NCBI RefSeq assembly: GCF_014302995.1
Contig: NZ_CP060295.1
Coordinates: 5,447,501-5,511,500 of the forward strand
Origin: Variovorax sp. PAMC26660
Lineage (GTDB): Bacteria; Pseudomonadota; Gammaproteobacteria; Burkholderiales; Burkholderiaceae_C
Reading direction: 5' to 3'
DNA: 64,000 bases
Under the pieces are notes generated by a model. That model did no database searches. It had not been told where the DNA came from and saw only the letters and a program-made list of their open reading frames with translations. Made by a program: the position numbers and the translations under genes. Of the stretch, positions 1-64,000 are shown piece after piece. Every line of letters starts with the position of its first letter. The stretch's first letter is position 1.

Positions 1-3000
1 CCATCGAGGACGGCTACAAGCAGGCACAGACCGCAGTGGCACGCGGCGGCGCGCTGGCGGTGGGGCGCTATGCGTCGCAAGGCCGTATCGACCTGTTCGA
101 CACCGACGTGCGTTTTGGCGACATCGCGCAGGCGACGCTGCAGATGGCGGCCAGCGATGCGCTGGGCACCGAGCGCATCGGCACGCTGTGGCTCGACAGC
201 GGCCACCTGAACGGGCAGCACCTGGCGGTGCTGGACATCGGCACGCTGGGCACCGTCAAGATCGACAAGGCCGTCACGCTTGCCGATGGCGGCCAGATGA
301 GCCTGCTCGGCGCGTTCATCGACATCGGCGCAACGGTCACGACACGCGGAGGCAAGTTCAGCGCCGGCAATGTCTTCCAGTCAACGTTGAACGGTGCGCC
401 GGCACGCGCGCTGGTGAAGGATGCGGCTTCGTCGATCACGCTGCGCGATGGCGCCGCGCTCGATCTGCGCGGACGCCGCACCGACACCGTTGCCACCCCG
501 GAGGACGCGGCCACGCTGGCCTACCTGGACGGTGGCATGGCGCGCATCGAATCGACGCACGGCGTGATGATCGAGAAGGGCAGCCTGATCGACGTGTCTT
601 CCGGCGCGGCGCTGCTGGCCAAGGGCAAGCAGAAAGGCGGCAAGGGCGGCAGCGTGGCGCTGGTGGCCGATTCGGCCGCCACGGCCACGGATGCGCAGGG
701 CGTGCTTTCGCTGGGCGGCGAGATTCGCGGCCACGGTGTGAGCGGCGGCGGCATGCTGCAGATCGAGACGGGCAACGCCATCGTCATCGGTGCGGACCCG
801 GCGGCGCAGGACGCCACGGCGCTGGTGCTCGATGCGTCGCGCCTGCAGTCGGGCTTTTCTGCCTACGACATCAACGGGCACAAGGGGCTGTCGGTTGCGC
901 CGGGTGCGCAGGTCGATGTGGCGATGCCGGTCTACCAGATTGCGCCGTACGCCACGGCCGGCAATGAGGGTGGCTTCGCGCTGCAATTGTGGACGCCGCC
1001 GCTGCTGCAGCAGGACGTGCCCAACCGCCAGGTCGTGCAGCGCCAGGGCGCCGACCTCGTGCTGCGCGCGCAGCGCCGCGTCAGCGAAGGCGGCGATGTC
1101 GCCATCGGCGCGGGCTCGGTGGTGTCGGTCGATCCCGGCCGCTCGATCCGCCTGCTCGGCGGCGGCAAGAGCAGCTTCGTGGTGGACGGCAGGCTCAACG
1201 CCTGGGGCGGCAGCATCGCCATCGACATCGAGGCGCCCGATTTCACCTCGTCGCTCAGCACGTCGAACCAGGCGCACAACCGCTCGGTGTGGATCGGCGA
1301 GGGCGCGGTGCTCGACGTGGCGGCGCGTGCGCAAACGGGCACCGACGCCAGCGGCCGCCGCTACGGCACGGTGCGCAACGGCGGCACCATCTCCATCGGT
1401 GGCGCGCTCGACTGGGAAGCACGGGGAGCGGCCAAGGCGCCCGACCTGGCATTGGTGATCCGGCCCGGTGCGGTGCTCGATGCCTCCGGCAGCAGTGCCA
1501 TCATCGACGCGCCGGTCGACGGCCGCTGGCGCGAGATGAATGTGGCCAGCAATGGCGGCAGCATCGTGCTCAAGTCGGCGCACAGCCTCTACCTCGACGG
1601 CACGCTGCGCGCACGCGCGGGCGGCGCCAATGCGGCAGGCGGCACGCTGGCGGTGGCGCTCGAAGCGCCGGTCTTCTCGACCATCTACCCGGTCGACAAC
1701 GAGATCCGGCAGGCGCGCGAGCTGATCCTGTCACAGACGCAGCAACCCAGCGGATTGCCTTCGACGCTGAAGCCGGGCCAGGCCGATGCGGCGCTGGCCT
1801 ACGGCAAGGGGCGGCTGGGCGTGGACCAGGTACAGGCCGGTGGCTTCGGCAACCTGTCGCTGCTGGTCAACGGCCTGCTGAGCTTCGACGGCAACGTCGA
1901 CCTGTCGACCGCGCAGAGCCTGCGCATCTACGCCGGCAGCTTCGCACTGGCCGAGAGCGCAGCAACGGATTCGCAGGTGAGGCTGGCGTCGTCGTACCTG
2001 CGGCTGGCTGGCGTCACCGCAGTGCCGCAGCGGGACAACGAAGCGCTCTACACCACGACCTGGCGCCACGGTGCGTCGACCCGCTCGAGCGATGCGGTCT
2101 TCACGGCGGAGGCCGACCAGATCGACGTCCGTGATCGCGTCGGTTTCGGCGCACACGGCGAGATCGCGATGAAGGCAGGCCCCGCGCAGGTGGTGGACCG
2201 CCGCGGCTTCGACAAGGTGAACGTGACCAGCCGTGGCGACGTTCGCATGCTCGGCGGCGCGTCCGGTGCGTTCGGCCTGCGCGGTGCGACCACGACCGAG
2301 CTGGCCACGATGGGCGACCTGACGATCACCGCCGCGCAGATCTATCCGGCCACGGGCGCCAACGCGCAGATCGTCGCGGGCTACGACAAGGGCCGCGTGC
2401 TGGACATTCGCCGCCAGGTCGAAGGCGATGTGGCCATGCCGCAGTCGGCGTTCGGCATCCTCGCGCTCGGCGGCGACACGGTGCGCCAGGGCGGCATCGT
2501 GCGCGCGCCACTGGGCAACCTGATCGTGGGACAGGACGGCCGGGGCAGCAGCGAGGCGCATGCCAGCCTGGTCGAGCTGCTGCCGGGCAGCATCACCTCG
2601 GTCAGCGGCACCGGCTTGCTCATGCCCTACGGCGGCACCACCGACGGCATCGGCTACAGCTATGCGGGCAAGCCCGTCGTGGGGCGCTCGCTGGGGACCA
2701 GCGGCATCACGATCACAAGCGACAGCGTGGTCGGCCGCGAAGGCGCGCTGCTCGACCTGTCGGGCGGCGGTGAACTCACGGGCGCTGGCTTCGTCACCGG
2801 CCGTGGCGGTTCAGTGGACGTGCTGCGCACGCCGCTGGCGAACGCCAATCCGGCCAACACCTTCAGCAAGGCCGGCAACGGCGTTTATGCGATCGTGCCC
2901 GGCTTCCAGGGCGGCTATGCGCCGGTGTCGCCGGACGCGGGCGCATCGGAGCCGGCCATCGGCCGGCAGATCACGCTCGACAGGGATGTGGCCGGGCTCA

Positions 3001-6000
3001 AGGCCGGCACCTACACGCTGCTGCCTTCCACCTATGCGCTGCAGCCGGGTGCCTTTCGCGTCGAACTCGGTGCGGAAAGCGCGCTGCCCACCGCGCCGCT
3101 GTCGGTGGGCAATGGCTCCTACGTTGCGAGCGGCTACCTGGGCGTTGCCAACACAGCGCTGAAGTCGTCGCTGGCGAGCCAGTTGGTCGTGACGCCGGCC
3201 GCTGCGGTGAAGCAGAACGCGACCTACAACCCGATGGGCTACGACGCCTTCGTGGTGGCCGACACGGCACGCCGTGGCGGCGTGCGCGGCGAGATCGCGG
3301 CCGATTCCCGCAACCTGCTGCTCGACTACTTCTATGTGCGTCCCAAGGACGGCGTGTCGATGCTGCAGTTCGACGGCAAGGCGCTGTTCAATCCGGCCGC
3401 CGGCAGCGCGGGCTTCGGCGGCACGCTCTCGGTCAGGGCCTTCGGGGTCGAGGTGCTGGCGCCGGGCGCTGCGCGCACGCCCGATTTCGTGGGCGTGTCG
3501 CTTCAGGCCGACCAACTCAATGCCTTCGGTGCGCCACGGCTGATCGTGGGCGGCGGCATCGAACTGAACTACGCGGACAACTTCGCCACCTTCAAGCCGG
3601 ACGCCGGCAGTGTCTTCGTGCGAAGCGGCGCCACATTGCGCGGCGCTGAAATCTTCCTGCTGGCAAGCGGCTACGGCGACGGCATCAACCTGGAGCAGGG
3701 GGCTTCGCTGAACACGCTCGGCAAGGGCGCGCCGGCCTACGACTCGACCGACGGTGTCGTGTTCTCGGCCGGCCGTGGCGCCGTGCTGGGGTTGTCGAAC
3801 GGATGGATCAACCTGCTGCCGCCCACGCTCGACGGATCGCCTTCCACCATCCAGATCGGCAACTGCCCGACCGTGGCCTGCACCGGCAACACCACGCTGT
3901 ACGGCGAGGGCACGCTGGCGGTGGCCACCAACCGCTCGTTCACGCTGGCCGACAACGTGCGCTACGGCGCGAAGAACCTCGTGCTGGCGGTGTCGTCGGT
4001 CAACCTGGGCAGCGACGCAGCGCTGCAGCAGGCGGCGGCCAACCACCAGTTGCCGTTGGGCCTGTCGATGAACCAGGGCATCCTGGCGAACCTGCTGGCC
4101 GGCAACAAGGGCGAGGGCGTGCCGGCGGTCGAGACGCTGGTGCTGAACGTGCGCGAGTCGGTCAACATCTACGGTGCGGTCTCGCTGGACACGCTCAACC
4201 CGGCGACCGGCGTGTCGTCCATCGCGCGGCTGGTGCTGGGCACGCCGGCCATCTACGGCTACGGCGGTGCGGGCGACACCGCGAAGATCACCACCGGCGA
4301 GTTCATCTGGACCGGGCTGACACCGACGCCGACAGGCACGAACGAGAGCTTTCCCGGCGCCAACACGCCGGGCAGCGCCATCGGCAGCCTGCTGGGCGCC
4401 GGCACGCTCGACGTGTCGGCTGCGCGCATCGTGCTCGGCCATGGCCCCAACACGCAGCCAGACGCCGGCTTCTCGGCCGACCGCCTGGCGCTGGGTTTCG
4501 CGGCCGTCAATCTGAACGCGACCGAGCGCATCACCGCCAACGACAAGGGCACGCTGGGCGTGTACCAGCGGCAGGGCGACTACGTGGCAGGCAAGGGCTA
4601 CGACTTCAGCGGCGGCAACCTGAACCTGCGCGCACCGCTCGTCACCGGCGAGGCGGGATCGAGCAACCACATCACGGCGGGCGGCGACATCCTCGTCAGC
4701 GCGCTGGCAGGCGGCGCCATGCCTGCCGGCGACCGGACGCTGGGCGCGGAGCTGGCCCTGGCGGGCCGCAACATCACCATCGACGGCACGGTCGGCCTGG
4801 CCTCGGGCAAGCTGCAGCTCACGGCCGCCGGCGACGTGACGCTGGGCGCCAATTCGCGCATCGACCTGTCGGGCCAGGCGATGAAGTTCTTCGAGCAGAC
4901 GCGCTACAGCCGCGGCGGCGACCTGCTGGTGTCGAGCACGGCGGGCAACATCACGCAGGCGGCCGGCTCGGTGATCGACCTGTCGGCCACGCACAACCGC
5001 GGCGGCACGATGCAGGCGACGGCGCTGGGCGCCGGCGCGGGCCGCATCGACCTGGGCGGCCGGATTCTCGGCACCGCCAGCGGCTCGTATGACGCGGGCG
5101 GCACGGTAGTGCCCTACGACGCGGCCGAGATCAACGTGCGCGGGCAGAGCGTGGCCGATTTCGCCGGCCTCAACGCGCGCCTGAACGAAGGCGGCGTGTT
5201 CGGCGCGCGCCGCTTCCAGATCAAGCAGGGCGACCTCGCCATCGGCGACGAAGTGAAGGCACGGCAGGTCGAGGTGGTGGTGGACGGCGGCAACCTCACG
5301 GTCAACGGCCGCATCGATGCCAGCGGCTTCCAGGTCGGCTCGATCCGCCTCGCCGCGAAGGGCGACCTCACGGTCAACGGCACGCTGGATGCGCACGGCA
5401 CGGGCCTGCGCGTGGACAGCTACGGCAAGATCATCGACAGCCCGAACCGGGCGATCGTCGATCTCACCAGCACCCAAGGCACGTTGACGCTGGGCAGCGG
5501 CGCCAGCATCGACCTGCGTGCGGGCACCGGCGTGAGCGCCGCGCAGGGCAACGACGGCGTGCCGCGCGGCACGCTGGCTCTGAATGCGCCGCGCCGGGGC
5601 GAAGACGACGTGGCGGTCAGCGTCAATGGCACGCCCGCCATCCAGGGCGCGAAGAGCATCGCGGTCAACGCCTTCCGCACCTACAGCGACGCACCGCCCG
5701 CCGACGCGCCCGACGTGTCCGGCCGCAAGCCGCAGCTCATCACGCAGAAGTTCCTCGACGACATCGATGCCGACAGCAGTGCGTTCATCGACAAGGCCCT
5801 GGGCAACGCATCGCTGTCGGCACGCCTGGCCGGCCTGGGCAGCTACCACCTGCGGCCCGGCGTGGAAATCGTCAGCAAGACCGCGGACGGCGACCTCAGC
5901 GTGGTGGGCGACATCGACCTCTCGAACTACCGCTATGGCCCCGGTGTCGACCGCAACGATCCGGCGCGGCGCGGCTTCGGCGAGCCCGGCGTGCTGGTGA

Positions 6001-9000
6001 TCCGCGCGGGCGGCAACCTCAACATCTACGGCAGCATCAACGACGGCTTCGCGCCGCCGCCGGCCACGCCCGACGACAAGGGCTGGTACCTGTCCGAGCA
6101 GCGCACCAAGTACGGCCTGCCGTTCACGCCTTTCGGTGGCGACATCGTCGTGCCGATCGACGGCGTGGTGCTGGACAAGGGCACGGTGTTCCCGAAAGAC
6201 GCGGTGCTGAACTACGACGTGCCGGCGGCCGCCGTGCTCCTGCCCGGCGGCACGGTGCTGCCGGTGGACGTGACCCTGGGCGCGGCCTACACGCTGCCTG
6301 CCGGCACGGTGCTGCGCGCCGACGTCTACAACACCAACGGCACCGTCCGCCTGAAGGCCGGCACGGTGCTGGGCGAGGCGGTGGTGCTCGACAGCGGCAT
6401 GAAGCTGGGGGCCGGCACGGCCCTGCGCGGCGAGGCCAGCGTGCAGGCACTGGTCTGGCCCAAGGGCGTGCGGCTGCCGGTCGCGCTGAAGGCCGACAGC
6501 ACCATTGCGCTGCCGCGCGGCGCGCTGATTCCGTCGATGACGGTCGTCGAACTGCCGAACGACGAGGCCGTCAACCTGCGGCCCGTGGTCGACGGCATCC
6601 AGGGCCGCAACTGGGCCGTGGCGCCGATGCTGGGGCAGGGTGCGAGCAGCTGGAGCCTGCAACTCACGGCCGGTGCCGACCTGGACTCGGCCGACCGCCG
6701 CGCGGTCGATCCCGCGAAGCACGCATCCATCATCCTGGCCGACAGCCACGCGATGACGAACATCAAGACCGTGTCGGGCGGCACCGGGCTCGTGTGGGGC
6801 CCGGCCGGACCGGCCAACGGCTTCGACGAGGGCACACCGGTGGAAGACTGGGTGATTGACGCGGGCTACTGCGACTTCCTCGGACCCGATGCCTGCCTGG
6901 TCGACCCGGTCCGCATCGTCAAGAAATGGGGGCCCGGCGGCATCAAGCTGGACCCGAGCTTCAAGGAGGGGGAGCTGGTCCCGGAGAAGGAGCTGTTCCG
7001 CTGCGATTCCGGCGATGTAGCCCTTTGCGTTTCGTTCATCAACCCCGTCAAGGACGTCATCAAGTACACGCCGCTGTCGCCGATGTTCAGCGTGGTGCGC
7101 ACCGGCACCGGCGACCTGGGCGCTGCCGCGGCGGGCAACTTCGTCATGGAGTCGCCCTTCGGTTTCTACACGGCCGGCACGCGCTCGGCGCCCCTGCTCG
7201 ATGCCAACGGCCTCGACCCCTTCAACCTCGCACGCGGAAAGACCATCGATGGCTCGGTGATCGGCCCGCAGGCCAACGACTACGGCGCGGCGCTCGCGGC
7301 CTACCAGGCGTGGTATCCGGAGCACGGCGGCAACGTGGACATCGCGGTGCGTGGCAATGTGCTCGGCGACGTGTGGGGCACGTTCGGCGAAGACCGCGCG
7401 CAGATTCCGAGCGCGTCGGTGGGCAACTGGCTGTGGCGCCAGGGCTCGGGCACCGCGCTGGCGGGCAGCGACAACATCGCCACGGCCTGGTGGATCAACT
7501 TCGGTGCGTACGCGCTGCCGCCCCTGAATCGGTTCAGCGAAGGCACCACCGAGCCCTACCTGGCGGGCTTCACCGGCATGGGCACGCTGGGCGGCGGCAA
7601 CCTGACACTGCGCGCGGATGGCAATGCAGGCACGTCCGTGCGGCTGGGCAACGGGCAGCAGTGGGCGCGCAGCGAGGCCATCGTTGCGGCGGTGGGCAGC
7701 ACCGGCCGCGTCGATGCGAACGGCAAGATCACGCTCACCGGCGGCGGCGACCTGCAGTTGCGCATCGGCGGTGCCATCAATCCGAACCTGGCGGCGGCGC
7801 AGTACGCAACCTACGGCAACAATTCGCAGTACCTGGACCTGAACGGCGCGCTGGTCAACCTGCGGGGCATGAGCGCGGTGTCCGCCGGCGCCATCGGCGG
7901 CATCGAGCTGAAGTACCGCAAGGCGGTGCGCGCGATTCCGGGGCAGGAGGGCGACGCGGGGGACACGCGCCCGATCGATCCGTTCACCGCGACCATCGGC
8001 ATCGGCAACGCCGGCATCGTGCTGGTGCCGGGGGATTCCGCGATGTACCTGGACACGCCGGGCGACCTGGTCATGGCGAGCGTGGTCGATCCGGGCCGCG
8101 CGCTGGTGCCGAACGCTTCGGACTTCAAGCTCGGCAGCAAGGAATACAACCTCGGCCAGAGCTGGTTCTCGCTGTGGACCGGCCGCACGGCCATCAACCT
8201 GTTCAGCGCCGGCGGCAACCTCACGCCCGGCACCGACCTTGCCAACATTCGCCCTGGCAGCGGGGACTTCGGCAGCGTCAACGTGAGCGACACCGCCGTC
8301 GTCTATCCGTCGATCCTGCGCGCCACGGCGGCTTCGGGCAGCCTCTACTACGGCTTCTCGGCGGCGACGGGCGCACAGGCCGCCGGCAACGCGCTGGTGC
8401 TGGCACCGTCGCCTTCCGGCGAACTCGAATTCCTGGCGGGCACGTCGCTGTTCGGCGGCGGCTATCCGGTCAGCATGTCGGGTGCGGTCACGCCGCTGCC
8501 GACACCGCTGGCGCCCGCATTCGTCGGCTACGACGCTTTCCAACGGCCCGTGGTCTACAACACCAGCTCGGAGGGATCGGTGGGCGCGGGGGAACGGATT
8601 CCGGTCTACGGCATGCTCAACAGCTTTCCGCTGTTCGCCTTCGGGCCGGACACGCTCGGCAGCAAGACGCTGCACCCGGCCGACGCGCCGCCCACGCTGT
8701 TCTATGCGGTCAAGGGCGACATCCTCGGCCTGGCCAGTGGCACGGCCCGGAAAGTGACGGCCAGCGGCATTCCGACCGTCGACACCTGGAACCGATCGGC
8801 CGCACCGGCACGCATCCGCGCCGGGCGCGACATCGTCGGCACCGATGCGCTGATCGTGAACAACGACCCGCGCGACGTCTCGCTGATTCAGGCCGGGCGC
8901 GACATCCTGTATGCGAACGTGCGGGTCGCCGGACCGGGCGCGCTGGAGATGTCGGCCGGCCGCCACATCACCCAGGACGACCGTGCCAGCGTGGTGAGCC

Positions 9001-10322
9001 AGGGCGCGCTGGCCGAGGGCGACAGCCGCCCCGGCGCAAGCATTTCGATGATGGCCGGCATGGGCGCCAACGGGCCCGACTTCTCGGCCATGGCCGAGCG
9101 CTACCTCGATCCGGCCAAGCGCGCCGAAACCGGTGCCGGCCAATCGCTCGCCAGCCAGCCGGACCGCGTGGTGAAGACCTACGAAGTCGAGCTGGCCGCG
9201 TGGCTTGCCGAGCGCTACGGCTTCGCCGCCACGAGCAAGGACGCGAAGGACCCGGGCAGTGCGCAGGCCTACTTCAGGACGTTGGCGCCTGAGCAGCAGC
9301 GCGTGTTCCTGCGCACCGTGTACTTCGCCGAACTGCGCGCGGGCGGCCGCGAATACAACGACGAGAACGGCCCGCGCTACGGCAGCTACCTGCGCGGGCG
9401 CGGCATGATCGCCACGCTGTTCCCCGACCTCGATGCCGCAGGGCAGGAGATCGTGCGCAAGGGCGACATCATCATGTACGGCCCCTCGGGCGTGCACACC
9501 GATTTCGGCGGCGACATCCAGATGCTCGCGCCGGGCGGGCAGATCGTGGTGGGCGTGCAGGGCGCGGTGCCGCCGGGCAGCGCGGGCGTCATCACGCAGG
9601 GCATGGGCAACATCCAGTTGTTCAGCGAAGGCAGCCTGCTGCTGGGCCTGTCGCGGGTGATGACCACCTTCGGCGGCGACGTGCTGGCCTGGTCGGAGAA
9701 GGGCGACATCAACGCCGGCCGCGGCTCCAAGACCACGCTGGTCTACACGCCGCCCAAGCGCGTGTACGACAACGTGGGCAACGTGAAGCTGTCGTCGCAG
9801 GTGCCCAGCTCGGGCGCGGGGCTGGCAACGCTGGCGCCCATTCCCGAAGTGCCGGCGGGCGACATGGACCTGATCGCGCCGCTGGGCACCATCGATGCCG
9901 GCGAGGCGGGCATCCGCGTGTCGGGCAACGTCAACCTGGCGGCGCTGCAGGTCGTGAACGCGGCCAACATCCAGGTGAAGGGCGAGTCGGCCGGGCTGCC
10001 GGTGGTCGCGGCGGTGAACGTGGGCGCGCTGACGAACGCCAGTGCGGCCGCCTCGCAGGCCACGGCCGCGGCGCAGGACGCGATGCAGCGCGAACGCGCG
10101 GCGGCGCGCCAGAGCCTGCCGTCTGTGTTCACGGTGCGCGTGCTGGGCTTCGGCAACGAGGGTGCGGGTGAAGGCGCAGCCGCGCCGGAGCCGCACGGCG
10201 CGGCGGCCACCAAGGTCGGCTACGACGTGAACAGCCCGGTGCAGGTGCTGGGTCGCGGGCCACTGGGCGAGGCGCAGAAAGCGAAGCTGACGCCGCAGGA
10301 GCGGCGCCTGCTGGGGCAGTGA
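1..10322 (+). CDS. Giant filamentous haemagglutinin family exoprotein (TpsA-like, DUF3739 type), 5' end outside window
   Basis: This is a secreted surface or exo-adhesin of the filamentous haemagglutinin family, probably exported by two-partner secretion. The frame is open from base 3, before the first GTG at 36, so the signal peptide and the secretion (TPS) domain lie upstream of the window. About 3,430 residues are seen, mostly Gly/Ala/Asp-rich beta-helix repeats. It is paralogous along its whole visible length to the protein at 27001..39792. The last few hundred residues (nt 9300-10170) match almost word for word, including the DUF3739-type region with motifs such as VYTPPKRVYD and IDAGEAGIRVSGNV. 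Unusual parts are an LPAGTVL-rich stretch (nt 6130-6560), a C-x4-C pair (nt 3863-3880) and a second cysteine-bearing segment (nt 6871-7035). The trypsin-like, TonB-C-like and DegQ genes follow directly. The family call is secure; the ligand or function is unknown. Confidence 0.93.
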   Translation, partial: IEDGYKQAQTAVARGGALAVGRYASQGRIDLFDTDVRFGDIAQATLQMAASDALGTERIGTLWLDSGHLNGQHLAVLDIGTLGTVKIDKAVTLADGGQMSLLGAFIDIGATVTTRGGKFSAGNVFQSTLNGAPARALVKDAASSITLRDGAALDLRGRRTDTVATPEDAATLAYLDGGMARIESTHGVMIEKGSLIDVSSGAALLAKGKQKGGKGGSVALVADSAATATDAQGVLSLGGEIRGHGVSGGGMLQIETGNAIVIGADPAAQDATALVLDASRLQSGFSAYDINGHKGLSVAPGAQVDVAMPVYQIAPYATAGNEGGFALQLWTPPLLQQDVPNRQVVQRQGADLVLRAQRRVSEGGDVAIGAGSVVSVDPGRSIRLLGGGKSSFVVDGRLNAWGGSIAIDIEAPDFTSSLSTSNQAHNRSVWIGEGAVLDVAARAQTGTDASGRRYGTVRNGGTISIGGALDWEARGAAKAPDLALVIRPGAVLDASGSSAIIDAPVDGRWREMNVASNGGSIVLKSAHSLYLDGTLRARAGGANAAGGTLAVALEAPVFSTIYPVDNEIRQARELILSQTQQPSGLPSTLKPGQADAALAYGKGRLGVDQVQAGGFGNLSLLVNGLLSFDGNVDLSTAQSLRIYAGSFALAESAATDSQVRLASSYLRLAGVTAVPQRDNEALYTTTWRHGASTRSSDAVFTAEADQIDVRDRVGFGAHGEIAMKAGPAQVVDRRGFDKVNVTSRGDVRMLGGASGAFGLRGATTTELATMGDLTITAAQIYPATGANAQIVAGYDKGRVLDIRRQVEGDVAMPQSAFGILALGGDTVRQGGIVRAPLGNLIVGQDGRGSSEAHASLVELLPGSITSVSGTGLLMPYGGTTDGIGYSYAGKPVVGRSLGTSGITITSDSVVGREGALLDLSGGGELTGAGFVTGRGGSVDVLRTPLANANPANTFSKAGNGVYAIVPGFQGGYAPVSPDAGASEPAIGRQITLDRDVAGLKAGTYTLLPSTYALQPGAFRVELGAESALPTAPLSVGNGSYVASGYLGVANTALKSSLASQLVVTPAAAVKQNATYNPMGYDAFVVADTARRGGVRGEIAADSRNLLLDYFYVRPKDGVSMLQFDGKALFNPAAGSAGFGGTLSVRAFGVEVLAPGAARTPDFVGVSLQADQLNAFGAPRLIVGGGIELNYADNFATFKPDAGSVFVRSGATLRGAEIFLLASGYGDGINLEQGASLNTLGKGAPAYDSTDGVVFSAGRGAVLGLSNGWINLLPPTLDGSPSTIQIGNCPTVACTGNTTLYGEGTLAVATNRSFTLADNVRYGAKNLVLAVSSVNLGSDAALQQAAANHQLPLGLSMNQGILANLLAGNKGEGVPAVETLVLNVRESVNIYGAVSLDTLNPATGVSSIARLVLGTPAIYGYGGAGDTAKITTGEFIWTGLTPTPTGTNESFPGANTPGSAIGSLLGAGTLDVSAARIVLGHGPNTQPDAGFSADRLALGFAAVNLNATERITANDKGTLGVYQRQGDYVAGKGYDFSGGNLNLRAPLVTGEAGSSNHITAGGDILVSALAGGAMPAGDRTLGAELALAGRNITIDGTVGLASGKLQLTAAGDVTLGANSRIDLSGQAMKFFEQTRYSRGGDLLVSSTAGNITQAAGSVIDLSATHNRGGTMQATALGAGAGRIDLGGRILGTASGSYDAGGTVVPYDAAEINVRGQSVADFAGLNARLNEGGVFGARRFQIKQGDLAIGDEVKARQVEVVVDGGNLTVNGRIDASGFQVGSIRLAAKGDLTVNGTLDAHGTGLRVDSYGKIIDSPNRAIVDLTSTQGTLTLGSGASIDLRAGTGVSAAQGNDGVPRGTLALNAPRRGEDDVAVSVNGTPAIQGAKSIAVNAFRTYSDAPPADAPDVSGRKPQLITQKFLDDIDADSSAFIDKALGNASLSARLAGLGSYHLRPGVEIVSKTADGDLSVVGDIDLSNYRYGPGVDRNDPARRGFGEPGVLVIRAGGNLNIYGSINDGFAPPPATPDDKGWYLSEQRTKYGLPFTPFGGDIVVPIDGVVLDKGTVFPKDAVLNYDVPAAAVLLPGGTVLPVDVTLGAAYTLPAGTVLRADVYNTNGTVRLKAGTVLGEAVVLDSGMKLGAGTALRGEASVQALVWPKGVRLPVALKADSTIALPRGALIPSMTVVELPNDEAVNLRPVVDGIQGRNWAVAPMLGQGASSWSLQLTAGADLDSADRRAVDPAKHASIILADSHAMTNIKTVSGGTGLVWGPAGPANGFDEGTPVEDWVIDAGYCDFLGPDACLVDPVRIVKKWGPGGIKLDPSFKEGELVPEKELFRCDSGDVALCVSFINPVKDVIKYTPLSPMFSVVRTGTGDLGAAAAGNFVMESPFGFYTAGTRSAPLLDANGLDPFNLARGKTIDGSVIGPQANDYGAALAAYQAWYPEHGGNVDIAVRGNVLGDVWGTFGEDRAQIPSASVGNWLWRQGSGTALAGSDNIATAWWINFGAYALPPLNRFSEGTTEPYLAGFTGMGTLGGGNLTLRADGNAGTSVRLGNGQQWARSEAIVAAVGSTGRVDANGKITLTGGGDLQLRIGGAINPNLAAAQYATYGNNSQYLDLNGALVNLRGMSAVSAGAIGGIELKYRKAVRAIPGQEGDAGDTRPIDPFTATIGIGNAGIVLVPGDSAMYLDTPGDLVMASVVDPGRALVPNASDFKLGSKEYNLGQSWFSLWTGRTAINLFSAGGNLTPGTDLANIRPGSGDFGSVNVSDTAVVYPSILRATAASGSLYYGFSAATGAQAAGNALVLAPSPSGELEFLAGTSLFGGGYPVSMSGAVTPLPTPLAPAFVGYDAFQRPVVYNTSSEGSVGAGERIPVYGMLNSFPLFAFGPDTLGSKTLHPADAPPTLFYAVKGDILGLASGTARKVTASGIPTVDTWNRSAAPARIRAGRDIVGTDALIVNNDPRDVSLIQAGRDILYANVRVAGPGALEMSAGRHITQDDRASVVSQGALAEGDSRPGASISMMAGMGANGPDFSAMAERYLDPAKRAETGAGQSLASQPDRVVKTYEVELAAWLAERYGFAATSKDAKDPGSAQAYFRTLAPEQQRVFLRTVYFAELRAGGREYNDENGPRYGSYLRGRGMIATLFPDLDAAGQEIVRKGDIIMYGPSGVHTDFGGDIQMLAPGGQIVVGVQGAVPPGSAGVITQGMGNIQLFSEGSLLLGLSRVMTTFGGDVLAWSEKGDINAGRGSKTTLVYTPPKRVYDNVGNVKLSSQVPSSGAGLATLAPIPEVPAGDMDLIAPLGTIDAGEAGIRVSGNVNLAALQVVNAANIQVKGESAGLPVVAAVNVGALTNASAAASQATAAAQDAMQRERAAARQSLPSVFTVRVLGFGNEGAGEGAAAPEPHGAAATKVGYDVNSPVQVLGRGPLGEAQKAKLTPQERRLLGQ

Positions 10323-10422
10323 AGGCGGAGGGCGGAGCGGTCTTTACATGAAGCTTTTGTGACAAACGACAGTTGTGCGCGTCGCGCTTCGTCTTAGATG
10401 CAGCGCCTTCGCGACCGCCTTC

Positions 10423-11163
10423 ATGCCTTCCGCACCTTCATCCGCCTGTCTCGGCCTGCTGTTGTCAGCAGGTCTTCTTTTCTTCATGGCGGTGGCCGTT
10501 GCCAACCCCGCATCACCGCCGGACACCAACGCCAGCGGCGTCTTCCTCAACGAAGCCGGCGACGTGCTGACCGCGCGGCATGCCGTGTCGGACTGCCGCT
10601 CGCTCTTTGCCATCAAGGGCGCGCAGGTGGCGCAGGCCACGGTGATCGCGGCCAGCCCTGAGCTTGACCTCGCGGTGTTGCGCACCACGCTCAAGCCCTA
10701 CCTGAGCGCGACGCTCGCGCGCAGCGATGCCGCGTCCGGCCACAGCGTCGGCGTGTTCGCCGAAGCCTATGCCGTGCTGCAGCGCCTGCCGGACCGCGCT
10801 GCCTTGCTCAGCAACGCGATGACGGTGCCCGGCGCCGAAGGCCTGCAACTGCTGTCGGGCGTGCAGCCGGGCGCGAGCGGCAGCGCGGTGCTGGGCGCCG
10901 ACGGCCTGCTGCTCGGCGTGGTGGTGGAGCGCGTGGCCGCTGCGCCGCATGCCTCGGGCATGACCACCCTGAGCCGTGCGGCCTCGGCCGCCGGCGTGAA
11001 GGGCGGCGCGACCCAGGTGCGCGCAGTGCCTGCGTCGCAGGTGCGGCAGTTCCTGAACAGTCACGGCATCGCCTTCGCGGAAAGCGACAGTCCCCAGCTG
11101 AGCCCGATGCAATCGCCGGCCGCCAGGGCGTCGACCCTGTCGGTCGGTGTGCTCTGCGGCTGA
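10423..11163 (+). CDS. Trypsin-like (S1 fold) exported serine protease
   Basis: Small periplasmic or secreted serine protease of the trypsin/DegP fold without a PDZ domain, about 246 residues. The catalytic triad can be read directly: His in TARHAV, Asp in ELDLAVL and Ser in GASGSAV. The N-terminus is a signal peptide (hydrophobic run GLLLSAGLLFFMAVAVA). I chose the ATG at 10423 because it puts the signal peptide at the very start; a GTG at 10375 is in frame but adds 16 residues that look like read-through. It lies 100 bp after the giant exoprotein and 26 bp before the TonB-C-like gene, on the same strand, so co-expression is likely. A role in maturation or quality control of the exoprotein is an inference from position only. 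Confidence 0.75.
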   Translation: MPSAPSSACLGLLLSAGLLFFMAVAVANPASPPDTNASGVFLNEAGDVLTARHAVSDCRSLFAIKGAQVAQATVIAASPELDLAVLRTTLKPYLSATLARSDAASGHSVGVFAEAYAVLQRLPDRAALLSNAMTVPGAEGLQLLSGVQPGASGSAVLGADGLLLGVVVERVAAAPHASGMTTLSRAASAAGVKGGATQVRAVPASQVRQFLNSHGIAFAESDSPQLSPMQSPAARASTLSVGVLCG

Positions 11164-11189
11164 CCAAATTTCATTTTTTCGAAAGACCC

Positions 11190-11654
11190 ATGAACGCTTC
11201 TCCCACAACGCGGCCTCGCTGGGGCCGCCTGCGTCTCGCATTGGGCTGGCTCGGCCTGGGCCTTGCGAGCGCCACCGTGCCCATCGCCGCGCCGGCGCAG
11301 ACACAGCAGCAGGTGCCGCAGCACTGGGTCAGTTACGCCAACCTCGCGGGCAACCAGTTGCAGTCTTCGCTGAGCGACCCGGCCAACGAAACCGTGGTGC
11401 GGCTGCATGCCTGGATGCAGGAGCGCATGCTGAAGGAAGGCCAGCCCGTGCCGCCCGCGCCGGTGGTGGTGCGCGTGTGGGTCGCTGCCAACGGCAAGGT
11501 CGAGCGCGTGGCCTTCGATTCGCTGGGCAATGCGCAGGCCGACGCCGACCTGCGCGCATTGCTCACCGCGCAGCCACTGGCCGAAGCACCGCCGCGAGAC
11601 ATGCGCCAGCCGATGGTGTTGCAGCTCACGCTGAGCTTCGTCACCAACACCTGA
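11190..11654 (+). CDS. Exported TonB C-terminal-like protein
   Basis: A 154-residue exported protein with an N-terminal signal peptide (hydrophobic GLGLASATVPIAAPAQ, cleavage probably near AQT) and one globular domain. That domain resembles the C-terminal domain of TonB/TolA: a VVVRVWVAANGKVERV strand pattern followed by a late strand after PPRDMRQP. The PP-x-DM-x-QP segment recurs in the C-terminal half of the STN protein at 24531..25283, so the two share this domain. It has no transmembrane anchor beyond the signal and no Pro-rich spacer, so it is not a classical TonB. It sits between two protease genes, 12 nt before the DegQ-type start. Its job is unknown; partnership with the haemagglutinin or with FecR-type signalling is inferred from context. 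Confidence 0.6.
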   Translation: MNASPTTRPRWGRLRLALGWLGLGLASATVPIAAPAQTQQQVPQHWVSYANLAGNQLQSSLSDPANETVVRLHAWMQERMLKEGQPVPPAPVVVRVWVAANGKVERVAFDSLGNAQADADLRALLTAQPLAEAPPRDMRQPMVLQLTLSFVTNT

Positions 11655-11666
11655 ACGGGGCCGCGC

Positions 11667-13064
11667 ATGAGGATGTCGCGCGCCGATGGCTGGCGCCGCA
11701 CCGGCGTGGCGGCAGCGATGGCTTTCGCCTGCCTGGCCCCGAGCCTGCCGCTGCAGGCCGCAATGCCATGGCCGGCTTCCGGTCTTGCGCAACTGGTCAA
11801 GACCTACGGCCCGGCCGTGGTGCACATCGGCGTGGAGCGGCCCTCGGTGCCGGTGCGCCGCTACAGCGACCGTTGGCTGGTGCCCGCGCCGGGCACGCTG
11901 CCGCAGCAGGGCGGCATGGACGAAAGCAGCCTGGGCACCGGCTTCATCGTGAGCGCCGACGGCCTCATCCTGACCAACGCGCATGTGGTGGCGCGCGGCA
12001 CGCAGATCAACGTCAAGCTGCCCGACCGGCGCGAGTTCAAGGCGCGCCTGATCGGGCTCGATGCGGTGGCCGACGTGGCGCTGCTCAAGATCGACGCGAG
12101 CGGCCTGCCGACCGTTCGCATCGGCGAGCTGTCGAGCGTCGAGCCCGGCGACGGCGTGGTGGCCATCGGCTCGCCCTACGGCTTCGGCAACTCGGTCACG
12201 GCCGGCATCGTCAGTGCCAAGGGGCGGCTGCTGCCGGGCGCCGAATACATGCAGTTCCTGCAGACCGACGTGCCGATCAACCCCGGCAACTCGGGCGGGC
12301 CGCTGTTCAACCTGCGCGGCGAAGTCATCGGCATCAACTCGCGCATCTACAGCCGCAGCGGCGGCTACCAGGGCCTGTCCTTCGCCATTCCCATTGACGC
12401 GGCCATGCGCATCAAGGACCAGTTGCTGTCGAGTGGCACCGTCACGCGCGGGCGCATCGGCGTGTCGGTGCAGGAGGTGGGGCAGGCGCTGGCCGACACC
12501 TTTCGCCTGCCGCGCCCGGCCGGCGCGCTGGTGAACTATGTGGAGCCGCGCGGCGCGGCCGACAGGGGCGGGCTCAAGTCAGGCGACGTGATCCAGTCGG
12601 TGCAAGGCCGCGAAGTGGTGCAGGCGGCGGATGCGCTGGGCTTCATCGCCGACCAGACGCCGGGCGAGACCATCCGCCTGATGGTGTGGCGCGAGCGCGC
12701 GGAGCAGGTGCTCGAAGTGAGGGTGGAAGGCTTCGACACGCCGCGCCTGCAGGCCGATGCAGCCGATGCGCCTTCGGCACCCTCGCGGCTCGGTTTCGCG
12801 GTGCGGCCACTCGCGCCCGCCGAGCGGCAGTTTCTGCGCTTGGAGGGCGGGCTGCTGGTGCAGCGCGTCAACGCGGCCGCTTCGCGCGCGGGCGTGCAGC
12901 CGGGCGACCTGATCATCGCGCTCAACGGCCAGCCCATCGACAGCGCCGAGGCGCTGGTGCAGGAGCTGGACGTGGCGGACGGCTCCGCGGCCTTGCTGGT
13001 GCAGCGCGGGGGCACGCGCATCTTCGTGCCGATCTGCGCGCGGGCGGGCATGTCGCGTTGCTGA
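11667..13064 (+). CDS. DegQ/HtrA-type periplasmic serine protease with two PDZ domains
   Basis: Periplasmic protease/chaperone of the S1C (HtrA) family, 465 residues. A signal peptide covers roughly residues 10-32. The protease domain spans about 86-270, with His106 (TNAHVV), Asp136 (ADVALLKI) and Ser209 (GNSGGPL) forming the expected triad, so it should be active. PDZ1 is about 273-355 and PDZ2 about 375-460. It is the last of three tightly spaced genes behind the giant exoprotein. In other bacteria DegP-family proteins assist secretion of filamentous haemagglutinin, so a dedicated quality-control role here is plausible but not shown. Unlike housekeeping DegP it lacks a long Q-linker insertion in the first 80 residues. 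It could instead be the general DegQ of this organism. Confidence 0.88.
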   Translation: MRMSRADGWRRTGVAAAMAFACLAPSLPLQAAMPWPASGLAQLVKTYGPAVVHIGVERPSVPVRRYSDRWLVPAPGTLPQQGGMDESSLGTGFIVSADGLILTNAHVVARGTQINVKLPDRREFKARLIGLDAVADVALLKIDASGLPTVRIGELSSVEPGDGVVAIGSPYGFGNSVTAGIVSAKGRLLPGAEYMQFLQTDVPINPGNSGGPLFNLRGEVIGINSRIYSRSGGYQGLSFAIPIDAAMRIKDQLLSSGTVTRGRIGVSVQEVGQALADTFRLPRPAGALVNYVEPRGAADRGGLKSGDVIQSVQGREVVQAADALGFIADQTPGETIRLMVWRERAEQVLEVRVEGFDTPRLQADAADAPSAPSRLGFAVRPLAPAERQFLRLEGGLLVQRVNAAASRAGVQPGDLIIALNGQPIDSAEALVQELDVADGSAALLVQRGGTRIFVPICARAGMSRC

Positions 13065-13203
13065 AGGCGGGGTAAGAAGAGGGTGGGGCAGCGTGTGGGA
13101 GAAACGGCCGTGTTGCAGGTTCAATGGCGGTCGCGGGCATCCGCGTGGAAGAACGAGGCGAAACTAGGCGCCGTTCACCCGATTCCTTTTCCCGGAGCCC
13201 ACC

Positions 13204-14058
13204 TTGTCATCCAACAAAGTCTTCCGCATTGCCCTGTCGGCATCCGCGGCTGCCATTGGAAGCCTCGCGGCGTACTGGACCCTCCTGGCCACGCGCCAGG
13301 GAGACATCCTGTTCAACGCGCGAAAGCTGCCTGTCGTTCATCTGTCCGACGACTTCTCGACCTATTCCCATATCGTGCCCGGCGGCATGGTCCGTGGGTA
13401 CGTCTACCACCCCGATGGCGAAGCCGCGCTGCAAGACCTGTTCATCTACTTCGCGGGCCGCAGCGAAGACGTGCGCGCCACTGCGCAGATGCTGCACTGG
13501 CTTCCGCAGGGCTTCGGGTTCGCCGCGATCAACTACCGGGGCGTGGCCGATTCGCAGGGGCATCCTTCGGAGATCGCGTCCGTCGAAGACGCGGTCCAGT
13601 TCGCCAACCACCTGCGCCGGGCCTTCCCGCATGCGCGCCTGCATGTCGTCGGCCGCAGCCTGGGAACCGGCGTGGCCATCCAGCTGGTGGCGCAGCAGAA
13701 CTTCGCGAGCCTGCAACTGGTCACGCCCTACGACACCTTGCTGGAGGTGGCGAAGCGGCGCTTTCCGCTCGTGCCGTTGTCGCTGTTGCTGCGGCATCGC
13801 TTCGACTCGCTCGCGCACAGCGCGGAAGTCGCGGCAACCACCCAGGTGCTGCTGGCCGCACAAGACGATGTCGTGCCGCACGAACGCTCCGAAAAACTCA
13901 TTGCCGCGTGGCCGACGCCCGTCAGCGTGCAGACGATTCCCGATTCGGACCACTACAACATCATGGAGCTCGAAGCGACCTGGCTTCATCTGATCGACTT
14001 TGCGTTGACGGCGATTCTTCCGGAGCCTGTGGCTGCTGCGCTCGAAGCCGCTGCGTAA
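13204..14058 (+). CDS. Membrane-anchored alpha/beta hydrolase
   Basis: Alpha/beta-hydrolase-fold enzyme of 284 residues with one N-terminal hydrophobic anchor (residues 7-28). The nucleophile elbow is GRSLGTG. The acid is probably in the AAQDDVVPHERSE segment and the histidine in SDHYNI, which is the layout of the ABHD/YfhR-like lysophospholipase or thioesterase group. The start is TTG at 13204, supported by a GGAG ribosome-binding site at 13194-13197, six bases upstream; no ATG in this frame gives the anchor. It stands alone on the plus strand after the protease operon and converges on the propeller lipoprotein, with a hairpin between. The substrate cannot be told from sequence. Confidence 0.8.
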   Translation: MSSNKVFRIALSASAAAIGSLAAYWTLLATRQGDILFNARKLPVVHLSDDFSTYSHIVPGGMVRGYVYHPDGEAALQDLFIYFAGRSEDVRATAQMLHWLPQGFGFAAINYRGVADSQGHPSEIASVEDAVQFANHLRRAFPHARLHVVGRSLGTGVAIQLVAQQNFASLQLVTPYDTLLEVAKRRFPLVPLSLLLRHRFDSLAHSAEVAATTQVLLAAQDDVVPHERSEKLIAAWPTPVSVQTIPDSDHYNIMELEATWLHLIDFALTAILPEPVAAALEAAA

Positions 14059-14064
14059 TGGCAC

Positions 14065-14088
14065 TGGCCTGACCTGGACCTCAGGCCA
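14065..14088. terminator. Candidate bidirectional terminator hairpin between convergent genes
   Basis: The arms TGGCCTGA (14065-14072) and TCAGGCCA (14081-14088) are perfect 8-bp inverted repeats around an 8-nt loop. The site lies exactly between the convergent stops of the hydrolase and the propeller lipoprotein. There is no clear T-run, so it may end transcription weakly or only stabilise the 3' ends. Confidence 0.45.
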
Positions 14089-14094
14089 ACAGGA

Positions 14095-16113
14095 TCACCT
14101 TGAAAGCGCAATGCTCCTCGGGAAGAGCCCCGCCGCCGCCGTCGGCGGGGCCATCGGACTCAGGGCGCCCGTGGCGGCATCGATGGTGTAAGCCGACACG
14201 GTGTTGGAACCGACATTCGCCAAATAGGCAAACCGGCCCGAGGGGTCCACGGTGACGGCGTACGGGCGGTTCCCTGTCGGCACCGTCAGCCCGGCCATCG
14301 GGCTCAGCCTGCCCGTGGCGGCATCGATGGTGTAGGTCGACACGGTGTCGGAATTCCAATTCGCCACATAGGCAAATCGGCCCGTGGGGTCTACGGCGAC
14401 GGCGGAAGGGAGACGCCCTGTCGCCACCGTCGGCTCGGCCACGGGGCTCAGGGCGCCCGTGGCGGCATCGATGGTGTAGGTCGACACGGTGTCGGAATCG
14501 GCATTCGCCACATAGACAAACCGGCCCGTGGGTTCCACGGTGACGGTGTACGGGCTCCCGCCTGTCGGCACCGTCGACACGGCCATCGGGCTCAGCGCGC
14601 CCGTGGCGGTATCGATGGTGTAGGCCGACACGGTGCGGGAACCTGCATTCGCCACATAGGCAAACCGGCCCGTGGGTTCCACGGTGACGACGTACGGGCT
14701 CCCGCCTGTCGGCACCGTCGGCACGGCCATCGGGCTCAGGGCGCCCGTGATGGCATCGATGGCATAGGCCGACACGGTGTTGGAGTTGAGATTCGCCACA
14801 TAGGCAAACCGGCCCGTGGGGTCCACGGTGACGGAGATCGGGGAGATCCCTGTCGGCACCGCCGGCCCGGCTATCAGGCTCAGGGCGCCCGTGGCGGAAT
14901 CGATGGTGTAGGCCGACACGGTGTTGGAGTTGATGTTCGCCACGTAGGCAAATCGGCTCGTGGGGTCCACGGTGAGGGCGTACGGTTGGCCCGGTGCCGG
15001 CACCGTCGGCGGGACCATCGCGCTCAGGGCTCCCGTGGTGGCATCGACGGTGTAGGCCGACACGGTGTCGGAGGCCTGATTTGCCACATATGCGAAGCGC
15101 GCCGACGGTGCCGAACTCACGCAACTTACTCCTACTGACGTCACAGCCGCCGATACCACCGTCCCACGGCCATTGCTGACGGTGCAGACCTGGTTCAGGA
15201 ACTGAGGTTGGGTTTTCACGGTCACCGCATAACCTGCTGCGCTGGCCACTGGCGTGGTGAAGCTGAAAGTGCCGTTGACCGAATAGGACAAGGCAAGGTC
15301 ATCGCCCGCGTTGTTCTGCAGCACCAGGCCGCGCCCCCTCAATCCGCTGATCGTGCCGCTGATGGTGTAGCTGTTGGTTGCGCAGATGACCTGGACTGTT
15401 TTGACATCGGCATCGCCCACCGTGGCGCTGGCATTGTTGACGGTGCAGGTTTGCGAAGGCGCCGTGGGCTGTGTCTTCACCGTCACCGCGTAGCCGGCTG
15501 CGCTGGCGACGGGCGCGGTGAACTCAAATGCGCCATCGGCAGCAACGGACTGGTCATCGCCCGCGTTGTTCTGCAAGACGAGTCCGCCACCCTGCAGGCC
15601 CGTGACGGCACCACCGACCTTGTAGCTGTTGACCGAACACACCACGGCGACATCGGCAATCGCCACGTCCACCACGGTGCCGCTGCCGTTGTTGACGGTG
15701 CAGGTCTGGGCGGAATTCGTCGGCTGGGCCTTCACCGTCACTGCATACCTTGCGCCGCTGGCCACGGGAACAGCGAAGCGGACAACGCCGTCGGCTGCGA
15801 CTGGCAAGTCGTCGCCCGCATTGTTCTGCAGCACCAGTCCGCTGCCCTGCAGTCCCGCGACAGTGCCACTGACAGGGTAGGTGGCGCCGGGAGGCGGTGG
15901 CGGTGTCACCGGCGGCGTGACCGGCAGGAACGGGAGGCCGCCACTGCCACTGCCGCTGCCACTGCCACCGCAGCCCGCGAGCACGCCGCCCACAAGGACG
16001 AACAGAGCCATCAGGGCCGCTCTCGCGATCGCGTTGCGCAAGAAGGTACAGGCATTGCCCAACACGGAAAACAGCGCACGGGCGTGGCTGGATGAAAGCA
16101 AGAGCGTGGGCAT
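14095..16113 (-). CDS. Seven-bladed beta-propeller lipoprotein with three N-terminal repeat domains
   Basis: Predicted cell-envelope lipoprotein (lipobox VLAGC). After the lipid cysteine comes a Gly/Ser linker and a Pro-rich linker. Then follow three ~85-residue immunoglobulin-like repeats, each with a GLVLQNNAGDD signature and a C-V-N-N pair of cysteine motifs. Last come seven near-identical 48-residue units (consensus RFAYVANxxSxTVSAYTID) forming a lactonase/YncE-type propeller. The start is uncertain: ATG at 16113 gives a long signal region, a TTG at 16200 and an ATG at 16011 are in frame, and none has a good ribosome-binding site. It lies alone on the minus strand. Enzymatic lactonase activity is not implied; such propellers often bind surface ligands. 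A perfect palindrome sits at 16172..16189, upstream of the chosen start. Confidence 0.8.
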   Translation of the reverse strand: MPTLLLSSSHARALFSVLGNACTFLRNAIARAALMALFVLVGGVLAGCGGSGSGSGSGGLPFLPVTPPVTPPPPPGATYPVSGTVAGLQGSGLVLQNNAGDDLPVAADGVVRFAVPVASGARYAVTVKAQPTNSAQTCTVNNGSGTVVDVAIADVAVVCSVNSYKVGGAVTGLQGGGLVLQNNAGDDQSVAADGAFEFTAPVASAAGYAVTVKTQPTAPSQTCTVNNASATVGDADVKTVQVICATNSYTISGTISGLRGRGLVLQNNAGDDLALSYSVNGTFSFTTPVASAAGYAVTVKTQPQFLNQVCTVSNGRGTVVSAAVTSVGVSCVSSAPSARFAYVANQASDTVSAYTVDATTGALSAMVPPTVPAPGQPYALTVDPTSRFAYVANINSNTVSAYTIDSATGALSLIAGPAVPTGISPISVTVDPTGRFAYVANLNSNTVSAYAIDAITGALSPMAVPTVPTGGSPYVVTVEPTGRFAYVANAGSRTVSAYTIDTATGALSPMAVSTVPTGGSPYTVTVEPTGRFVYVANADSDTVSTYTIDAATGALSPVAEPTVATGRLPSAVAVDPTGRFAYVANWNSDTVSTYTIDAATGRLSPMAGLTVPTGNRPYAVTVDPSGRFAYLANVGSNTVSAYTIDAATGALSPMAPPTAAAGLFPRSIALSR
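14098..15099 (-). repeat. Seven tandem 144-bp coding repeats (propeller blades)
   Basis: Seven consecutive 48-codon units occupy the 3' half of the lipoprotein gene, and the last is cut short by the stop. The middle units are nearly identical in protein and DNA, for example the recurring ATGGTGTAGG-CCGACACGGTG pattern on the plus strand. Such DNA repeats can gain or lose units by slippage or unequal recombination, but seven is the number expected for a closed propeller. Confidence 0.85.
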
Positions 16114-16171
16114 GGAGCAGCCTGTGGAACCGAGTGAGGCCGCGATCCTAGGCAGTCTGCCTGCGCTGCGC

Positions 16172-16189
16172 ATTGGACTAAAGTCCAAT
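16172..16189. promoter_or_regulatory. Perfect palindrome ATTGGACTAAAGTCCAAT upstream of the propeller lipoprotein
   Basis: Two 8-bp arms separated by AA form a perfect inverted repeat 59 bp upstream of the chosen lipoprotein start at 16113. Size and symmetry fit a dimeric regulator site, for example of a LuxR/NarL-type response regulator. The regulator is not identified. If translation starts at the TTG at 16200 the site would be inside the gene, which argues for the later start. Confidence 0.4.
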
Positions 16190-16248
16190 GACAAGTGCAA
16201 TGACAGGTGCGGTGAATTGCACCCATCGTCGAGATCTGTCAGTTGCGC

Positions 16249-16821
16249 TCAGGTCCCTGCACGCAGCCGCCTGAGCCAGCGCGTTCCGGCATCGAAACCC
16301 CGGCACGCCCCGGCGGCGATCAGGCCCGTGGTGGCCAGCATCGCCGCCGTGTGAACGCCGACAGCCGCGAGCGCCAGCATCAGCGAGCCCGATGCGGTGA
16401 TCTCCCGTGCCGATGCGTCTCCCATGCACAGCGGGACCAGCGCCGGCACCAGCATCAGCCCGGCGCCGTGCGCGGTGGCCGTCATGAAGGACCACAGCGC
16501 CAGCCCGGCATGTCCCGCCGGTGCGCGCACATGCCGCGCCGTGCGTCCCCACAGGTGAACCATCGCCGCAACGACGAACAGCCCGCCCGCCAGCGCCTGT
16601 AGCACAAGCCGGTCCATCGACAGGCCGTAGGCCACGGCGCCGGCCACCAGCGCAACCGATGTGGCATGCCCGATCGCGATAGGCAGCAGGGCACGCAGCG
16701 CCTGCGCCCGGTCGTGCGAGCGCAGGCCCCAGGCGGCGGCGAACATCCAGCCGGTGGCGGGGTTCAGTCCGTGCAGGGCACCGACCCCTGCGATCACCAG
16801 CCAGGGCCAAAGGCTTGCCAT
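16249..16821 (-). CDS. Multi-pass inner-membrane protein, possibly metal-transporter-like
   Basis: A 190-residue integral membrane protein with about six hydrophobic segments. Conserved-looking polar motifs inside the membrane spans, LHGLNPATGW, IAIGHATSV and TAHGAGLML, carry histidines. They resemble the HGxxP/GH motifs of the UreH/NiCoT-like metal permease superfamily and of sulfite-exporter relatives. That assignment is tentative. It is the last gene of a leftward run, 31 bp after the DUF899 gene, so it is probably co-transcribed with it. No signal peptide apart from the first span. Confidence 0.6.
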   Translation of the reverse strand: MASLWPWLVIAGVGALHGLNPATGWMFAAAWGLRSHDRAQALRALLPIAIGHATSVALVAGAVAYGLSMDRLVLQALAGGLFVVAAMVHLWGRTARHVRAPAGHAGLALWSFMTATAHGAGLMLVPALVPLCMGDASAREITASGSLMLALAAVGVHTAAMLATTGLIAAGACRGFDAGTRWLRRLRAGT

Positions 16822-16852
16822 GACATTCCCGCGCGTTCAGGCCGCACGCCGT

Positions 16853-17644
16853 TCAGGTGGAGGCGTGACAGCACGAACCGGCCTCGGGCTTCGCGATGGG
16901 GGCCGGTTCATAGCGGTCGTGGTGCCGCACCCAATCCATGGCGTAGACGGGGTTGGGTTCGTCGCGGCCCTTCGGCGTGAGGTCGATCAGGCTGTACGTG
17001 CCCATCATCACTTCCACGCCGCGTTCGTAGGTCGAGTAGGTGTGGAAGACCTCGCCCGCGTCGTCCTTGTAGAACACGCTGATGCCGGGTGCTTCCTGCG
17101 CAGGGAAGGGCCGCACGCTGTAGTTGTAGAGGACCTCGCCCTTGCCCTCGGCCCACTCCTGCGGCTTGAAGCTGACGCCGAAGTCGTAGTTGAAGTCGCT
17201 GTCATGCGCCGACACCCACTTGAACTGCCAGCCCATGCGTTGGCGAAAGCGCTCGATCTCGGCCAGCGGCGCGCGCGAGACGACCCGCAGCGTGATGTCG
17301 CGGTGCGCCAGGTGCACGTTCATGCCTTCGATGTGGTCGGACATGAAGGAACAGCTCGGGCACCCTTGTTCCCACTCCGGGCCGAGCATGAAGTGCTGCA
17401 CCAGCAACTGGCGGCGGCCCTCGAAGAGCTCGGCCAGCGAGCGCCGACCCTCGGGCGTGTCGAAGCTGTAGTTCTTCTCGACGCGCGTCCATGGCAAGGC
17501 ACGGCGCTCGCGGGCGATCTGGTCGCGCAAATGCGTCAGTTCCTTTTCGCGCGCCAGCAGTGCTTTGCGCTGGGCAAGCCACCGGTCCTTCGACACGACG
17601 GGGTGGTTCTTCACTGTGCTTGTTTCGGCAATGGCTGTGTTCAT
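16853..17644 (-). CDS. DUF899 thioredoxin-like protein
   Basis: A 263-residue protein of the DUF899 family (thioredoxin-fold, COG4312-like predicted dithiol-disulfide oxidoreductases). The active-site-like motif CPSCSF lies after the HFMLGPEWEQG segment, and the family-typical GWQFKWVSAHDSDFNYDFG follows. The C-terminus carries a Cys-Cys-His cluster (GSCCH), a possible metal site. I chose ATG at 17644 because AAGGAGCC lies just upstream; an ATG at 17686 is in frame but has no such site. No signal peptide, so it is cytoplasmic. It is part of the leftward kinase-HTH-propeller-DUF899-membrane protein run. The substrate is unknown. Confidence 0.85.
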   Translation of the reverse strand: MNTAIAETSTVKNHPVVSKDRWLAQRKALLAREKELTHLRDQIARERRALPWTRVEKNYSFDTPEGRRSLAELFEGRRQLLVQHFMLGPEWEQGCPSCSFMSDHIEGMNVHLAHRDITLRVVSRAPLAEIERFRQRMGWQFKWVSAHDSDFNYDFGVSFKPQEWAEGKGEVLYNYSVRPFPAQEAPGISVFYKDDAGEVFHTYSTYERGVEVMMGTYSLIDLTPKGRDEPNPVYAMDWVRHHDRYEPAPIAKPEAGSCCHAST

Positions 17645-17729
17645 GAGTGGCTCCTTGGCCCGACGGGCCGTTCGAGGGTCGTTCATGCGCGGCTCCGCCT
17701 GCCTGGCGGCCGGCGCGCTCGTCTTCGGT

Positions 17730-17742
17730 CGGTTGAACCGAA
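17730..17742. promoter_or_regulatory. Short inverted repeat TCGGTTGAACCGA upstream of the DUF899 gene
   Basis: Perfect 6-bp arms around one base, in the 147-bp gap between the propeller gene and the DUF899 gene. It may be an internal operator for the last two genes of the run, but a repeat of this length can occur by chance. Confidence 0.2.
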
Positions 17743-17791
17743 AGGGGGTTGTCAGCGCGGGTGCGTTGTCACCTTGCGCGCCGGGTGGGGA

Positions 17792-18475
17792 TCAGGCCCT
17801 GGTGGCTTTCGGGCGCCGCACGGCGCGGACTTTTCCGCTGCCTCCGCCGCCGCAGTAGAAGAGGCCGGCGCCATCGGACTCCAGCCCGCTGACACCGATG
17901 CCGTGCGGCATTTCCAGCCGCTCCAGTACCGCGCCGCTCTTCGGGTCGATGCGGCGGATGTCGCTTTCCTCGGCCTCCCAGGTGCCGTGCCACAGCTCGC
18001 CGTCAACCCAGGTCACGCCGGTGACGAAGCGGTTGGACTCGATGGTGCGCAAGACCGCGCCGGTCGCCGGATCGATCTGGTGGATCTTGCGGTCGCGGTA
18101 CTGCCCTACCCACAGGCTGCCTTCGGCCCAGGTGAGCCCCGAATCGGCCCCGTGGCCGGGCGCGGGAATCGATGCGAGCACGTGGCCGGTGACCGGATCG
18201 ATCTTGTCGATGCGCTGCTCGGCGATCTGGTACAGGTGCGTGCCGTCGAACGCGGTGCCGGCGTCGGCCGCACGGTCCAGCGTGCGCGTGGTCTCGCCGC
18301 TTTCAGGGTCGAAGGCGATCAGGTGGGCGCCGACGGCAGCCCAGACGCGCTGGCCGTCGTGGGTCACGCCGCCCACGTTGTCGGCGCCGGCGAAAGGGCC
18401 GTATTCGCGCACGATCTCGGCCGCTTGCACGGTGGCCTGAAAACTGTTCTTGCTGCCTGTCTTGCTGCTCGTCAT
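17792..18475 (-). CDS. Beta-propeller protein, glutaminyl-cyclotransferase/Vgb-like
   Basis: A 227-residue cytoplasmic propeller protein without a signal peptide. Repeating strands such as IDKIDPVTGHVL, IHQIDPATGAVL and IRRIDPKSGAVL are spaced about 45 residues apart. This is the pattern of glutamine cyclotransferase-like and streptogramin-lyase-like propellers. The ATG at 18475 is chosen because AAGGAGCC lies just upstream, the same ribosome-binding sequence as the DUF899 gene; an upstream ATG at 18520 lacks one. It lies 47 bp after the HTH regulator and upstream of the DUF899 gene. Catalytic activity is not assured. Confidence 0.75.
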   Translation of the reverse strand: MTSSKTGSKNSFQATVQAAEIVREYGPFAGADNVGGVTHDGQRVWAAVGAHLIAFDPESGETTRTLDRAADAGTAFDGTHLYQIAEQRIDKIDPVTGHVLASIPAPGHGADSGLTWAEGSLWVGQYRDRKIHQIDPATGAVLRTIESNRFVTGVTWVDGELWHGTWEAEESDIRRIDPKSGAVLERLEMPHGIGVSGLESDGAGLFYCGGGGSGKVRAVRRPKATRA

Positions 18476-18522
18476 CGTCGGCTCCTTGTGGTGCGCCTCG
18501 GATCGGCGCCTTGGGGACAACT

Positions 18523-19743
18523 CTATTCAATCGGCAGCGCAGCGGGGAGTAACAAGATCGTCGTGAATCCGGCCAGCGGCGGCGCCAGCCAGCGCTGTGC
18601 CCGCGCCCGCCCGATGGCGCGCACGCGCCCGGCGGATTCCAGCTCGACCAGTGCGCGCTGCACGGTGCGCTGGCTGGCGCCAAGGGCCAGCGCCAGGGCC
18701 GACGTCGACCAGGCCGCGCCGTCGGAGAGCAGCGCCACCAGCGAGGCCTGGTCGCCGTCGATGGGGGGGGCCAGCACGACGACATCGCGCGCGCCGAGCG
18801 GCTTGAGGACAAAGCCCTGCGCAGTGGCCTCGATCTGCGCGAGGGCCTTGACGAGTGCGCGCAGCCGGCCGATCTCGACCCGCAGGCGCGCTCGATGCGT
18901 TTCGTCGGGGTGGCGGGTGCGGAACGCGCAGGCGATCAAGGCTTCCCGGTCGACATCGCCGGGCCATGCCTCGGCGAGCGCGCGCGCCAGCGCGAACAGC
19001 ACCGGCCGCCGTGCCAATGGCCGCCACGTATCTCCAGTGCCCACGCCGCGACGGCACGCGTCGACCACCAGCGCGTTGGAGGCCAGCAGTGCTGCGACTT
19101 CATCGAGGCGCAGCGGCTGTTCGCCATCGGCGAGAAGGCGCCGGGCGGCGGGGCGATCGAGCGCGGCCCGCGCTTCCGCCACCTCGGCCAGCAGCGCCGG
19201 CACGCGCGCGCGGTCGGCTGCCTCGTGCGCACGGGCGAGTGATTCCCGTGCCGCGTCGACGTGCAGGGAACGCAGCGACAGTTCTGCCGCAGCCAGCTCG
19301 GCCACTGCGGCGAGCGATGGCGGCAGGCCACGCACATCGAGCTGTGCCAGTGCGGCCGTGGCCTCGTCGAGGCGGCCGATCAACAAGAGCTTGCGCGCCG
19401 CGATCAGCCGGGCCTGCAGCGCGTTGGCACGGTCGCCATGCGCTTCCAGCGTGGCCGAGGCCGCCGCCAGTGCGCGCGGCGAGCCGCCGATGTCGCGCAT
19501 GGCCAGCGCCACTTCGGCTTCGGCGACGACGCAGCGCGCGCGTGCCAGCTCCTCGTGCGCGCCGAAACCGCGGGCAGCGCGCCGAAGCAGTTCGCGCGCG
19601 CGTGGATGCTCGCCAAGCTGGGCCATGGCGATGCCGCGCAGGGCCAGGGCCGGTGGATCGTCGCGCAGGGCGACCCGCTTGAGGGCGCCGAGCGCATCGC
19701 CGGCAGCGAGGGCGCGTGCGGAAGCGGCGATCAGGGAATCCAT
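18523..19743 (-). CDS. TPR-like protein with C-terminal helix-turn-helix (putative transcription regulator)
   Basis: About 406 residues. The N-terminal three-quarters is an Ala/Arg/Leu-rich helical repeat (TPR-like: ALALRGIAMAQLGEH, ARELLRRAARGFG). The C-terminus contains a winged-helix motif (ALALALGASQRTVQRALVELESAGRV, cut here to its key features: helix, turn, SQRTVQRAL recognition helix), so it probably binds DNA. ATG at 19743 avoids overlap with the kinase gene; ATG at 19788 would overlap it by 32 bp. It sits between the histidine kinase and the propeller/DUF899 genes, which suggests it regulates them. The coding strand carries a run of eight C (plus-strand G at 18763..18770) in the codons just before the DNA-binding domain, a possible slippage site. 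Confidence 0.65.
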   Translation of the reverse strand: MDSLIAASARALAAGDALGALKRVALRDDPPALALRGIAMAQLGEHPRARELLRRAARGFGAHEELARARCVVAEAEVALAMRDIGGSPRALAAASATLEAHGDRANALQARLIAARKLLLIGRLDEATAALAQLDVRGLPPSLAAVAELAAAELSLRSLHVDAARESLARAHEAADRARVPALLAEVAEARAALDRPAARRLLADGEQPLRLDEVAALLASNALVVDACRRGVGTGDTWRPLARRPVLFALARALAEAWPGDVDREALIACAFRTRHPDETHRARLRVEIGRLRALVKALAQIEATAQGFVLKPLGARDVVVLAPPIDGDQASLVALLSDGAAWSTSALALALGASQRTVQRALVELESAGRVRAIGRARAQRWLAPPLAGFTTILLLPAALPIE

Positions 19744-19756
19744 GGAGACGGTGCGA

Positions 19757-21760
19757 TCAGCCCCGGGCCTGAAAGGGGCCTTCGGCATCCGCCCCGATGT
19801 GAAGGGGCAGCCAGAGCGTGAAGCGGGTCCCGGTGCTGCCCGATTCCCAGTTCACGGTGCCGCCGATTGCCAGCGCGCGCTGCTGCTGGTTGCGCAGCCC
19901 CCGGCCATGTCGGTGCAGGGCCTCGTCCACGGCGAAGCCCGTGCCGTTGTCTTCGATCACCACGCGCACACCCTCGTCATCCGTTGCGGTGCTGAAGGTG
20001 ATGATGGTGGCCCGCGTGTGGCGCAGCACGTTGGCAATGCACTCCTGCATGATCCGCAAGATGTGCAGCGCGCTGCTCGGGTCCAGCCAGGGCAGCGCGG
20101 GCACGGTCTGCACTTCCCAGCGCAGCGCAACGCCAGCGCTCTCGATGCGCGGCGCCAGGCGAAAGCGCAAGGTTGCCAGCAGCAAAAGCAGATCGGCGTC
20201 CACGCTCTCCATGGAGTCGATCGCCAGCTTCAGGTCGTCCATGCAGCCTTTGAGCACGCCGGAGATTTCGGCGTCGTTCATGGCGCCTCGCTCGACGGAG
20301 CGGATGGCGCTGGTCAGCGACGAACCCAGGCCGTCGTGCATGTCCTGCATGAGGCGGCGGCGCTCGGCGCTGAGCATGTGCTGGTTCTCGATCACGCGCA
20401 GCCGCTGGTAGCTTTGCTCCAGTTCGGCTTCGCGCTCCTGCAGGCGCTGGGCCAGCCCGGTGTTCAGGCGGCCCACCTCGGCGAATGCGCCCGTGTACCG
20501 CTGGAACATGATGTACGAGAAGATGAAGAACAGGCCGATGATGGCGTAGGGCGAGGTGTACACGCTCTCCGCGCTGACAAGGTTGTTTTGCAGGAGCCCG
20601 TCATAGGAGGTGAATGCGACGGTCAGGACAGCCCAGCCCGCCACCAGCCGCCCTTCGGGAAATTTCGCGCGCAACGCCTTGCGCAAGTTCACCGCAAAGA
20701 TCAGCACAGCGATGGGCAACACCGTCAGGTTGAGCAGGGGCGTGAACAGGTAGAGACTGGCGATCGACGCCGACACATGAGGCAGCGTCGCGATGTTGCA
20801 GACCAGTGTCAGGGTCAACGAAAAACGGGTCAGCCAGGCCGAGGGCTGCTTGTGCAGGCGTTGCAGGAACAGGTGGATGAGGATGATCAGCCAGAGCATG
20901 GACGCAACGGTGATCCATTCGAACCACTCGTCCGAGACCGGAAGGTAATCGCCGCTCACGTAGTAGTGAAGCATCCGCAGGAAGGCGGTGGCCGAGATGG
21001 CGAAGAACAGCAGGTAGAGCGACTCGCGCCTTTTACCCACCCACACCGCGAACGCGAATGCACCGACCGCCAGGAACGCGGCGCTGCCCATGAACGGCAA
21101 CTGCACCTGCAGCAATTGGCGAATCTGGTAGCGCCAGTTCAATGAAGCCTGGTCGCCCACCCACAAGGTCGAGAATCCGCTCCCGCTGCTGCGCAGGCGG
21201 TTGACGCGAATCAGCACGGTCGCCGGTGCAGGCGTATCGGCCGTTGCGTTCAACGGCAGCAGCAGCGGACGGTTGAAACCGTTGTGCACGGGGCTGCCAT
21301 GCGACTGATAGAGCAGGACACCGTCGCCGTACACCGCAATGTGGCCCAGGGTCTTCCAGCGCGGAAGGTAGAGAAGGCGCTGCTGTGTCGATGGCGCGAG
21401 CCTGCTCAGATCGATGCGATACCAGTCGGAGACGGTTTGCACGGCGCCCGACGATGTGGGGACGAGTTCGCGCGGGGCTGTATAGGGGAGGCTGACCAGC
21501 TTCCATCCGTCGGCTGGAAGCCCGGCGTCTTCGACAAGCCGCGCAGGGGCGGAATAGCCCACGCCGGGAACGGACAGCAATTCAGCCTGCGTGAAGTGGA
21601 CGGCGCCATCGTGCGTTGGCAAGTCATCGGCGTGGGCCCAAGGCAAGGCGAACAGCGCCAGCGCCAGCCACAGCTTCGCGATGATCCATCGGGCAACCCA
21701 CCCACAGCCCTTGCTGCCCAGCGTGGTACGACGGCCAAGGGCAACGGGGGGCGGTTTCAT
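19757..21760 (-). CDS. 7TMR-DISM sensor histidine kinase (NarX/LuxR-partner type)
   Basis: Membrane sensor kinase of 667 residues. A signal peptide (residues 25-44) is followed by a periplasmic 7TMR-DISMED2-like domain (about 60-190), seven transmembrane spans (about 200-400), a coiled coil (about 405-455) and a HisKA_3 dimerisation domain with the phospho-acceptor in MQDMHDGLGSSL. A HATPase_c domain follows, with N-box NVLRHT and G-box DNGTGF. Such kinases normally phosphorylate NarL/LuxR-type regulators, but none is encoded nearby, so it looks like an orphan. I chose ATG at 21760, which gives the signal peptide; about 300 extra upstream codons in the same frame only shadow the DTW gene. It leads a five-gene leftward run. 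Confidence 0.88.
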   Translation of the reverse strand: MKPPPVALGRRTTLGSKGCGWVARWIIAKLWLALALFALPWAHADDLPTHDGAVHFTQAELLSVPGVGYSAPARLVEDAGLPADGWKLVSLPYTAPRELVPTSSGAVQTVSDWYRIDLSRLAPSTQQRLLYLPRWKTLGHIAVYGDGVLLYQSHGSPVHNGFNRPLLLPLNATADTPAPATVLIRVNRLRSSGSGFSTLWVGDQASLNWRYQIRQLLQVQLPFMGSAAFLAVGAFAFAVWVGKRRESLYLLFFAISATAFLRMLHYYVSGDYLPVSDEWFEWITVASMLWLIILIHLFLQRLHKQPSAWLTRFSLTLTLVCNIATLPHVSASIASLYLFTPLLNLTVLPIAVLIFAVNLRKALRAKFPEGRLVAGWAVLTVAFTSYDGLLQNNLVSAESVYTSPYAIIGLFFIFSYIMFQRYTGAFAEVGRLNTGLAQRLQEREAELEQSYQRLRVIENQHMLSAERRRLMQDMHDGLGSSLTSAIRSVERGAMNDAEISGVLKGCMDDLKLAIDSMESVDADLLLLLATLRFRLAPRIESAGVALRWEVQTVPALPWLDPSSALHILRIMQECIANVLRHTRATIITFSTATDDEGVRVVIEDNGTGFAVDEALHRHGRGLRNQQQRALAIGGTVNWESGSTGTRFTLWLPLHIGADAEGPFQARG

Positions 21761-21761
21761 C

Positions 21762-21779
21762 AGGACACAATTATGTCCT
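21762..21779. promoter_or_regulatory. Inverted repeat AGGACACAATTATGTCCT at the kinase start
   Basis: Six-bp perfect arms (AGGACA/TGTCCT) surround a six-base AT-rich centre, two bases upstream of the kinase ATG in the 108-bp divergent gap to the DTW gene. It resembles an autoregulatory operator. It shares GGAC...GTCC half-sites with the palindrome at 16172..16189, but the spacing differs. Confidence 0.35.
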
Positions 21780-21868
21780 CGACCAATCCAACGTCTTGTC
21801 GCGGGTTCTTGTGACCTGCAATCGAGCGTGCGGTGCCCTCGATGAAGGCATGCCCGAGAATCTTCGTC

Positions 21869-22648
21869 ATGCCCCACGCCGTTTCTCTCCTGCGTGCCGC
21901 CCGTCTGGCGCGCAGTGCCAAGCCTTTTCTCGCCCGTGGCGGTTTCAAGCGCGAGCGCTGTGCCGGCTGCCGGCTCCTGCCCACCCACTGCATGTGCAGC
22001 TTGCGTCCGTCGGTAGACACACGCGCAGGGGTGTGCCTGCTCATGGCCGACATTGAGCCGCTCAAGCCGAGCAACACGGGCTGGCTGATCGCCGACGTGG
22101 TGGCCGATACCTTCGCCTTCGGCTGGGCGCGTACCGAAACAGACCCCGCGCTTCTGGCGCTGTTGAGCGATCCGCAATGGCAACCCTATGTGGTGTTCCC
22201 GGGGCAATACGCGGCGCCCGAGCGGGTGGTGCGCGCCGTCCAGTCGCCCGAGCCTATTCGTGGCGAGACCGGAAAACGCCCACTGTTCATCCTGCTGGAC
22301 GGAACCTGGGCCGAGGCACGCAAGATGTTCAGCAGAAGCCCCTACCTGGACCCGTTGCCGGTGCTGAGCCTGGAGCCGGAACAGGCATCGCAGTACAAGC
22401 TGCGCAACTCCGGCCGCGATGACCACTTCTGCACCAGTGAGGTCGCCGCCCTGTGCATGCGCCTGGCGGGCGAGCATGTTGCCGAGCAAACGCTGCAGGC
22501 CTATTTGGCGGTATTCACCCACCACTATCTGCGTGCGAAGAACCAGCAGCCCATTGCGTGGGACGGCGCTGCACACCAGCGATTGCGCGAGGTGTCTGTC
22601 TTGTCCCGCGAAGAGGGTGCTGCCGCTTTTCCGCCTGCCACACAATGA
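21869..22648 (+). CDS. DTW-domain protein (tRNA-uridine aminocarboxypropyltransferase-like)
   Basis: A 259-residue DTW-domain enzyme. Family members (TapT/YfiP) transfer the 3-amino-3-carboxypropyl group from SAM to a tRNA uridine. Near the N-terminus is a zinc-knuckle pattern CAGCRLLPTHCMC. The diagnostic DTW motif is present as LLDGTWAEARKM, and LSLEPEQASQYKLR follows as in the family. ATG at 21869 is chosen (CGAGAA upstream); ATG 21842 and GTG 21833 are in-frame alternatives. It is transcribed divergently from the kinase, and its stop overlaps the next gene's start (ATGA at 22645). Confidence 0.85.
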   Translation: MPHAVSLLRAARLARSAKPFLARGGFKRERCAGCRLLPTHCMCSLRPSVDTRAGVCLLMADIEPLKPSNTGWLIADVVADTFAFGWARTETDPALLALLSDPQWQPYVVFPGQYAAPERVVRAVQSPEPIRGETGKRPLFILLDGTWAEARKMFSRSPYLDPLPVLSLEPEQASQYKLRNSGRDDHFCTSEVAALCMRLAGEHVAEQTLQAYLAVFTHHYLRAKNQQPIAWDGAAHQRLREVSVLSREEGAAAFPPATQ

Positions 22649-23061
22649 GCGCCATGCACAAGAGATCACTTTTCCCCATGCACATGTGGGTGCTCGTCGC
22701 CGTGTATTTCATCGCCAGCCTGGCGCACTTTGCCCACAACGCCGAGTTCATCGCCTTCTATCCCAACATGCCGGGTTGGCTGACCCGAGAGCATGTGTAC
22801 CTTGCCTGGTTGGCCATCACCAGCCTGGGCGTTGCCGGTCTCCTCGTTGCGCGGCTCGGTCTTCATGCGTTGGGCGTTGTTCTTGTCGGCGCCTACGGGG
22901 CCTTGGGGCTCGACGGCCTCGCTCACTACACGCTGGCCCTTTGTTCCGAGCACACGCTTGCAACGAATCTCACCATCTGGTGCGAGGCTGTCAGCGGGCT
23001 TGTGCTGATGCTTGCTTCGGTGCTGTGGCTTGCTCGTCGCAACGGCTTCCCGCGCATTTGA
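22645..23061 (+). CDS. Small four-helix integral membrane protein
   Basis: A 138-residue protein with about four hydrophobic segments (VAVYFIASLAHFAHNAEF, YLAWLAITSLGVAGLLVA, LGVVLVGAYGALGLDGL, LVLMLASVLWLA). Charged loops carry several histidines in or next to the spans (LAHFAHNAEF, LAHYTL). The ATG at 22645 overlaps the DTW stop by four bases, so the two are translationally coupled; an in-frame ATG at 22654 is the alternative. I do not recognise the family. The repeated His residues could ligate metal or haem, but this is only a suggestion. Confidence 0.6.
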   Translation: MSAMHKRSLFPMHMWVLVAVYFIASLAHFAHNAEFIAFYPNMPGWLTREHVYLAWLAITSLGVAGLLVARLGLHALGVVLVGAYGALGLDGLAHYTLALCSEHTLATNLTIWCEAVSGLVLMLASVLWLARRNGFPRI

Positions 23062-23163
23062 GTGCTTCTGCGGGGCCTCGAGCCCCCTGATGTGCCCCTG
23101 TCCGGAAAGACGACCGGTACCTCAGCCGGCTACAGTCCACCAGAAGAAAGAGTTCTCCCGTCC

Positions 23164-23913
23164 ATGACCTGGTCACTGTTCTACCGTTTCGACAACGAGG
23201 TGCCCACCGACTTCCACGAACTGCGCCAATTCGGTCGTTCGCTGTGGTCCGCGAACGGCAAGACGAAGACCATGGGGCGCACCATGGTCACCGAGTTCGC
23301 CAGTCCGCAAGCCGCGAAGGATGCCCTCGCGCAGCGCAACCGCGAGATCGAGGCTCAGGGCTACAGGCGGGTGCGCCAAGGCACGCACGATCCCGACCGC
23401 CTCGACTTCCCCCTGCTCACCGCCGAAATTCGCGAAGGCGCTCGCCGCGCCTTCCAGGCCATCCGCGCGGCCCACCCCGACGAGACGATCCGCCTCTTCG
23501 CGCTGGGCAGCGACGACGGCGCGATGACCATCGTCCACGCCGTCAGCCATCTTGCCCTGGGCGCACCGGGCGAGATGGACGATGAAAGCGAGGTCTGGTG
23601 CTTCGCCGAGTGGCCACACACAGAGGGCGGCGAATTTCTCGACATCGCCTACCGCATGATCCTGGCTTGCCACCGCAGCGACTTGCCTTGCAACGTTGAA
23701 TTCGACGTCTTGTACGCCGGCCTCTTCGAGGCTTGCATCGCCGCGATGGAGCAACTCGACCGCGAAGGCTTCTTTGGCGCCGGCGACGTGCGCGAAGAGG
23801 TGGTGCTGCTGTGCCAAAGCGAAGGCACGGAGGATATGGAAGGCTCGATCGGTCGACTCAACACGCCGCGCGTGGTGCGTCGACTCGAACGCTGGATCAA
23901 GCTCTGCGAATGA
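23164..23913 (+). CDS. WGR-like domain fused to DUF4303
   Basis: A 249-residue cytoplasmic protein. Residues 1-60 look like a WGR domain: the FGR core, GKTKTMGRTMVTEFAS, then a helix AAKDALAQRNREIEAQGY, as in MolR/PARP-type WGR modules. Residues 75-245 fit DUF4303: the LFALGSDDGAMTIVHAVS core and a C-terminal acidic/hydrophobic region ending RRLERWIKLCE. WGR domains bind nucleic acid or protein partners; DUF4303 has no known activity, though it is found near toxin/immunity loci. ATG at 23164 is chosen because it starts the WGR domain. The gene is monocistronic between a membrane protein and a gene-poor stretch. Confidence 0.65.
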   Translation: MTWSLFYRFDNEVPTDFHELRQFGRSLWSANGKTKTMGRTMVTEFASPQAAKDALAQRNREIEAQGYRRVRQGTHDPDRLDFPLLTAEIREGARRAFQAIRAAHPDETIRLFALGSDDGAMTIVHAVSHLALGAPGEMDDESEVWCFAEWPHTEGGEFLDIAYRMILACHRSDLPCNVEFDVLYAGLFEACIAAMEQLDREGFFGAGDVREEVVLLCQSEGTEDMEGSIGRLNTPRVVRRLERWIKLCE

Positions 23914-24530
23914 GGCCCTCTGGCGGATCAACGATGTCCGCCTGCGGATGACCGGGTTCACCGATTGACCTAGGCTGAATCGGGTATGGCACCCCGGTGC
24001 AGTTTCGATGTCCACTTGCCTCCCTGCAAAAAGGGAAAAGCAAATGGGAACGAAGGCATTCCACAGCGCAATCGTCAGTTTGAAGCTGCCAGGCGACATG
24101 AGCGCCAGCGAGGAGATCGCGGCCCTGAGAGCGGCTGGTATTCCAGTCGACGCGCTGTGCAATGCCGAATCAGGCTTTCTCTTCGTGCGAGCCAGTCTGG
24201 ACAAAAGAACGAACTACTTCCGGTGGTTTGCTGGTGACATCGGGAGTTGCGGGGCTCCATCTTTTTCCGCCCTGAAAAATACGGCTCTATCCGTCGCACC
24301 GTCACCCGTCCAGCATCGTGCGGGCGTACCTGGACTATTGCCAGAACCATCCGACGCCATGTCTCGGTGCACGTTGATGGAGAGCGGGGCCCGGCGCACC
24401 CTGAGCCCGCACAGGCGCTGAACCCACGTCGCGCCACGCGAAGTCATTCGACCGTCACGAAGCGTCACTAGCATCCGCTTGAACATGCCCCCGCCGGGCG
24501 GCGGCCTTCGCCGGGCGTATCGACGATCTC
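23914..24530. other. Gene-poor stretch with at most one small uncertain ORF
   Basis: 617 bp between the WGR-DUF4303 gene and the STN gene, of visibly lower GC and less regular codon usage than its neighbours. Only the small ORF at 24044..24421 has a plausible start with a purine-rich leader. I see no RNA gene, repeat or convincing terminator. The promoter of the STN-sigma-FecR genes should lie in its last 100 bp, but I cannot place it. Confidence 0.5.
24044..24421 (+). CDS. Hypothetical small protein (uncertain)
   Basis: A possible 125-residue protein. It starts at ATG 24044 behind a purine-rich AAAAAGGGAAAAG leader, a plausible ribosome-binding region. The first 75 residues (MGTKAFHSAIVSLKLPGD, then an alpha-helical SASEEIAALRAAGI segment) look protein-like. 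The rest is Ser/Pro/Arg-rich and may be read-through after a frameshift, because other frames stay open over the same bases. No family recognised. It may be a decayed gene. Confidence 0.3.
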   Translation: MGTKAFHSAIVSLKLPGDMSASEEIAALRAAGIPVDALCNAESGFLFVRASLDKRTNYFRWFAGDIGSCGAPSFSALKNTALSVAPSPVQHRAGVPGLLPEPSDAMSRCTLMESGARRTLSPHRR

Positions 24531-25283
24531 ATGCGGCATGAACCTCCCTTCACTTTCACATTGGCAAGCAGCTTGGCTGCGCCCGCCGTCGCGCTTGCGC
24601 TGGCGGGCTGCATGACGCTGGCGGCCTTGAATGTGCGGGCGCAGACCGGGGTGGTGGCGCCGCGCGGCGACCGCACCGATGAGCGCGTCCGCTTCGACAT
24701 CGCACGACAGCCGTTGACAACGGCGCTGGAGCAGTACGGCCTTGCGACGGGTCTGCCGGTGTTCTTCGACGCGGCGCTGGTGGCCGGGCGCAACTCGACG
24801 CCGGTGCAGGCATCGGCCACGCCGACCGAGGCATTGCACACGCTGCTGCAAGGCACCGGCCTCGTCGCCGACTACACCGGCACCGGGTCGAGCGCCGTCT
24901 TCGTGCTCAAGCCCGCATCGAACGATGTCGCGCAGCCCACGCCCCGCGCGATGCCCGACGCCGCACCCGCAGCCCCCGTGCACCGCAGCTACGACGGCCT
25001 CGTTCAAACCCGCATCTGGGAAGCCTTCTGCGGCAACCCGCGCACCGCGCCCGGCAGCTACCGCACCGCCATGCGCTTCGTGATCGACGGCACCGGCCGC
25101 ATCGCCAACGCCTTCCTGTTGCACACCAGCGGCGACCGCGCACGCGACGGCGCGATCCTCGACACCCTGCGGCAGATCCGCATCGAACAGCCGCCGCCGC
25201 CCGACATGGCGCAGCCGCTCACGATGCTGATTCTTCCGCGCTCGCAAACGCCGGGGCTCGAATGCCCGGCGGCGCGGCACTGA
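24531..25283 (+). CDS. Soluble periplasmic STN + TonB-C-like signalling protein
   Basis: A 250-residue exported protein, probably the periplasmic trigger of the adjacent sigma/anti-sigma pair. Residues 10-38 are a signal peptide. Residues 52-126 match the secretin/TonB short N-terminal (STN) domain: FDIARQPLTTALEQYG, then a strand-loop ending VLVADYTG-like. Residues 127-160 are a Pro/Ala linker. Residues 161-237 resemble the TonB C-terminal domain (MRFVIDGTGRIANAFLL and PPPDMAQPL). STN domains normally sit on TonB-dependent receptors or secretins and contact FecR; here there is no outer-membrane barrel. The sigma-factor gene starts 10 nt downstream. The ATG at 24531 has no strong ribosome-binding site. 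The domain reading is fairly secure, the signalling role inferred. Confidence 0.7.
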   Translation: MRHEPPFTFTLASSLAAPAVALALAGCMTLAALNVRAQTGVVAPRGDRTDERVRFDIARQPLTTALEQYGLATGLPVFFDAALVAGRNSTPVQASATPTEALHTLLQGTGLVADYTGTGSSAVFVLKPASNDVAQPTPRAMPDAAPAAPVHRSYDGLVQTRIWEAFCGNPRTAPGSYRTAMRFVIDGTGRIANAFLLHTSGDRARDGAILDTLRQIRIEQPPPPDMAQPLTMLILPRSQTPGLECPAARH

Positions 25284-25293
25284 GCCGCCTGCG

Positions 25294-25842
25294 ATGCCCG
25301 AGAACGCGCTGCCCGCGCTTCGCAATTTCCTGGTCGCGCGCTATGACGAGCTGAAGCAGCGCCTTGCGCGCCGGCTCGGCAACGCCGACCAGGCCGGCGA
25401 TGCGCTGCAGGACACCTGGCTGCGCCTGGAAAGCCGCGACGACATCGACGGCGTGCGCGATCCGGCTTCGTACCTGCTGCGCGTGGCCGTCAACCTGGCC
25501 TACGACCAGTCGAGCCGGCAGGGCCGGCTGGCCACCGCCGAAGAAATCGATGCGGTGCTCGAAGAGGCGCATGACCCCGCGCCCGGCCCGGCGCAGATCG
25601 CGGAAGACCGCTCCGAGATGGCCGCGCTGGCCGCGCTGATCGAGCGCATGCCGGCACGGCGCCGGCAGATATTGGTGATGGTGCGCTGGGAGCATCTGCC
25701 GCAGCGCGAGGTGGCGGCGCGGCTCGGGATTTCGCTGCGCACGGTCGAGAAAGAACTCAAGGACGCGCACGACTACTGCGCCGCCCGCATGGGCCGTCCG
25801 CTCGCCATGCCCGCGTCGACGTCTGCACCGCATGAAAAATAA
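25294..25842 (+). CDS. ECF sigma factor, FecI-like
   Basis: A 182-residue extracytoplasmic-function sigma-70 factor. Region 2 spans about residues 8-78 (AGDALQDTWLRLESRDD, PASYLLRVAVNLAYDQ) and region 4 about 108-165 (MPARRRQILVMVRWEHL, then the HTH QREVAARLGISLRTVEKE). Region 1 and region 3 are absent, as expected of the FecI group. The next gene is its FecR-like anti-sigma factor, 30 bp on, and the upstream gene encodes an STN protein, so this is a cell-surface-signalling sigma factor. Its likely targets are the giant haemagglutinin gene downstream and perhaps its paralogue. No target promoter could be assigned with certainty. Confidence 0.9.
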   Translation: MPENALPALRNFLVARYDELKQRLARRLGNADQAGDALQDTWLRLESRDDIDGVRDPASYLLRVAVNLAYDQSSRQGRLATAEEIDAVLEEAHDPAPGPAQIAEDRSEMAALAALIERMPARRRQILVMVRWEHLPQREVAARLGISLRTVEKELKDAHDYCAARMGRPLAMPASTSAPHEK

Positions 25843-25872
25843 AGTGCGGTTCCCCGCGCCCAGAACAGTCTC

Positions 25873-26865
25873 ATGGATATGACACACAACGGCGAGCCCG
25901 ACAAGGCGGATCAGCTGCGGCGCGAAGCGCAGGCCTGGTTGCGCCGGCTCACGTCCGGCGAGGCCACGCAGCGCGACATCGAGGGCTTTCGCCGCTGGCA
26001 GGGCAGCAGCCCGCTGCATTCGTCGGCGTTCGTGGAAGCCAAGAGGCTGTGGAAGGTGCTCGACCCGGCCATCGGCCAGATGATGGCGAACAACCCGGCG
26101 CTGCTGTCGAGCCATCGGCAGGCGGGGCGCCGGCCGTTGGTCGCGCGCCGCGCTTTTCTCGGTGCGGCTGCGAGCGCAGCGGGTGTGGCCGGCATTGCCG
26201 CGATCTGTCCGCCGCTTGGCCTGTGGGCCCCGGTCAGCGAATGGAATGCCGACTTCCGCACGGCCACCGGCGAGCAGCGTTCTGTGGCGCTGGCCGAGGG
26301 CATCGACCTGACGCTGAACACGCAGACCAGCGTGCAGCGCCAGACCGTCGAGGGCCGCACCGTCGGCATCGACCTGATCGCGGGCGAGGCGGCGGTCGAC
26401 ATGTCTTCCACGCGGCAGGCCTTCAACGTGGTCGCGGGCGCGGGGCGCAGCGAGGCCGACGCCGGGCGCTTCGAGGTGCGCTATCTCGACGGCAGTGCCT
26501 GCGTGACCTGCATCGAAGGCCGCGTGCGCGTGGCGCATGCAACCGGCGCGCGCGTGCTGGAGGCCGGGCAGCAACTGATCTACAACGCCGACTCGCTCGG
26601 CAAGGTCGCCGCCATCCAGCCGGCGGACGTGTCGGCGTGGCGCACCGGTGTGCTGGTGTTCCGGCAGACGCCGCTGGCGCGCGTGGTGGAAGAAATCAAC
26701 CGCTACCGGCCGGGCCGCGTGCTGCTGCTGGCCAAGCGCCTGAAAGACCGCGAGGTCAGCGGCCGTTTCGCCGTTGCCGCGCTCGACACGGTGCTGGTGC
26801 AGATCCAGCGCTCGTACGACCTTGATGCACGTGCGCTGCCCGGTGGCGTGCTGCTGCTTAGCTGA
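25873..26865 (+). CDS. FecR-like anti-sigma/sigma regulator
   Basis: A 330-residue inner-membrane regulator. The N-terminal cytoplasmic domain (about 10-62; AQAWLRRLTSGEATQRDIEGF, RWQGSSPLHSSAF) is the FecR_N/DUF4880 type that binds the sigma factor. A single membrane segment follows at about 95-113, preceded by a twin arginine (RRAFLG, residues 92-97). The periplasmic FecR domain covers about 125-235 (FRTATGEQRSVAL, LNTQTSV, GEAAVDM). The C-terminal DUF4974/STN-like domain covers about 250-328 (VFRQTPLARVVEEINRY). It is expected to hold or activate the sigma factor until the STN protein signals. The giant haemagglutinin gene starts 135 bp downstream. Confidence 0.9.
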   Translation: MDMTHNGEPDKADQLRREAQAWLRRLTSGEATQRDIEGFRRWQGSSPLHSSAFVEAKRLWKVLDPAIGQMMANNPALLSSHRQAGRRPLVARRAFLGAAASAAGVAGIAAICPPLGLWAPVSEWNADFRTATGEQRSVALAEGIDLTLNTQTSVQRQTVEGRTVGIDLIAGEAAVDMSSTRQAFNVVAGAGRSEADAGRFEVRYLDGSACVTCIEGRVRVAHATGARVLEAGQQLIYNADSLGKVAAIQPADVSAWRTGVLVFRQTPLARVVEEINRYRPGRVLLLAKRLKDREVSGRFAVAALDTVLVQIQRSYDLDARALPGGVLLLS

Positions 26866-26954
26866 TGTTTGTGACAGCTTGATTGGCCCCCGCACACGGT
26901 CAGGATTGAAAAAGTTAGCGGTTTTGTTTGCGTCCCCCGGTCTCTCCAGTGAGG

Positions 26955-26971
26955 GGCACAGATTCTGTGCC
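26955..26971 (+). promoter_or_regulatory. Perfect hairpin GGCACAGATTCTGTGCC in the leader of the giant exoprotein gene
   Basis: Two 8-bp arms around a single T, 29 bp before the exoprotein ATG and within the 135-bp FecR-exoprotein gap. As DNA it could be an operator; as RNA its one-base loop would need an opened stem. The same gap carries TTTGTGACA at 26868-26876, which also occurs after the first exoprotein gene (10356-10364). A transcription start has not been located. Confidence 0.4.
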
Positions 26972-27000
26972 GGTGCATTTCATTCTTTACTGGGCGTCAG

Positions 27001-30000
27001 ATGAACACACACGAGGGACACAACAAGCGCAAGCAGGGCGCTGTTGTGCATGCGAAGAGCTTCCGGATTTCGCCACTGGCGCAAGCGATGGCGCTGGCAT
27101 TGGCGGCCGGCGCGGCCACGGCGCCGGCGCACGCGCAGCAGCGCGCCTTCAGCCCCGGCTGGTTCAATGCCAAGGGCGCCGCGCAGGCCACGGCGACAGC
27201 CACCGGCATGCTGCCCAACGGGCTGCCCGCGTCCAGCCTCACGAATCCGGCCGGCCAGCAGCAGCGCGCCAACGAACAGCTCAAGCAGTCGATCAGCAAC
27301 CTGAACCTGGCGGCACGCGGCATCGCGGCGCAGCAGGCGGCACAGGCCGCCGCGCGCGCGGCTGCACAGAACGATCCCTCGGTGCCCGACGGCCTGGCCG
27401 AAGGCGGCCTGAAGGTCGACACGAATTCGCTGACGGCCGGCTGGCTCAATGCGCGTCCGCTGACGGGTGACTCGCAGAAGAACGTCGACGGCCGCACCGT
27501 GGTCACGGTCGAGCAGACGGCCGACAAGGCGATCCTGAACTGGGAGACCTTCAACGTCGGCAAGAACACCACGGTGGCCTTCGCGCAGCAGAAAGATTGG
27601 GCGGTGCTCAACCGCGTCAACGACCCGGCCGCGCGTCCGTCGCAGATCCAGGGGCAGATCAAGGGCGACGGCACGGTGATGGTGGTCAACCGCAACGGCA
27701 TCGTCTTCAACGGGACGGCGCAGGTCGACACGCGCAACCTCGTGGCCGCGGCAACGCAGTTCGATGACGCGCAGTTCCAGTCCGGCGGCGTGTACGGCAA
27801 CGGCCTCACGCCCAATTTCAAGAACGCGCAGGGCCGCGTCGAAGTGCAGGCGGGCGCGCGCATTTCCACGCCTGCGCCGGCATCGGCCACGCAGGGCGGC
27901 GGCTACGTGCTGCTGCTGGGCAGCGAGGTGCGCAGCGCTGGCGAGATCGCCACGCCCGGCGGGCAGACGCTGCTCGCGGCGGGCGACAGCTTTGCCATCC
28001 GCAAGGGCGTGGGCACCGACGGCAACCAGACATCGACCACGCGGGGCAACGAAGTGGCCGTCACGCTGGCGGCCGACAGCAAGGCCGGCCTCGTCGTCAA
28101 CACCGGCCTGATCCAGGCGCCCACCGGCGACGTCACGCTGGCGGGCCGCGAGGTGGTGCAGAACGGCGTCGTGCTCTCCAGCACCTCGGTGAATGCGCGC
28201 GGCACGGTGCACCTGGCCGCGACCGGTGCCGCCGGCAAGGTCACGCTCGGCGAGGGCAGCACCACGGCCATCGTGCTCGACACCAGCGGCACCACCGCGC
28301 TCGACAGCCAGCGCACCGCGCTCATGGCACCGGCCGTGCCTCAGGAGGGGCAGAGCTTCAGCCTGGCGGGCAACGACCGGCGCGACCTCTCGCGCGTGGA
28401 CGTGGCCAGCGGCGGCACGGTGGAGTTCCAGAAAGACTCGCTCACGCTGGCCACCGGCGGCCAGGTGGTCGTCGACGCCAGGCAGCGCAGCCTGGTGCGC
28501 GAGGGCGCGCGCATCGACGTGTCGGGCGCGGTGGGCGTGAAGCTCACCATGGAGTCGAACAACGTCAAGATCAACGTGCAGGGCAACGAGCAACGCGACG
28601 CGCCGCTCAACCGCGACAGCAAGAACCTCAACAACAACGACCTGTGGATCGACCGGCGCACGCTGGTCTTCGTGCCCGGCGGCACCAACGGCTACCAGGG
28701 CGAGCGCTGGTACACGGGCGGCGGCCTGCTCGAAGTCGGCGGCTACCTGGGCACGCAGGGCCACACGGTGGGCGAGTGGATGGCGCAGGGCGGCGCGGTG
28801 AGCTTCACCGGCGGCGACGTGGTCACGCAGCGCGGCTCCAGCATCAACCTGTCGGGCGGCACGCTCGACGTGCTCACCGGCACCATCAACCAGAGCTGGC
28901 TCAAGGGCGCCGACGGTCGGCTGTACGAAGTGTCGAAGGCGCCGGGCGACCTGAAGTACACGGGCGTCTACAAGGGCTTCGAGGACGAGCACGTGCGCTG
29001 GGGCAAGAACGCCACCGGCTTCTTCTACAACCCGCTGATCGGGCCGCAGAAGCGGCTGGAAAACGGCTACACCGTGGGCCGCGACGCGGGCATGCTCATC
29101 GTCGGCACCAAGGGCGCGGTGCTCGAGGGCGACATCGTCGGCGAAACCTTCCAGGGCGACCGGCAGACGCAGGCGCCGCAGGCCGGGCTCGACGGCTACA
29201 GGCAGTCGACCAGCGCGGCGCCGCAGCGCGGGCAACTCATCGTGGGCAACTACGACGCGTACTTCGACAAGAACACCGGCACGCTGTACCGCCGGCTCGA
29301 CCCCGCGGGCATCAAGAACGCGGTGCTCGGCGACACGGCACAGGGCATTGCCGCGGGGCTCGACCTCGCGACCGTGCTGCCGGCCGAGCGGCGCGACACG
29401 CTCTATCTCGACACCGACCAGCTCAGCGGCTTCAAGCTGGGCGCGGTGCGCGTGGCGACCACCGGGAGCATCGCGGTCACGGGAGCGCTGCAGGCAGGCA
29501 ATGGCGGCAACATCACGCTGTACAGCCCGGGCGTGAAGGTCGATGCCGACCTGGTCGCGCATGGCGGCAGCATCCAGCTGGGCAACGTGCTCGAGCAGAT
29601 CAGCAACAACTACCTGAAAGACACGAGCTACATCCGGCCACCAGCCGACGGCACTGCGTCGGTGGTGCTCGCGGGCGGCGCGAAGCTCGACACCAGCGGT
29701 CTCTGGGCCAACGTGCTGAAGAACCCGCTCGACGCGGGTGGCCTGGCGTATCGCAACGGCGGCATCGTGTCGCTGCGCAGCATGGGCGACGTGGTGCTGG
29801 GCAACGGCAGCGTGGTCGATGTGTCTTCCGGCGCCGGGCTGCTGGCCAAGGCCAGGCAGCAGGGCGGCAAGGGCGGCAGCGTCACGCTCGAGGCCGATGG
29901 CTTCAACACCGGCAACGGCCACGTCGCGCTCGATGGCGCCGTGCTGCGCGGCCAGGGCGTGGACGGCGGCGGCACGCTCACGGTGCAGACGAGCCGCATC

Positions 30001-33000
30001 GCCATCGGCGACACATCGGGCACGGCGCTTGCCGACACGCTGATGCTCGGCGCGAATTTCTTCGACAAGGGCTTCAGCCGCTATGTGCTCATCGGCAACC
30101 ACGGCCTCACCGTGGCCGATGGCGCGCTGATCGACGTGACGATGCCGGTGTACCGCTTCGGCGCGAACGCGCAGGACCTCGCCATTGGCGGCAAGCCGGC
30201 CGATGCGCTGGAACTGTGGACGCCCCCGCTCTACCAGGAAGACGCCAGCAAGGCCGTGCTCACCCAGCGCAAGGGCGCGAGCCTGTCGCTGCAGGCCGGT
30301 ACCTCGACCACGCTCGCCAAGGAACTGCCGATGGTGCAGGCCGTGGTGGGCAGAGGTGCCGCGATCAATGTCGACCCGGGCCAGGCCATCGAGGTGCGCA
30401 GCGTCGGTCAGCTCACGGTGGACGGCACGCTGCGTGCGAACAGCGGGCGCATCGTGCTGAACACGGTGGACATCAGCAACACCGAGCTCGACAAGGCCAC
30501 GGCGCAAGCCCATGCGCGCTCGATCTGGATCGGTGAGCAGGGGGTGCTGGACGCCTCGGCGCACGCGGCCACCGCCACCGACGTCAACGGCAAGCGCTAC
30601 GGCCTGGTGCGCGACGGCGGCAGCATCGTGATCGGCGGCGAGATCGACACGGCGCTCGGCAAGACCACCGCGTCGCAGGACTTCATCGTCGTGCGGCCGG
30701 GCGCGCTGCTCGATGCATCGGGCACGCATGCGGTGCTCGACGTGCCCGGCATGGGCGCCACCGACGTGGCCAGCAACGGCGGCAGCATCTCGCTGGCCTC
30801 GTACAACGGGCTGTACCTGAACGGCACGCTGCGCGCATTCGCGGGCGGTGCACGCGCGGCCGGCGGCACGCTGGCCGTGGTGCTCGACACGCCGGGTCTG
30901 CGCCTGCACCTGGACCCGCTGGAGCAGGCACAGGACCGGGTGCGCCGGCATCGCGTGCTGGTGCTGGGCGTCGAGCAGGGCGCGCCCCTTGCGCCCGCCG
31001 CCTTGAAGCCCGGCGTGGACGACGGCATCCTCGAATACGGCCAGGGCCGGATCGGCACCGACACGGTTCGGCGCGGCGGCTTCGACAACCTCTCATTGTT
31101 CAGCGGCTCGACGCTCGCGTTCGAAGATGGCGTCGACCTGCGCATGCGGCAGAGCCTGCAGATCTATGCCGGCGGCCTTGCGCTCGCCAAGAACGCGCCC
31201 GATGACGCGCATGTGTCGCTGGCGGCCGCGCAGGTGCGGCTGGCCGGGTCGATGACATCGATCACGCGCGAAGTCCTGAGGGCGCCCGTCGCCGAAGGTG
31301 GCGTGGTGCGCGTGCCGTCCGGCACCCGCCTGGAGCTGTCGGGCGACCTGATCGATGTTCGCGACGGCATGGGCCACGGCGTCGCCGGCAAGGTCGCCAT
31401 GCTCGACAGCAAGAGCGAATCGCCCGTGACCGACCTGGCCGCCTTCGGCCAGATCACGCTGGCCAGCACCGGCGACCTGCGTTTCCTGCAGGGCAGGTCC
31501 GACGTCGGCACCTCCACCAGCCTCGTCGTGCCCGGCAGCCTGACCCTGCGCGCCGCGCAGATCTACCCGGCCACGGGCGTGGTGGCGCTGGTGTCCGCCG
31601 GCATGGCGCCGGACGGCAAGTACCGGCCCGACACGAAGCTGCGCATCGAGGGCACTGGCGCAACGCCGGACGTGCCGTACTCGGCCTTCGGCGACCTCAC
31701 GATGCGCGCCGCCGTCATCGAGCAGGGCGGCGTGGTGCGCACGCCGCTCGGGCACCTGACACTCGGCGACGCGCTCACCACCGACATCCGGCTGCTGCCC
31801 GGCAGCCTCACGTCCGTGAGCGGCGGGGGGCTGAACATGCCCTATGGCGGCACCGTCGACGGCATCAACTACCTGTACAACGGCAAGCAGGTCAAGCTCA
31901 CCGGCGTGGGCGCGGGCGATAGCTTCAACCGCAACCTGACGATCGGCCTCAGCTTCATGGGGGCCAGCGTGCAGGGCCAGGAGGGCGCGGCGCTCGACCT
32001 GTCCGGCGGCGGCAATCTCACGGGCGCGGGCTTCGTGAGCGGGCGCGGCGGCTCGACCGACGCGCGCTTCAGCCCGCTGATGCAGATCGGCGCCAACGGC
32101 GGCTTCACGCTGCCGGGGCTCGCGACCAACCCGGTGTATGCCATCGTGCCCGGCGCGCAGCCGGCGGTGGCACCCACCGGTGCAGAGAAGGGCGCGGTCG
32201 ATCCGCTCGTCGGCCAGCAGATCACCATCGGCGCCGGCGTGCCGGGCCTGCCCGCGGGCACCTACACGCTGATGCCCTCGACCTACGCGCTGCAGAAGGG
32301 CGCCTTCCGCGTGGAGCTGAACGGCGCGGGCGGCCTCGGCGCGCCCACGCGTACGCAGGCGATGCGCAATGGCTCGTGGCTCGCCGCCTCGCAGCTGAGC
32401 GTGGGCCGCACCGGCGTCGGCGACACGCTGTTCCGCCAGGCCATCGTGACTTCGGCCGACGTGCTGCGCAGCTATTCGCAATACAACGAGACCGGCTACG
32501 CCGACTTCGTGCGCGCCGACGCGCTGCGCGTGGGCGTGCCGCGCGCCATGCTGCCGGTGGACGCCCGCAACCTGCACCTGCTGCTCGCTCCCGGCGCGGG
32601 CGCCGACGCCTTCCGCTTCAGCGGCGCTGCACGTTTCCAGGCGGGCGAAGGCGGCCGGGGCGGCTCCGTGGTGGCCGCGGCCTCCAATGCGACGACAGGC
32701 CTGGAGGTCGTCGCGGCCGGCGCGCCGGCGACGCCGGGCTTCAAGGGTGTCACGTACGACGCCGGCACGCTCAGCGGCATGAACGTGTCGCGCCTGGTCA
32801 TCGGCGGGATGCAGGGGGCTGTATACGGCCAGGGCGGCAACGTCATCAAGACCGGCGACAACGTGCAAAGCGTGGTGGTGCGCCAGGGTGCAGTGCTGTC
32901 GGCGCCCGAAGTGTTCCTGTCCGCGGTGGGCGTGTCGAGCGCCATTGCCCTGAGCGTGGTGGTCGAGCAGGGTGCGCGCATCAACACCATCGGCCGGGGC

Positions 33001-36000
33001 AAGGCGGCCTACGATTCGACCGACGGTTTCGTCTACGACGCGAGCGGCCAGATGCTGATGGTCTCCAACGGCAGGGTGAGCACGCTGCCGGTGCCGCCGA
33101 GCGAAGGCACGCAGGACAACCGCCGCCTGCAGATCGGCGTGTGTTCCAGTGCCTCTTGCAGCGGCCAGACCGAGCTGTATTCCGAAGGCACCATCGCGAT
33201 GGTCACGCCAGACCGCTTCGAGATGGGCGACGCGGTGCGCTACGGCACGCGCCACCTCACGCTGGCGGTGCGCGGCATCAACGTGGGCGACAACGCTGCG
33301 CTGGCCGCCGCCGCGGCGAACAACACGCTGCCGCCGGGGCTGGCCATGAGCCAGAGCCTGCTCGACCGCCTGCTGCGCGGCGACCGGCAGTACGGCGCGC
33401 CCGCGCTCGAGACACTGGAGCTCAGCGCGAGCGGTGGCGTCAACTTCTTCGGCACCGCGGCGCTGGACACCATCGACCCCGCCACCGGCAAGTCGACGAT
33501 GGCGCAGCTGGTGCTGGCCACGCCCGCCATCTACGGCCAGGGCGGCGCGGGCGACGTGGCGACCATCCGCACCGGCCGCCTGGTGTGGCAGGGCATGACC
33601 ACGGCGCCCACCTCGGTGGCGAGCGGCGGCGCGGGCACCGGCAGCGGCACGCTGAACATCGAGGCCGAGCGCATCGAGTTCGGCTACGGCCCCAACAGCC
33701 AGCCGAGCGGCCTGGACGACACCGCGCGCCTGGTGCTGGGCTTCGCCGACGTGAACCTCGAGGCCAGCGAGCGCGTGAGCGCCAACCACAAGGGCAGCCT
33801 CTCGGTCTACCAGTCGCAGGGCGCGTACGAAGCGGGCAAGGGCTACGCGTACAGCGGCGGCAACCTGAGCATCGTGGCGCCGCTGCTGACGGGCGAAGCA
33901 GGCTCAGTGAACCGCATCACGGCCGGCGGCAGCCTGCGCGTGGCCGCACCTACGGGCACAGCGGCGGCGGCCACCGGCGATGCTGCATTGGGCGCCGAAC
34001 TGAGCCTGCGCGGGCACGACGTGACGCTCGACACGGCCGTCGCGCTGCCCAGCGGCAAGCTCACGGTGAGCGCCGAGCGCGACCTTACGTTGACCGATCG
34101 CGCGGTGCTCGACCTGGCCGGCCGCAAGGTGCCGTTCAACGACGTCACCAAGTACAGCGCCGGCGGCGACCTGGTGCTCGAAAGCCTGCACGGCAACCTG
34201 CGGCAGGCGGCGGGCTCGGTGATCGACATCTCGGCGCAGAACAACCGCGCCGGCACGCTGAAGGCGATGGCGCTCGACGATGCGGCCGGCACGGTCGACC
34301 TGCAGGGCCGCATCCTCGGCGCGAGCAGCGGCCGCTACGACGCGGGCGGCACGCTGGTGCCGTTCCTTGCGGGCAGCGTGGAAGTGCGCGCGCGGCAACT
34401 CGGCGACGCCGAGTTCGCGGCGCTCAACCAGCGCCTGAACGATGGCGGCGTGTTCGGCGCGCGCAGCTTCCAGCTGCGCCAGGGCGACCTGGCCATCGGC
34501 AACGGCCTGAAGGCCGGTGAGGTGAACGTGTCGCTCGACAACGGCAGCCTCACCGTGACCGGCACCATCGACGCCAGCGGCGAGCGCGTGGGCCGCATCA
34601 GCCTGGCCGCGAAGAACAACCTCACGCTGGCCGGCAGCGCGGTGCTCGACGCGCACGGCAGCACGCTGCGCGTGGACAGCCACGGCAAGATCATCGATTC
34701 GCCGAACCGCGCGATGGTGGAGCTCACGTCGCACAACGGGCAGCTCACGCTGGGCTCGGGCGCGCGCATCGACCTGCGCCACGGCACCAACGCCAAGGTG
34801 GGCGGCGAGCCCGGCCAGAACGACGGCATGGCGCGCGGCACGCTGGAGCTCAACGCGGGCCGCACCGGCGAGACCAGCGGCGACATCCGCATCGACGCCA
34901 GCGGCAGCATTGCCATCGACGGTGCGCGCTCCATCGCGGTGAACGGCACCTGGCGCTACGACGACGCGCGCTTCGGCACCGATGCGGCGGCCACCGGCCG
35001 GCCCTACCAGGTCATCGACCAGGCCTACCTCGATGCCAAGCACCTGCAGAGCACCGCCTTCATCGACAACGCGCTGGCCAACACCGCGCTGATGAACGGC
35101 AAGCTCGCGGGCCTGAACAACGCGCGCTATGCCGACGCCTTCCATCTGCGCCCCGGCGTGGAAATCGTCAGCAAGACACCCGACGGCGACATGGTGGTGC
35201 AGGGCGACATCGACCTGTCGGGCTACCGCTATGCCAGTGCCAACCCGCATGCGCAGAAGACCGGCGTGTACGGCTCGGGCGAGGTGGGCAAGCTGGCCAT
35301 CCGCGCGGGCGGCAACCTCGACATATTCGGCAGCATCAACGACGGCTTCATGCCCCCACCCGCCACGCAGGACGACGGTGGCTGGCTGCTGCTGCCCGGC
35401 ACCAACCTGCTGGGCGGCGATGTCGTGGTGCCGCGCGGCGGCGTGGTGCTGGCCGACGGCACCGTCTTCGAGGCCGGTGTCACCCTGAACTACGACTTGC
35501 CGATCAGGCCGATGGATTTCGGGGCCGGCCAGTTGATTCCGACGACAAGCGTGCTGGCCGCGCCGCTCGAACTGAAGGTGGGCACCGTGCTGAGCGCCGA
35601 CGTGCGCGACGCCTCGGGTGCACTGTTGTATGCGGCGGGAAGCATCGTGGGCGGCACCAGCGTGACGCTGCCGGTGGGCACGCGCCTGGGGGCCGGCATG
35701 CGCCTGCCGTCGAATGCGACGCTGTCCGGCGTGGTGTGGCCCAAGGGCGTGCCGCTGCCCGGCGACGGCACGAAGTACGTGATGAACGGTGCCGTCACGC
35801 TGCCGCTGGGCGCGGTGTTGCCGGCAGGCACCAACATCAAGCTGCCCGACGGCGTGGCCTCGGTGAACCTTCGTCCGGACGGTGCCGGCAGGTTGTGGGC
35901 CGCGGCGGCGATGCTGCCCGAGGGCTCTCAGTCGTGGTCGGTGCGGCTGCTGGCCGGCGCGGACCTGGACGCGGCCGACAACCGCATCGTGCAAGTGCAT

Positions 36001-39000
36001 CCGGCGGCGGGCCAGGGCAACCTGCGGCTGGCGGACAGCCACTATGGGCTGTTCGGCAAGCTGCTGCCGCCCAAGGGCGCCCAGCTCTGGACCCAGTTCG
36101 CGCAGGACGACCTTGGCTCCCTCGGGATCGAGGTCAAGGCCGGCGAGCCGATCGACGCGAAGTGGCTCGAGGACATGGGCGCGGGCACGATCGAATCGCT
36201 CTGCGCCAATACGCCGGCCTACTGCGTGCTCAAGAGCGCCTGGGGCTGGTCGCAGAAAGCAGCGGACGACCTGGCGCAGAGCGGGGTGACGGTCAAGGTG
36301 GGCGATCCGGTCGATCCGCAAGTTGTCGGCAACGTGGACGACTTCTGCATGAGTTCGCCGGAATACTGCGTTTCCGCCAACAAGCCCGAATACGCACCCA
36401 CGCCAGCCAGCGTGCGTTTCAGCGTGGTGCGCACCGGTGCGGCCGATCTCGACCTGCTGGCAGCCGGCAACCTGCGCATGGACTCGCTGTTCGGCGTGTA
36501 CACGGCCGGCGCTTCGTCGCAGGCCGCGCGGGCCGGTGACCCCTACAACCTGCCGCGTGCGGTGGGACCCAACGGCACGGTGCTCAACGATGTGGACGGC
36601 GCTTACGAGAAGTTCGTCAACGGCGGTGCGCAGAGCCTGGCGCGCGCCTGGTATCCGGCTTCCGGCGGCAACCTGACGCTCAAGGCCGGTGGCGACTTGA
36701 GTGGCGACATCATGCTGAGGCGGACAGACTCCGGCGCGGGGCGGCCAAATCCCGCCGACACCGGGTTCGACAGCAGTGCCATCGGCAACTGGCTGTGGCG
36801 CCAGGGCACGGGCGGCACCTTCGGCGGCGCAAACGATCAGCCCACGGCGTGGTGGATCAACTTCGGCTCTTATGCGGGCGTCGGCAAGGGTGTGGCCGAC
36901 AAGTTGCTCGGCTTCACCGGCTTCGGCACGCTGGGCGGTGGCGACCTGCGCGTGGACGTGGGCGGCAACGCGGGCACGCAGACGCTGCGTGGCGCAAAAC
37001 TGGAGGGCTTCACCGACAACCGGCGCAGCCAGGGCCTCGTGCTGGCGGTGGGCGGCACTGGCCGCGTGCTGGCCGACGGCAGCCTGAGCCTGACAGGGGG
37101 CGGCGACGTGCAACTGCGTGTAGGCGGCGCCCTCAATTCGCTCGATCGTCCGTTCTTGCAGGGGAGTGGCGGCGACGTCGACGCCGCGCTCAACGGCGTG
37201 GTCGTCAATCTGCGGGGCGATGTGCAATTGCAGGCCGGCAGCATCGGCAGCCTGCCCCTGACCTTCGGAACCTACTCGGTGCAGCAGTCGCCGCGCGAGA
37301 CCCGCGCCTACGACCCCTACACCGCGACCCGCGGGATGGCGCAAGGCGGCATCGTGCTGGCGCCGGGAGACGCGAACTACACGCTGAGCACGCGCGGCGA
37401 CCTGGTGGTCAAGGGCGTGATCGACCCGACGCGCGAGAACTTTCCCAATGCCACGCCGTTCAGCGCGAACGGCCTGTCGGGCCAAGGCAGGAGCTGGTTC
37501 AGCCTGTGGACGCCGAACACCGCCATCAACCTCTTCGGCGCGGGCGGCAACCTCGTTCCGGTGGCAGGCGGCACGGGCATCGCCGCGACCGACTCCGCGT
37601 ATGTGTATCCCTCGATCCTCAGCGCGGTGGCCGCCAGCGGCTCGCTCTTCTATGGCGACTCGGCAACCGCCATCGACACCGGCACCGGCACTGCGCTGCT
37701 GTTGGCGCCAGCGGCCAACGGCAGGCTGGAGTTCCTGGCCAGGGACTCGATCTACGCGGGCGGCAATACCGTGAGCCAGTCGGGCGCGGCGGCCGCGGCG
37801 CTGGCGACACCGCTGCATCCGGCCTTCACCGGCACGGCCATCGACGGCACGGGTTTCGGCAACCTCTCGGGCGGCAACAGCCTGCAAGACGCCGACCGCC
37901 GCCCGCTGTTCGCATTCGGCGCCGACACGGTGTCGGGCGAGGCGGTGGGCACCGGGCCGGCGCGCTTCTATGCGGTGCGCGGCGACCTGGTCGGCGTGAG
38001 CAGCGGGCGCATCATGCGCTTCACGACCGAGGACGAGATGCGCGCGGGCCAGACCTGGTACGACGGCGCACAGCCGGTGTGGATGATGGCCGGGCGCGAC
38101 ATCGTCTCCAGCGGCACGCCGATCGGAGGGGCCGACATCGTGAATGGCTACAAGATGCCTAGCTTCCGCAGCACCGGCAACCTGTTCGTGCACCAGAAGC
38201 CGGGCGACATCTCGGTGATCTCGGCGGGCCGCGACATCCTGTTCAGCACCTTCAACGTGGCCGGCCCCGGCACGCTGGAGATCACGGCGGGCCGCGACAT
38301 CCGCATGGACGGCACGGCCTCGGTCAGCAGCCTGGGGCCGGTGGTGCCGGGCGACAGCCGGCCCGGCGCGAGCATCGCGATGCTGGCCGGCGTGGGCGCC
38401 GGCGGGCCCGACTACGCGGGCTTCGCACAGCGCTACCTCGACCCGGCCAACCTGATGCAGAGTGGCCAGCCGCTGGCCGACCAGGCCGGCAAGGTGGTGA
38501 AGAACTACCACGGCAAGCTCAAGCTGGGTGACTGGCTGCGCGCCGAGCACGGCTACAGCGGCGACGAGGCGGGCGCGGCGGCCTGGATGGCGCAACGCCA
38601 GGCCAGCCTGGACGCGGAAGCCGGCAAGCCGCGCCGCGTGCTGGCCAACGACTACAGGCAGGCCAGCCAGCTGTACCTGGTGAACTGGCTCGAAGCCTCG
38701 CAGGGCTACGGCGGCAATGGCGGTGCACAGGAGGCGCTCGCCTTCTTCAACGCACTGCCGCCCGAGCAGCAGCGCAGCTACCTGCGCGGCGTGTACTTCG
38801 CCGAGCTGAAGGAAGGCGGGCGCGAATACAACGACGAGAACGGCGTGCGCTACGGCAGCTACCTGCGCGGGCGCAACACCATCGCGTCGCTGTTCCCGGG
38901 CACCCGCTACAAGGGCGACATCACGATGTTCGGTTCGGCCGGCATCAACACCCTGTTCGGCGGCGACATCGCGCTGCTCACGCCGGGCGGGCGGCAGGTG

Positions 39001-39792
39001 TTCGGCATCGAGGGCGCGGCGCCCAAGGCGGTGGGCACGCTGATTCCGGGCGTCATCACCCAGGGCGCGGGCGACATCTCGCTGTATTCGCTGGGCAGCA
39101 TCCTGCTGGGCCAGAGCCGGATCATGACCACCTTCGGCGGCAGTGTGCTGGGCTGGTCGGCCGAGGGCGACATCAACGCCGGCCGGGGCTCGAAGACCAC
39201 GCTGGTCTACACGCCGCCCAAGCGCGTGTACGACCGCTGGGGCAACGTGGTGCTGTCGTCTGACGTGCCGAGCACGGGCGCGGGCATTGCCACGCTGAAC
39301 CCGATTCCGGAAGTGCCGGCCGGCGACATCGACCTGATCGCGCCGCTGGGCACCATCGATGCGGGCGAGGCAGGCATCCGCGTGTCGGGCAACGTGAACC
39401 TGGCGGCACTGCAGATCGTGAACGCCGACAACGTGGCGGTGCAGGGCAAGAGCACAGGGCTGCCGGTGGTCGCGTCGGTGAACGTCGGCGCGCTGACCAA
39501 CGCCAGCGCGGCCGCCTCGCAGGCGTCGGCAGCGGCGCAGGACGCGATGCAGCGCGATCGCGCGGCACAGCGGCAGGCCTTGCCGTCGGTGTTCACCGTG
39601 CGCGTGCTGGGCTTCGGCGACGAGTCCGCGGGCGGTGCGCCGGGTGCCGGCGAAGTCAGGCGCAAGCCGGCGGAACAGGCGAGCTACGACTCGTCAGGCT
39701 TCATCCAGATGGTGGGACACGGTGCGTTGACCGACGCGCAGATCGCGCGCCTGAGCGAGAACGAGCGCCGCGGCCTGCCGCGCGGACGCTAG
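27001..39792 (+). CDS. Giant filamentous haemagglutinin family exoprotein (TpsA-like, DUF3739 type), complete
   Basis: A 4263-residue secreted exoprotein. An extended signal peptide ends near APAHAQ (residue 46). The TPS secretion/haemagglutination domain lies around residues 160-290 (TVEQTADKAILNWETFNVG, NRNGIVFNGTAQVDTRNL). A long right-handed beta-helix of Gly/Ala/Asp-rich repeats follows to about residue 3700. Near the C-terminus are a globular part with GGREYNDENGVRYGSYLRGR and a DUF3739-type region (SKTTLVYTPPKRVYDR, IDAGEAGIRVSGNV). It has a C-x4-C pair (nt 33142-33159) and a cysteine-bearing block (nt 36200-36370), matching the paralogue at 1..10322. An LPAGTVL-like block spans nt 35420-35860. 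It is the likely output of the STN-sigma-FecR genes before it. The needed TpsB pore is not in the window. Confidence 0.95.
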   Translation: MNTHEGHNKRKQGAVVHAKSFRISPLAQAMALALAAGAATAPAHAQQRAFSPGWFNAKGAAQATATATGMLPNGLPASSLTNPAGQQQRANEQLKQSISNLNLAARGIAAQQAAQAAARAAAQNDPSVPDGLAEGGLKVDTNSLTAGWLNARPLTGDSQKNVDGRTVVTVEQTADKAILNWETFNVGKNTTVAFAQQKDWAVLNRVNDPAARPSQIQGQIKGDGTVMVVNRNGIVFNGTAQVDTRNLVAAATQFDDAQFQSGGVYGNGLTPNFKNAQGRVEVQAGARISTPAPASATQGGGYVLLLGSEVRSAGEIATPGGQTLLAAGDSFAIRKGVGTDGNQTSTTRGNEVAVTLAADSKAGLVVNTGLIQAPTGDVTLAGREVVQNGVVLSSTSVNARGTVHLAATGAAGKVTLGEGSTTAIVLDTSGTTALDSQRTALMAPAVPQEGQSFSLAGNDRRDLSRVDVASGGTVEFQKDSLTLATGGQVVVDARQRSLVREGARIDVSGAVGVKLTMESNNVKINVQGNEQRDAPLNRDSKNLNNNDLWIDRRTLVFVPGGTNGYQGERWYTGGGLLEVGGYLGTQGHTVGEWMAQGGAVSFTGGDVVTQRGSSINLSGGTLDVLTGTINQSWLKGADGRLYEVSKAPGDLKYTGVYKGFEDEHVRWGKNATGFFYNPLIGPQKRLENGYTVGRDAGMLIVGTKGAVLEGDIVGETFQGDRQTQAPQAGLDGYRQSTSAAPQRGQLIVGNYDAYFDKNTGTLYRRLDPAGIKNAVLGDTAQGIAAGLDLATVLPAERRDTLYLDTDQLSGFKLGAVRVATTGSIAVTGALQAGNGGNITLYSPGVKVDADLVAHGGSIQLGNVLEQISNNYLKDTSYIRPPADGTASVVLAGGAKLDTSGLWANVLKNPLDAGGLAYRNGGIVSLRSMGDVVLGNGSVVDVSSGAGLLAKARQQGGKGGSVTLEADGFNTGNGHVALDGAVLRGQGVDGGGTLTVQTSRIAIGDTSGTALADTLMLGANFFDKGFSRYVLIGNHGLTVADGALIDVTMPVYRFGANAQDLAIGGKPADALELWTPPLYQEDASKAVLTQRKGASLSLQAGTSTTLAKELPMVQAVVGRGAAINVDPGQAIEVRSVGQLTVDGTLRANSGRIVLNTVDISNTELDKATAQAHARSIWIGEQGVLDASAHAATATDVNGKRYGLVRDGGSIVIGGEIDTALGKTTASQDFIVVRPGALLDASGTHAVLDVPGMGATDVASNGGSISLASYNGLYLNGTLRAFAGGARAAGGTLAVVLDTPGLRLHLDPLEQAQDRVRRHRVLVLGVEQGAPLAPAALKPGVDDGILEYGQGRIGTDTVRRGGFDNLSLFSGSTLAFEDGVDLRMRQSLQIYAGGLALAKNAPDDAHVSLAAAQVRLAGSMTSITREVLRAPVAEGGVVRVPSGTRLELSGDLIDVRDGMGHGVAGKVAMLDSKSESPVTDLAAFGQITLASTGDLRFLQGRSDVGTSTSLVVPGSLTLRAAQIYPATGVVALVSAGMAPDGKYRPDTKLRIEGTGATPDVPYSAFGDLTMRAAVIEQGGVVRTPLGHLTLGDALTTDIRLLPGSLTSVSGGGLNMPYGGTVDGINYLYNGKQVKLTGVGAGDSFNRNLTIGLSFMGASVQGQEGAALDLSGGGNLTGAGFVSGRGGSTDARFSPLMQIGANGGFTLPGLATNPVYAIVPGAQPAVAPTGAEKGAVDPLVGQQITIGAGVPGLPAGTYTLMPSTYALQKGAFRVELNGAGGLGAPTRTQAMRNGSWLAASQLSVGRTGVGDTLFRQAIVTSADVLRSYSQYNETGYADFVRADALRVGVPRAMLPVDARNLHLLLAPGAGADAFRFSGAARFQAGEGGRGGSVVAAASNATTGLEVVAAGAPATPGFKGVTYDAGTLSGMNVSRLVIGGMQGAVYGQGGNVIKTGDNVQSVVVRQGAVLSAPEVFLSAVGVSSAIALSVVVEQGARINTIGRGKAAYDSTDGFVYDASGQMLMVSNGRVSTLPVPPSEGTQDNRRLQIGVCSSASCSGQTELYSEGTIAMVTPDRFEMGDAVRYGTRHLTLAVRGINVGDNAALAAAAANNTLPPGLAMSQSLLDRLLRGDRQYGAPALETLELSASGGVNFFGTAALDTIDPATGKSTMAQLVLATPAIYGQGGAGDVATIRTGRLVWQGMTTAPTSVASGGAGTGSGTLNIEAERIEFGYGPNSQPSGLDDTARLVLGFADVNLEASERVSANHKGSLSVYQSQGAYEAGKGYAYSGGNLSIVAPLLTGEAGSVNRITAGGSLRVAAPTGTAAAATGDAALGAELSLRGHDVTLDTAVALPSGKLTVSAERDLTLTDRAVLDLAGRKVPFNDVTKYSAGGDLVLESLHGNLRQAAGSVIDISAQNNRAGTLKAMALDDAAGTVDLQGRILGASSGRYDAGGTLVPFLAGSVEVRARQLGDAEFAALNQRLNDGGVFGARSFQLRQGDLAIGNGLKAGEVNVSLDNGSLTVTGTIDASGERVGRISLAAKNNLTLAGSAVLDAHGSTLRVDSHGKIIDSPNRAMVELTSHNGQLTLGSGARIDLRHGTNAKVGGEPGQNDGMARGTLELNAGRTGETSGDIRIDASGSIAIDGARSIAVNGTWRYDDARFGTDAAATGRPYQVIDQAYLDAKHLQSTAFIDNALANTALMNGKLAGLNNARYADAFHLRPGVEIVSKTPDGDMVVQGDIDLSGYRYASANPHAQKTGVYGSGEVGKLAIRAGGNLDIFGSINDGFMPPPATQDDGGWLLLPGTNLLGGDVVVPRGGVVLADGTVFEAGVTLNYDLPIRPMDFGAGQLIPTTSVLAAPLELKVGTVLSADVRDASGALLYAAGSIVGGTSVTLPVGTRLGAGMRLPSNATLSGVVWPKGVPLPGDGTKYVMNGAVTLPLGAVLPAGTNIKLPDGVASVNLRPDGAGRLWAAAAMLPEGSQSWSVRLLAGADLDAADNRIVQVHPAAGQGNLRLADSHYGLFGKLLPPKGAQLWTQFAQDDLGSLGIEVKAGEPIDAKWLEDMGAGTIESLCANTPAYCVLKSAWGWSQKAADDLAQSGVTVKVGDPVDPQVVGNVDDFCMSSPEYCVSANKPEYAPTPASVRFSVVRTGAADLDLLAAGNLRMDSLFGVYTAGASSQAARAGDPYNLPRAVGPNGTVLNDVDGAYEKFVNGGAQSLARAWYPASGGNLTLKAGGDLSGDIMLRRTDSGAGRPNPADTGFDSSAIGNWLWRQGTGGTFGGANDQPTAWWINFGSYAGVGKGVADKLLGFTGFGTLGGGDLRVDVGGNAGTQTLRGAKLEGFTDNRRSQGLVLAVGGTGRVLADGSLSLTGGGDVQLRVGGALNSLDRPFLQGSGGDVDAALNGVVVNLRGDVQLQAGSIGSLPLTFGTYSVQQSPRETRAYDPYTATRGMAQGGIVLAPGDANYTLSTRGDLVVKGVIDPTRENFPNATPFSANGLSGQGRSWFSLWTPNTAINLFGAGGNLVPVAGGTGIAATDSAYVYPSILSAVAASGSLFYGDSATAIDTGTGTALLLAPAANGRLEFLARDSIYAGGNTVSQSGAAAAALATPLHPAFTGTAIDGTGFGNLSGGNSLQDADRRPLFAFGADTVSGEAVGTGPARFYAVRGDLVGVSSGRIMRFTTEDEMRAGQTWYDGAQPVWMMAGRDIVSSGTPIGGADIVNGYKMPSFRSTGNLFVHQKPGDISVISAGRDILFSTFNVAGPGTLEITAGRDIRMDGTASVSSLGPVVPGDSRPGASIAMLAGVGAGGPDYAGFAQRYLDPANLMQSGQPLADQAGKVVKNYHGKLKLGDWLRAEHGYSGDEAGAAAWMAQRQASLDAEAGKPRRVLANDYRQASQLYLVNWLEASQGYGGNGGAQEALAFFNALPPEQQRSYLRGVYFAELKEGGREYNDENGVRYGSYLRGRNTIASLFPGTRYKGDITMFGSAGINTLFGGDIALLTPGGRQVFGIEGAAPKAVGTLIPGVITQGAGDISLYSLGSILLGQSRIMTTFGGSVLGWSAEGDINAGRGSKTTLVYTPPKRVYDRWGNVVLSSDVPSTGAGIATLNPIPEVPAGDIDLIAPLGTIDAGEAGIRVSGNVNLAALQIVNADNVAVQGKSTGLPVVASVNVGALTNASAAASQASAAAQDAMQRDRAAQRQALPSVFTVRVLGFGDESAGGAPGAGEVRRKPAEQASYDSSGFIQMVGHGALTDAQIARLSENERRGLPRGR

Positions 39793-39809
39793 CCGACGAC
39801 GTCGCCGCC

Positions 39810-40370
39810 ATGATGTCGTTCTCTTGTGTGCCCTGCGGTGATGCCGCAGGGGGAGCTGCCGCCGTTGCCGCGCCACCGGATTTCCAGGCGCTGCTGGTGG
39901 CGAACTACGCGCAGTTGCACCGGCGGCTCGCGCGGCACCTGGGCTGCGCCGATGCAGCCACCGAGGGCCTGCACGACGCGTGGCTGCGCCTGGCCGACGC
40001 GGCGTATGCGGCCTCCGTGCAGAGCCCGGTGGCCTACATCTACCGCGTGGCCTGCAACGCCGCGATGGACCGCGTGCGCGCCGACCGCCCCTGGCAGTAC
40101 GCCAGCGATGCGCAAGACACGCTCGAACACCTCGTCGACCAGGCGCCAGGCCCGGAGCTGATCGCCGAGGCACGCTCCGACCTGAAGGCGGTCGAGCGCG
40201 CGATGCGGGGGCTGCCGAACCGGCACCAGGACATTCTGGTCGCCCTGCGCGTGCATGAACTGACGCGCCAGGAGGTGGCGGTGCGGCATGGGCTGTCGCT
40301 GCGGCGCGTGGACACCACGCTGCGGCAGGCGCTGATGCATCTGCCGTTAGGCCGGCAGATTGCGGCATAA
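39810..40370 (+). CDS. Second ECF sigma-70 factor
   Basis: A 186-residue ECF-type sigma factor starting 17 nt after the giant exoprotein stop. Region 2 lies at about residues 27-97 (ATEGLHDAWLRLADAAYA, SPVAYIYRVACNAAMDRV) and region 4 at about 120-178 (LPNRHQDILVALRVHEL, then HTH RQEVAVRHGLSLRRVDTTL). The layout resembles the sigma factor at 25294..25842, so the two are paralogues, but no FecR-like gene follows; the next gene is a 76-residue unknown. Its anti-sigma partner may be the FecR at 25873 or lie elsewhere. It may drive the other exoprotein copy or form a feedback loop. Confidence 0.85.
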   Translation: MMSFSCVPCGDAAGGAAAVAAPPDFQALLVANYAQLHRRLARHLGCADAATEGLHDAWLRLADAAYAASVQSPVAYIYRVACNAAMDRVRADRPWQYASDAQDTLEHLVDQAPGPELIAEARSDLKAVERAMRGLPNRHQDILVALRVHELTRQEVAVRHGLSLRRVDTTLRQALMHLPLGRQIAA

Positions 40371-40407
40371 ATTGGCGAAAAGTAATACTTAGGAATCAAA
40401 TTATTGA

Positions 40408-40419
40408 TATTTGCAAATA
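40408..40419. promoter_or_regulatory. AT-rich palindrome TATTTGCAAATA in promoter region
   Basis: A perfect 12-bp palindrome in a conspicuously AT-rich 70-bp gap (40371-40441) within otherwise GC-rich DNA, 22 bp before the start of a small gene. It may mark a promoter or operator for that gene. No clear -35/-10 pair can be assigned. Confidence 0.3.
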
Positions 40420-40441
40420 AAAGGATTACGGTGACTCCACC

Positions 40442-40672
40442 ATGGACACCGCAAGGCTCGACATCGCAGTACCAGCAGGCTGGAAGTGTTGGATCGAGCT
40501 CAAGCGAACGCCGAGCGGCACTTACGCCGGCATCGCCGAGCTGAGCCTGAGCGGCATTCCGCGCTGCGCGCTGGTGATCACCCAGCAGCTTTCTTGGGAC
40601 GCGGCGGTCGAGCGCGCCACGTTGCGCGCGGGCCATTTCGTGCGGCAATGGGGGCCGGCGCGGGAGCACTGA
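40442..40672 (+). CDS. Hypothetical 76-residue protein
   Basis: A small soluble protein (MDTARLDIAVPAGWKCWIEL... QWGPAREH) with one cysteine in each of its two predicted beta-strand regions, and no signal peptide. ATG at 40442 follows an AT-rich leader with AAAGGATTACGG, a possible though distant ribosome-binding site. It lies 71 bp after the second sigma factor and before the phospholipase gene. I do not recognise the family. Good codon usage and a clean start make it more likely real than not. Its position suggests it might respond to, or modulate, the sigma factor, but nothing in the sequence shows this. Confidence 0.5.
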   Translation: MDTARLDIAVPAGWKCWIELKRTPSGTYAGIAELSLSGIPRCALVITQQLSWDAAVERATLRAGHFVRQWGPAREH

Positions 40673-40815
40673 TTCACTGCTTTTTTCCTCCATGAACCGG
40701 AGGCATTCGGCGTGCCCGCAACACCGGGCCCGCGGCCCGCAGCGTGTTCGGCGGGCGCATGGTAGAAACCGCCACCCCACGTTTTCTTCTCTTGCGCCGC
40801 ACCGCCATCGTCTCC

Positions 40816-42441
40816 ATGCCGAACCTCCAGGACCGGGCCGACAAACCGCATGCCCGGTGGCTGGCGTGGCTGCTGTTCGGCATCGCAGCCTTGTTCCTGG
40901 CCGGTTGCGCAGGCTTGCCCACCGACGTGCAGCGCAAGCCTTCGACGGCAATCACGAACGGCGCAGACACCACGCTCGGCCGCCTCGTGCAGGCGGCAGC
41001 GCCGCCCGGCGAACCGCTGAGCGGCTTTCGCCTGCTGCCGATGCCCCAGTTTTCGCTGCATGCGCGCATCGAACTGGCACGCCGCGCGCAGCGCTCCATC
41101 GACGTGCAGTACTACCTCGTGCAGAACGACGAGACCGGGCGCTACCTGTTGCGCGCGCTGGGCGACGCGGCCGACCGTGGCGTGCGCGTGCGGCTGCTGG
41201 TGGACGACCTCTATACCGCCGGCGCCGATCCGCTCTTCACCAGCTTCGCCTCGCGCCCGAATGTCGAGGTGCGGCTGTTCAACCCGTTCCCCGCGGGGCG
41301 CGACCGCTTCGGCACGCGCCTGGCCGCGTCCTTCCTGGACTTCGACCGCATCCACCGCCGCATGCACAACAAGCTGTACGTGGTGGACAACACGGTGGCG
41401 GTGATGGGCGGGCGGAACATGGCCAACGAGTACTTCCTGCGCGACGGGGGCTCGAACTTCATCGACATCGACACGCTGGTGGCGGGCGCCGTGGTGCCCA
41501 AGCTGTCGTCGCTGTTCGACATGTACTGGAACAGCCCGTACGTCTATCCGATCGAGTCGCTGGTGGCCTCGGGCAGCGAAACACCGCAGCAACTGCGCGA
41601 GCGTTTCGACCGGCTGACCACCGGGCCGGCGCAACTGCATCCCGAGGAGCCGGACTCCACCGACCTGCTGGGCAACAACCCGCTCGCCAAGGACCTGGAC
41701 GCGCGTGTGCTCAAGCTCACCTGGGCACGTGCCGAGGCTTATGCCGATCCGCCGGACAAGGCGCTCGCGCCCACGGAGGAGGGGCGCGGCCTGCCCGCCG
41801 ACGAGTCGAAGGACAGCGTGCTCTACAACCTGCAGCGCTACCTGCGCGGCGCCGAGAACGAGATCATGCAGACCACGCCCTACCTGATTCCGGGGCGCGG
41901 CGGCATGGAGACGATCCGCCTCGTGCGCGGCAACGGCGTGAGCTACAGCATCGTGACCAACTCGCTGGCGGCCACCGACGAATCGCTGGTGCACATCGGC
42001 TACCGCCGTTATCGCGCCCAGATGCTGCGGCTGGGCGTGGAGCTGTACGAACTGAGCCCCAAGCGGGTGGAGCAGACCAAGCGCTTCGGCATGTACGGCT
42101 CGGCCAGCGGGCGGCTGCACGGCAAGTCGGCGGTGATCGACCGCAAGATCGTGTTCATCGGCTCGATGAACTTCGACCCACGCTCGATGCTGCACAACAC
42201 CGAGATCGGCCTCTTCATCTTCAGCCCGCAGATTGCGCAGCAGCTCACCAGCCTGATCGGTTTCATCCGGCTGGACGGTGCCTACCAGTTGCAGTTGGGG
42301 CCCAGCGGTGCCATCGAATGGGTGAGCCCGGCTGCGGGGGATGCGGCCGACACCATCTTGCACACCGAGCCCGAAACGCATTTCTGGGCGCGCTGGAAGC
42401 TGGAGCTGCTGGCACCGCTGGTGCCCGAGAGCCTGCTTTAG
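40816..42441 (+). CDS. Phospholipase D family lipoprotein
   Basis: A 541-residue cell-envelope protein of the phospholipase D/cardiolipin-synthase superfamily. The lipobox LFLAGC near residue 31 makes it a lipoprotein when started at ATG 40816; ATGs at 40759 and 40744 are in frame but push the signal peptide inward. Two HKD motifs are intact: HNKLYVVDNTVAVMGGRN in the first half and HGKSAVIDRKIVFIGSMN in the second, so catalysis is plausible. Proteins of this layout act on phospholipid head groups or polyphosphodiesters in the periplasm. It converges on the small lipoprotein gene, and the two stop codons overlap (42438-42441). Confidence 0.88.
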   Translation: MPNLQDRADKPHARWLAWLLFGIAALFLAGCAGLPTDVQRKPSTAITNGADTTLGRLVQAAAPPGEPLSGFRLLPMPQFSLHARIELARRAQRSIDVQYYLVQNDETGRYLLRALGDAADRGVRVRLLVDDLYTAGADPLFTSFASRPNVEVRLFNPFPAGRDRFGTRLAASFLDFDRIHRRMHNKLYVVDNTVAVMGGRNMANEYFLRDGGSNFIDIDTLVAGAVVPKLSSLFDMYWNSPYVYPIESLVASGSETPQQLRERFDRLTTGPAQLHPEEPDSTDLLGNNPLAKDLDARVLKLTWARAEAYADPPDKALAPTEEGRGLPADESKDSVLYNLQRYLRGAENEIMQTTPYLIPGRGGMETIRLVRGNGVSYSIVTNSLAATDESLVHIGYRRYRAQMLRLGVELYELSPKRVEQTKRFGMYGSASGRLHGKSAVIDRKIVFIGSMNFDPRSMLHNTEIGLFIFSPQIAQQLTSLIGFIRLDGAYQLQLGPSGAIEWVSPAAGDAADTILHTEPETHFWARWKLELLAPLVPESLL

Positions 42442-42704
42442 CGAACGGTCGACATGACCGTCGCACGACACCTGGCGCGGTCGAGGTGGGTGGGCAGCAC
42501 GATGCAGTTGTCGAAGGCGCGTTGCTGCATGTCGCTGAGCCTTGGCCTGTCGCGGGCAGGCGGCGACTCCCGCTCGGACTCGTAGTAGGGGCGCGAGGGC
42601 GGGGCGCCGTAGTACTCGTAGTCCCGATCCCGGCTGTGGCGATTGGTCTCGCAACCGGCAAGGCATAACAAGGCCAACATACCGCCCCAAACAAGCAGAC
42701 GCAA
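42438..42704 (-). CDS. Small lipoprotein of unknown function
   Basis: An 88-residue lipoprotein. I chose the TTG at 42704 because a GGAG ribosome-binding site lies seven bases upstream and the product then starts with a textbook lipoprotein signal (MRLLVWGG, lipobox CLAGC). A longer frame from 42800 has no such features. After the lipid cysteine comes a charged Tyr/Pro/Arg/Ser-rich linker (DRDYEYYGAPPS), then a short helical tail with two cysteines (DNCIVLPTHLDRARCR) that could form a disulfide. The stop shares bases with the convergent phospholipase stop. No family recognised. Confidence 0.6.
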   Translation of the reverse strand: MRLLVWGGMLALLCLAGCETNRHSRDRDYEYYGAPPSRPYYESERESPPARDRPRLSDMQQRAFDNCIVLPTHLDRARCRATVMSTVR

Positions 42705-42961
42705 AATTCTTCTCCGTTTCGAGGGCGGGCTGCAAAAGGTGCCCGGCCTCGGTGGCGCAAAGCTTAGTGCCGCATCCGGGGCGCAAGCTGAAGGGATCAT
42801 GAATGCCTGATGAATGGCCGATGGGGCAATGCATTCACAACAAGCTGTGCGGCGGCATCCATAAAAAAGGGGATGGTGGGCAGGAGGGGGTCATCGAAGA
42901 ATCGCCACGCTCGTGTGACGAGTTGATTCTTTTGTTTGACCTCCTTCATCCAGAACCCTCC

Positions 42962-44869
42962 ATGAAAACAAATTCTGCGACCCCGGCTGCTTCGAACCAG
43001 TTCTACAAGACGACGCGCTGCGCATGCGCCGTGGCGCTCCTGATCTCGCTCGTCGCCTGCGGTGGGGGCGGAGGCGGCGGCGGCGGCGAGTTCGCCGGCT
43101 TTCCCGTCGGCGGGGGCAACACCCCGCCGGCGAGCGATCCGCCGGCCGTGGCCCAGGGCTTCTCGGGCACGGCGGCCGCCGGCCTGCCGCTGTCGGGCAG
43201 CGTGACCGTGAAGGACGCGAAGGGCGCCACCAAGACGGTGCCGCTGTCGACCGACGGCAGCTACAAGGTCGACGTGACCGGCATGACCGGGCCCTTCGTC
43301 TTTCGCGCCGAAGGCACGGTGGGCGGCCAGCGCACGGTGATCCACTCGGCGGCCACCCCCGCCGATGCCAACGGCACCATCAACATCACGCCGCTGACCG
43401 ACCTCGTGGTGGCCAACATCGCGGGCCGGCTGGCCGACAAGTACTTCGACAGCGGCGACTTCGGCTCGCTGACGGCGGCCGAGCTGAAGGCTGAGTCCGA
43501 AGGCCTGAAGGCCAAGCTGCTGCCGGTGCTGCTGGCCATGGGCGTGGACGCGAGCATCGACCTGCTGCGCACCGCCTTCACGCCGCTGTCGAGCGCACTG
43601 GACAAGGCGCTGGACGTGCTGCGCGTGAGCGTGGACCCGGTGACCAACGTGGCAACCATCACCAACATCGTGACGCAGCAGCAACTGGTGGACGACCTGG
43701 CCGTGAAGGCCGCCGCCGAAACCGCGACCACACCGCTGAGCGGCGATGGCATGGCCACGGCGGCGGACGACATCACGCTGATCCGCAAGGTGCTGTCGGA
43801 CTACGTGGGCAAGTTCGCGAATGGGTTGCCGTCGCCGGCCGAACTGACGCCGCTGCTGACGAGCACGGACCCTGTCACCGGCGCCTACGACTTCCGTTCT
43901 TCCGACATGACCGCGGCCGACTTCGTCAATGAATCGGCGGCGGACGTGAACCTCGTCGGCGCCAGCTTCGCGGATGTGGTGATCCAGAAGATCAACTACA
44001 CCATCGACGCCAACAACCAGAGCCCGCGCGCCTTTGTCGAATTCACGCACAAGGACAAGAACGGCGTGGCCTTCAGCAACAACCAGGGCATGCAGATCGT
44101 GAAGGGCACGGACGGCACCTGGCGGCTGCGCGGCGACGGGCGCGTGCTGGACCTCAATCCGCACGTTCAGGCCATCAAGGACAACGCAACGGGCTGCGTG
44201 AGCTCCGCGCTCCAGTTCTCCATCAAGGACCTGGATACGGGCAACAGCGGCAACGTCGCTTCGGTGGTCGTGACCGGGCCGGGGCTTCCTTCGGCCGGCC
44301 TGCGCCATATGCGCCCATCGAGCGGAGGCCTCTGGTTCCTGCAGGGTTCCAGCAACAACAATTTCTTCTACCTGGCGTCGAACTGCAGCAACCTGCCCCC
44401 AGGGTTCGTGGCAATGGCCGAGAGCGATATCGCTGCGATTCCCGCGAGCCCCGAGTACACATTCACGGCGTACAAGAGCGACGGCGTGACGATCGCGCAG
44501 CGCGGCGGCTTCGACATCGTCTACAAGCACCGCTTCCACGGCCGTCCGCTCACGCTGGCGGAAACTTCCGCCGTTGCCTTCCCGAGCTTCACGACCTCGC
44601 CGGCCCTGGCTTCCTACAACGGTGGGGGTGACTTCACGGTCAGTGCAACGGGCCTGAACCCCGGCTTTTCTGCGGAGTTCTTCCTGAACCTGATGACGGG
44701 CCCTTCCACCGGATCGCAGGACCAGTCCGACGTGGCGCCATCGACCGCGGGTGCCGCGTCGAAGACCTTCAATCTGCCGCTCGTGTCGGGTCCGTTCGCC
44801 TACCGGAACATGTATGTCAGCACGCGTGACGTGAACTGGCGCGACATCGTGGTTCGCGATCAGAACTGA
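42962..44869 (+). CDS. Large secreted lipoprotein with poly-Gly linker
   Basis: A 635-residue lipoprotein (lipobox SLVAC, Cys33) followed immediately by about nine glycines. The next 80 residues form an SdrD/carboxypeptidase-regulatory-like beta domain (SGSVTVKDAKGATKTVPL, GSYKVDVTGM). The middle is helical (ADKYFDSGDFGSLTAAEL, LVDDLAVKAAAETA) and the C-terminal half is beta-rich and Asn/Ser-rich. ATG at 42962 gives the signal peptide; more upstream codons in frame add nothing. Burkholderiales surface lipoproteins often share this architecture, but no specific function can be given. The Gly-rich coding run is a potential slippage site. A terminator lies 20 bp after the stop. Confidence 0.75.
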   Translation: MKTNSATPAASNQFYKTTRCACAVALLISLVACGGGGGGGGGEFAGFPVGGGNTPPASDPPAVAQGFSGTAAAGLPLSGSVTVKDAKGATKTVPLSTDGSYKVDVTGMTGPFVFRAEGTVGGQRTVIHSAATPADANGTINITPLTDLVVANIAGRLADKYFDSGDFGSLTAAELKAESEGLKAKLLPVLLAMGVDASIDLLRTAFTPLSSALDKALDVLRVSVDPVTNVATITNIVTQQQLVDDLAVKAAAETATTPLSGDGMATAADDITLIRKVLSDYVGKFANGLPSPAELTPLLTSTDPVTGAYDFRSSDMTAADFVNESAADVNLVGASFADVVIQKINYTIDANNQSPRAFVEFTHKDKNGVAFSNNQGMQIVKGTDGTWRLRGDGRVLDLNPHVQAIKDNATGCVSSALQFSIKDLDTGNSGNVASVVVTGPGLPSAGLRHMRPSSGGLWFLQGSSNNNFFYLASNCSNLPPGFVAMAESDIAAIPASPEYTFTAYKSDGVTIAQRGGFDIVYKHRFHGRPLTLAETSAVAFPSFTTSPALASYNGGGDFTVSATGLNPGFSAEFFLNLMTGPSTGSQDQSDVAPSTAGAASKTFNLPLVSGPFAYRNMYVSTRDVNWRDIVVRDQN

Positions 44870-44888
44870 TGACGCATCCGACGCATTG

Positions 44889-44914
44889 AAAAAGCCCTCG
44901 GAAGGGGGCTTTTT
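44889..44914. terminator. Rho-independent terminator, bidirectional
   Basis: Perfect arms AAAAAGCCC (44889-44897) and GGGCTTTTT (44906-44914) give a GC stem flanked by an A-run on one side and a T-run on the other. It therefore works on both strands, between the convergent ends of the large lipoprotein and the NlpD-like gene. Confidence 0.85.
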
Positions 44915-44936
44915 GCCGAGGGGAGGAGAGAAAGGG

Positions 44937-45440
44937 CTACTGCTGCAGCAGCCCGTTGAGGTAGGGCTCCGGATTGACGGCGTTGCCGTTCTTGCGGATC
45001 TCGAAGCGCAGCTTCACGCGGTCGGCGTTGCTCTTGCCCATCTCGGCGATCTTTTCGCCCTGGCGCACCACCGCGTTTTCCTTCACGAGGATGGCGCTCA
45101 GGTGGGCGTAGGCGGTGAGGTAGGTCTCGTTGTGCTTGACGATCACCATGTTGCCGTAGGCCGGCAGCTCGCCACCCACGTACACCACGCGGCCATCGGC
45201 CGAGGCGACGACTGCATCGCCCAGGTTGCCGGCGATGTCGATGCCCTTGTTGCTCACGCCGTCGAAGCGCGAGATGACGCTGCCGCCCGCGGGCCGGATG
45301 AACAGGGCCTGGCGCTGCGCGGGTGGCGCTACGCCAGGGCCGGTGCGCTGGGGCGTGAGATCGACCGTTGTGCAGGCTGCGAGGCTCGCGGCCATCAGCG
45401 CTGCGGCGGCGGAACGGAAAACAAAAGTCTGAAGGTGCAT
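44937..45440 (-). CDS. NlpD-like lipoprotein with degenerate LytM (M23) domain, no LysM
   Basis: A 167-residue lipoprotein (signal peptide RSAAAALMAASLAAC, lipid Cys). Almost the entire mature part is a LytM/M23 domain closely resembling NlpD: NKGIDIAG, ADGRVVYVGGELPAYGN, HNETYLTAYAHLS, LRFEIRKNG and NPEPYL. As in NlpD, catalytic residues are replaced (Asn before GID and Arg in LRFEIR instead of His), so it should not cut peptidoglycan itself but activate an amidase such as AmiC. Unlike E. coli NlpD it has no LysM domain. ATG at 45440 is chosen; upstream in-frame codons lack a signal. It stands alone, after the creA operon on the same strand. Confidence 0.82.
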   Translation of the reverse strand: MHLQTFVFRSAAAALMAASLAACTTVDLTPQRTGPGVAPPAQRQALFIRPAGGSVISRFDGVSNKGIDIAGNLGDAVVASADGRVVYVGGELPAYGNMVIVKHNETYLTAYAHLSAILVKENAVVRQGEKIAEMGKSNADRVKLRFEIRKNGNAVNPEPYLNGLLQQ

Positions 45441-45578
45441 GGCGCTGTGTTGGAACGGATTCGTTGGGGAGGGTTCCTTCGGCTTGGCGCGCAGGGCGTG
45501 CCAACCGGACGATGCTAGCAAACTCGTGCGCCGACCCTTCCAGAAGAACCTTGCGCGAAGGGCCATTGAGCGCTGCTG

Positions 45579-46067
45579 TTACTTGAGCGGGATCGGCGTG
45601 CCACGGTCGATGGGCACCGCCGTCACGCTGTTCTTGGGCGAGCCGTCGATCAGCAGGTCGGAGTAGGTCAGGTAGACCAGTGTGTTGCGCTTGGCATCAA
45701 CCATGCGAACCACGCGCAGGCGCTTGAACAGCACCGACAGCCGTTCGCTATAGACCTCCTCGCGCTTGGGCAGCGGCTGCGTGATGCTGACCGGGCCGAC
45801 CTGGCGGCAGGCGATGGAGGCCTCGGCCTTGTCCTCGGCCACGCCGAAGGCGCCGGCCAGCCCGCCGGTCTTGGCGCGCGAAACGTAGCAGGTCACGCCG
45901 CTGACCTTGGGGTCGTCATAGGCTTCGATCACGATCTTGTGGTCGGGGCCGATGAGCTTGAAGGCGGTGTCGACTTCGCCCACCGTTTCCCCCTTGGCCG
46001 CCGACGCCGCCAGCGCAAAGCCGAGGCTGGCGCCATAGAGGAGGGTGGCGCGGAGTGTCTTGTTCAT
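45579..46067 (-). CDS. creA: CreA family exported protein
   Basis: A 162-residue exported protein of the CreA family, with a signal peptide (residues 5-27) and the family core YDDPKVSGVTCYVSRAKTG, AEDKAEASIACRQVGP and FKRLRVVRMVD. Function is unknown in all species despite wide conservation. It is the last gene of a three-gene leftward operon with the NUDIX enzyme (8 nt upstream) and the FAA-hydrolase-family enzyme. ATG at 46067 is supported by the signal peptide directly after it. Confidence 0.9.
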   Translation of the reverse strand: MNKTLRATLLYGASLGFALAASAAKGETVGEVDTAFKLIGPDHKIVIEAYDDPKVSGVTCYVSRAKTGGLAGAFGVAEDKAEASIACRQVGPVSITQPLPKREEVYSERLSVLFKRLRVVRMVDAKRNTLVYLTYSDLLIDGSPKNSVTAVPIDRGTPIPLK

Positions 46068-46075
46068 GGATGTCG

Positions 46076-46627
46076 TCAAACGATGCTGAGTTCGTGCACG
46101 CGGTCGAAACTGCCGCGCCGCCGGTCTTCGAAGAAACGCTCCAGCGCTTCGCGCACGGTGCGAAAGGCGATCTCGTCCCAGGGAATTTCTGCCTCGGTGA
46201 AGAGCTTCGCCTCGATGGTCTCGTGGCCCGGATCGAAGCGGTCGTCGAGCAGGCGGGCACGGTAGAACAGGTGGACCTGGCCCACGCGCACCACGCTGAT
46301 CACCGCGAACAGGCTTTCCATCTCGAAATTGGCGCCGGCTTCTTCGGTCGTCTCGCGGGCGGCGCCCTGGGCGGTCGATTCCTCCAGCTCCATGAAGCCG
46401 GCCGGCAACGTCCACTTGCCCCAGCGCGGCTCGATGTTGCGCTTGCACAGCAGCACCTTGTCGCCCAGCACGGGGATGGTGCCCACCACGTTCAGCGGGT
46501 TCTCGTAGTGGATCGTGTGGCAGGCCGGGCAGACGGCACGCGGCTTGGTGTCACCGTCGTCCGGAATACGGTAGACCACCGCGGTGCCGCAGTTCTTGCA
46601 ATGCTTGATGGGTACGCGCAGGAGCAT
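46076..46627 (-). CDS. NUDIX hydrolase with N-terminal zinc ribbon
   Basis: A 183-residue nucleotide-diphosphate hydrolase. Residues 10-42 form a zinc ribbon with two CxxC pairs (CKNCG ... CPACH), as in NudC-like proteins. The NUDIX box is complete: G-FMEL-E-ESTAQGA-A-R-E-TTEE-AG. The layout fits the ADP-ribose/NADH pyrophosphatase group of COG1051. It is cytoplasmic. It sits 23 nt after the FAA-family gene and 8 nt before creA, so it is part of one operon. The substrate within the NUDIX family is not determinable here. Confidence 0.88.
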   Translation of the reverse strand: MLLRVPIKHCKNCGTAVVYRIPDDGDTKPRAVCPACHTIHYENPLNVVGTIPVLGDKVLLCKRNIEPRWGKWTLPAGFMELEESTAQGAARETTEEAGANFEMESLFAVISVVRVGQVHLFYRARLLDDRFDPGHETIEAKLFTEAEIPWDEIAFRTVREALERFFEDRRRGSFDRVHELSIV

Positions 46628-46650
46628 GTGGCCGTCTTCGTCGTGGGTCT

Positions 46651-47352
46651 TCAGACGACCTTGACGGTCAGCTTCGGCAGGCCCGCCACTTCACCCACCA
46701 GGGTGTCGCCGGCCACCACGGCGGCCACGCCTTCGGGCGTGCCGGTGAAGATCAGGTCGCCGGGTTGCAGCTCCCAGGCGGCCGAGAGGTGTTCGATGGT
46801 TTCGGCCACGTTCCAGATCAGCTTGCTCACGTTGCTGCGCTGGCGGTCGGTGCCGTTGACCTGCACGGAGATTTCTGCCTTTTCGGCATCGCCGGCCTGT
46901 GCCACGGGCACGATCGGGCCGATGGGCGCGCTTTGCTCGAAGCTCTTGCCGATGTCCCAGGGGCGGCCCTGTTTCTTCATTTCGCCCTGCAGGTCGCGGC
47001 GCGTCATGTCTAGGCCGACGGCGTAGCCGTAGATGTGCTTGTGCGCGTCCGCTGCCAAGATGTTCTTGCCGCCAGTACCGATGGCGACCACGAGTTCGAT
47101 CTCGTGGTGCAGGTTCTTGGTGAGCGTGGGATAGGCCATGGTGCCGGTCTGGCCCGCATCGACCACCACCACCGCGTCGGCGGGCTTCATGAAGAAGAAG
47201 GGCGGCTCGCGGCCGGTGAAGCCCATTTCCTTGGCGTGATCTTCGTAGTTGCGGCCCACGCAATAAATGCGGTGCACCGGAAAGCGGGCCGGCTGGCCGA
47301 CCACCGGAATCGAAACCGTGGCGGGCGGGGCGAAAACAAACTCGGAAGCCAT
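46651..47352 (-). CDS. Fumarylacetoacetate-hydrolase family protein (fumarylpyruvate hydrolase-like)
   Basis: A 233-residue cytoplasmic FAH-family enzyme. It has the HRIYCVGRNYEDHAKEMG start, the metal-binding HHEIELVV motif, GLDMTRRDLQ, and the late TGTPEGVAAV. This short form is typical of fumarylpyruvate hydrolase (gentisate pathway) and of generic FAH-family hydrolases/decarboxylases. A zeta-class glutathione isomerase (48438) lies about 1 kb away on the other strand, which supports an aromatic ring-cleavage role, but no dioxygenase is nearby. ATG at 47352 is chosen; the longer frame upstream overlaps the TPR promoter. It heads the FAH-NUDIX-creA operon. Confidence 0.85.
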   Translation of the reverse strand: MASEFVFAPPATVSIPVVGQPARFPVHRIYCVGRNYEDHAKEMGFTGREPPFFFMKPADAVVVVDAGQTGTMAYPTLTKNLHHEIELVVAIGTGGKNILAADAHKHIYGYAVGLDMTRRDLQGEMKKQGRPWDIGKSFEQSAPIGPIVPVAQAGDAEKAEISVQVNGTDRQRSNVSKLIWNVAETIEHLSAAWELQPGDLIFTGTPEGVAAVVAGDTLVGEVAGLPKLTVKVV

Positions 47353-47500
47353 TGCGACGTGTCCTTTGTCAGCGAAACCTGTGGGGGAGACCGGCAGTGT
47401 GCCAGAGGCAGGGCGCGGTTGCCTCGGTGGCGCACCGGGATCGGCGGGCGGACCACAATAGACGCCCCGTGCCGTTCTTCGTTCCTTTCTCTCTTTCACC

Positions 47501-48415
47501 ATGCCCCTTCGACTCGGTAAAGCCGGCAAAGCCACCGCCCTCAACGAACTCGGTCGCCAGCGCGACGAGGAGGGTGATCAGGACGGCGCGCTGCACGCCT
47601 ATCTGCAGGCAGGCCAGGCCCATCCGCAGTGGGCCGTGCCCTGGTTCAATGCCGGCCTGATTCACAAGTACCGCGGCGACTGGGCCGCCTCACTGGCCGC
47701 CAACGCCGAAGCGGTGCGCCGCGACCCCGGCAACGAAGGCGCGCTGTGGAACCTCGGCATTGCCGCCACGGCGCTGGGCGACTGGGCCACGGCGCGGCGC
47801 GCGTGGCAGCGGTACGGCGTCGGCGTGCCCGATGGCGACGGGCCGGTCGACTTCTTCATCGGCCTCACACCGATCCGCGTGCATGGCGACGAAGCCAGCG
47901 AGGTCGTCTGGTCGGACCGCATCGATCCGGCGCGCGCCATCCTGCGCAACGTGCCGACGCCCGCCTGCGGACACCGCTACGGCGACCTCGTGCTGCACGA
48001 CGGCGCGGCCAACGGCTACCGCCTGCGCGGTGAGCGCGAGGTACCGGTGTTCGATGCGCTGGAGCTGATTGCCCCCTCCGACTACGCGACCTACGAGGTC
48101 TCGATCGAGGATGCGACAAGCGCGGACATCGACGCGCTGATCGAGCGCTTCAAGGCGACCGGCGGCAGCGCCGAGAACTGGAGCACCAGCATGCAGATTC
48201 TTTGCAAGGCCTGCTCCGAAGGCCGTCCCTACGGCGAGGGACACGACCACCCACCCGGGCAAGCCCCTGGCGAGACAGGCCCCTGGCGCATCGGCATCGC
48301 CTCCCGGGAGGAAGCGGCGGCCCTGCGCATCCTCGAAGAATGGCGCGACGCCACCACCCCGAAGGCTGGCCTGCACGACCTGCGTTGCGTGCTGCCGGCT
48401 GTTGCGCGCTCATGA
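47501..48415 (+). CDS. TPR-containing cytoplasmic protein
   Basis: A 304-residue protein without a signal peptide. The first 110 residues hold two to three TPR units (ALNELGRQRDEEGDQDGA, GRALWNLG-type, AALWNLGIAATALGDWATA). The C-terminal part is unclassified, with GEGHDHPP and a closing LRCVLPA. It is divergent from the FAH-family gene, sharing a 148-bp promoter gap, and lies 22 nt before the isomerase gene. It recurs as a conserved hypothetical in Burkholderiales; a scaffold role is suggested by the TPRs. Confidence 0.7.
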   Translation: MPLRLGKAGKATALNELGRQRDEEGDQDGALHAYLQAGQAHPQWAVPWFNAGLIHKYRGDWAASLAANAEAVRRDPGNEGALWNLGIAATALGDWATARRAWQRYGVGVPDGDGPVDFFIGLTPIRVHGDEASEVVWSDRIDPARAILRNVPTPACGHRYGDLVLHDGAANGYRLRGEREVPVFDALELIAPSDYATYEVSIEDATSADIDALIERFKATGGSAENWSTSMQILCKACSEGRPYGEGHDHPPGQAPGETGPWRIGIASREEAAALRILEEWRDATTPKAGLHDLRCVLPAVARS

Positions 48416-48437
48416 CGGGCGCTATGCTTGGGAAATC

Positions 48438-49076
48438 ATGAAGCTGCATAACTATTTCCGCTCCTCCTCCTCGTTCCGCGTGCGCATCGCCCTCCAGTTG
48501 AAGGGCCTCGATTTCGACTACGTTCCCGTGCACATCGCGCGCGGCGACCACCGCACCGGCCCGTACGCCAATCTCTCGGCCGACAAGCTGGTGCCACTGC
48601 TCGAAGACGAGGGCGAGCGCTTCTCGCAGTCGATGGCCATCATCGAGTACCTCGACGAAACGCACCCCGAGCCGCCGCTGCTGCCGAGCGACCCCGTGGG
48701 CCGTGCCCATGTTCGCGCGCTGGCGCAATCCATTGCGTGCGAGATCCACCCGCTCAACAACCTGCGCGTGCTCAAGTACCTCGTGAAGGACCTGAAGCTC
48801 GACGACGAAGCCAAGAACGCCTGGTATCGCCACTGGGTGCGCGACGGCATGCTGGCCTTCGAGCGCCAGCTCGAGCAGTACCCCGGCAGCACCTTCTGCT
48901 ACGGCAACACGCCGACCCTGGCCGATTGCTGCCTGGTGCCGCAGGTCTTCAACGGCCGCCGCTTCGACTGCGACTTCAGCGGCCTGCCGCGCAGCATGGC
49001 CGCCTTCGAAGCCTGCATGGAACTCGATGCCTTCCAGCGCGCACAGCCCTCGCAGGCGCCCGACGCGGAAGCCTGA
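48438..49076 (+). CDS. maiA: Maleylacetoacetate/maleylpyruvate isomerase (zeta-class GST)
   Basis: A 212-residue zeta-class glutathione transferase that cis-trans isomerises maleylacetoacetate or maleylpyruvate. It has the glutathione-site motif YFRSSSSFRVRIALQLKG (catalytic Ser cluster), then VPLLEDEG, QSMAIIEYLDE (the conserved Gln-Ser pair) and the C-terminal TLADCCLVPQVFN. ATG at 48438 starts at the usual K-L-(H)-N-Y-F site; 12 further in-frame codons upstream lack a ribosome-binding site. It is followed directly by pgeF (0-15 bp). With the nearby FAH-family gene it suggests a homogentisate or gentisate lower pathway. Confidence 0.9.
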   Translation: MKLHNYFRSSSSFRVRIALQLKGLDFDYVPVHIARGDHRTGPYANLSADKLVPLLEDEGERFSQSMAIIEYLDETHPEPPLLPSDPVGRAHVRALAQSIACEIHPLNNLRVLKYLVKDLKLDDEAKNAWYRHWVRDGMLAFERQLEQYPGSTFCYGNTPTLADCCLVPQVFNGRRFDCDFSGLPRSMAAFEACMELDAFQRAQPSQAPDAEA

Positions 49077-49871
49077 TTGAGCGCCGCCACCATGGACGCG
49101 CACTGGCTCGTGCCGGACTGGCCGACGCCGCCGAACGTGCGGGCCGTGTGCACCACACGGGATGGCGGTGTTTCGCTGGGGCGCTACGAAAGCCTGAACC
49201 TGGGCGATCACGTGGGTGACCTGGCGGCGGATGTGGCCACGAACCGCGATCGTCTGCGGCAGGCCATCGGCGCGCGGCCGGTCTTCCTGCAGCAGGTGCA
49301 CGGCACCGGCGTCGTGGCGCTTGATGCCGATCAAGACATCGTGCGCGACGGCACAGCGGCCGATGCCTGCACCGCCACGGCCGTCGGCCTGGCCTGCACG
49401 ATCATGGTTGCTGATTGCCTGCCTGTGCTTTTCACCGACGAGGCGGGCGAGCGGGTGGCCGCTGCCCACGCCGGCTGGCGCGGCCTTGCCGGTGGCGTGC
49501 TCGAACAGACTGCCCAAAGCTTCATGCCCGAATCGGCAGCGGGTCCAACGCATGGCGCTAGCAAAGTCATAGCGTGGCTGGGGCCGTGCATCGGCCCGAA
49601 GGCCTTCGAGGTCGGCCCCGAAGTCAAGGCCGCTTTCGAGGCCCACGCGCCCGAAGCCGCAGCCTGTTTCTTGCCTGCGCCGGCGCCCGGCAAATGGCTG
49701 GCCGACCTGCCCGCGCTGGCCCGCCAGCGGCTGCGCACGGCTGGCGTCGACGCGGTCTACGGCAACGACGGCAGCGACGGCTGGTGCACCGTCGCCAACC
49801 CGTCACGGTTCTTTTCGCACCGGCGCGACGGCATCAGCGGACGTTTCGCCGCCCTGGTCTGGAAGGTCTGA
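49077..49871 (+). CDS. pgeF: Peptidoglycan editing factor PgeF (laccase-domain, YfiH family)
   Basis: A 264-residue YfiH/PgeF family protein, which removes mis-incorporated residues from muropeptide precursors and shows laccase/purine nucleoside activities in relatives. The family motifs are the start CTTRDGGVS, SLNLGDHVGD, LQQVHGTGVV, the zinc-binding CTIMVADCLPV, AAAHAGWRGLAGGV and the final C/H ligand GWCTVANPSRFFSHRRDG. The TTG at 49077 has a GGAAG site five bases before it; ATG 49092 is the alternative. It is coupled to maiA. Its 3' end overlaps the convergent membrane-protein gene by 69 bp. Confidence 0.92.
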   Translation: MSAATMDAHWLVPDWPTPPNVRAVCTTRDGGVSLGRYESLNLGDHVGDLAADVATNRDRLRQAIGARPVFLQQVHGTGVVALDADQDIVRDGTAADACTATAVGLACTIMVADCLPVLFTDEAGERVAAAHAGWRGLAGGVLEQTAQSFMPESAAGPTHGASKVIAWLGPCIGPKAFEVGPEVKAAFEAHAPEAAACFLPAPAPGKWLADLPALARQRLRTAGVDAVYGNDGSDGWCTVANPSRFFSHRRDGISGRFAALVWKV

Positions 49872-50201
49872 CGCCACGGGTGCAGCCGCTGCCTTGGCAG
49901 CGGCTGCACTGCGTGCCGCTTCCTGCGCCTCGGCCTCGCGCTGCTTGATCGCGCGACGGCGGGCCGGGGCTCCCATCAGGTAAACCACCAGTGCCACCGG
50001 CGCCAATCCGTACAAAAGAAATGTGAAGATGGCGCCCAGCACGGTGCCCGTGGTGTTGGTGGCTTCGGCCACCGCCATCATCACGACAACGTAGAGCCAG
50101 CCGATGACGATCAGATGGATGAACAAAACAGGTTTCAGTCGGTAAGGGAAAAGAGCGGCGTTGTCGGTGCCGTGCGAATGCAGGATACTCAAAACACGCA
50201 C
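49803..50201 (-). CDS. Small membrane protein overlapping pgeF 3' end
   Basis: Up to 132 residues, with two strong transmembrane segments (FIHLIVIGWLYVVVMMAVA and FTFLLYGLAPVALVVYLMG) followed by a charged, Ala-rich coiled tail (RRRAIKQREAEAQEAARS). The true start is uncertain: GTG 50201 is the longest, but a CTG/TTG start just before the first helix would give about 110 residues. The last 23 codons overlap pgeF on the other strand. The start lies 35 bp from phaC, divergently. I do not recognise a family. Confidence 0.55.
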   Translation of the reverse strand: MRVLSILHSHGTDNAALFPYRLKPVLFIHLIVIGWLYVVVMMAVAEATNTTGTVLGAIFTFLLYGLAPVALVVYLMGAPARRRAIKQREAEAQEAARSAAAAKAAAAPVASDLPDQGGETSADAVAPVRKEP

Positions 50202-50236
50202 CCATCCGGATTCGACTCAGGCGAGGACCAGGAGAC

Positions 50237-51991
50237 ATGATGAAGCAACAAGCGACGGGGGCGGATGCATTCGCGCCCTTCCAGAAGGCACTTTCAGAGG
50301 GATGGACCCAGGCGCTGGAATCCTTCCAGCAGTCCGCCACGCAAGGAGGCACGGCTTTCAACGTCGGCGGCAGTCCGCTGTGGCAGATGCCGCAGGCGGC
50401 CAAGATGCCCGAGATGCCCAAGTTCTCCATTGCCCCCGAAAAGCTGCAGGCCATCCAGCAACAGTACGTCGCGGAAGCCTCCGAACTCTGGCGCAACGGC
50501 CTCCACGCCAAGCCCGAGGGCGACAAGCGCTTCGCCAGCGAAGCCTGGGGTAGCAATCCGCTGGCGGCTTTCTCGGCCGCTGTGTACCTGCTCAACGGCC
50601 GCACCATGCTCAGCATGGCCGAGTCCATCGATGCCGATGAAAAAACCAAGGCGCGCATGCGCTTCGCGGTCGAGCAATGGATGGCGGCCTCGTCGCCCAG
50701 CAACTCGCTCGCCTTCAACGCCGAAGCGCAGAAAAAAGCCATCGACAGCCAGGGCGAGAGCATCGCCAAGGGCATCCAGAACCTGCTGAACGACGTCAAG
50801 CAGGGCCACCTCAGCATGACCGACGAAAGCGCCTTCGAAGTGGGGCGCAACGTGGCCACCACCGAAGGCGCCGTGGTGTTCGAGAACGAGCTGTTCCAGT
50901 TGCTCGAATACAAGCCGCTCACCGCCAAGGTGTACGAGCGGCCCTTCCTGCTGGTGCCGCCTTGCATCAACAAGTTCTACATCCTCGACCTGCAGCCCGA
51001 GAACTCGCTGATCCGCTATGCGAATGCGCAAGGCCATCGCGTGTTCGTGGTGAGCTGGCGCAACCCCGACGAGTCGCTGGACAAGGCCACCTGGGACGAC
51101 TACATCGAGAACGCCGCCATCAAGGCGATCCACGTGGCGCAGGAAATCAGCGGCAGCAAGCAGATCAACACGCTGGGCTTCTGCGTGGGCGGCACCATCC
51201 TGAGCACCGCGCTGGCCGTGCTCGCGGCGCGCGGCGAGAAGCCGGCGGCGTCGGTCACGCTGCTGACCACGTTCCTCGACTTCAGCGACACCGGCATCCT
51301 CGATATCTTCGTGGACGAATCGATGGTGGCGTACCGCGAAATGCAGCTCGGCAAGGGTGGCCTGCTGCCGGGCATGGACCTGTCTTCGACCTTCAGTTTC
51401 CTGCGGCCCAACGACCTCGTGTGGAACTACGTGGTCGGCAACTACCTCAAGGGCGAGACCCCGCCACCGTTCGACCTGCTGTACTGGAACAGCGACGCCA
51501 CCAACCTGCCGGGCCCTTTCTATGCCTGGTACCTGCGCAACACCTACCTCGAGAACAAGCTCGCGAAGCCAAATGCGCTCACGGTGTGCGGCGAAAAAAT
51601 CGACCTCGGCAAGATCGACATTCCGGCCTACATCTACGGTTCGCGCGAAGACCACATCGTGCCCATCGGCGGCGCCTATGCATCAACGCAGTTGCTGCCG
51701 GGCAAGAAGCGCTTCGTCATGGGTGCATCGGGCCACATTGCCGGCGTGATCAATCCGCCATCGAAGAACAAGCGCAGCCACTGGATTCGGGAAGACGGCA
51801 AGCTGCCGAAAACACAGTCCGAATGGCTCACGGGCGCGCAGGAGCACCCCGGCAGCTGGTGGACCGACTGGGCACAATGGCTCAAGGGCCACGCGGGCAA
51901 GCAGGTGCCGGCGCCCAAGGCCTACGGCAAGGGCAAGACCTACCAGGCCACCGAGCCGGCGCCCGGCCGCTACGTCAAGGCAAGAGCCTGA
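50237..51991 (+). CDS. phaC: Class I poly(3-hydroxyalkanoate) synthase
   Basis: A 584-residue PHA synthase, which polymerises (R)-3-hydroxyacyl-CoA at the granule surface. It has the PhaC N-terminal domain and an alpha/beta hydrolase core with a lipase-like box in which Ser is Cys: GFCVGGT, catalytic Cys316. The catalytic Asp472 (SREDHIVP) and His500 (GASGHIAGVINPP) are both in place, and WRNPDESLDKATWDDY is typical of class I. Length and motifs match the Cupriavidus enzyme. ATG 50237 has AGGAGA just upstream. The thiolase gene follows 46 bp on; phaB is not next to it. Confidence 0.96.
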   Translation: MMKQQATGADAFAPFQKALSEGWTQALESFQQSATQGGTAFNVGGSPLWQMPQAAKMPEMPKFSIAPEKLQAIQQQYVAEASELWRNGLHAKPEGDKRFASEAWGSNPLAAFSAAVYLLNGRTMLSMAESIDADEKTKARMRFAVEQWMAASSPSNSLAFNAEAQKKAIDSQGESIAKGIQNLLNDVKQGHLSMTDESAFEVGRNVATTEGAVVFENELFQLLEYKPLTAKVYERPFLLVPPCINKFYILDLQPENSLIRYANAQGHRVFVVSWRNPDESLDKATWDDYIENAAIKAIHVAQEISGSKQINTLGFCVGGTILSTALAVLAARGEKPAASVTLLTTFLDFSDTGILDIFVDESMVAYREMQLGKGGLLPGMDLSSTFSFLRPNDLVWNYVVGNYLKGETPPPFDLLYWNSDATNLPGPFYAWYLRNTYLENKLAKPNALTVCGEKIDLGKIDIPAYIYGSREDHIVPIGGAYASTQLLPGKKRFVMGASGHIAGVINPPSKNKRSHWIREDGKLPKTQSEWLTGAQEHPGSWWTDWAQWLKGHAGKQVPAPKAYGKGKTYQATEPAPGRYVKARA

Positions 51992-52037
51992 CCCGCACAC
52001 CTTCATCAGATTTCAAATCACCTCAACGGAGAACCTC

Positions 52038-53216
52038 ATGGAAGACATCGTCATCGTTTCGGCCGCACGCACGGCGGTCGGCAAATTCGGCGGCTCGCTC
52101 GCGGGCATCTCGGCCACGGAGCTGGGCGCCATCGTCATCAAGGAAGTGATTGCGCGTGCCAACCTCACGGCCGACCAGGTGGGTGAGGCCATCATGGGCC
52201 AGGTGCTGGCGGCCGGTGCCGGCCAGAACCCCGCGCGGCAGGCATGGCTCAAGGGCGGTGGCACCAAGGAAACGCCGGCGCTCACCATCAACGCCGTGTG
52301 CGGCTCGGGCCTGAAGGCCGTGATGCTGGCGGCGCAGGCCGTGGCCACGGGCGACAGCGAGATCGTCATTGCCGGCGGCCAGGAAAACATGAGCATGGCG
52401 CCGCACGTGCTGCCCAACTCGCGCAACGGCCAGCGCATGGGCGACTGGAAACTGGTCGACACCATGATCGTGGACGGCCTGTGGGACGTCTACAACCAGT
52501 ACCACATGGGCATCACCGCCGAGAACGTGGCCAAGAAGTTCGGCATCGACCGCGCCGCGCAAGACGAACTGGCGCTGGGCTCGCAGACCAAGGCCGCCGC
52601 CGCGCAGGACGCCGGCAAGTTCAAGGACGAAATCGTCGGCGTGAGCATTCCGCAGAAGAAGGGTGACCCGCTCATCTTCAACCAGGACGAGTTCATCAAC
52701 CGCAAGACCAGCGCCGAAGTGCTGGCCGGCCTGCGCCCCGCCTTCGACAAGGCCGGCGGCGTGACCGCGGGCAATGCCTCGGGCCTGAACGACGGCGCTG
52801 CCGCCGTGATGGTGATGACGGCCAAGAAGGCCGCCGCGCTGGGCCTCAAGCCGCTGGGCCGCATCGCCAGCTACGCCACCGCCGGCCTCGACCCCGCCAT
52901 CATGGGCATGGGCCCGGTGCCCGCGTCGACCAAGGCGCTGCAGCGCGCCGGCTGGAAGGCCGCCGACCTCGACCTGCTCGAAATCAACGAAGCCTTTGCC
53001 GCGCAAGCCTGCGCCGTGAACCGCGAAATGGGCTGGGACGTGAACAAGGTTAACGTGAACGGCGGCGCCATTGCCATCGGCCACCCCATCGGCGCGTCGG
53101 GCTGCCGCATCCTGGTGACGCTGCTGCATGAAATGCAACGCCAGAACGCCAAGAAGGGCATTGCCTCGCTGTGCATCGGCGGCGGCATGGGCGTGGCGCT
53201 GACCATCGAGCGCTGA
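52038..53216 (+). CDS. phaA: Acetyl-CoA C-acetyltransferase (thiolase)
   Basis: A 392-residue thiolase condensing two acetyl-CoA to acetoacetyl-CoA, the first step of PHB synthesis. The nucleophile Cys88 lies in NAVCGSGLKAV; the histidine is in GHPIGASGCRI and the second cysteine in CIGGGMG near the C-terminus. All thiolase signatures are intact. It lies 46 bp after phaC on the same strand, so it is part of the PHB operon (phaCA). ATG 52038 has GGAGAA at a good distance. It could also serve acetoacetyl-CoA breakdown. Confidence 0.95.
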   Translation: MEDIVIVSAARTAVGKFGGSLAGISATELGAIVIKEVIARANLTADQVGEAIMGQVLAAGAGQNPARQAWLKGGGTKETPALTINAVCGSGLKAVMLAAQAVATGDSEIVIAGGQENMSMAPHVLPNSRNGQRMGDWKLVDTMIVDGLWDVYNQYHMGITAENVAKKFGIDRAAQDELALGSQTKAAAAQDAGKFKDEIVGVSIPQKKGDPLIFNQDEFINRKTSAEVLAGLRPAFDKAGGVTAGNASGLNDGAAAVMVMTAKKAAALGLKPLGRIASYATAGLDPAIMGMGPVPASTKALQRAGWKAADLDLLEINEAFAAQACAVNREMGWDVNKVNVNGGAIAIGHPIGASGCRILVTLLHEMQRQNAKKGIASLCIGGGMGVALTIER

Positions 53217-53235
53217 GCGGACATGGGATCGTGGG

Positions 53236-53259
53236 CGCGTTCGTTCGTCGACGAACGCG
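53236..53259 (+). terminator. Hairpin after phaA
   Basis: Arms CGCGTTCGT (53236-53244) and ACGAACGCG (53251-53259) pair perfectly over 9 bp, 20 bp after the phaA stop. It has a six-base loop and only a short TT tail, so it is probably a terminator or 3' stabiliser. Confidence 0.5.
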
Positions 53260-53278
53260 TTCCAATTGATCCGTCGCT

Positions 53279-53752
53279 GTGACCTTGGCCATGTGGATAG
53301 GCCTTTCCCGGGAACCGTCGCGCGAATCTGTCGAGCGGGCGCTTGCGCGCCATCTACCCGGCGTCAGCGTGTGGTGGGGCGATCTCGCGGATCCGGAGTT
53401 TCGCGGCGATATCACCCTCGCCATCGAGCCGAACCCCAGCGAGTTTCCGTTCGTCATCAACGGATGGGCCATTGGTGGGCGTGATAGGTACCAGTACGAG
53501 TTGGGACTTCGATTGGCGAGGGAGCTTTGTGTTGATCTCGATTGCTCGACCATTTGCGATGGGAGTCACCATGGACCGACCAAGAGCCCGTACTGGAGCA
53601 TCGTCTGGCAGCAAGGTATTCCATACTTGGCCGACGATTGCCGCACACTCTTTGCTGACTGTCAGGATGACATGTTGCTTGAAGAAAGGCAGCAGCTTGG
53701 CCCAGTCAGGCTGCTCCACGTTATCGAGGTAGAACTCGGGCCTCTTATTTGA
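53279..53752 (+). CDS. Hypothetical 157-residue protein
   Basis: A soluble acidic protein without a signal peptide, rich in Trp and Cys (WWGDLADPEF, ELCVDLDCSTICDGSHHGP, YWSIVWQQGIPYLADDC). Its base composition is lower in GC than its neighbours, hinting at later acquisition. GTG 53279 or ATG 53291 could be the start; neither has a clear ribosome-binding site. It sits alone after the phaA hairpin and converges on a glutathione transferase gene. The shape resembles small immunity-type proteins, but no toxin gene is near, so I give no function. Confidence 0.5.
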   Translation: MTLAMWIGLSREPSRESVERALARHLPGVSVWWGDLADPEFRGDITLAIEPNPSEFPFVINGWAIGGRDRYQYELGLRLARELCVDLDCSTICDGSHHGPTKSPYWSIVWQQGIPYLADDCRTLFADCQDDMLLEERQQLGPVRLLHVIEVELGPLI

Positions 53753-53794
53753 GTTCGCCTCTTGGCGCAGGCTGGTCGAGTGCTCTGTTGCCGC

Positions 53795-54436
53795 TCAGCG
53801 CGACATCGACGGCCGCTGCGCCATGGCCGCGCGCCAGCGCAGCAGCTCGGGATGCTGCTCCCCGGGCTTGACCCGCACCACGCGGGCAAAGTCCACCGCC
53901 ACCACCGCGGTGATGTCGGCAATGCTTAACCGGTCGGCAGCGATGAAGTCGCGGCCGGCCAGCCGTTCGTTCAGCGTCTCGAAGAAGTGATTCACCCGCG
54001 CCAGTCCGCGCTGCGCCAGTTCGGGTATCTGGGCGTAGTTCACCGGGCCGGGCAGCGCCCGGTCGGCCATGGCGGGTGAGCCATTGCGCAACGTCTCGGC
54101 AATGGCTAGCAGGCCTTCGAACTCGATGCGCCAGTTCCAGCTGGCGATCTCGGCCTTTTCCTTCGGCGTGCTGCCCATCAGCGGTGGCTGCGGGTAGCGG
54201 GCCTCCAGCCAGGCCGCGATGGCGGCGTTGTCGGTCAGCAGCAACCCGTCTTCATCGTCATCGGTGCGCAGTGCCGGCACCGTGCATTGCGGATTGATCG
54301 CGCGGTAGGCATCGCCCATTTGCTCACCATGAGCGAGGTTGATCTGCACGGTCTCATGGGCAATGCCCTTTTCGGCCAGCAGGATGCGCGCGCGCCGCGG
54401 GCTGGGTGCGGTTGCGCAGTCGTAGAGAATGATCAT
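53795..54436 (-). CDS. Glutathione S-transferase family protein
   Basis: A 213-residue cytosolic GST. The N-terminal thioredoxin-like domain has ILYDCATAPSPRRARILLAE (the catalytic Ser/Cys region is CATAPS), the cis-Pro segment CTVPALRT and the glutathione-binding LTDNAAIAAWLE. The C-terminal helical domain runs from about 90. ATG at 54436 gives the usual MIILYD start. It is divergent from the yghU-like gene with only 30 bp between the two start codons, so the promoters overlap. The substrate is unknown. Confidence 0.88.
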   Translation of the reverse strand: MIILYDCATAPSPRRARILLAEKGIAHETVQINLAHGEQMGDAYRAINPQCTVPALRTDDDEDGLLLTDNAAIAAWLEARYPQPPLMGSTPKEKAEIASWNWRIEFEGLLAIAETLRNGSPAMADRALPGPVNYAQIPELAQRGLARVNHFFETLNERLAGRDFIAADRLSIADITAVVAVDFARVVRVKPGEQHPELLRWRAAMAQRPSMSR

Positions 54437-54466
54437 CGTCCGTCCAACTCCTGGGGAACACATCGC

Positions 54467-55345
54467 ATGAATGGCACCACGGCCTACACGCCGCCCACCG
54501 TCTGGTCCTGGAACAAGGAAAGCGGTGGCCGCTTCGCGAACATCAATCGCCCGATCGCCGGCGCCACCCACGAGAAAGATCTGCCGGTGGGGCGGCATCC
54601 GCTGCAACTCTATTCGCTGGCGACGCCCAATGGTGTGAAAGTCACGGTGATGCTGGAGGAACTGCTGGCGCTGGGCCACGCTGGCGCCGAATACGACGCC
54701 TGGCTGATCCGCATCAGCGAAGGCGACCAGTTCGGCAGCGGTTTCGTCGCGGTGAATCCGAACTCCAAGATTCCTGCGCTGATGGACCGCAGTGGCGACA
54801 CGCCCATTCGCGTGTTCGAGTCCGGCGCGATCCTGCAGTACCTGGCCGAAAAGTTCGGCAGTGCCTTCCTGCCGACCGAGCGGGCGGTCCGCGCCGAATG
54901 CCTGTCGTGGCTGTTCTGGCAGATGGGCAGCGCGCCGTACCTGGGCGGCGGCTTCGGGCACTTCTATGCCTACGCGCCGACGAAGATCGAATACGCGATC
55001 GACCGCTTCGCCATGGAGGTCAAGCGCCAGCTCGACGTGCTCGACCGTCGGCTGGCCGAGAGCCGCTACCTGGCAGGCGACGACTACACCATCGCCGACA
55101 TCGCCGTCTGGCCCTGGTACGGCACGCTCGCCAAGGGGCAGTTGTACGAGTCGGGCGAATTCCTCCAGGTGGGCGAATACAAGAACGTGCTGCGCTGGAC
55201 CGACGAGATCGCACAACGACCGGCGGTGCAGCGCGGCCGCATGGTCAACCGCGCCTGGGGCCAGCCAAGCAGCCAGTTGCACGAGCGCCACGACGCGGGC
55301 GATTTCGAGACCCGGACGCAAGACAAGCTCGAAACACCCACCTGA
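54467..55345 (+). CDS. yghU: YghU-like glutathione transferase / disulfide-bond reductase
   Basis: A 292-residue Nu-class GST resembling E. coli YghU. The N-terminal extension is WSWNKESGGRFANINRP, typical of YghU. Then come HPLQLYSLATPNGVKVTVMLEE with the Thr-Pro-Asn active-site region, NPNSKIPALMD, VFESGAILQYLAEK (Glu-Ser), and the C-terminal helical domain with LAGDDYTIADIAVWPWYG. Relatives reduce organic peroxides and disulfides with two glutathiones. ATG 54467 has GGGGAA upstream. It lies 17 nt before the FMN reductase, suggesting a redox-protection operon. Confidence 0.9.
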   Translation: MNGTTAYTPPTVWSWNKESGGRFANINRPIAGATHEKDLPVGRHPLQLYSLATPNGVKVTVMLEELLALGHAGAEYDAWLIRISEGDQFGSGFVAVNPNSKIPALMDRSGDTPIRVFESGAILQYLAEKFGSAFLPTERAVRAECLSWLFWQMGSAPYLGGGFGHFYAYAPTKIEYAIDRFAMEVKRQLDVLDRRLAESRYLAGDDYTIADIAVWPWYGTLAKGQLYESGEFLQVGEYKNVLRWTDEIAQRPAVQRGRMVNRAWGQPSSQLHERHDAGDFETRTQDKLETPT

Positions 55346-55362
55346 GCGCGAGGCCCACAACC

Positions 55363-55953
55363 ATGAGCGACAGGATCCTGGTCTTCTACGGTTCGTACCG
55401 TTCCGATCGCATGGGCGTGCGGCTGGCGGACTACATCGTCTCTGGCATCCGGGCGCGTGGCGACGATGCGCAGTTGATCGACGCGAAGCAGGTCGACCTG
55501 CCCATGCTCGACCGCATGTACAAGGAATATCCCAAGGGCACCGCACCTGCAGCCATGGAAGCCCTGGCCGAAAAGATCCGCACGGCCGATGCCTTCATCT
55601 TCGTCACCGGGGAATACAACTGGGGGCCGCAACCGGGCCTGAAGAACCTGACCGACCACTTTCTCGAAGAGTGGTTCTGGCGGCCGGCTGCCATCGCGAG
55701 CTATTCGGCGGGACGCTTTTCCGGCGTCCGCTCGGGCACCGTGTGGCATTCGATCCTGTCGGAGATGGGCATGGTCGTCGTGTCGAGCACGCTGGCGGTC
55801 GGGCCGATTTCGCAGACGCTGGATGCCAGCGCAAAGCCGACCGGGCCCGCGGGCGAAGCGCTCGAGCGGTCGTTCGGCCGGTTTGCGGATGACCTCGCCT
55901 GGTGGACCGAGGCCGCGCGCGAGCAGCGGGCTCGCAAGGCGCCGCCTTACTGA
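55363..55953 (+). CDS. NADPH-dependent FMN reductase family protein
   Basis: A 196-residue flavodoxin-fold protein. The phosphate-binding start is ILVFYGSYRSDRMG, the FMN contact is TGEYNWGPQPGLKNLTDHF, and SYSAGRFSGVRSG follows, all characteristic of the NADPH-dependent FMN reductase family (PF03358). It uses FMN to reduce small molecules or metals. It starts 17 nt after yghU, so is probably co-transcribed. A GTG or other upstream start is not needed; ATG 55363 gives a standard N-terminus. It is followed by the gene-free repeat region. Confidence 0.88.
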   Translation: MSDRILVFYGSYRSDRMGVRLADYIVSGIRARGDDAQLIDAKQVDLPMLDRMYKEYPKGTAPAAMEALAEKIRTADAFIFVTGEYNWGPQPGLKNLTDHFLEEWFWRPAAIASYSAGRFSGVRSGTVWHSILSEMGMVVVSSTLAVGPISQTLDASAKPTGPAGEALERSFGRFADDLAWWTEAAREQRARKAPPY

Positions 55954-56031
55954 ATGCGCATGGGCGGCCCCTGTGCGATCACGATGCGGCCGATAGCCCG
56001 CAATGCAGGCCTGATTTGTCGGTGCTCGGCC

Positions 56032-56160
56032 ATCTTGTTCACCGCTCAAAATTTAAGCATTCTGTCAAATTTCTTTATAAAACAAAGACTTAGAAACTCT
56101 TTACAAGGCTTCGCATGAGTTATCCCCAAAGTTGTGCACCGAAAATGGGGATGACGCGGG
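56032..56160. repeat. Repeat unit 1 with DnaA-box-like sequences
   Basis: First copy of the element. It begins CTTGTTCACCGCTCAAAA, continues through an AT-rich middle with ACAAGGCT, then GAGTTATCCCCAAAGTTG and the closing arm AATGGGGATG. TTATCCCCA differs from the DnaA box TTATCCACA at one base. The flanking ATCCCCA and TGGGGAT are inverted repeats. It begins 245 bp before the second copy. Confidence 0.65.
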
Positions 56161-56276
56161 TTTTCCCGGGCTTCGCCGACAAGTCGATGGATGGTTGAGA
56201 CTTTTGTGTTCACAAAAACCGAACCGAACCCGGCTTTCGAGCCATTTCGGGCTAATCGGCACCCCGGAGGCCACCA

Positions 56277-56404
56277 ATCTTGTTCACTGCTCAAATTTTG
56301 AGCAAGTTAAAGAATGTCCTTGTAAAACAACGAGTTAAATTGCTTTTACAAGGCTCCTCCTGAGTTACCCCCAAAGTTGTCCACGGAAAATGGGGATGGT
56401 GCGG
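56277..56404. repeat. Repeat unit 2 with DnaA-box-like sequences
   Basis: Second, diverged copy. It opens with the perfect palindrome GCTCAAATTTTGAGC (56289..56303), which is imperfect in copy 1. Its middle shares TTGTAAAACAA, TTTTACAAGGCT and GAGTTACCCCCAAAGTTG with copy 1, then TCCACGGAAAATGGGGAT. TTGTCCACG is two bases away from a DnaA box. Confidence 0.65.
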
Positions 56405-56457
56405 TCTTGTTCACAACTCGGCCGCAAGTGGCTGTTTTTCCGGCCTCGCGGCGGCGC

Positions 56458-57369
56458 TCAGGCAGATTCGGTCTGCTGCCCCGCGTAGTGCCGGCACAGC
56501 GTCTCGACCAGCGCCTGCGCATAGATCGGCAGCGCCGCCCGGTCCCGCACTAGCAGATACCGCTCCCGCACGCACCATGCGTCGCTGAGTTCGATCAGCG
56601 CCAGTTGCATGCTTTCCTGGTTGCGCCGCGCGGCCGACTCGGGCACCACGCCAATACCCACGCCGCTGCCGATCATTCGGCACATCGCGTCGAAGCTGCC
56701 GAGCTGGATGCGCAGCTTCTGCCGCTTGCCGAGGTTGTCGGTGATCTGCGCCAGGAAGGCCTGCAGCGTGCTGCCCTGCTGCATGCCGATGGCGTCTTCG
56801 TCCAGCGTTTCCGCGAATGAAATCTCGCGCCGCTTCGCGAAGCGGTGCTGGCCCGAGGTGACGAGCACCAGCCGGTCGGTGCTGAAGTGGATGGCCTCCA
56901 GCCCGAGCGTGTCGACGCGGCCGGCCACGATGCCGATGTCGGCGCGGCCGTCGAGCACGCCGCGCGGAATCTGAGCATTCGGTTTTTCCTGAAGGTCGAC
57001 GTTGATGCGCGGGTTGTGCGCCAGAAAGCCCGGCAGGATCTCGGGCAGGAAGTCGGTCACGGCCGTGGTGTTGGCGAACACGCGCAGGTGGCCGCGCAGG
57101 CCGCCGCCGTATTCGAGCAGGTCGGCGCGCAGTTGCTCGGTCTGGCGCAGCACCAGCCGTGCGTGATGCAGAAAGGCTTCTCCCGGCGGAAGCAGGCGCA
57201 CGCCGCGGGCCTCGCGCTGCAGCAATTGCAGGCCGGCCTGCGTTTCGAGCGCCTTGATGCGCGCGCTGGCCGCTGCCAGCGACAGATGCTGGCGCTCGGC
57301 CGCGCGGGTGAGGTTGCCCAACTCGGCGGTGGCAACGAAAAGGCGCAGGTCGGTCAAGTCGAAAAGCAT
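56458..57369 (-). CDS. LysR-family transcription regulator of the adjacent CoA-acid operon
   Basis: A 303-residue LysR regulator. The winged HTH covers residues 4-62 (LRLFVATAELGNLTRAAERQ, recognition helix SLAAASARIKALE) and the effector domain about 90-295 (HLRVFANTTAVTDFLPEIL, LDEDAIGMQQGSTLQ). ATG 57369 begins the HTH at the normal place. It is divergent from the Bug receptor gene across 91 bp that carry a strong inverted repeat (57394..57420), so it very likely controls that operon. The inducer is probably one of the acids or CoA esters handled there. Confidence 0.92.
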   Translation of the reverse strand: MLFDLTDLRLFVATAELGNLTRAAERQHLSLAAASARIKALETQAGLQLLQREARGVRLLPPGEAFLHHARLVLRQTEQLRADLLEYGGGLRGHLRVFANTTAVTDFLPEILPGFLAHNPRINVDLQEKPNAQIPRGVLDGRADIGIVAGRVDTLGLEAIHFSTDRLVLVTSGQHRFAKRREISFAETLDEDAIGMQQGSTLQAFLAQITDNLGKRQKLRIQLGSFDAMCRMIGSGVGIGVVPESAARRNQESMQLALIELSDAWCVRERYLLVRDRAALPIYAQALVETLCRHYAGQQTESA

Positions 57370-57393
57370 GGGCGATGGTAGCCAAGCCTTCGG

Positions 57394-57420
57394 GATTTCA
57401 GAAGACTGGCTTCCGAAATC
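57394..57420. promoter_or_regulatory. LysR-type operator in the divergent promoter
   Basis: 11-bp inverted arms GATTTCAGAAG (57394-57404) and CTTCCGAAATC (57410-57420) match at all but one base, with a five-base spacer. The site is midway between the LysR and Bug start codons and contains an A/T-N11-like dyad, as expected for a LysR recognition site. Confidence 0.7.
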
Positions 57421-57460
57421 GCAGATTGCGCGCGCGGGGAGGGCGCACGACCATGCGGGC

Positions 57461-58498
57461 ATGGAGACACAACACAAACCAGCAAGCAACGGATTGAAAG
57501 TCCGCTGCTCTGCCAACACGCGCTTTCGCGCATTCGCACTGCTGGCGTTCGCCGCCGCAGCCACTCTTGTCCACGCGGGCCCGGCGAGCGCTGAGCCCTA
57601 CCCATCCCGCCCGGTCACGCTCATCGTGCCGCAGGCGGCCGGCGGCACCAACGACATCGTCGGGCGCCTCGTCGGCCAGAAGCTGGGCGAGGTGCTGAAC
57701 AACGCGAGCGTGGTGGTCGACAACCGGCCCGGTGCCGGCGGCAACATCGGCACGCAGCTCGTCGCCAAGGGGCCGAAGGACGGCTACACGCTGCTCATGA
57801 CGATCAGCAGCAGCCAGGCGATCAACCCGGCGCTCTACAAGAACCCGGGCTTCGACCCGGTGAAGGACTTCAAGCCGGTGGGCCTGATCGGCGCGGTGCC
57901 CAACGTGCTGCTGGTCAACCCTTCTTTTCCGGCGAAAGACTTCAACGAGTTCCTGAAGCTCGCGCGGCAGAAGGGCGCCAACTACCAGTACGCCTCGGCC
58001 GGCAACGGCACGCTCAACCACCTGCTGGGCGAAATGCTCAACAGCATGGCCGGCATCTCGCTGCAGCATGTGCCCTACAAGGGCGTGGCGCCCGCGCTCA
58101 ACGACGTGCTGGGCGGGCAACTTCCGATCGTTTTCGCGAGCCTGCCTTCGGCGCTCTCGCACATCAAGGCCGGCAAGCTGCGCGCGCTGGCCGTGAGCGG
58201 CGACAGGCGCTCGCCGGTGCTGCCCGACGTTCCCACCATCGCCGAAGCGGTGCCGGGCTACAACGGCACGCTGTGGATCGGCCTGTTCGCGCCTGCCGGC
58301 GTGCCGCCCGATGTGCTGGCCACGCTGCAGGAGGCAACGCGCAAGGCACTCGCCGCGAAGGACCTGCGCGACAAGCTCGACCAGCAGGGCGTCGAGATCG
58401 CGCCGCCCACCTCACCCGAACAATTTTCGAAACTGCTGCAGGACGACCTTGCCAAGTGGGCACGCATCGTCAAGGCCTCCGGTGCTGCGGTCGATTGA
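57461..58498 (+). CDS. Bug-family (TctC-like) periplasmic solute receptor
   Basis: A 345-residue periplasmic binding protein of the Bug family, the receptor of tripartite tricarboxylate transporters. An unusually long signal peptide runs to about residue 44 (FALLAFAAAATLVHAGPASA). The core motifs are PYPSRPVTLIVPQAAGGTND, VDNRPGAGGNIGTQLVAKG, QHVPYKGVAPALNDVLGGQ and ALAVSGDRRSPVLPDVPT. Ligands in the family include citrate, itaconate-like and aromatic acids. It opens the operon, 91 bp from the LysR gene, and lies 7 nt before the hydratase gene. The membrane subunits TctA/B are not adjacent, as usual for Bug genes. Confidence 0.92.
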   Translation: METQHKPASNGLKVRCSANTRFRAFALLAFAAAATLVHAGPASAEPYPSRPVTLIVPQAAGGTNDIVGRLVGQKLGEVLNNASVVVDNRPGAGGNIGTQLVAKGPKDGYTLLMTISSSQAINPALYKNPGFDPVKDFKPVGLIGAVPNVLLVNPSFPAKDFNEFLKLARQKGANYQYASAGNGTLNHLLGEMLNSMAGISLQHVPYKGVAPALNDVLGGQLPIVFASLPSALSHIKAGKLRALAVSGDRRSPVLPDVPTIAEAVPGYNGTLWIGLFAPAGVPPDVLATLQEATRKALAAKDLRDKLDQQGVEIAPPTSPEQFSKLLQDDLAKWARIVKASGAAVD

Positions 58499-58505
58499 AG
58501 AACCC

Positions 58506-59414
58506 ATGAGCAACACCCATCCTGATAAATCTTCCCCGCTGATCGACAGCGACGCCCTTGCGAAGCTGCAAGCCTGGCAGGGCCGCAGCGAAACGCTGGT
58601 CGACGACATCACCGCTGCGCCCGTGCGCGCGCTCTCGGCCACGCTCGACCGCGACGACGCGCTGCCCGTGGCCGGCACGCATCTGCCTGCGTTGTGGCAC
58701 TGGCTCTATTTCCTGCCGCACCACCGCCAGTCGGAGATTGGCGACGACGGCCATGCGAAGCGCGGCGGTTTTCTGCCGCCCGTGCCGCTGCCGCGCCGCA
58801 TGTGGGCCGGCGGGCGCCTGAGCTGGGAATCGGGCAATCCGCTGCAGGTGGGCGACAAGATCGAGCGCACATCGACCATCGTGTCGGTCACCCACAAGGC
58901 AGGCCGCAGCGGCGAGCTGGTGTTCGTGCTGGTGCGCCATGAAGTGCGCAATGCGAGAGGACTGGCGCTGACCGAAGAGCACGACATCGTTTACCGCGCC
59001 GCTGCCGAACCGGGTGAGAAAGCGCCACCGCCGACGCCGGCCCCAAAGGACGCCACCTTCAGCCGCAACATCGTCCCCGACGACGTGCTGCTGTTCCGCT
59101 ATTCGGCGCTGACCTTCAACGGCCACCGCATCCACTACGACCGTCGCTACGTGACGCAGGTCGAGGGCTATCCGGGCTTGATCGTGCACGGCCCGCTGAT
59201 CGCGACCTTGCTGGTCGACCTGCTGCGCCGCAACCTGCCGGGCGCGCAGCTTGCGCGCTTCGAGTTCCGCGCCGTGCGCCCGACCTTCGACATTGCGCCG
59301 TTCCGCGTGCACGGCAAGCCGGCTGAAGGCAGCAGCGACGGCAAGACCTTCAGCCTCTGGGGCGAAGACGCCGATGGCTGGCTCACGATGCAGGCCACGG
59401 CCGTGCTGGCTTGA
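58506..59414 (+). CDS. HTD2-like / FAS1-like acyl-CoA dehydratase (mesaconyl-C4- or itaconyl-CoA hydratase-like)
   Basis: A 302-residue hot-dog-fold hydratase. The N-terminal FAS1-like dehydratase domain lies at about 20-150 (WHWLYFLPHHRQSEIG, RRMWAGGRLSWE) and the C-terminal MaoC-like domain carries the catalytic-type FNGHRIHYDRRY and HGPLIATLLVDLL. It is the two-domain form typical of mesaconyl-C4-CoA and itaconyl-CoA hydratases. Between a CoA-transferase and a CitE-type lyase it fits hydration to citramalyl-CoA. ATG 58506. Other 2-enoyl-CoA substrates are possible. Confidence 0.82.
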   Translation: MSNTHPDKSSPLIDSDALAKLQAWQGRSETLVDDITAAPVRALSATLDRDDALPVAGTHLPALWHWLYFLPHHRQSEIGDDGHAKRGGFLPPVPLPRRMWAGGRLSWESGNPLQVGDKIERTSTIVSVTHKAGRSGELVFVLVRHEVRNARGLALTEEHDIVYRAAAEPGEKAPPPTPAPKDATFSRNIVPDDVLLFRYSALTFNGHRIHYDRRYVTQVEGYPGLIVHGPLIATLLVDLLRRNLPGAQLARFEFRAVRPTFDIAPFRVHGKPAEGSSDGKTFSLWGEDADGWLTMQATAVLA

Positions 59415-59427
59415 GGGAAAGAAACAG

Positions 59428-60609
59428 ATGACAAGACCTCTCGATGGCATCACCGTCGTGTCGCTCGAACATGCGATCGCGGCACCGTTCTGCACCCGGC
59501 AACTGGCCGACCTCGGCGCCCGCGTCATCAAGGTGGAGCGGCCCGGCGACGGGGACTTCGCTCGTGCCTACGACGGGCGCGTGCTCGGCGAAGCCTCGCA
59601 CTTCGTGTGGGTGAACCGCTCCAAGGAAAGCATCACGCTCGACCTGAAGCAGCCCGCCGCGCTGGCGGTGCTGCAAGAGCTGGTGGCCGATGCCGACGTG
59701 CTGGTGCAGAACCTCGCACCGGGCGCAGCGGCGCGCATGGGGCTCGGGGCCGCGGCGCTGCAGGCCAGGCACCCGAAGCTCATCGTCTGCGACATCTCGG
59801 GCTACGGCGAAGACGGGCCGTACCGCGACAAGAAGGCCTATGACCTGCTGATCCAGAGCGAGGCGGGCTTCCTGTCGGTCACGGGCACGCCGGACGATCC
59901 GTGCAAGTCGGGCAACTCCATCGCCGACATCGCGGCCGGCATGTATGCCTACACCGGCATCCTGGCGGCGCTGCTCCAGCGCGGCAAGACCGGCAAGGGC
60001 TCGCACATCGACGTGTCGATGCTCGAATCGCTCGCCGAGTGGATGGGCTACCCGATGTACTACGCCTACGACGGCGCGCCGCCGCCGCCGCGCAGCGCTG
60101 CGTCGCACGCGACCATCTATCCCTACGGGCCGTTCCCCGCAGGCGACGGCGGCACGGTGATGCTAGGCCTGCAGAACGAGCGCGAGTGGCGCGCGTTCTG
60201 CGAGAAGGTCTTGCTGCAGGCTGGGCTCGCAAGCGATGCGCGCTTCGACAGCAATGCACGGCGCAACGAGAACCGCGAGGCCTTGCGCGCGGTGATCGTC
60301 GAGACCTTCGGCGCGTTGAGCACCGCGCAGGTGCTCGAACGCCTCGACGCAGCACAGATCGCCAACGCACGCATGAACGACATGGCCGGCCTCTGGGCCC
60401 ATCCGCAACTGCAAGCGCGCGAGCGCTGGCGGCAGGTGGGCTCGCCGGCCGGCGACATTCCCGCCTTGCTGCCGGCGGGGCGGCAGAGCGCCTTCGACTA
60501 CCGCATGGACCCGGTGCCGGCGGTCGGCGAGCACACCGAAACGATCCTGCGCAGCCTCGGGCGCAGCGATGCGGACATTGCGGCGCTGCGCGAAGCGAGG
60601 GCGGTGTGA
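59428..60609 (+). CDS. CaiB/BaiF (class III) CoA-transferase
   Basis: A 393-residue class III CoA-transferase. The family motifs are RPLDGITVVSLEHAIAAPF, DLGARVIKVERPGDGDFAR (the catalytic Asp region lies further in), FVWVNRSKESITLDLK, and GYGEDGPYRDKKAYDLLIQ with the conserved catalytic Asp. GSHIDVSMLESLAEWMGYP closes the first domain. It should move CoA from a donor such as succinyl-CoA to a dicarboxylic acid. It overlaps the lyase start by four bases (GTGA) and follows the hydratase by 13 nt. ATG 59428 has GAGGGAAAG upstream. Confidence 0.93.
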   Translation: MTRPLDGITVVSLEHAIAAPFCTRQLADLGARVIKVERPGDGDFARAYDGRVLGEASHFVWVNRSKESITLDLKQPAALAVLQELVADADVLVQNLAPGAAARMGLGAAALQARHPKLIVCDISGYGEDGPYRDKKAYDLLIQSEAGFLSVTGTPDDPCKSGNSIADIAAGMYAYTGILAALLQRGKTGKGSHIDVSMLESLAEWMGYPMYYAYDGAPPPPRSAASHATIYPYGPFPAGDGGTVMLGLQNEREWRAFCEKVLLQAGLASDARFDSNARRNENREALRAVIVETFGALSTAQVLERLDAAQIANARMNDMAGLWAHPQLQARERWRQVGSPAGDIPALLPAGRQSAFDYRMDPVPAVGEHTETILRSLGRSDADIAALREARAV

Positions 60610-61475
60610 GCGGGGCTGCCGATACGCCGCTGGCACTGGCGCGCACCTTCCTTTTCGTGCCGGCCGACCGGCCCGAGCGCCATGCCCGCGCGTTGGCGAC
60701 GGGCGCGGGCGGCGTCATCGTCGATCTTGAAGATGCGGTGGCACCTGAGCGCAAGGCAGTGGCCCGTGCGGGGCTGGCCGTCTCGTTCGCCGCGCTGCCC
60801 GAGGCGGACCGCAAGCGGCTGCTGGTGCGCATCAACGCAGGCGGCACGCCGTGGCACGCCGACGACCGTGCAGCGGTCGGCGAGCTGGTGGCGCAGGGGC
60901 TCATTGCCGGTGTCATGCTGCCGAAGGCCGAGCAGGTTGCCGATCTGCGGCAACTGGCGCAAGCCGTCGGACCGCAGGGCGTGCTCGTGCCGCTGATCGA
61001 ATCGGCCGCCGGTCTGGAGGCGATCAACGAACTGGCTGCTGCCCCGCAGGTGCTGCGGCTTGCCTTCGGCAACCTCGACTTCCAGGCCGACCTGGGGCTC
61101 GCCTGCGATGCGGATGAAACCGAGTTGGTGCCCGTGCGCCTGGCGCTGCTGCTGGCCTCGCGGCGTGCGTGCCTGCCCGCGCCCATCGACGGCGTGACGC
61201 CCGATTGGCGCGACGCGCAGCGTCTTGCCGCCGATGCGGCGCGCGCCCGGCGCGGCGGCTTCGGCGCCAAGCTGTGCATTCACCCTGACCAGGTCGCGCC
61301 AGTGCACGCCGCGCTCGGCCCCAGCCCCCAGGAGCTGGCCTGGGCTCGCCGTGTGATCGACGCGACCCAGTCCGCTGGCGGCGGCGTGGTCAGCCTCGAC
61401 GGACGCATGGTCGATGCGCCCGTGGTCCGGCTGGCGCAGCGCCTGCTGGCACTCGACGCTCAGGCGCCGCCCTGA
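60606..61475 (+). CDS. HpcH/HpaI-CitE family lyase (citramalyl-CoA lyase-like)
   Basis: A 289-residue CitE-like aldolase/lyase. It has ARTFLFVPADRPERH, the metal-contacting GVIVDLEDAVAPERKA, RINAGGTPWHADD, VLVPLIESAAGL, FGNLDFQADLG and a late FGAKLCIHPDQVAPV. All match the CitE/citramalyl-CoA lyase group, which splits citramalyl-, malyl- or citryl-CoA with a metal. The GTG at 60606 overlaps the CoA-transferase stop. In context it would give acetyl-CoA and pyruvate. Confidence 0.9.
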   Translation: MSGAADTPLALARTFLFVPADRPERHARALATGAGGVIVDLEDAVAPERKAVARAGLAVSFAALPEADRKRLLVRINAGGTPWHADDRAAVGELVAQGLIAGVMLPKAEQVADLRQLAQAVGPQGVLVPLIESAAGLEAINELAAAPQVLRLAFGNLDFQADLGLACDADETELVPVRLALLLASRRACLPAPIDGVTPDWRDAQRLAADAARARRGGFGAKLCIHPDQVAPVHAALGPSPQELAWARRVIDATQSAGGGVVSLDGRMVDAPVVRLAQRLLALDAQAPP

Positions 61476-61519
61476 TCCGCGACGGCCGCAGATTCCCAAT
61501 AACCACAGGAGACAACGAA

Positions 61520-62530
61520 GTGACAGCAACGAAGAAGAACTGGAAAGTCCGCAGCCTGCTCGCGGCATCGCTGGGCGCAGCATGCCTGCTGGCCGGCCCA
61601 TCGCCTGCGATGGCGGAGGCTGCGTGGCCCGACAAGCCCATCGTCATGGTCGTGCCGTACTCGGCCGGCGGCCCGACCGACGTGGTGGCGCGCATGCTCG
61701 CCATTCCCATGGGCAAGTCGCTCGGGCAGACCGTGATTGTCGAGAACACGGTCGGCGCGGGCGGCACCATCGCGCCCACGCGCGTGGCCAGGGCGGCGCC
61801 CAATGGCTACACCATCCTGATTCACCACATGGGCATGGCCACTGCGCCGGCGCTCTACAAGAAGCTCAACTACGATCCGCTGAAAGACTTCGAGTACGTC
61901 GGCCAGGTGATGGACGTGCCGATGACGCTGCTCTCGCGCAAGGACTTTCCGGCCAACAACTTCCAGGAGCTGCTGGCCTATGTGAAAGCCAACAAGGACA
62001 AGGTCACGCTCGCCAACGCCGGCACGGGCGCGGTGTCGCAGCTTTGCGGCCTGCTGTTCATGCATCAGATCGGCGTGCAGCTCACCACCATTCCCTACAA
62101 GGGCGCTGGCCCCGCACTCAACGACCTCATGGGCGGGCAGGTCGACCTGCTGTGCGACCAGACCACGCAGACCGCGCCAGTCATCAAGGACGGCAACCGC
62201 GTGAAGGTGTTCGGCGTGACCACGCCCAAACGGCTGTCCAGCATGCCGAACATCCCGACGCTCGACGAGCAGGGTTTGAAGGGCTTCGACGTGAAGGTGT
62301 GGCACGGCATCTACGCCCCCAAGGGCACGCCGCCGGCCGTGATCGAGAAGCTGAACATTGCCTTGCGCGCCGCGCTGCAGGACGACATGGTCAAGAAGCG
62401 CTTTGCCGAACTGAGCACCGAGGCTGCGCCGATGGACAAGGTCACGCCCGAAGCGCTGCGCACGCACCTCGCGGCCGAGATCGACAAGTGGGGCAAGGTG
62501 ATCCGCGCGGCAGGGGTGCAGGCGGACTGA
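61520..62530 (+). CDS. Second Bug-family periplasmic solute receptor
   Basis: A 336-residue Bug-type receptor with a signal peptide (LLAASLGAACLLAGPSPAMA) and motifs AWPDKPIVMVVPYSAGGPTD, VENTVGAGGTIAPTRVA, TIPYKGAGPALNDLMGGQ and FGVTTPKRLSSMPNIPT. GTG 61520 with AGGAG upstream. It is the fifth gene of the operon, 44 bp after the lyase. Two different receptors in one operon suggest uptake of two related acids or two sensing roles. Confidence 0.9.
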   Translation: MTATKKNWKVRSLLAASLGAACLLAGPSPAMAEAAWPDKPIVMVVPYSAGGPTDVVARMLAIPMGKSLGQTVIVENTVGAGGTIAPTRVARAAPNGYTILIHHMGMATAPALYKKLNYDPLKDFEYVGQVMDVPMTLLSRKDFPANNFQELLAYVKANKDKVTLANAGTGAVSQLCGLLFMHQIGVQLTTIPYKGAGPALNDLMGGQVDLLCDQTTQTAPVIKDGNRVKVFGVTTPKRLSSMPNIPTLDEQGLKGFDVKVWHGIYAPKGTPPAVIEKLNIALRAALQDDMVKKRFAELSTEAAPMDKVTPEALRTHLAAEIDKWGKVIRAAGVQAD

Positions 62531-62672
62531 TCCAGGGAGGCGCCGACGCTGCCGCCATCAAGGCGCGCGCCGGTGCCCGGCAGGATGTCACGCAAGGTTA
62601 CTTCTGCTGAGCAGGGGTGAGGCCCGGCCGCGTTTCGCCAGTGTAGACTGCCGAGTTTTTCGTTCGGGCGGT

Positions 62673-63428
62673 ATGGCGCAAGCTTCACAGCGCACAGTTT
62701 TTCACGGCTCGACGCTCGTTCGCCTCCTTTCTCGACTGACCGACATCGACGTCCGCGAATCCAGACAAGGCACTGCGGACCGATTGAGCCAATGGTTCGG
62801 CTGGACCGACGCCATTTCGCTGTCCGCGGCGCTGGACGGCAGTCCGGCGGCCGTGCAGTCCAGTGCACGTGCGTCCGGCAGCGCCGAAGAAAACGAATTC
62901 ACCCGCGTGCGCGCCGCATTGACACAGGCCATCGCCGAAGACAGCGCGCCCACGGTCGTCAAGAAGCGGGGCAACCCGCATGCGGCCGCCGCACCCACCG
63001 GCGACACGCCCGTGGACTCCGCACCCACTTTCGCTCCTTATCGTCGGCGCTACCTCACCCGGCAGCAGGCCATGGAAACGCGCATCGCCCCCTTGCGCGC
63101 GCGCGTGCGGGCCACCTTGGCGGTCAGATCACCCACCATGGCCCGGCTCGCCGCCGTCGATGTCGTCATGGAACAGGCGCTCGCGGCACAGGAGCGCCGC
63201 TTGCTGGCGACCGTGCCCGTGCTGCTTGGAAAGCATTTCGAGCGCCTGCGCCAGGCCGCCCAGCCGACGCCGGACGACACACAAGCTGTGGACGAGCCCG
63301 ACAGCGAAGCCCCGTCCACCGAGTGGCTGAACGTTTTTTGCAAACACATGCAAGACGTGCTGCTCGCAGAACTCGATATTCGATTGCAACCGGTCGAAGG
63401 GCTGCTTGAAGCCCTGCGCACCAGTTAA
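62673..63428 (+). CDS. DUF3348 protein
   Basis: A 251-residue cytoplasmic protein of the DUF3348 family. It starts RTVFHGSTLVRLLSRLTDIDVRES, has a low-complexity Ala/Thr linker (about 65-120), then a helical half with RRYLTRQQAMETRIAPLRAR, SPTMARLAAVDVVMEQAL and a C-terminal region ending LQPVEGLLEALR. In other betaproteobacteria such genes stand directly before a DUF802 MotA-like gene, as here (10-bp gap). The function is unknown. Confidence 0.85.
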   Translation: MAQASQRTVFHGSTLVRLLSRLTDIDVRESRQGTADRLSQWFGWTDAISLSAALDGSPAAVQSSARASGSAEENEFTRVRAALTQAIAEDSAPTVVKKRGNPHAAAAPTGDTPVDSAPTFAPYRRRYLTRQQAMETRIAPLRARVRATLAVRSPTMARLAAVDVVMEQALAAQERRLLATVPVLLGKHFERLRQAAQPTPDDTQAVDEPDSEAPSTEWLNVFCKHMQDVLLAELDIRLQPVEGLLEALRTS

Positions 63429-63438
63429 CCAGACCTCC

Positions 63439-64000
63439 ATGAAAAGATTTCTTCACTACGCCGCATTTTTCGTAGGCTTGGCCGCCGTGTGCTGGGTCGC
63501 CGTCGGGTACATCGGCTCCAACCCGCTGGCGCTGTTGATCACGCTGCTCATCGGCGCGTTCTACCTGATGGGTGCGCTGGAACTGCATCGCTTTCAGCAG
63601 GCCACCGCCACCCTGTCGCATGCGGTGACGGACATGCCCCAGCCTCCGACGAGCCTGGGCCAATGGCTCGACCAGTTGCATCCTTCGCTGCGCAACGCGG
63701 TGCGCCTGCGCGTCGAGGGTGAGCGTGTCGGCTTGCCCGGTCCGGCCCTGACGCCGTACCTCGCAGGGCTGCTGGTGCTGCTGGGGATGCTGGGCACCTT
63801 CCTCGGCATGGTCGTCACGCTGAACGGCACCGGCTCGGCGCTGGAGCACGCGACGGACCTGCAGGCCATGCGCGCCTCGCTGGCCGCCCCGGTCAAGGGC
63901 CTGGGCGTGGCGTTCGGCACCTCGCTGGCTGGTGTGGCCGCGTCCGCGATGCTGGGCCTTGTGTCCGCCTTGTGCCGGCGCGACAGGCTGCAGACCGCGC
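63439..64000 (+). CDS. MotA/TolQ/ZorA-like membrane protein (DUF802 type), 3' end outside window
   Basis: The first 187 residues of an inner-membrane protein, frame still open at the window edge. TM1 is about 5-25 and TM2 about 28-46. A cytoplasmic stretch follows (LHRFQQATATLSHAVTD, PSLRNAVRLRVEGERVG). Then come TM3 (LAGLLVLLGMLGTFLGMVVTL) and TM4 (KGLGVAFGTSLAGVAASAML), carrying the G-rich MotA/TolQ/ExbB proton-channel signature. The pair resembles the stator part of Zorya ZorA and related DUF802 proteins. The remainder, expected to be a long coiled coil, and any OmpA-like partner lie outside. Confidence 0.75.
   Translation, partial: MKRFLHYAAFFVGLAAVCWVAVGYIGSNPLALLITLLIGAFYLMGALELHRFQQATATLSHAVTDMPQPPTSLGQWLDQLHPSLRNAVRLRVEGERVGLPGPALTPYLAGLLVLLGMLGTFLGMVVTLNGTGSALEHATDLQAMRASLAAPVKGLGVAFGTSLAGVAASAMLGLVSALCRRDRLQTA

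Follow-up and report, generated by a model that had tools for sequence, protein, structure and literature searches.

The five-gene cluster analysed here, carried on the forward strand of Variovorax sp. PAMC26660, is probably a cell-surface-signalling unit of the PUMA3 type (VreA-VreI-VreR) with its own PdtA-type TpsA exoprotein, as judged from gene order, domain composition and similarity to the system of Pseudomonas aeruginosa. The window, i.e. the whole stretch of DNA analysed, is 64,000 nucleotides long and belongs to a 7.39 Mb genome assembled as a single contig, the closest named relatives of which are Variovorax.

Gene content and domain composition

Open reading frame and domain checks confirmed the five forward-strand genes of the original prediction together with their domains, coordinates and intergenic gaps, which measure 10, 30, 135 and 17 nt along the unit. 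The unit is referred to as cluster B and comprises the following genes:

24531..25283, + strand, VreA-like periplasmic protein of 250 aa without a barrel; STN (PF07660) at ~52-130, TolA/TonB-type C-terminal domain (TonB_2, PF13103) at ~148-238
25294..25842, + strand, ECF1, VreI-like ECF sigma factor with regions 2 and 4
25873..26865, + strand, VreR-like FecR-type anti-sigma factor; DUF4880 and FecR, with FecR_C only below the cut-off
27001..39792, + strand, PdtA-like TpsA exoprotein of 4263 aa; TPS (PF05860) and DUF3739 (PF12545)
39810..40370, + strand, ECF2, a second ECF sigma factor, which adjoins no anti-sigma gene

The TPS domain at the N-terminus of TpsA was matched by the Pfam profile at 85.4 bits. 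An ECF sigma factor, a FecR-type anti-sigma factor and an STN signalling domain are shared with FecI-FecR-FecA signalling; however, the β-barrel receptor of such systems is absent from the unit, the 250-residue product of the STN gene having no barrel and its STN being joined instead to a TolA/TonB-type domain.

Relation to the PUMA3 system

The arrangement is not an undescribed one. Its order, domains and partners match PUMA3 and PdtA-PdtB of P. aeruginosa, published in 2009 (PMC2729926), and the headline wiring has appeared for P. aeruginosa and, through a genome survey, for several other genera. In that paper VreA of P. aeruginosa is described as receptor-like and barrel-less, its N-terminus being STN-like and its C-terminus TolA/TonB-like, and the PUMA3 regulon is given as including a TPS pair, exbBD and PA0696-PA0699 (PMC2729926). 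In P. aeruginosa the tpsA homologue pdtA is driven by the homologous sigma factor (PMC2729926, PMC4971064).

The vreA-vreI-vreR order, with orthologous ECF and FecR, is present in cluster B, and the identities to P. aeruginosa PA7 are 38% for VreA, 43% for VreI and 40% for VreR. TpsA aligned to PA7 PdtA, which likewise carries TPS and DUF3739, in two pieces of 52.4% and 53.9% identity that span nearly its full length. Further features shared with PUMA3 of P. aeruginosa are the succession of a barrel-less STN and TolA/TonB-type protein, an ECF and a FecR (PMC2729926, PMC4971064, PMC7035377), a TpsA with TPS and DUF3739, a pho-box-like sequence upstream of vreA, and the set of PdtB, lectin-fused ExbB, ExbD, TonB4, porin, YbjN and PpiC. 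The two systems differ in that the Variovorax TpsA directly follows FecR, whereas hxc type II genes are described between them in P. aeruginosa; in that the Variovorax genome combines four clusters with a single, distant TpsB of the PdtB type and has ECF2 behind TpsA in two of the four; in the swapped order of PpiC and YbjN; and in the Trypsin/TonB-domain/DegP set that follows TpsA in Variovorax cluster A. Four copies of the PUMA3 cluster are also reported for Rhodopseudomonas palustris and Janthinobacterium, where tpsA comes after three of the copies and tpsB with exbBD after the fourth (PMC2729926), while in the Variovorax genome all four lead into tpsA; the Discussion passage of PMC2729926 on these copies names no second sigma factor behind tpsA.

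Transport operon and the other clusters of the genome

It had been proposed that the outer-membrane partner is missing. A PdtB-type TpsB operon is, however, present at C1:5413684-5422555, beyond the window, lying 58 kb (start) to 49 kb (end) upstream of cluster B. Its lone TpsB is 58% identical to PdtB and only 23% to the next PA7 TpsB, and is followed, with identities to PA7 in brackets, by a lectin-fused ExbB (ExbB part 57%, lectin part 59%), ExbD (75%), TonB (42%), Porin_5 (53%), a 250-aa protein without a Pfam match (45%), PpiC (45%) and YbjN (44%), in the order of PA0693-PA0699 with the final two genes swapped.

Seven TPS-domain ORFs, four short VreA-type proteins and four TpsBs were found genome-wide; four further STN matches are parts of long ORFs. 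Three of the TpsAs have a TpsB within ~2 kb, and the four DUF3739 TpsAs, including that of cluster B, have none nearby. Each of these four has its own VreA-ECF-FecR, and only one PdtB-type TpsB exists in the whole genome; we infer that all four DUF3739 TpsAs would use this single transporter. The first part of the window holds the end of a second such cluster, cluster A, the VreA, ECF and FecR of which lie before the window at C1:5442917-5445130:

1..10322, + strand, TpsA of cluster A, 3' part
10486..11163, + strand, Trypsin_2-type protein
11241..11654, + strand, stand-alone TonB-type C-terminal domain protein of 137 aa (TonB_2 only below the cut-off; PA7 relative at L100:1658-2410)
11718..13064, + strand, DegP-like protease with two PDZ domains

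Conservation across relatives

Relatives of the locus in named organisms were read for the best 80 of 183 found. Among these 80, FecR leads directly into TpsA in 60, with the TpsA start at most 0.4 kb from FecR, which leaves no room there for a receptor gene. TpsA occurs anywhere at the locus in 68/80, TpsB or lectin-ExbB in 12/80, and either in 72/80; the eight loci with neither are two contig ends, three from Pseudomonas, two from Bordetella and one that is unexplained. One Bordetella locus (L018) resembles the Pseudomonas layout, with DUF772 genes behind FecR and type II secretion genes beyond them. The VreA loci are spread over alpha-, beta- and gamma-proteobacteria. The flank of one locus (L048) contains a probable TonB-dependent receptor, accompanied by a FecR and an ECF of its own.

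Within the genus group (101 genomes, taken as Variovorax), 70 full-length VreA-type genes were hand-picked by a match reaching at least position 213 of 227, two contig-edge pieces being left uncounted; they occur in 24 genomes, and DUF3739 genes occur in exactly the same 24 of the 101. Of 74 DUF3739 TpsA genes, a count that omits one overlapping row of 75, 66 have a same-strand VreA at a distance of 12.7-17.2 kb upstream, and the eight genes without an upstream VreA include short contigs and one case that would straddle the ends of a contig. The association of a barrel-less signalling unit with TpsA, as originally proposed, is real rather than a chance neighbourhood and is conserved in relatives, and gene order around DUF3739 TpsAs bears out that neither receptors nor unrelated genes take the place of TpsA in most of them; the TonB-dependent-receptor profile used was built on a small number of sequences from a single genome, so that distant receptors may escape it.

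That the cluster is an ordinary FecI-FecR unit, with a TonB-dependent receptor encoded elsewhere and TpsA as an accidental neighbour, is accordingly very improbable. Its ECF and FecR do fall in the FecI and FecR superfamilies, and several long ORFs with STN matches lie near FecR genes in the genome; a remote classical receptor was nevertheless rejected on the conserved TpsA neighbour, the co-occurrence with DUF3739 genes, the pho box before vreA and the orthology to PUMA3.

The C-terminal domain of VreA

In the predicted model the C-terminal domain of VreA adopts a TolA/TonB fold; a search of solved structures with VreA returned STN receptors, with only weak matches to TonB. Alignment of its profile with the TonB of the tps operon using hhalign gave a probability of 99.3 and an E value of 1e-20. 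The same profile scored 45-73 bits in 11 of 14 tps-operon TonBs (54.0 for that of the Variovorax genome itself) vs 28.8, 15.8, 12.4 and <2 bits in the four remaining TonB_C proteins identified genome-wide, while the remaining three tps-operon TonBs, from sphingomonads, reached only 27-29 bits, level with one unrelated TonB. The general TolA/TonB likeness of the VreA C-terminus was already noted in 2009 (PMC2729926); a kinship with the operon's own TonB was not found in the open-licence PMC literature consulted.

The C-terminal domain may, tentatively, act as a TonB look-alike that docks on the partner of the operon TonB, either TpsB or Porin_5, and so reports whether the ExbBD-TonB-driven complex is present or engaged. 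The closeness of the profile to the tps-operon TonBs and the predicted fold are in keeping with such a role, as is the observation that, of the 20 VreA loci (among the best 80 of 183) in which FecR is not directly followed by TpsA, 10 adjoin a TpsB-ExbBD-TonB operon. The low scores of the sphingomonad TonBs argue against it, as does the fact that the VreA C-terminal domain co-varies with the C-terminus of FecR.

The original prediction was that VreA senses the secretion or surface state of TpsA and that the sigma factor adjusts tpsA expression in response. One VreA set accompanies each TpsA (66/74) while the transporter seems to be shared, a pairing that would be surprising for a sensor of the transporter or of phosphate only and that favours such self-monitoring. 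Co-variation between VreA and the TpsA secretion domain, in contrast, was not detected in 60 loci (46 after removal of near copies, with approximate domain borders), r being -0.16 for STN and 0.19 for the C-terminal domain (partial 0.09, permutation p = 0.14); this is a weak test of that domain alone, since the TpsA secretion domain tracks ECF and FecR poorly too (r 0.06-0.23). Moreover, deletion of vreA in P. aeruginosa is reported to leave pdtA expression, the low-phosphate regulon and virulence all unchanged (PMC4971064, PMC7035377), the first of which speaks against self-monitoring; this reading is unlikely.

The same deletion results favour a reading in which VreA provides no signal input, control being exerted by PhoB and the ratio of sigma to anti-sigma factor, with VreA being a relic or serving to stabilise FecR. 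For the Fox system it is reported that the cleaved-off signalling domain protects the anti-sigma factor when signal is absent (PMC11637429), and VreA is built like this free domain; both provide a soluble STN domain acting, or in the case of VreA presumed to act, on a FecR-type protein in the periplasm (FoxR in the Fox system), but the FoxA domain arises by receptor cleavage (PMC11637429) whereas VreA is encoded free as such. Against this, VreA has been retained with ECF and FecR in the genus group (70 full-length copies) and across three proteobacterial classes. If VreA did nothing but protect, its deletion should moreover raise the activity of the regulon, and no such rise was observed in P. 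aeruginosa (PMC4971064). A VreA without signal input is, on balance, doubtful. A paper of 2020 describes both the role of VreA and the signal that induces PUMA3 as unknown (PMC7035377).

Pho boxes and promoter elements

Three non-coding elements of the window were considered:

24441..24474, + strand, pho-box-like direct repeat (24441-24458) and, after a 10-nt spacer, a TAGCAT -10-like element, upstream of vreA
26870..26906, + strand, conserved non-coding block, candidate ECF promoter of cluster B
10359..10394, + strand, promoter-like element GTGACAAACGACAGT-N16-CGTCT before the Trypsin/TonB-domain/DegP set of cluster A

Pho boxes were scored against an assumed consensus. The repeat before vreA of cluster B scores 18.7, and the region is kept in 5 Variovorax orthologues; the -10-like elements behind pho boxes (TAGCAT here, and a TA element ~10 bases on in many loci) were seen by eye. 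Scores of at least 17 before vreA were obtained in 45 of 79 loci (the 80 read, less L025, the upstream region of which is too short). In each of two control sets of 395, random windows drawn from these loci and shuffled sequences, 3.3% reached that score (Mann-Whitney p = 6e-28 for the former and 3e-25 for the latter, the related loci not being independent). Clusters B, C and D of the Variovorax genome all score 18.7 and PA7 scores 19.4; cluster A is low at 14.7. Before tpsA, enrichment is slight, with scores of at least 17 in 7/60 regions on the forward strand (controls 2.7%, p = 6e-4) and 7/60 on the reverse strand (0.7%, p = 6e-3). The low score of cluster A and this slight tpsA enrichment are points against a phosphate-switched PUMA3 system. 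The distribution before vreA suggests that phosphate control may be an old trait of PUMA3 systems in alpha-, beta- and gamma-proteobacteria, beyond Pseudomonas; Variovorax allows it to be examined in bacteria other than a human pathogen.

The exact 15-mer GTGACAAACGACAGT has two copies genome-wide, one before the tpsB operon and one at window position 10359; at up to 2 mismatches there are 4 matches vs 6 for the backwards control, so that only the exact copies are notable. The pattern GTGACAAACGACAGT-N16-CGTCT, or TGACA-N25-CGTCT, is kept in 4 of 13 tpsB-side regions, all beta-proteobacterial (that of the genome itself, L060, L056 and L117), and resembles the PA7 phdA promoter (TGACA-N26-CGTC), itself one of the 13; it is absent from the other 8 of the 13 (8 of the 12 tpsB upstream regions). 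Among 1600 control windows, the TGACA-CGTC spacing N25 was absent and N26 turned up twice. Before tpsA, TGACA-N25/26-CGTC was present in 1 of 60 upstream regions and in none of the genome's own 4, which counts against the PUMA3 explanation, and an unbiased search for spaced motifs in the 60 tpsA upstream regions mainly recovered the coding end of fecR. The block at 26870..26906 is kept in the window and 5 Variovorax orthologues, and its spacing is not that found in the tpsB-operon promoter; this different block before the cluster B tpsA suggests that the four clusters may differ in sigma specificity.

The second sigma factor

ECF2 is 41% identical to ECF1. Forty copies, 2 of which contain an internal stop, were found in 22 of the 101 genus-group genomes, all within the 24 genomes with VreA (Fisher p = 3e-20). 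VreA lies 13.6-16.2 kb upstream of 37/40, and in 40/40 the ECF2 start lies 0.7-1.1 kb behind the DUF3739 match, with 40/74 DUF3739 TpsAs carrying ECF2; in all 33 loci read, the end of TpsA directly precedes ECF2. Two further genera among 200 genomes drawn from the family have ECF2, in both cases behind TpsA, and the same holds for Steroidobacter and Bordetella ansorpii. The 34 tpsA-trailing sigma factors form one side of a branch with an SH-aLRT of 99 in a quick tree built on 123 sigma domains, to which a long-branch warning applies; the tree omits L122 (below the score cut, its sigma gene carrying a stop) and five loci that duplicate genes of the window genome itself. The nearest sigma factors outside this clade (L018, L020 and L024) do not directly follow TpsA.

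No FecR gene stands beside ECF2 in the window. At one of the 33 ECF2 loci (L118) another ECF-FecR pair lies behind it. A terminator-like hairpin overlaps the start of ecf2 and counts against the read-through that the PUMA3 explanation invokes; it is weak, however, so that co-transcription of tpsA and ecf2 is still likely. A second sigma factor behind tpsA was not found in the open-licence PMC literature consulted.

Proposed mechanism

For a unit of the PUMA3 type the following course of events may be envisaged. Under low phosphate, PhoB would bind the pho box and switch on the vreA-ecf1-fecR operon, as shown in P. aeruginosa and suggested here by the sequence. FecR would hold ECF1 at the inner membrane, with the STN of VreA docking on the periplasmic end of FecR, as family knowledge implies; this step may be dispensable, given that the P. 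aeruginosa vreA deletion is reported to have no phenotype. A periplasmic or outer-membrane cue would then lead to proteolysis of FecR and to transcription of tpsA by ECF1, sigma dependence being taken from P. aeruginosa pdtA only, and the exoprotein would be exported through one PdtB-type TpsB common to the four TpsAs. Only once the 13-kb tpsA has been transcribed to its end would read-through into ecf2 supply a second sigma factor without an anti-sigma gene of its own, which probably serves as a feed-forward amplifier or as the driver of some shared export and protease genes; this last is the weakest step. A bolder scheme, in which VreA is a decoy TonB that rivals the operon TonB for TpsB or the porin, FecR is released or not depending on engagement of the exoprotein gate, and ECF2 is a completion-coupled sigma factor that locks in the shared export and protease set, appears improbable.

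Implications

To the published PUMA3 system, the present analysis adds ECF2, the wide occurrence of pho boxes, the resemblance of VreA to TonB and a likely many-to-one relation of exoproteins to transporter. Two leads on the role of VreA and the inducing signal emerge: the conserved second sigma factor behind the exoprotein gene, and a VreA C-terminus related to the export-operon TonB.

Genes flanking and within the VreA-ECF-FecR-TpsA units, with TpsB and ExbB genes elsewhere in the genome

Features are given in window coordinates or in contig coordinates of NZ_CP060295.1 (C1).

Window 1-13064 and C1:5442917-5445130: sister cluster A (VreA-ECF-FecR-TpsA), complete, with its 3' end inside the window
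Window 40759-42441: PLD-like gene (PF13091), after the cluster under study (24531-40370)
C1:4535984-4536535: 183-aa gene without a Pfam match that separates FecR from TpsA, a feature of cluster C alone
C1:5984101-5984712 (L008:7102-7710): DUF772 gene behind the second sigma gene (ECF2) of cluster D
C1:5415439-5417241 (L003:15440-17239): fusion protein of the tps operon, combining an ExbB-type part with DUF2341 and a lectin-like Laminin_G_3 domain
C1:4212817-4214316 and C1:6731149-6732648: TpsB gene pair, each close to its own TpsA

Nothing pointed to membership of the PLD-like gene in the VreA-ECF-FecR-TpsA-ECF2 unit. ECF2 is absent from sister cluster A. Behind its TpsA gene come genes for a Trypsin_2 protein, a stand-alone TonB domain and a DegP-like PDZ protease, a set that has a promoter element in common with the tpsB operon. 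Similar DUF772 genes to that of cluster D come after FecR in loci L018 and L024; as compared by eye, the start of the cluster D product resembles the phdA (PA0691-type) product of P. aeruginosa PA7.

TpsB genes and tps operons

The two TpsB genes listed above probably arose by a recent duplication, as judged from their identical first residues and near-equal ShlB scores (355.8 versus 355.6 bits). In four sphingomonad loci (L078, L087, L088 and L090), the VreA-type gene is divergent from the TpsB-ExbBD-TonB-porin operon and ECF and FecR, if found, lie on the opposite strand. The ExbB/DUF2341/Laminin_G_3 fusion is conserved: P. aeruginosa PA7 has it, as do other tps operons. At the N-terminus of Porin_5 in these operons, a segment like VRVPYIPQVVRDQIRDEVK was recognisable in every aligned orthologue and may be a TonB-contact region.
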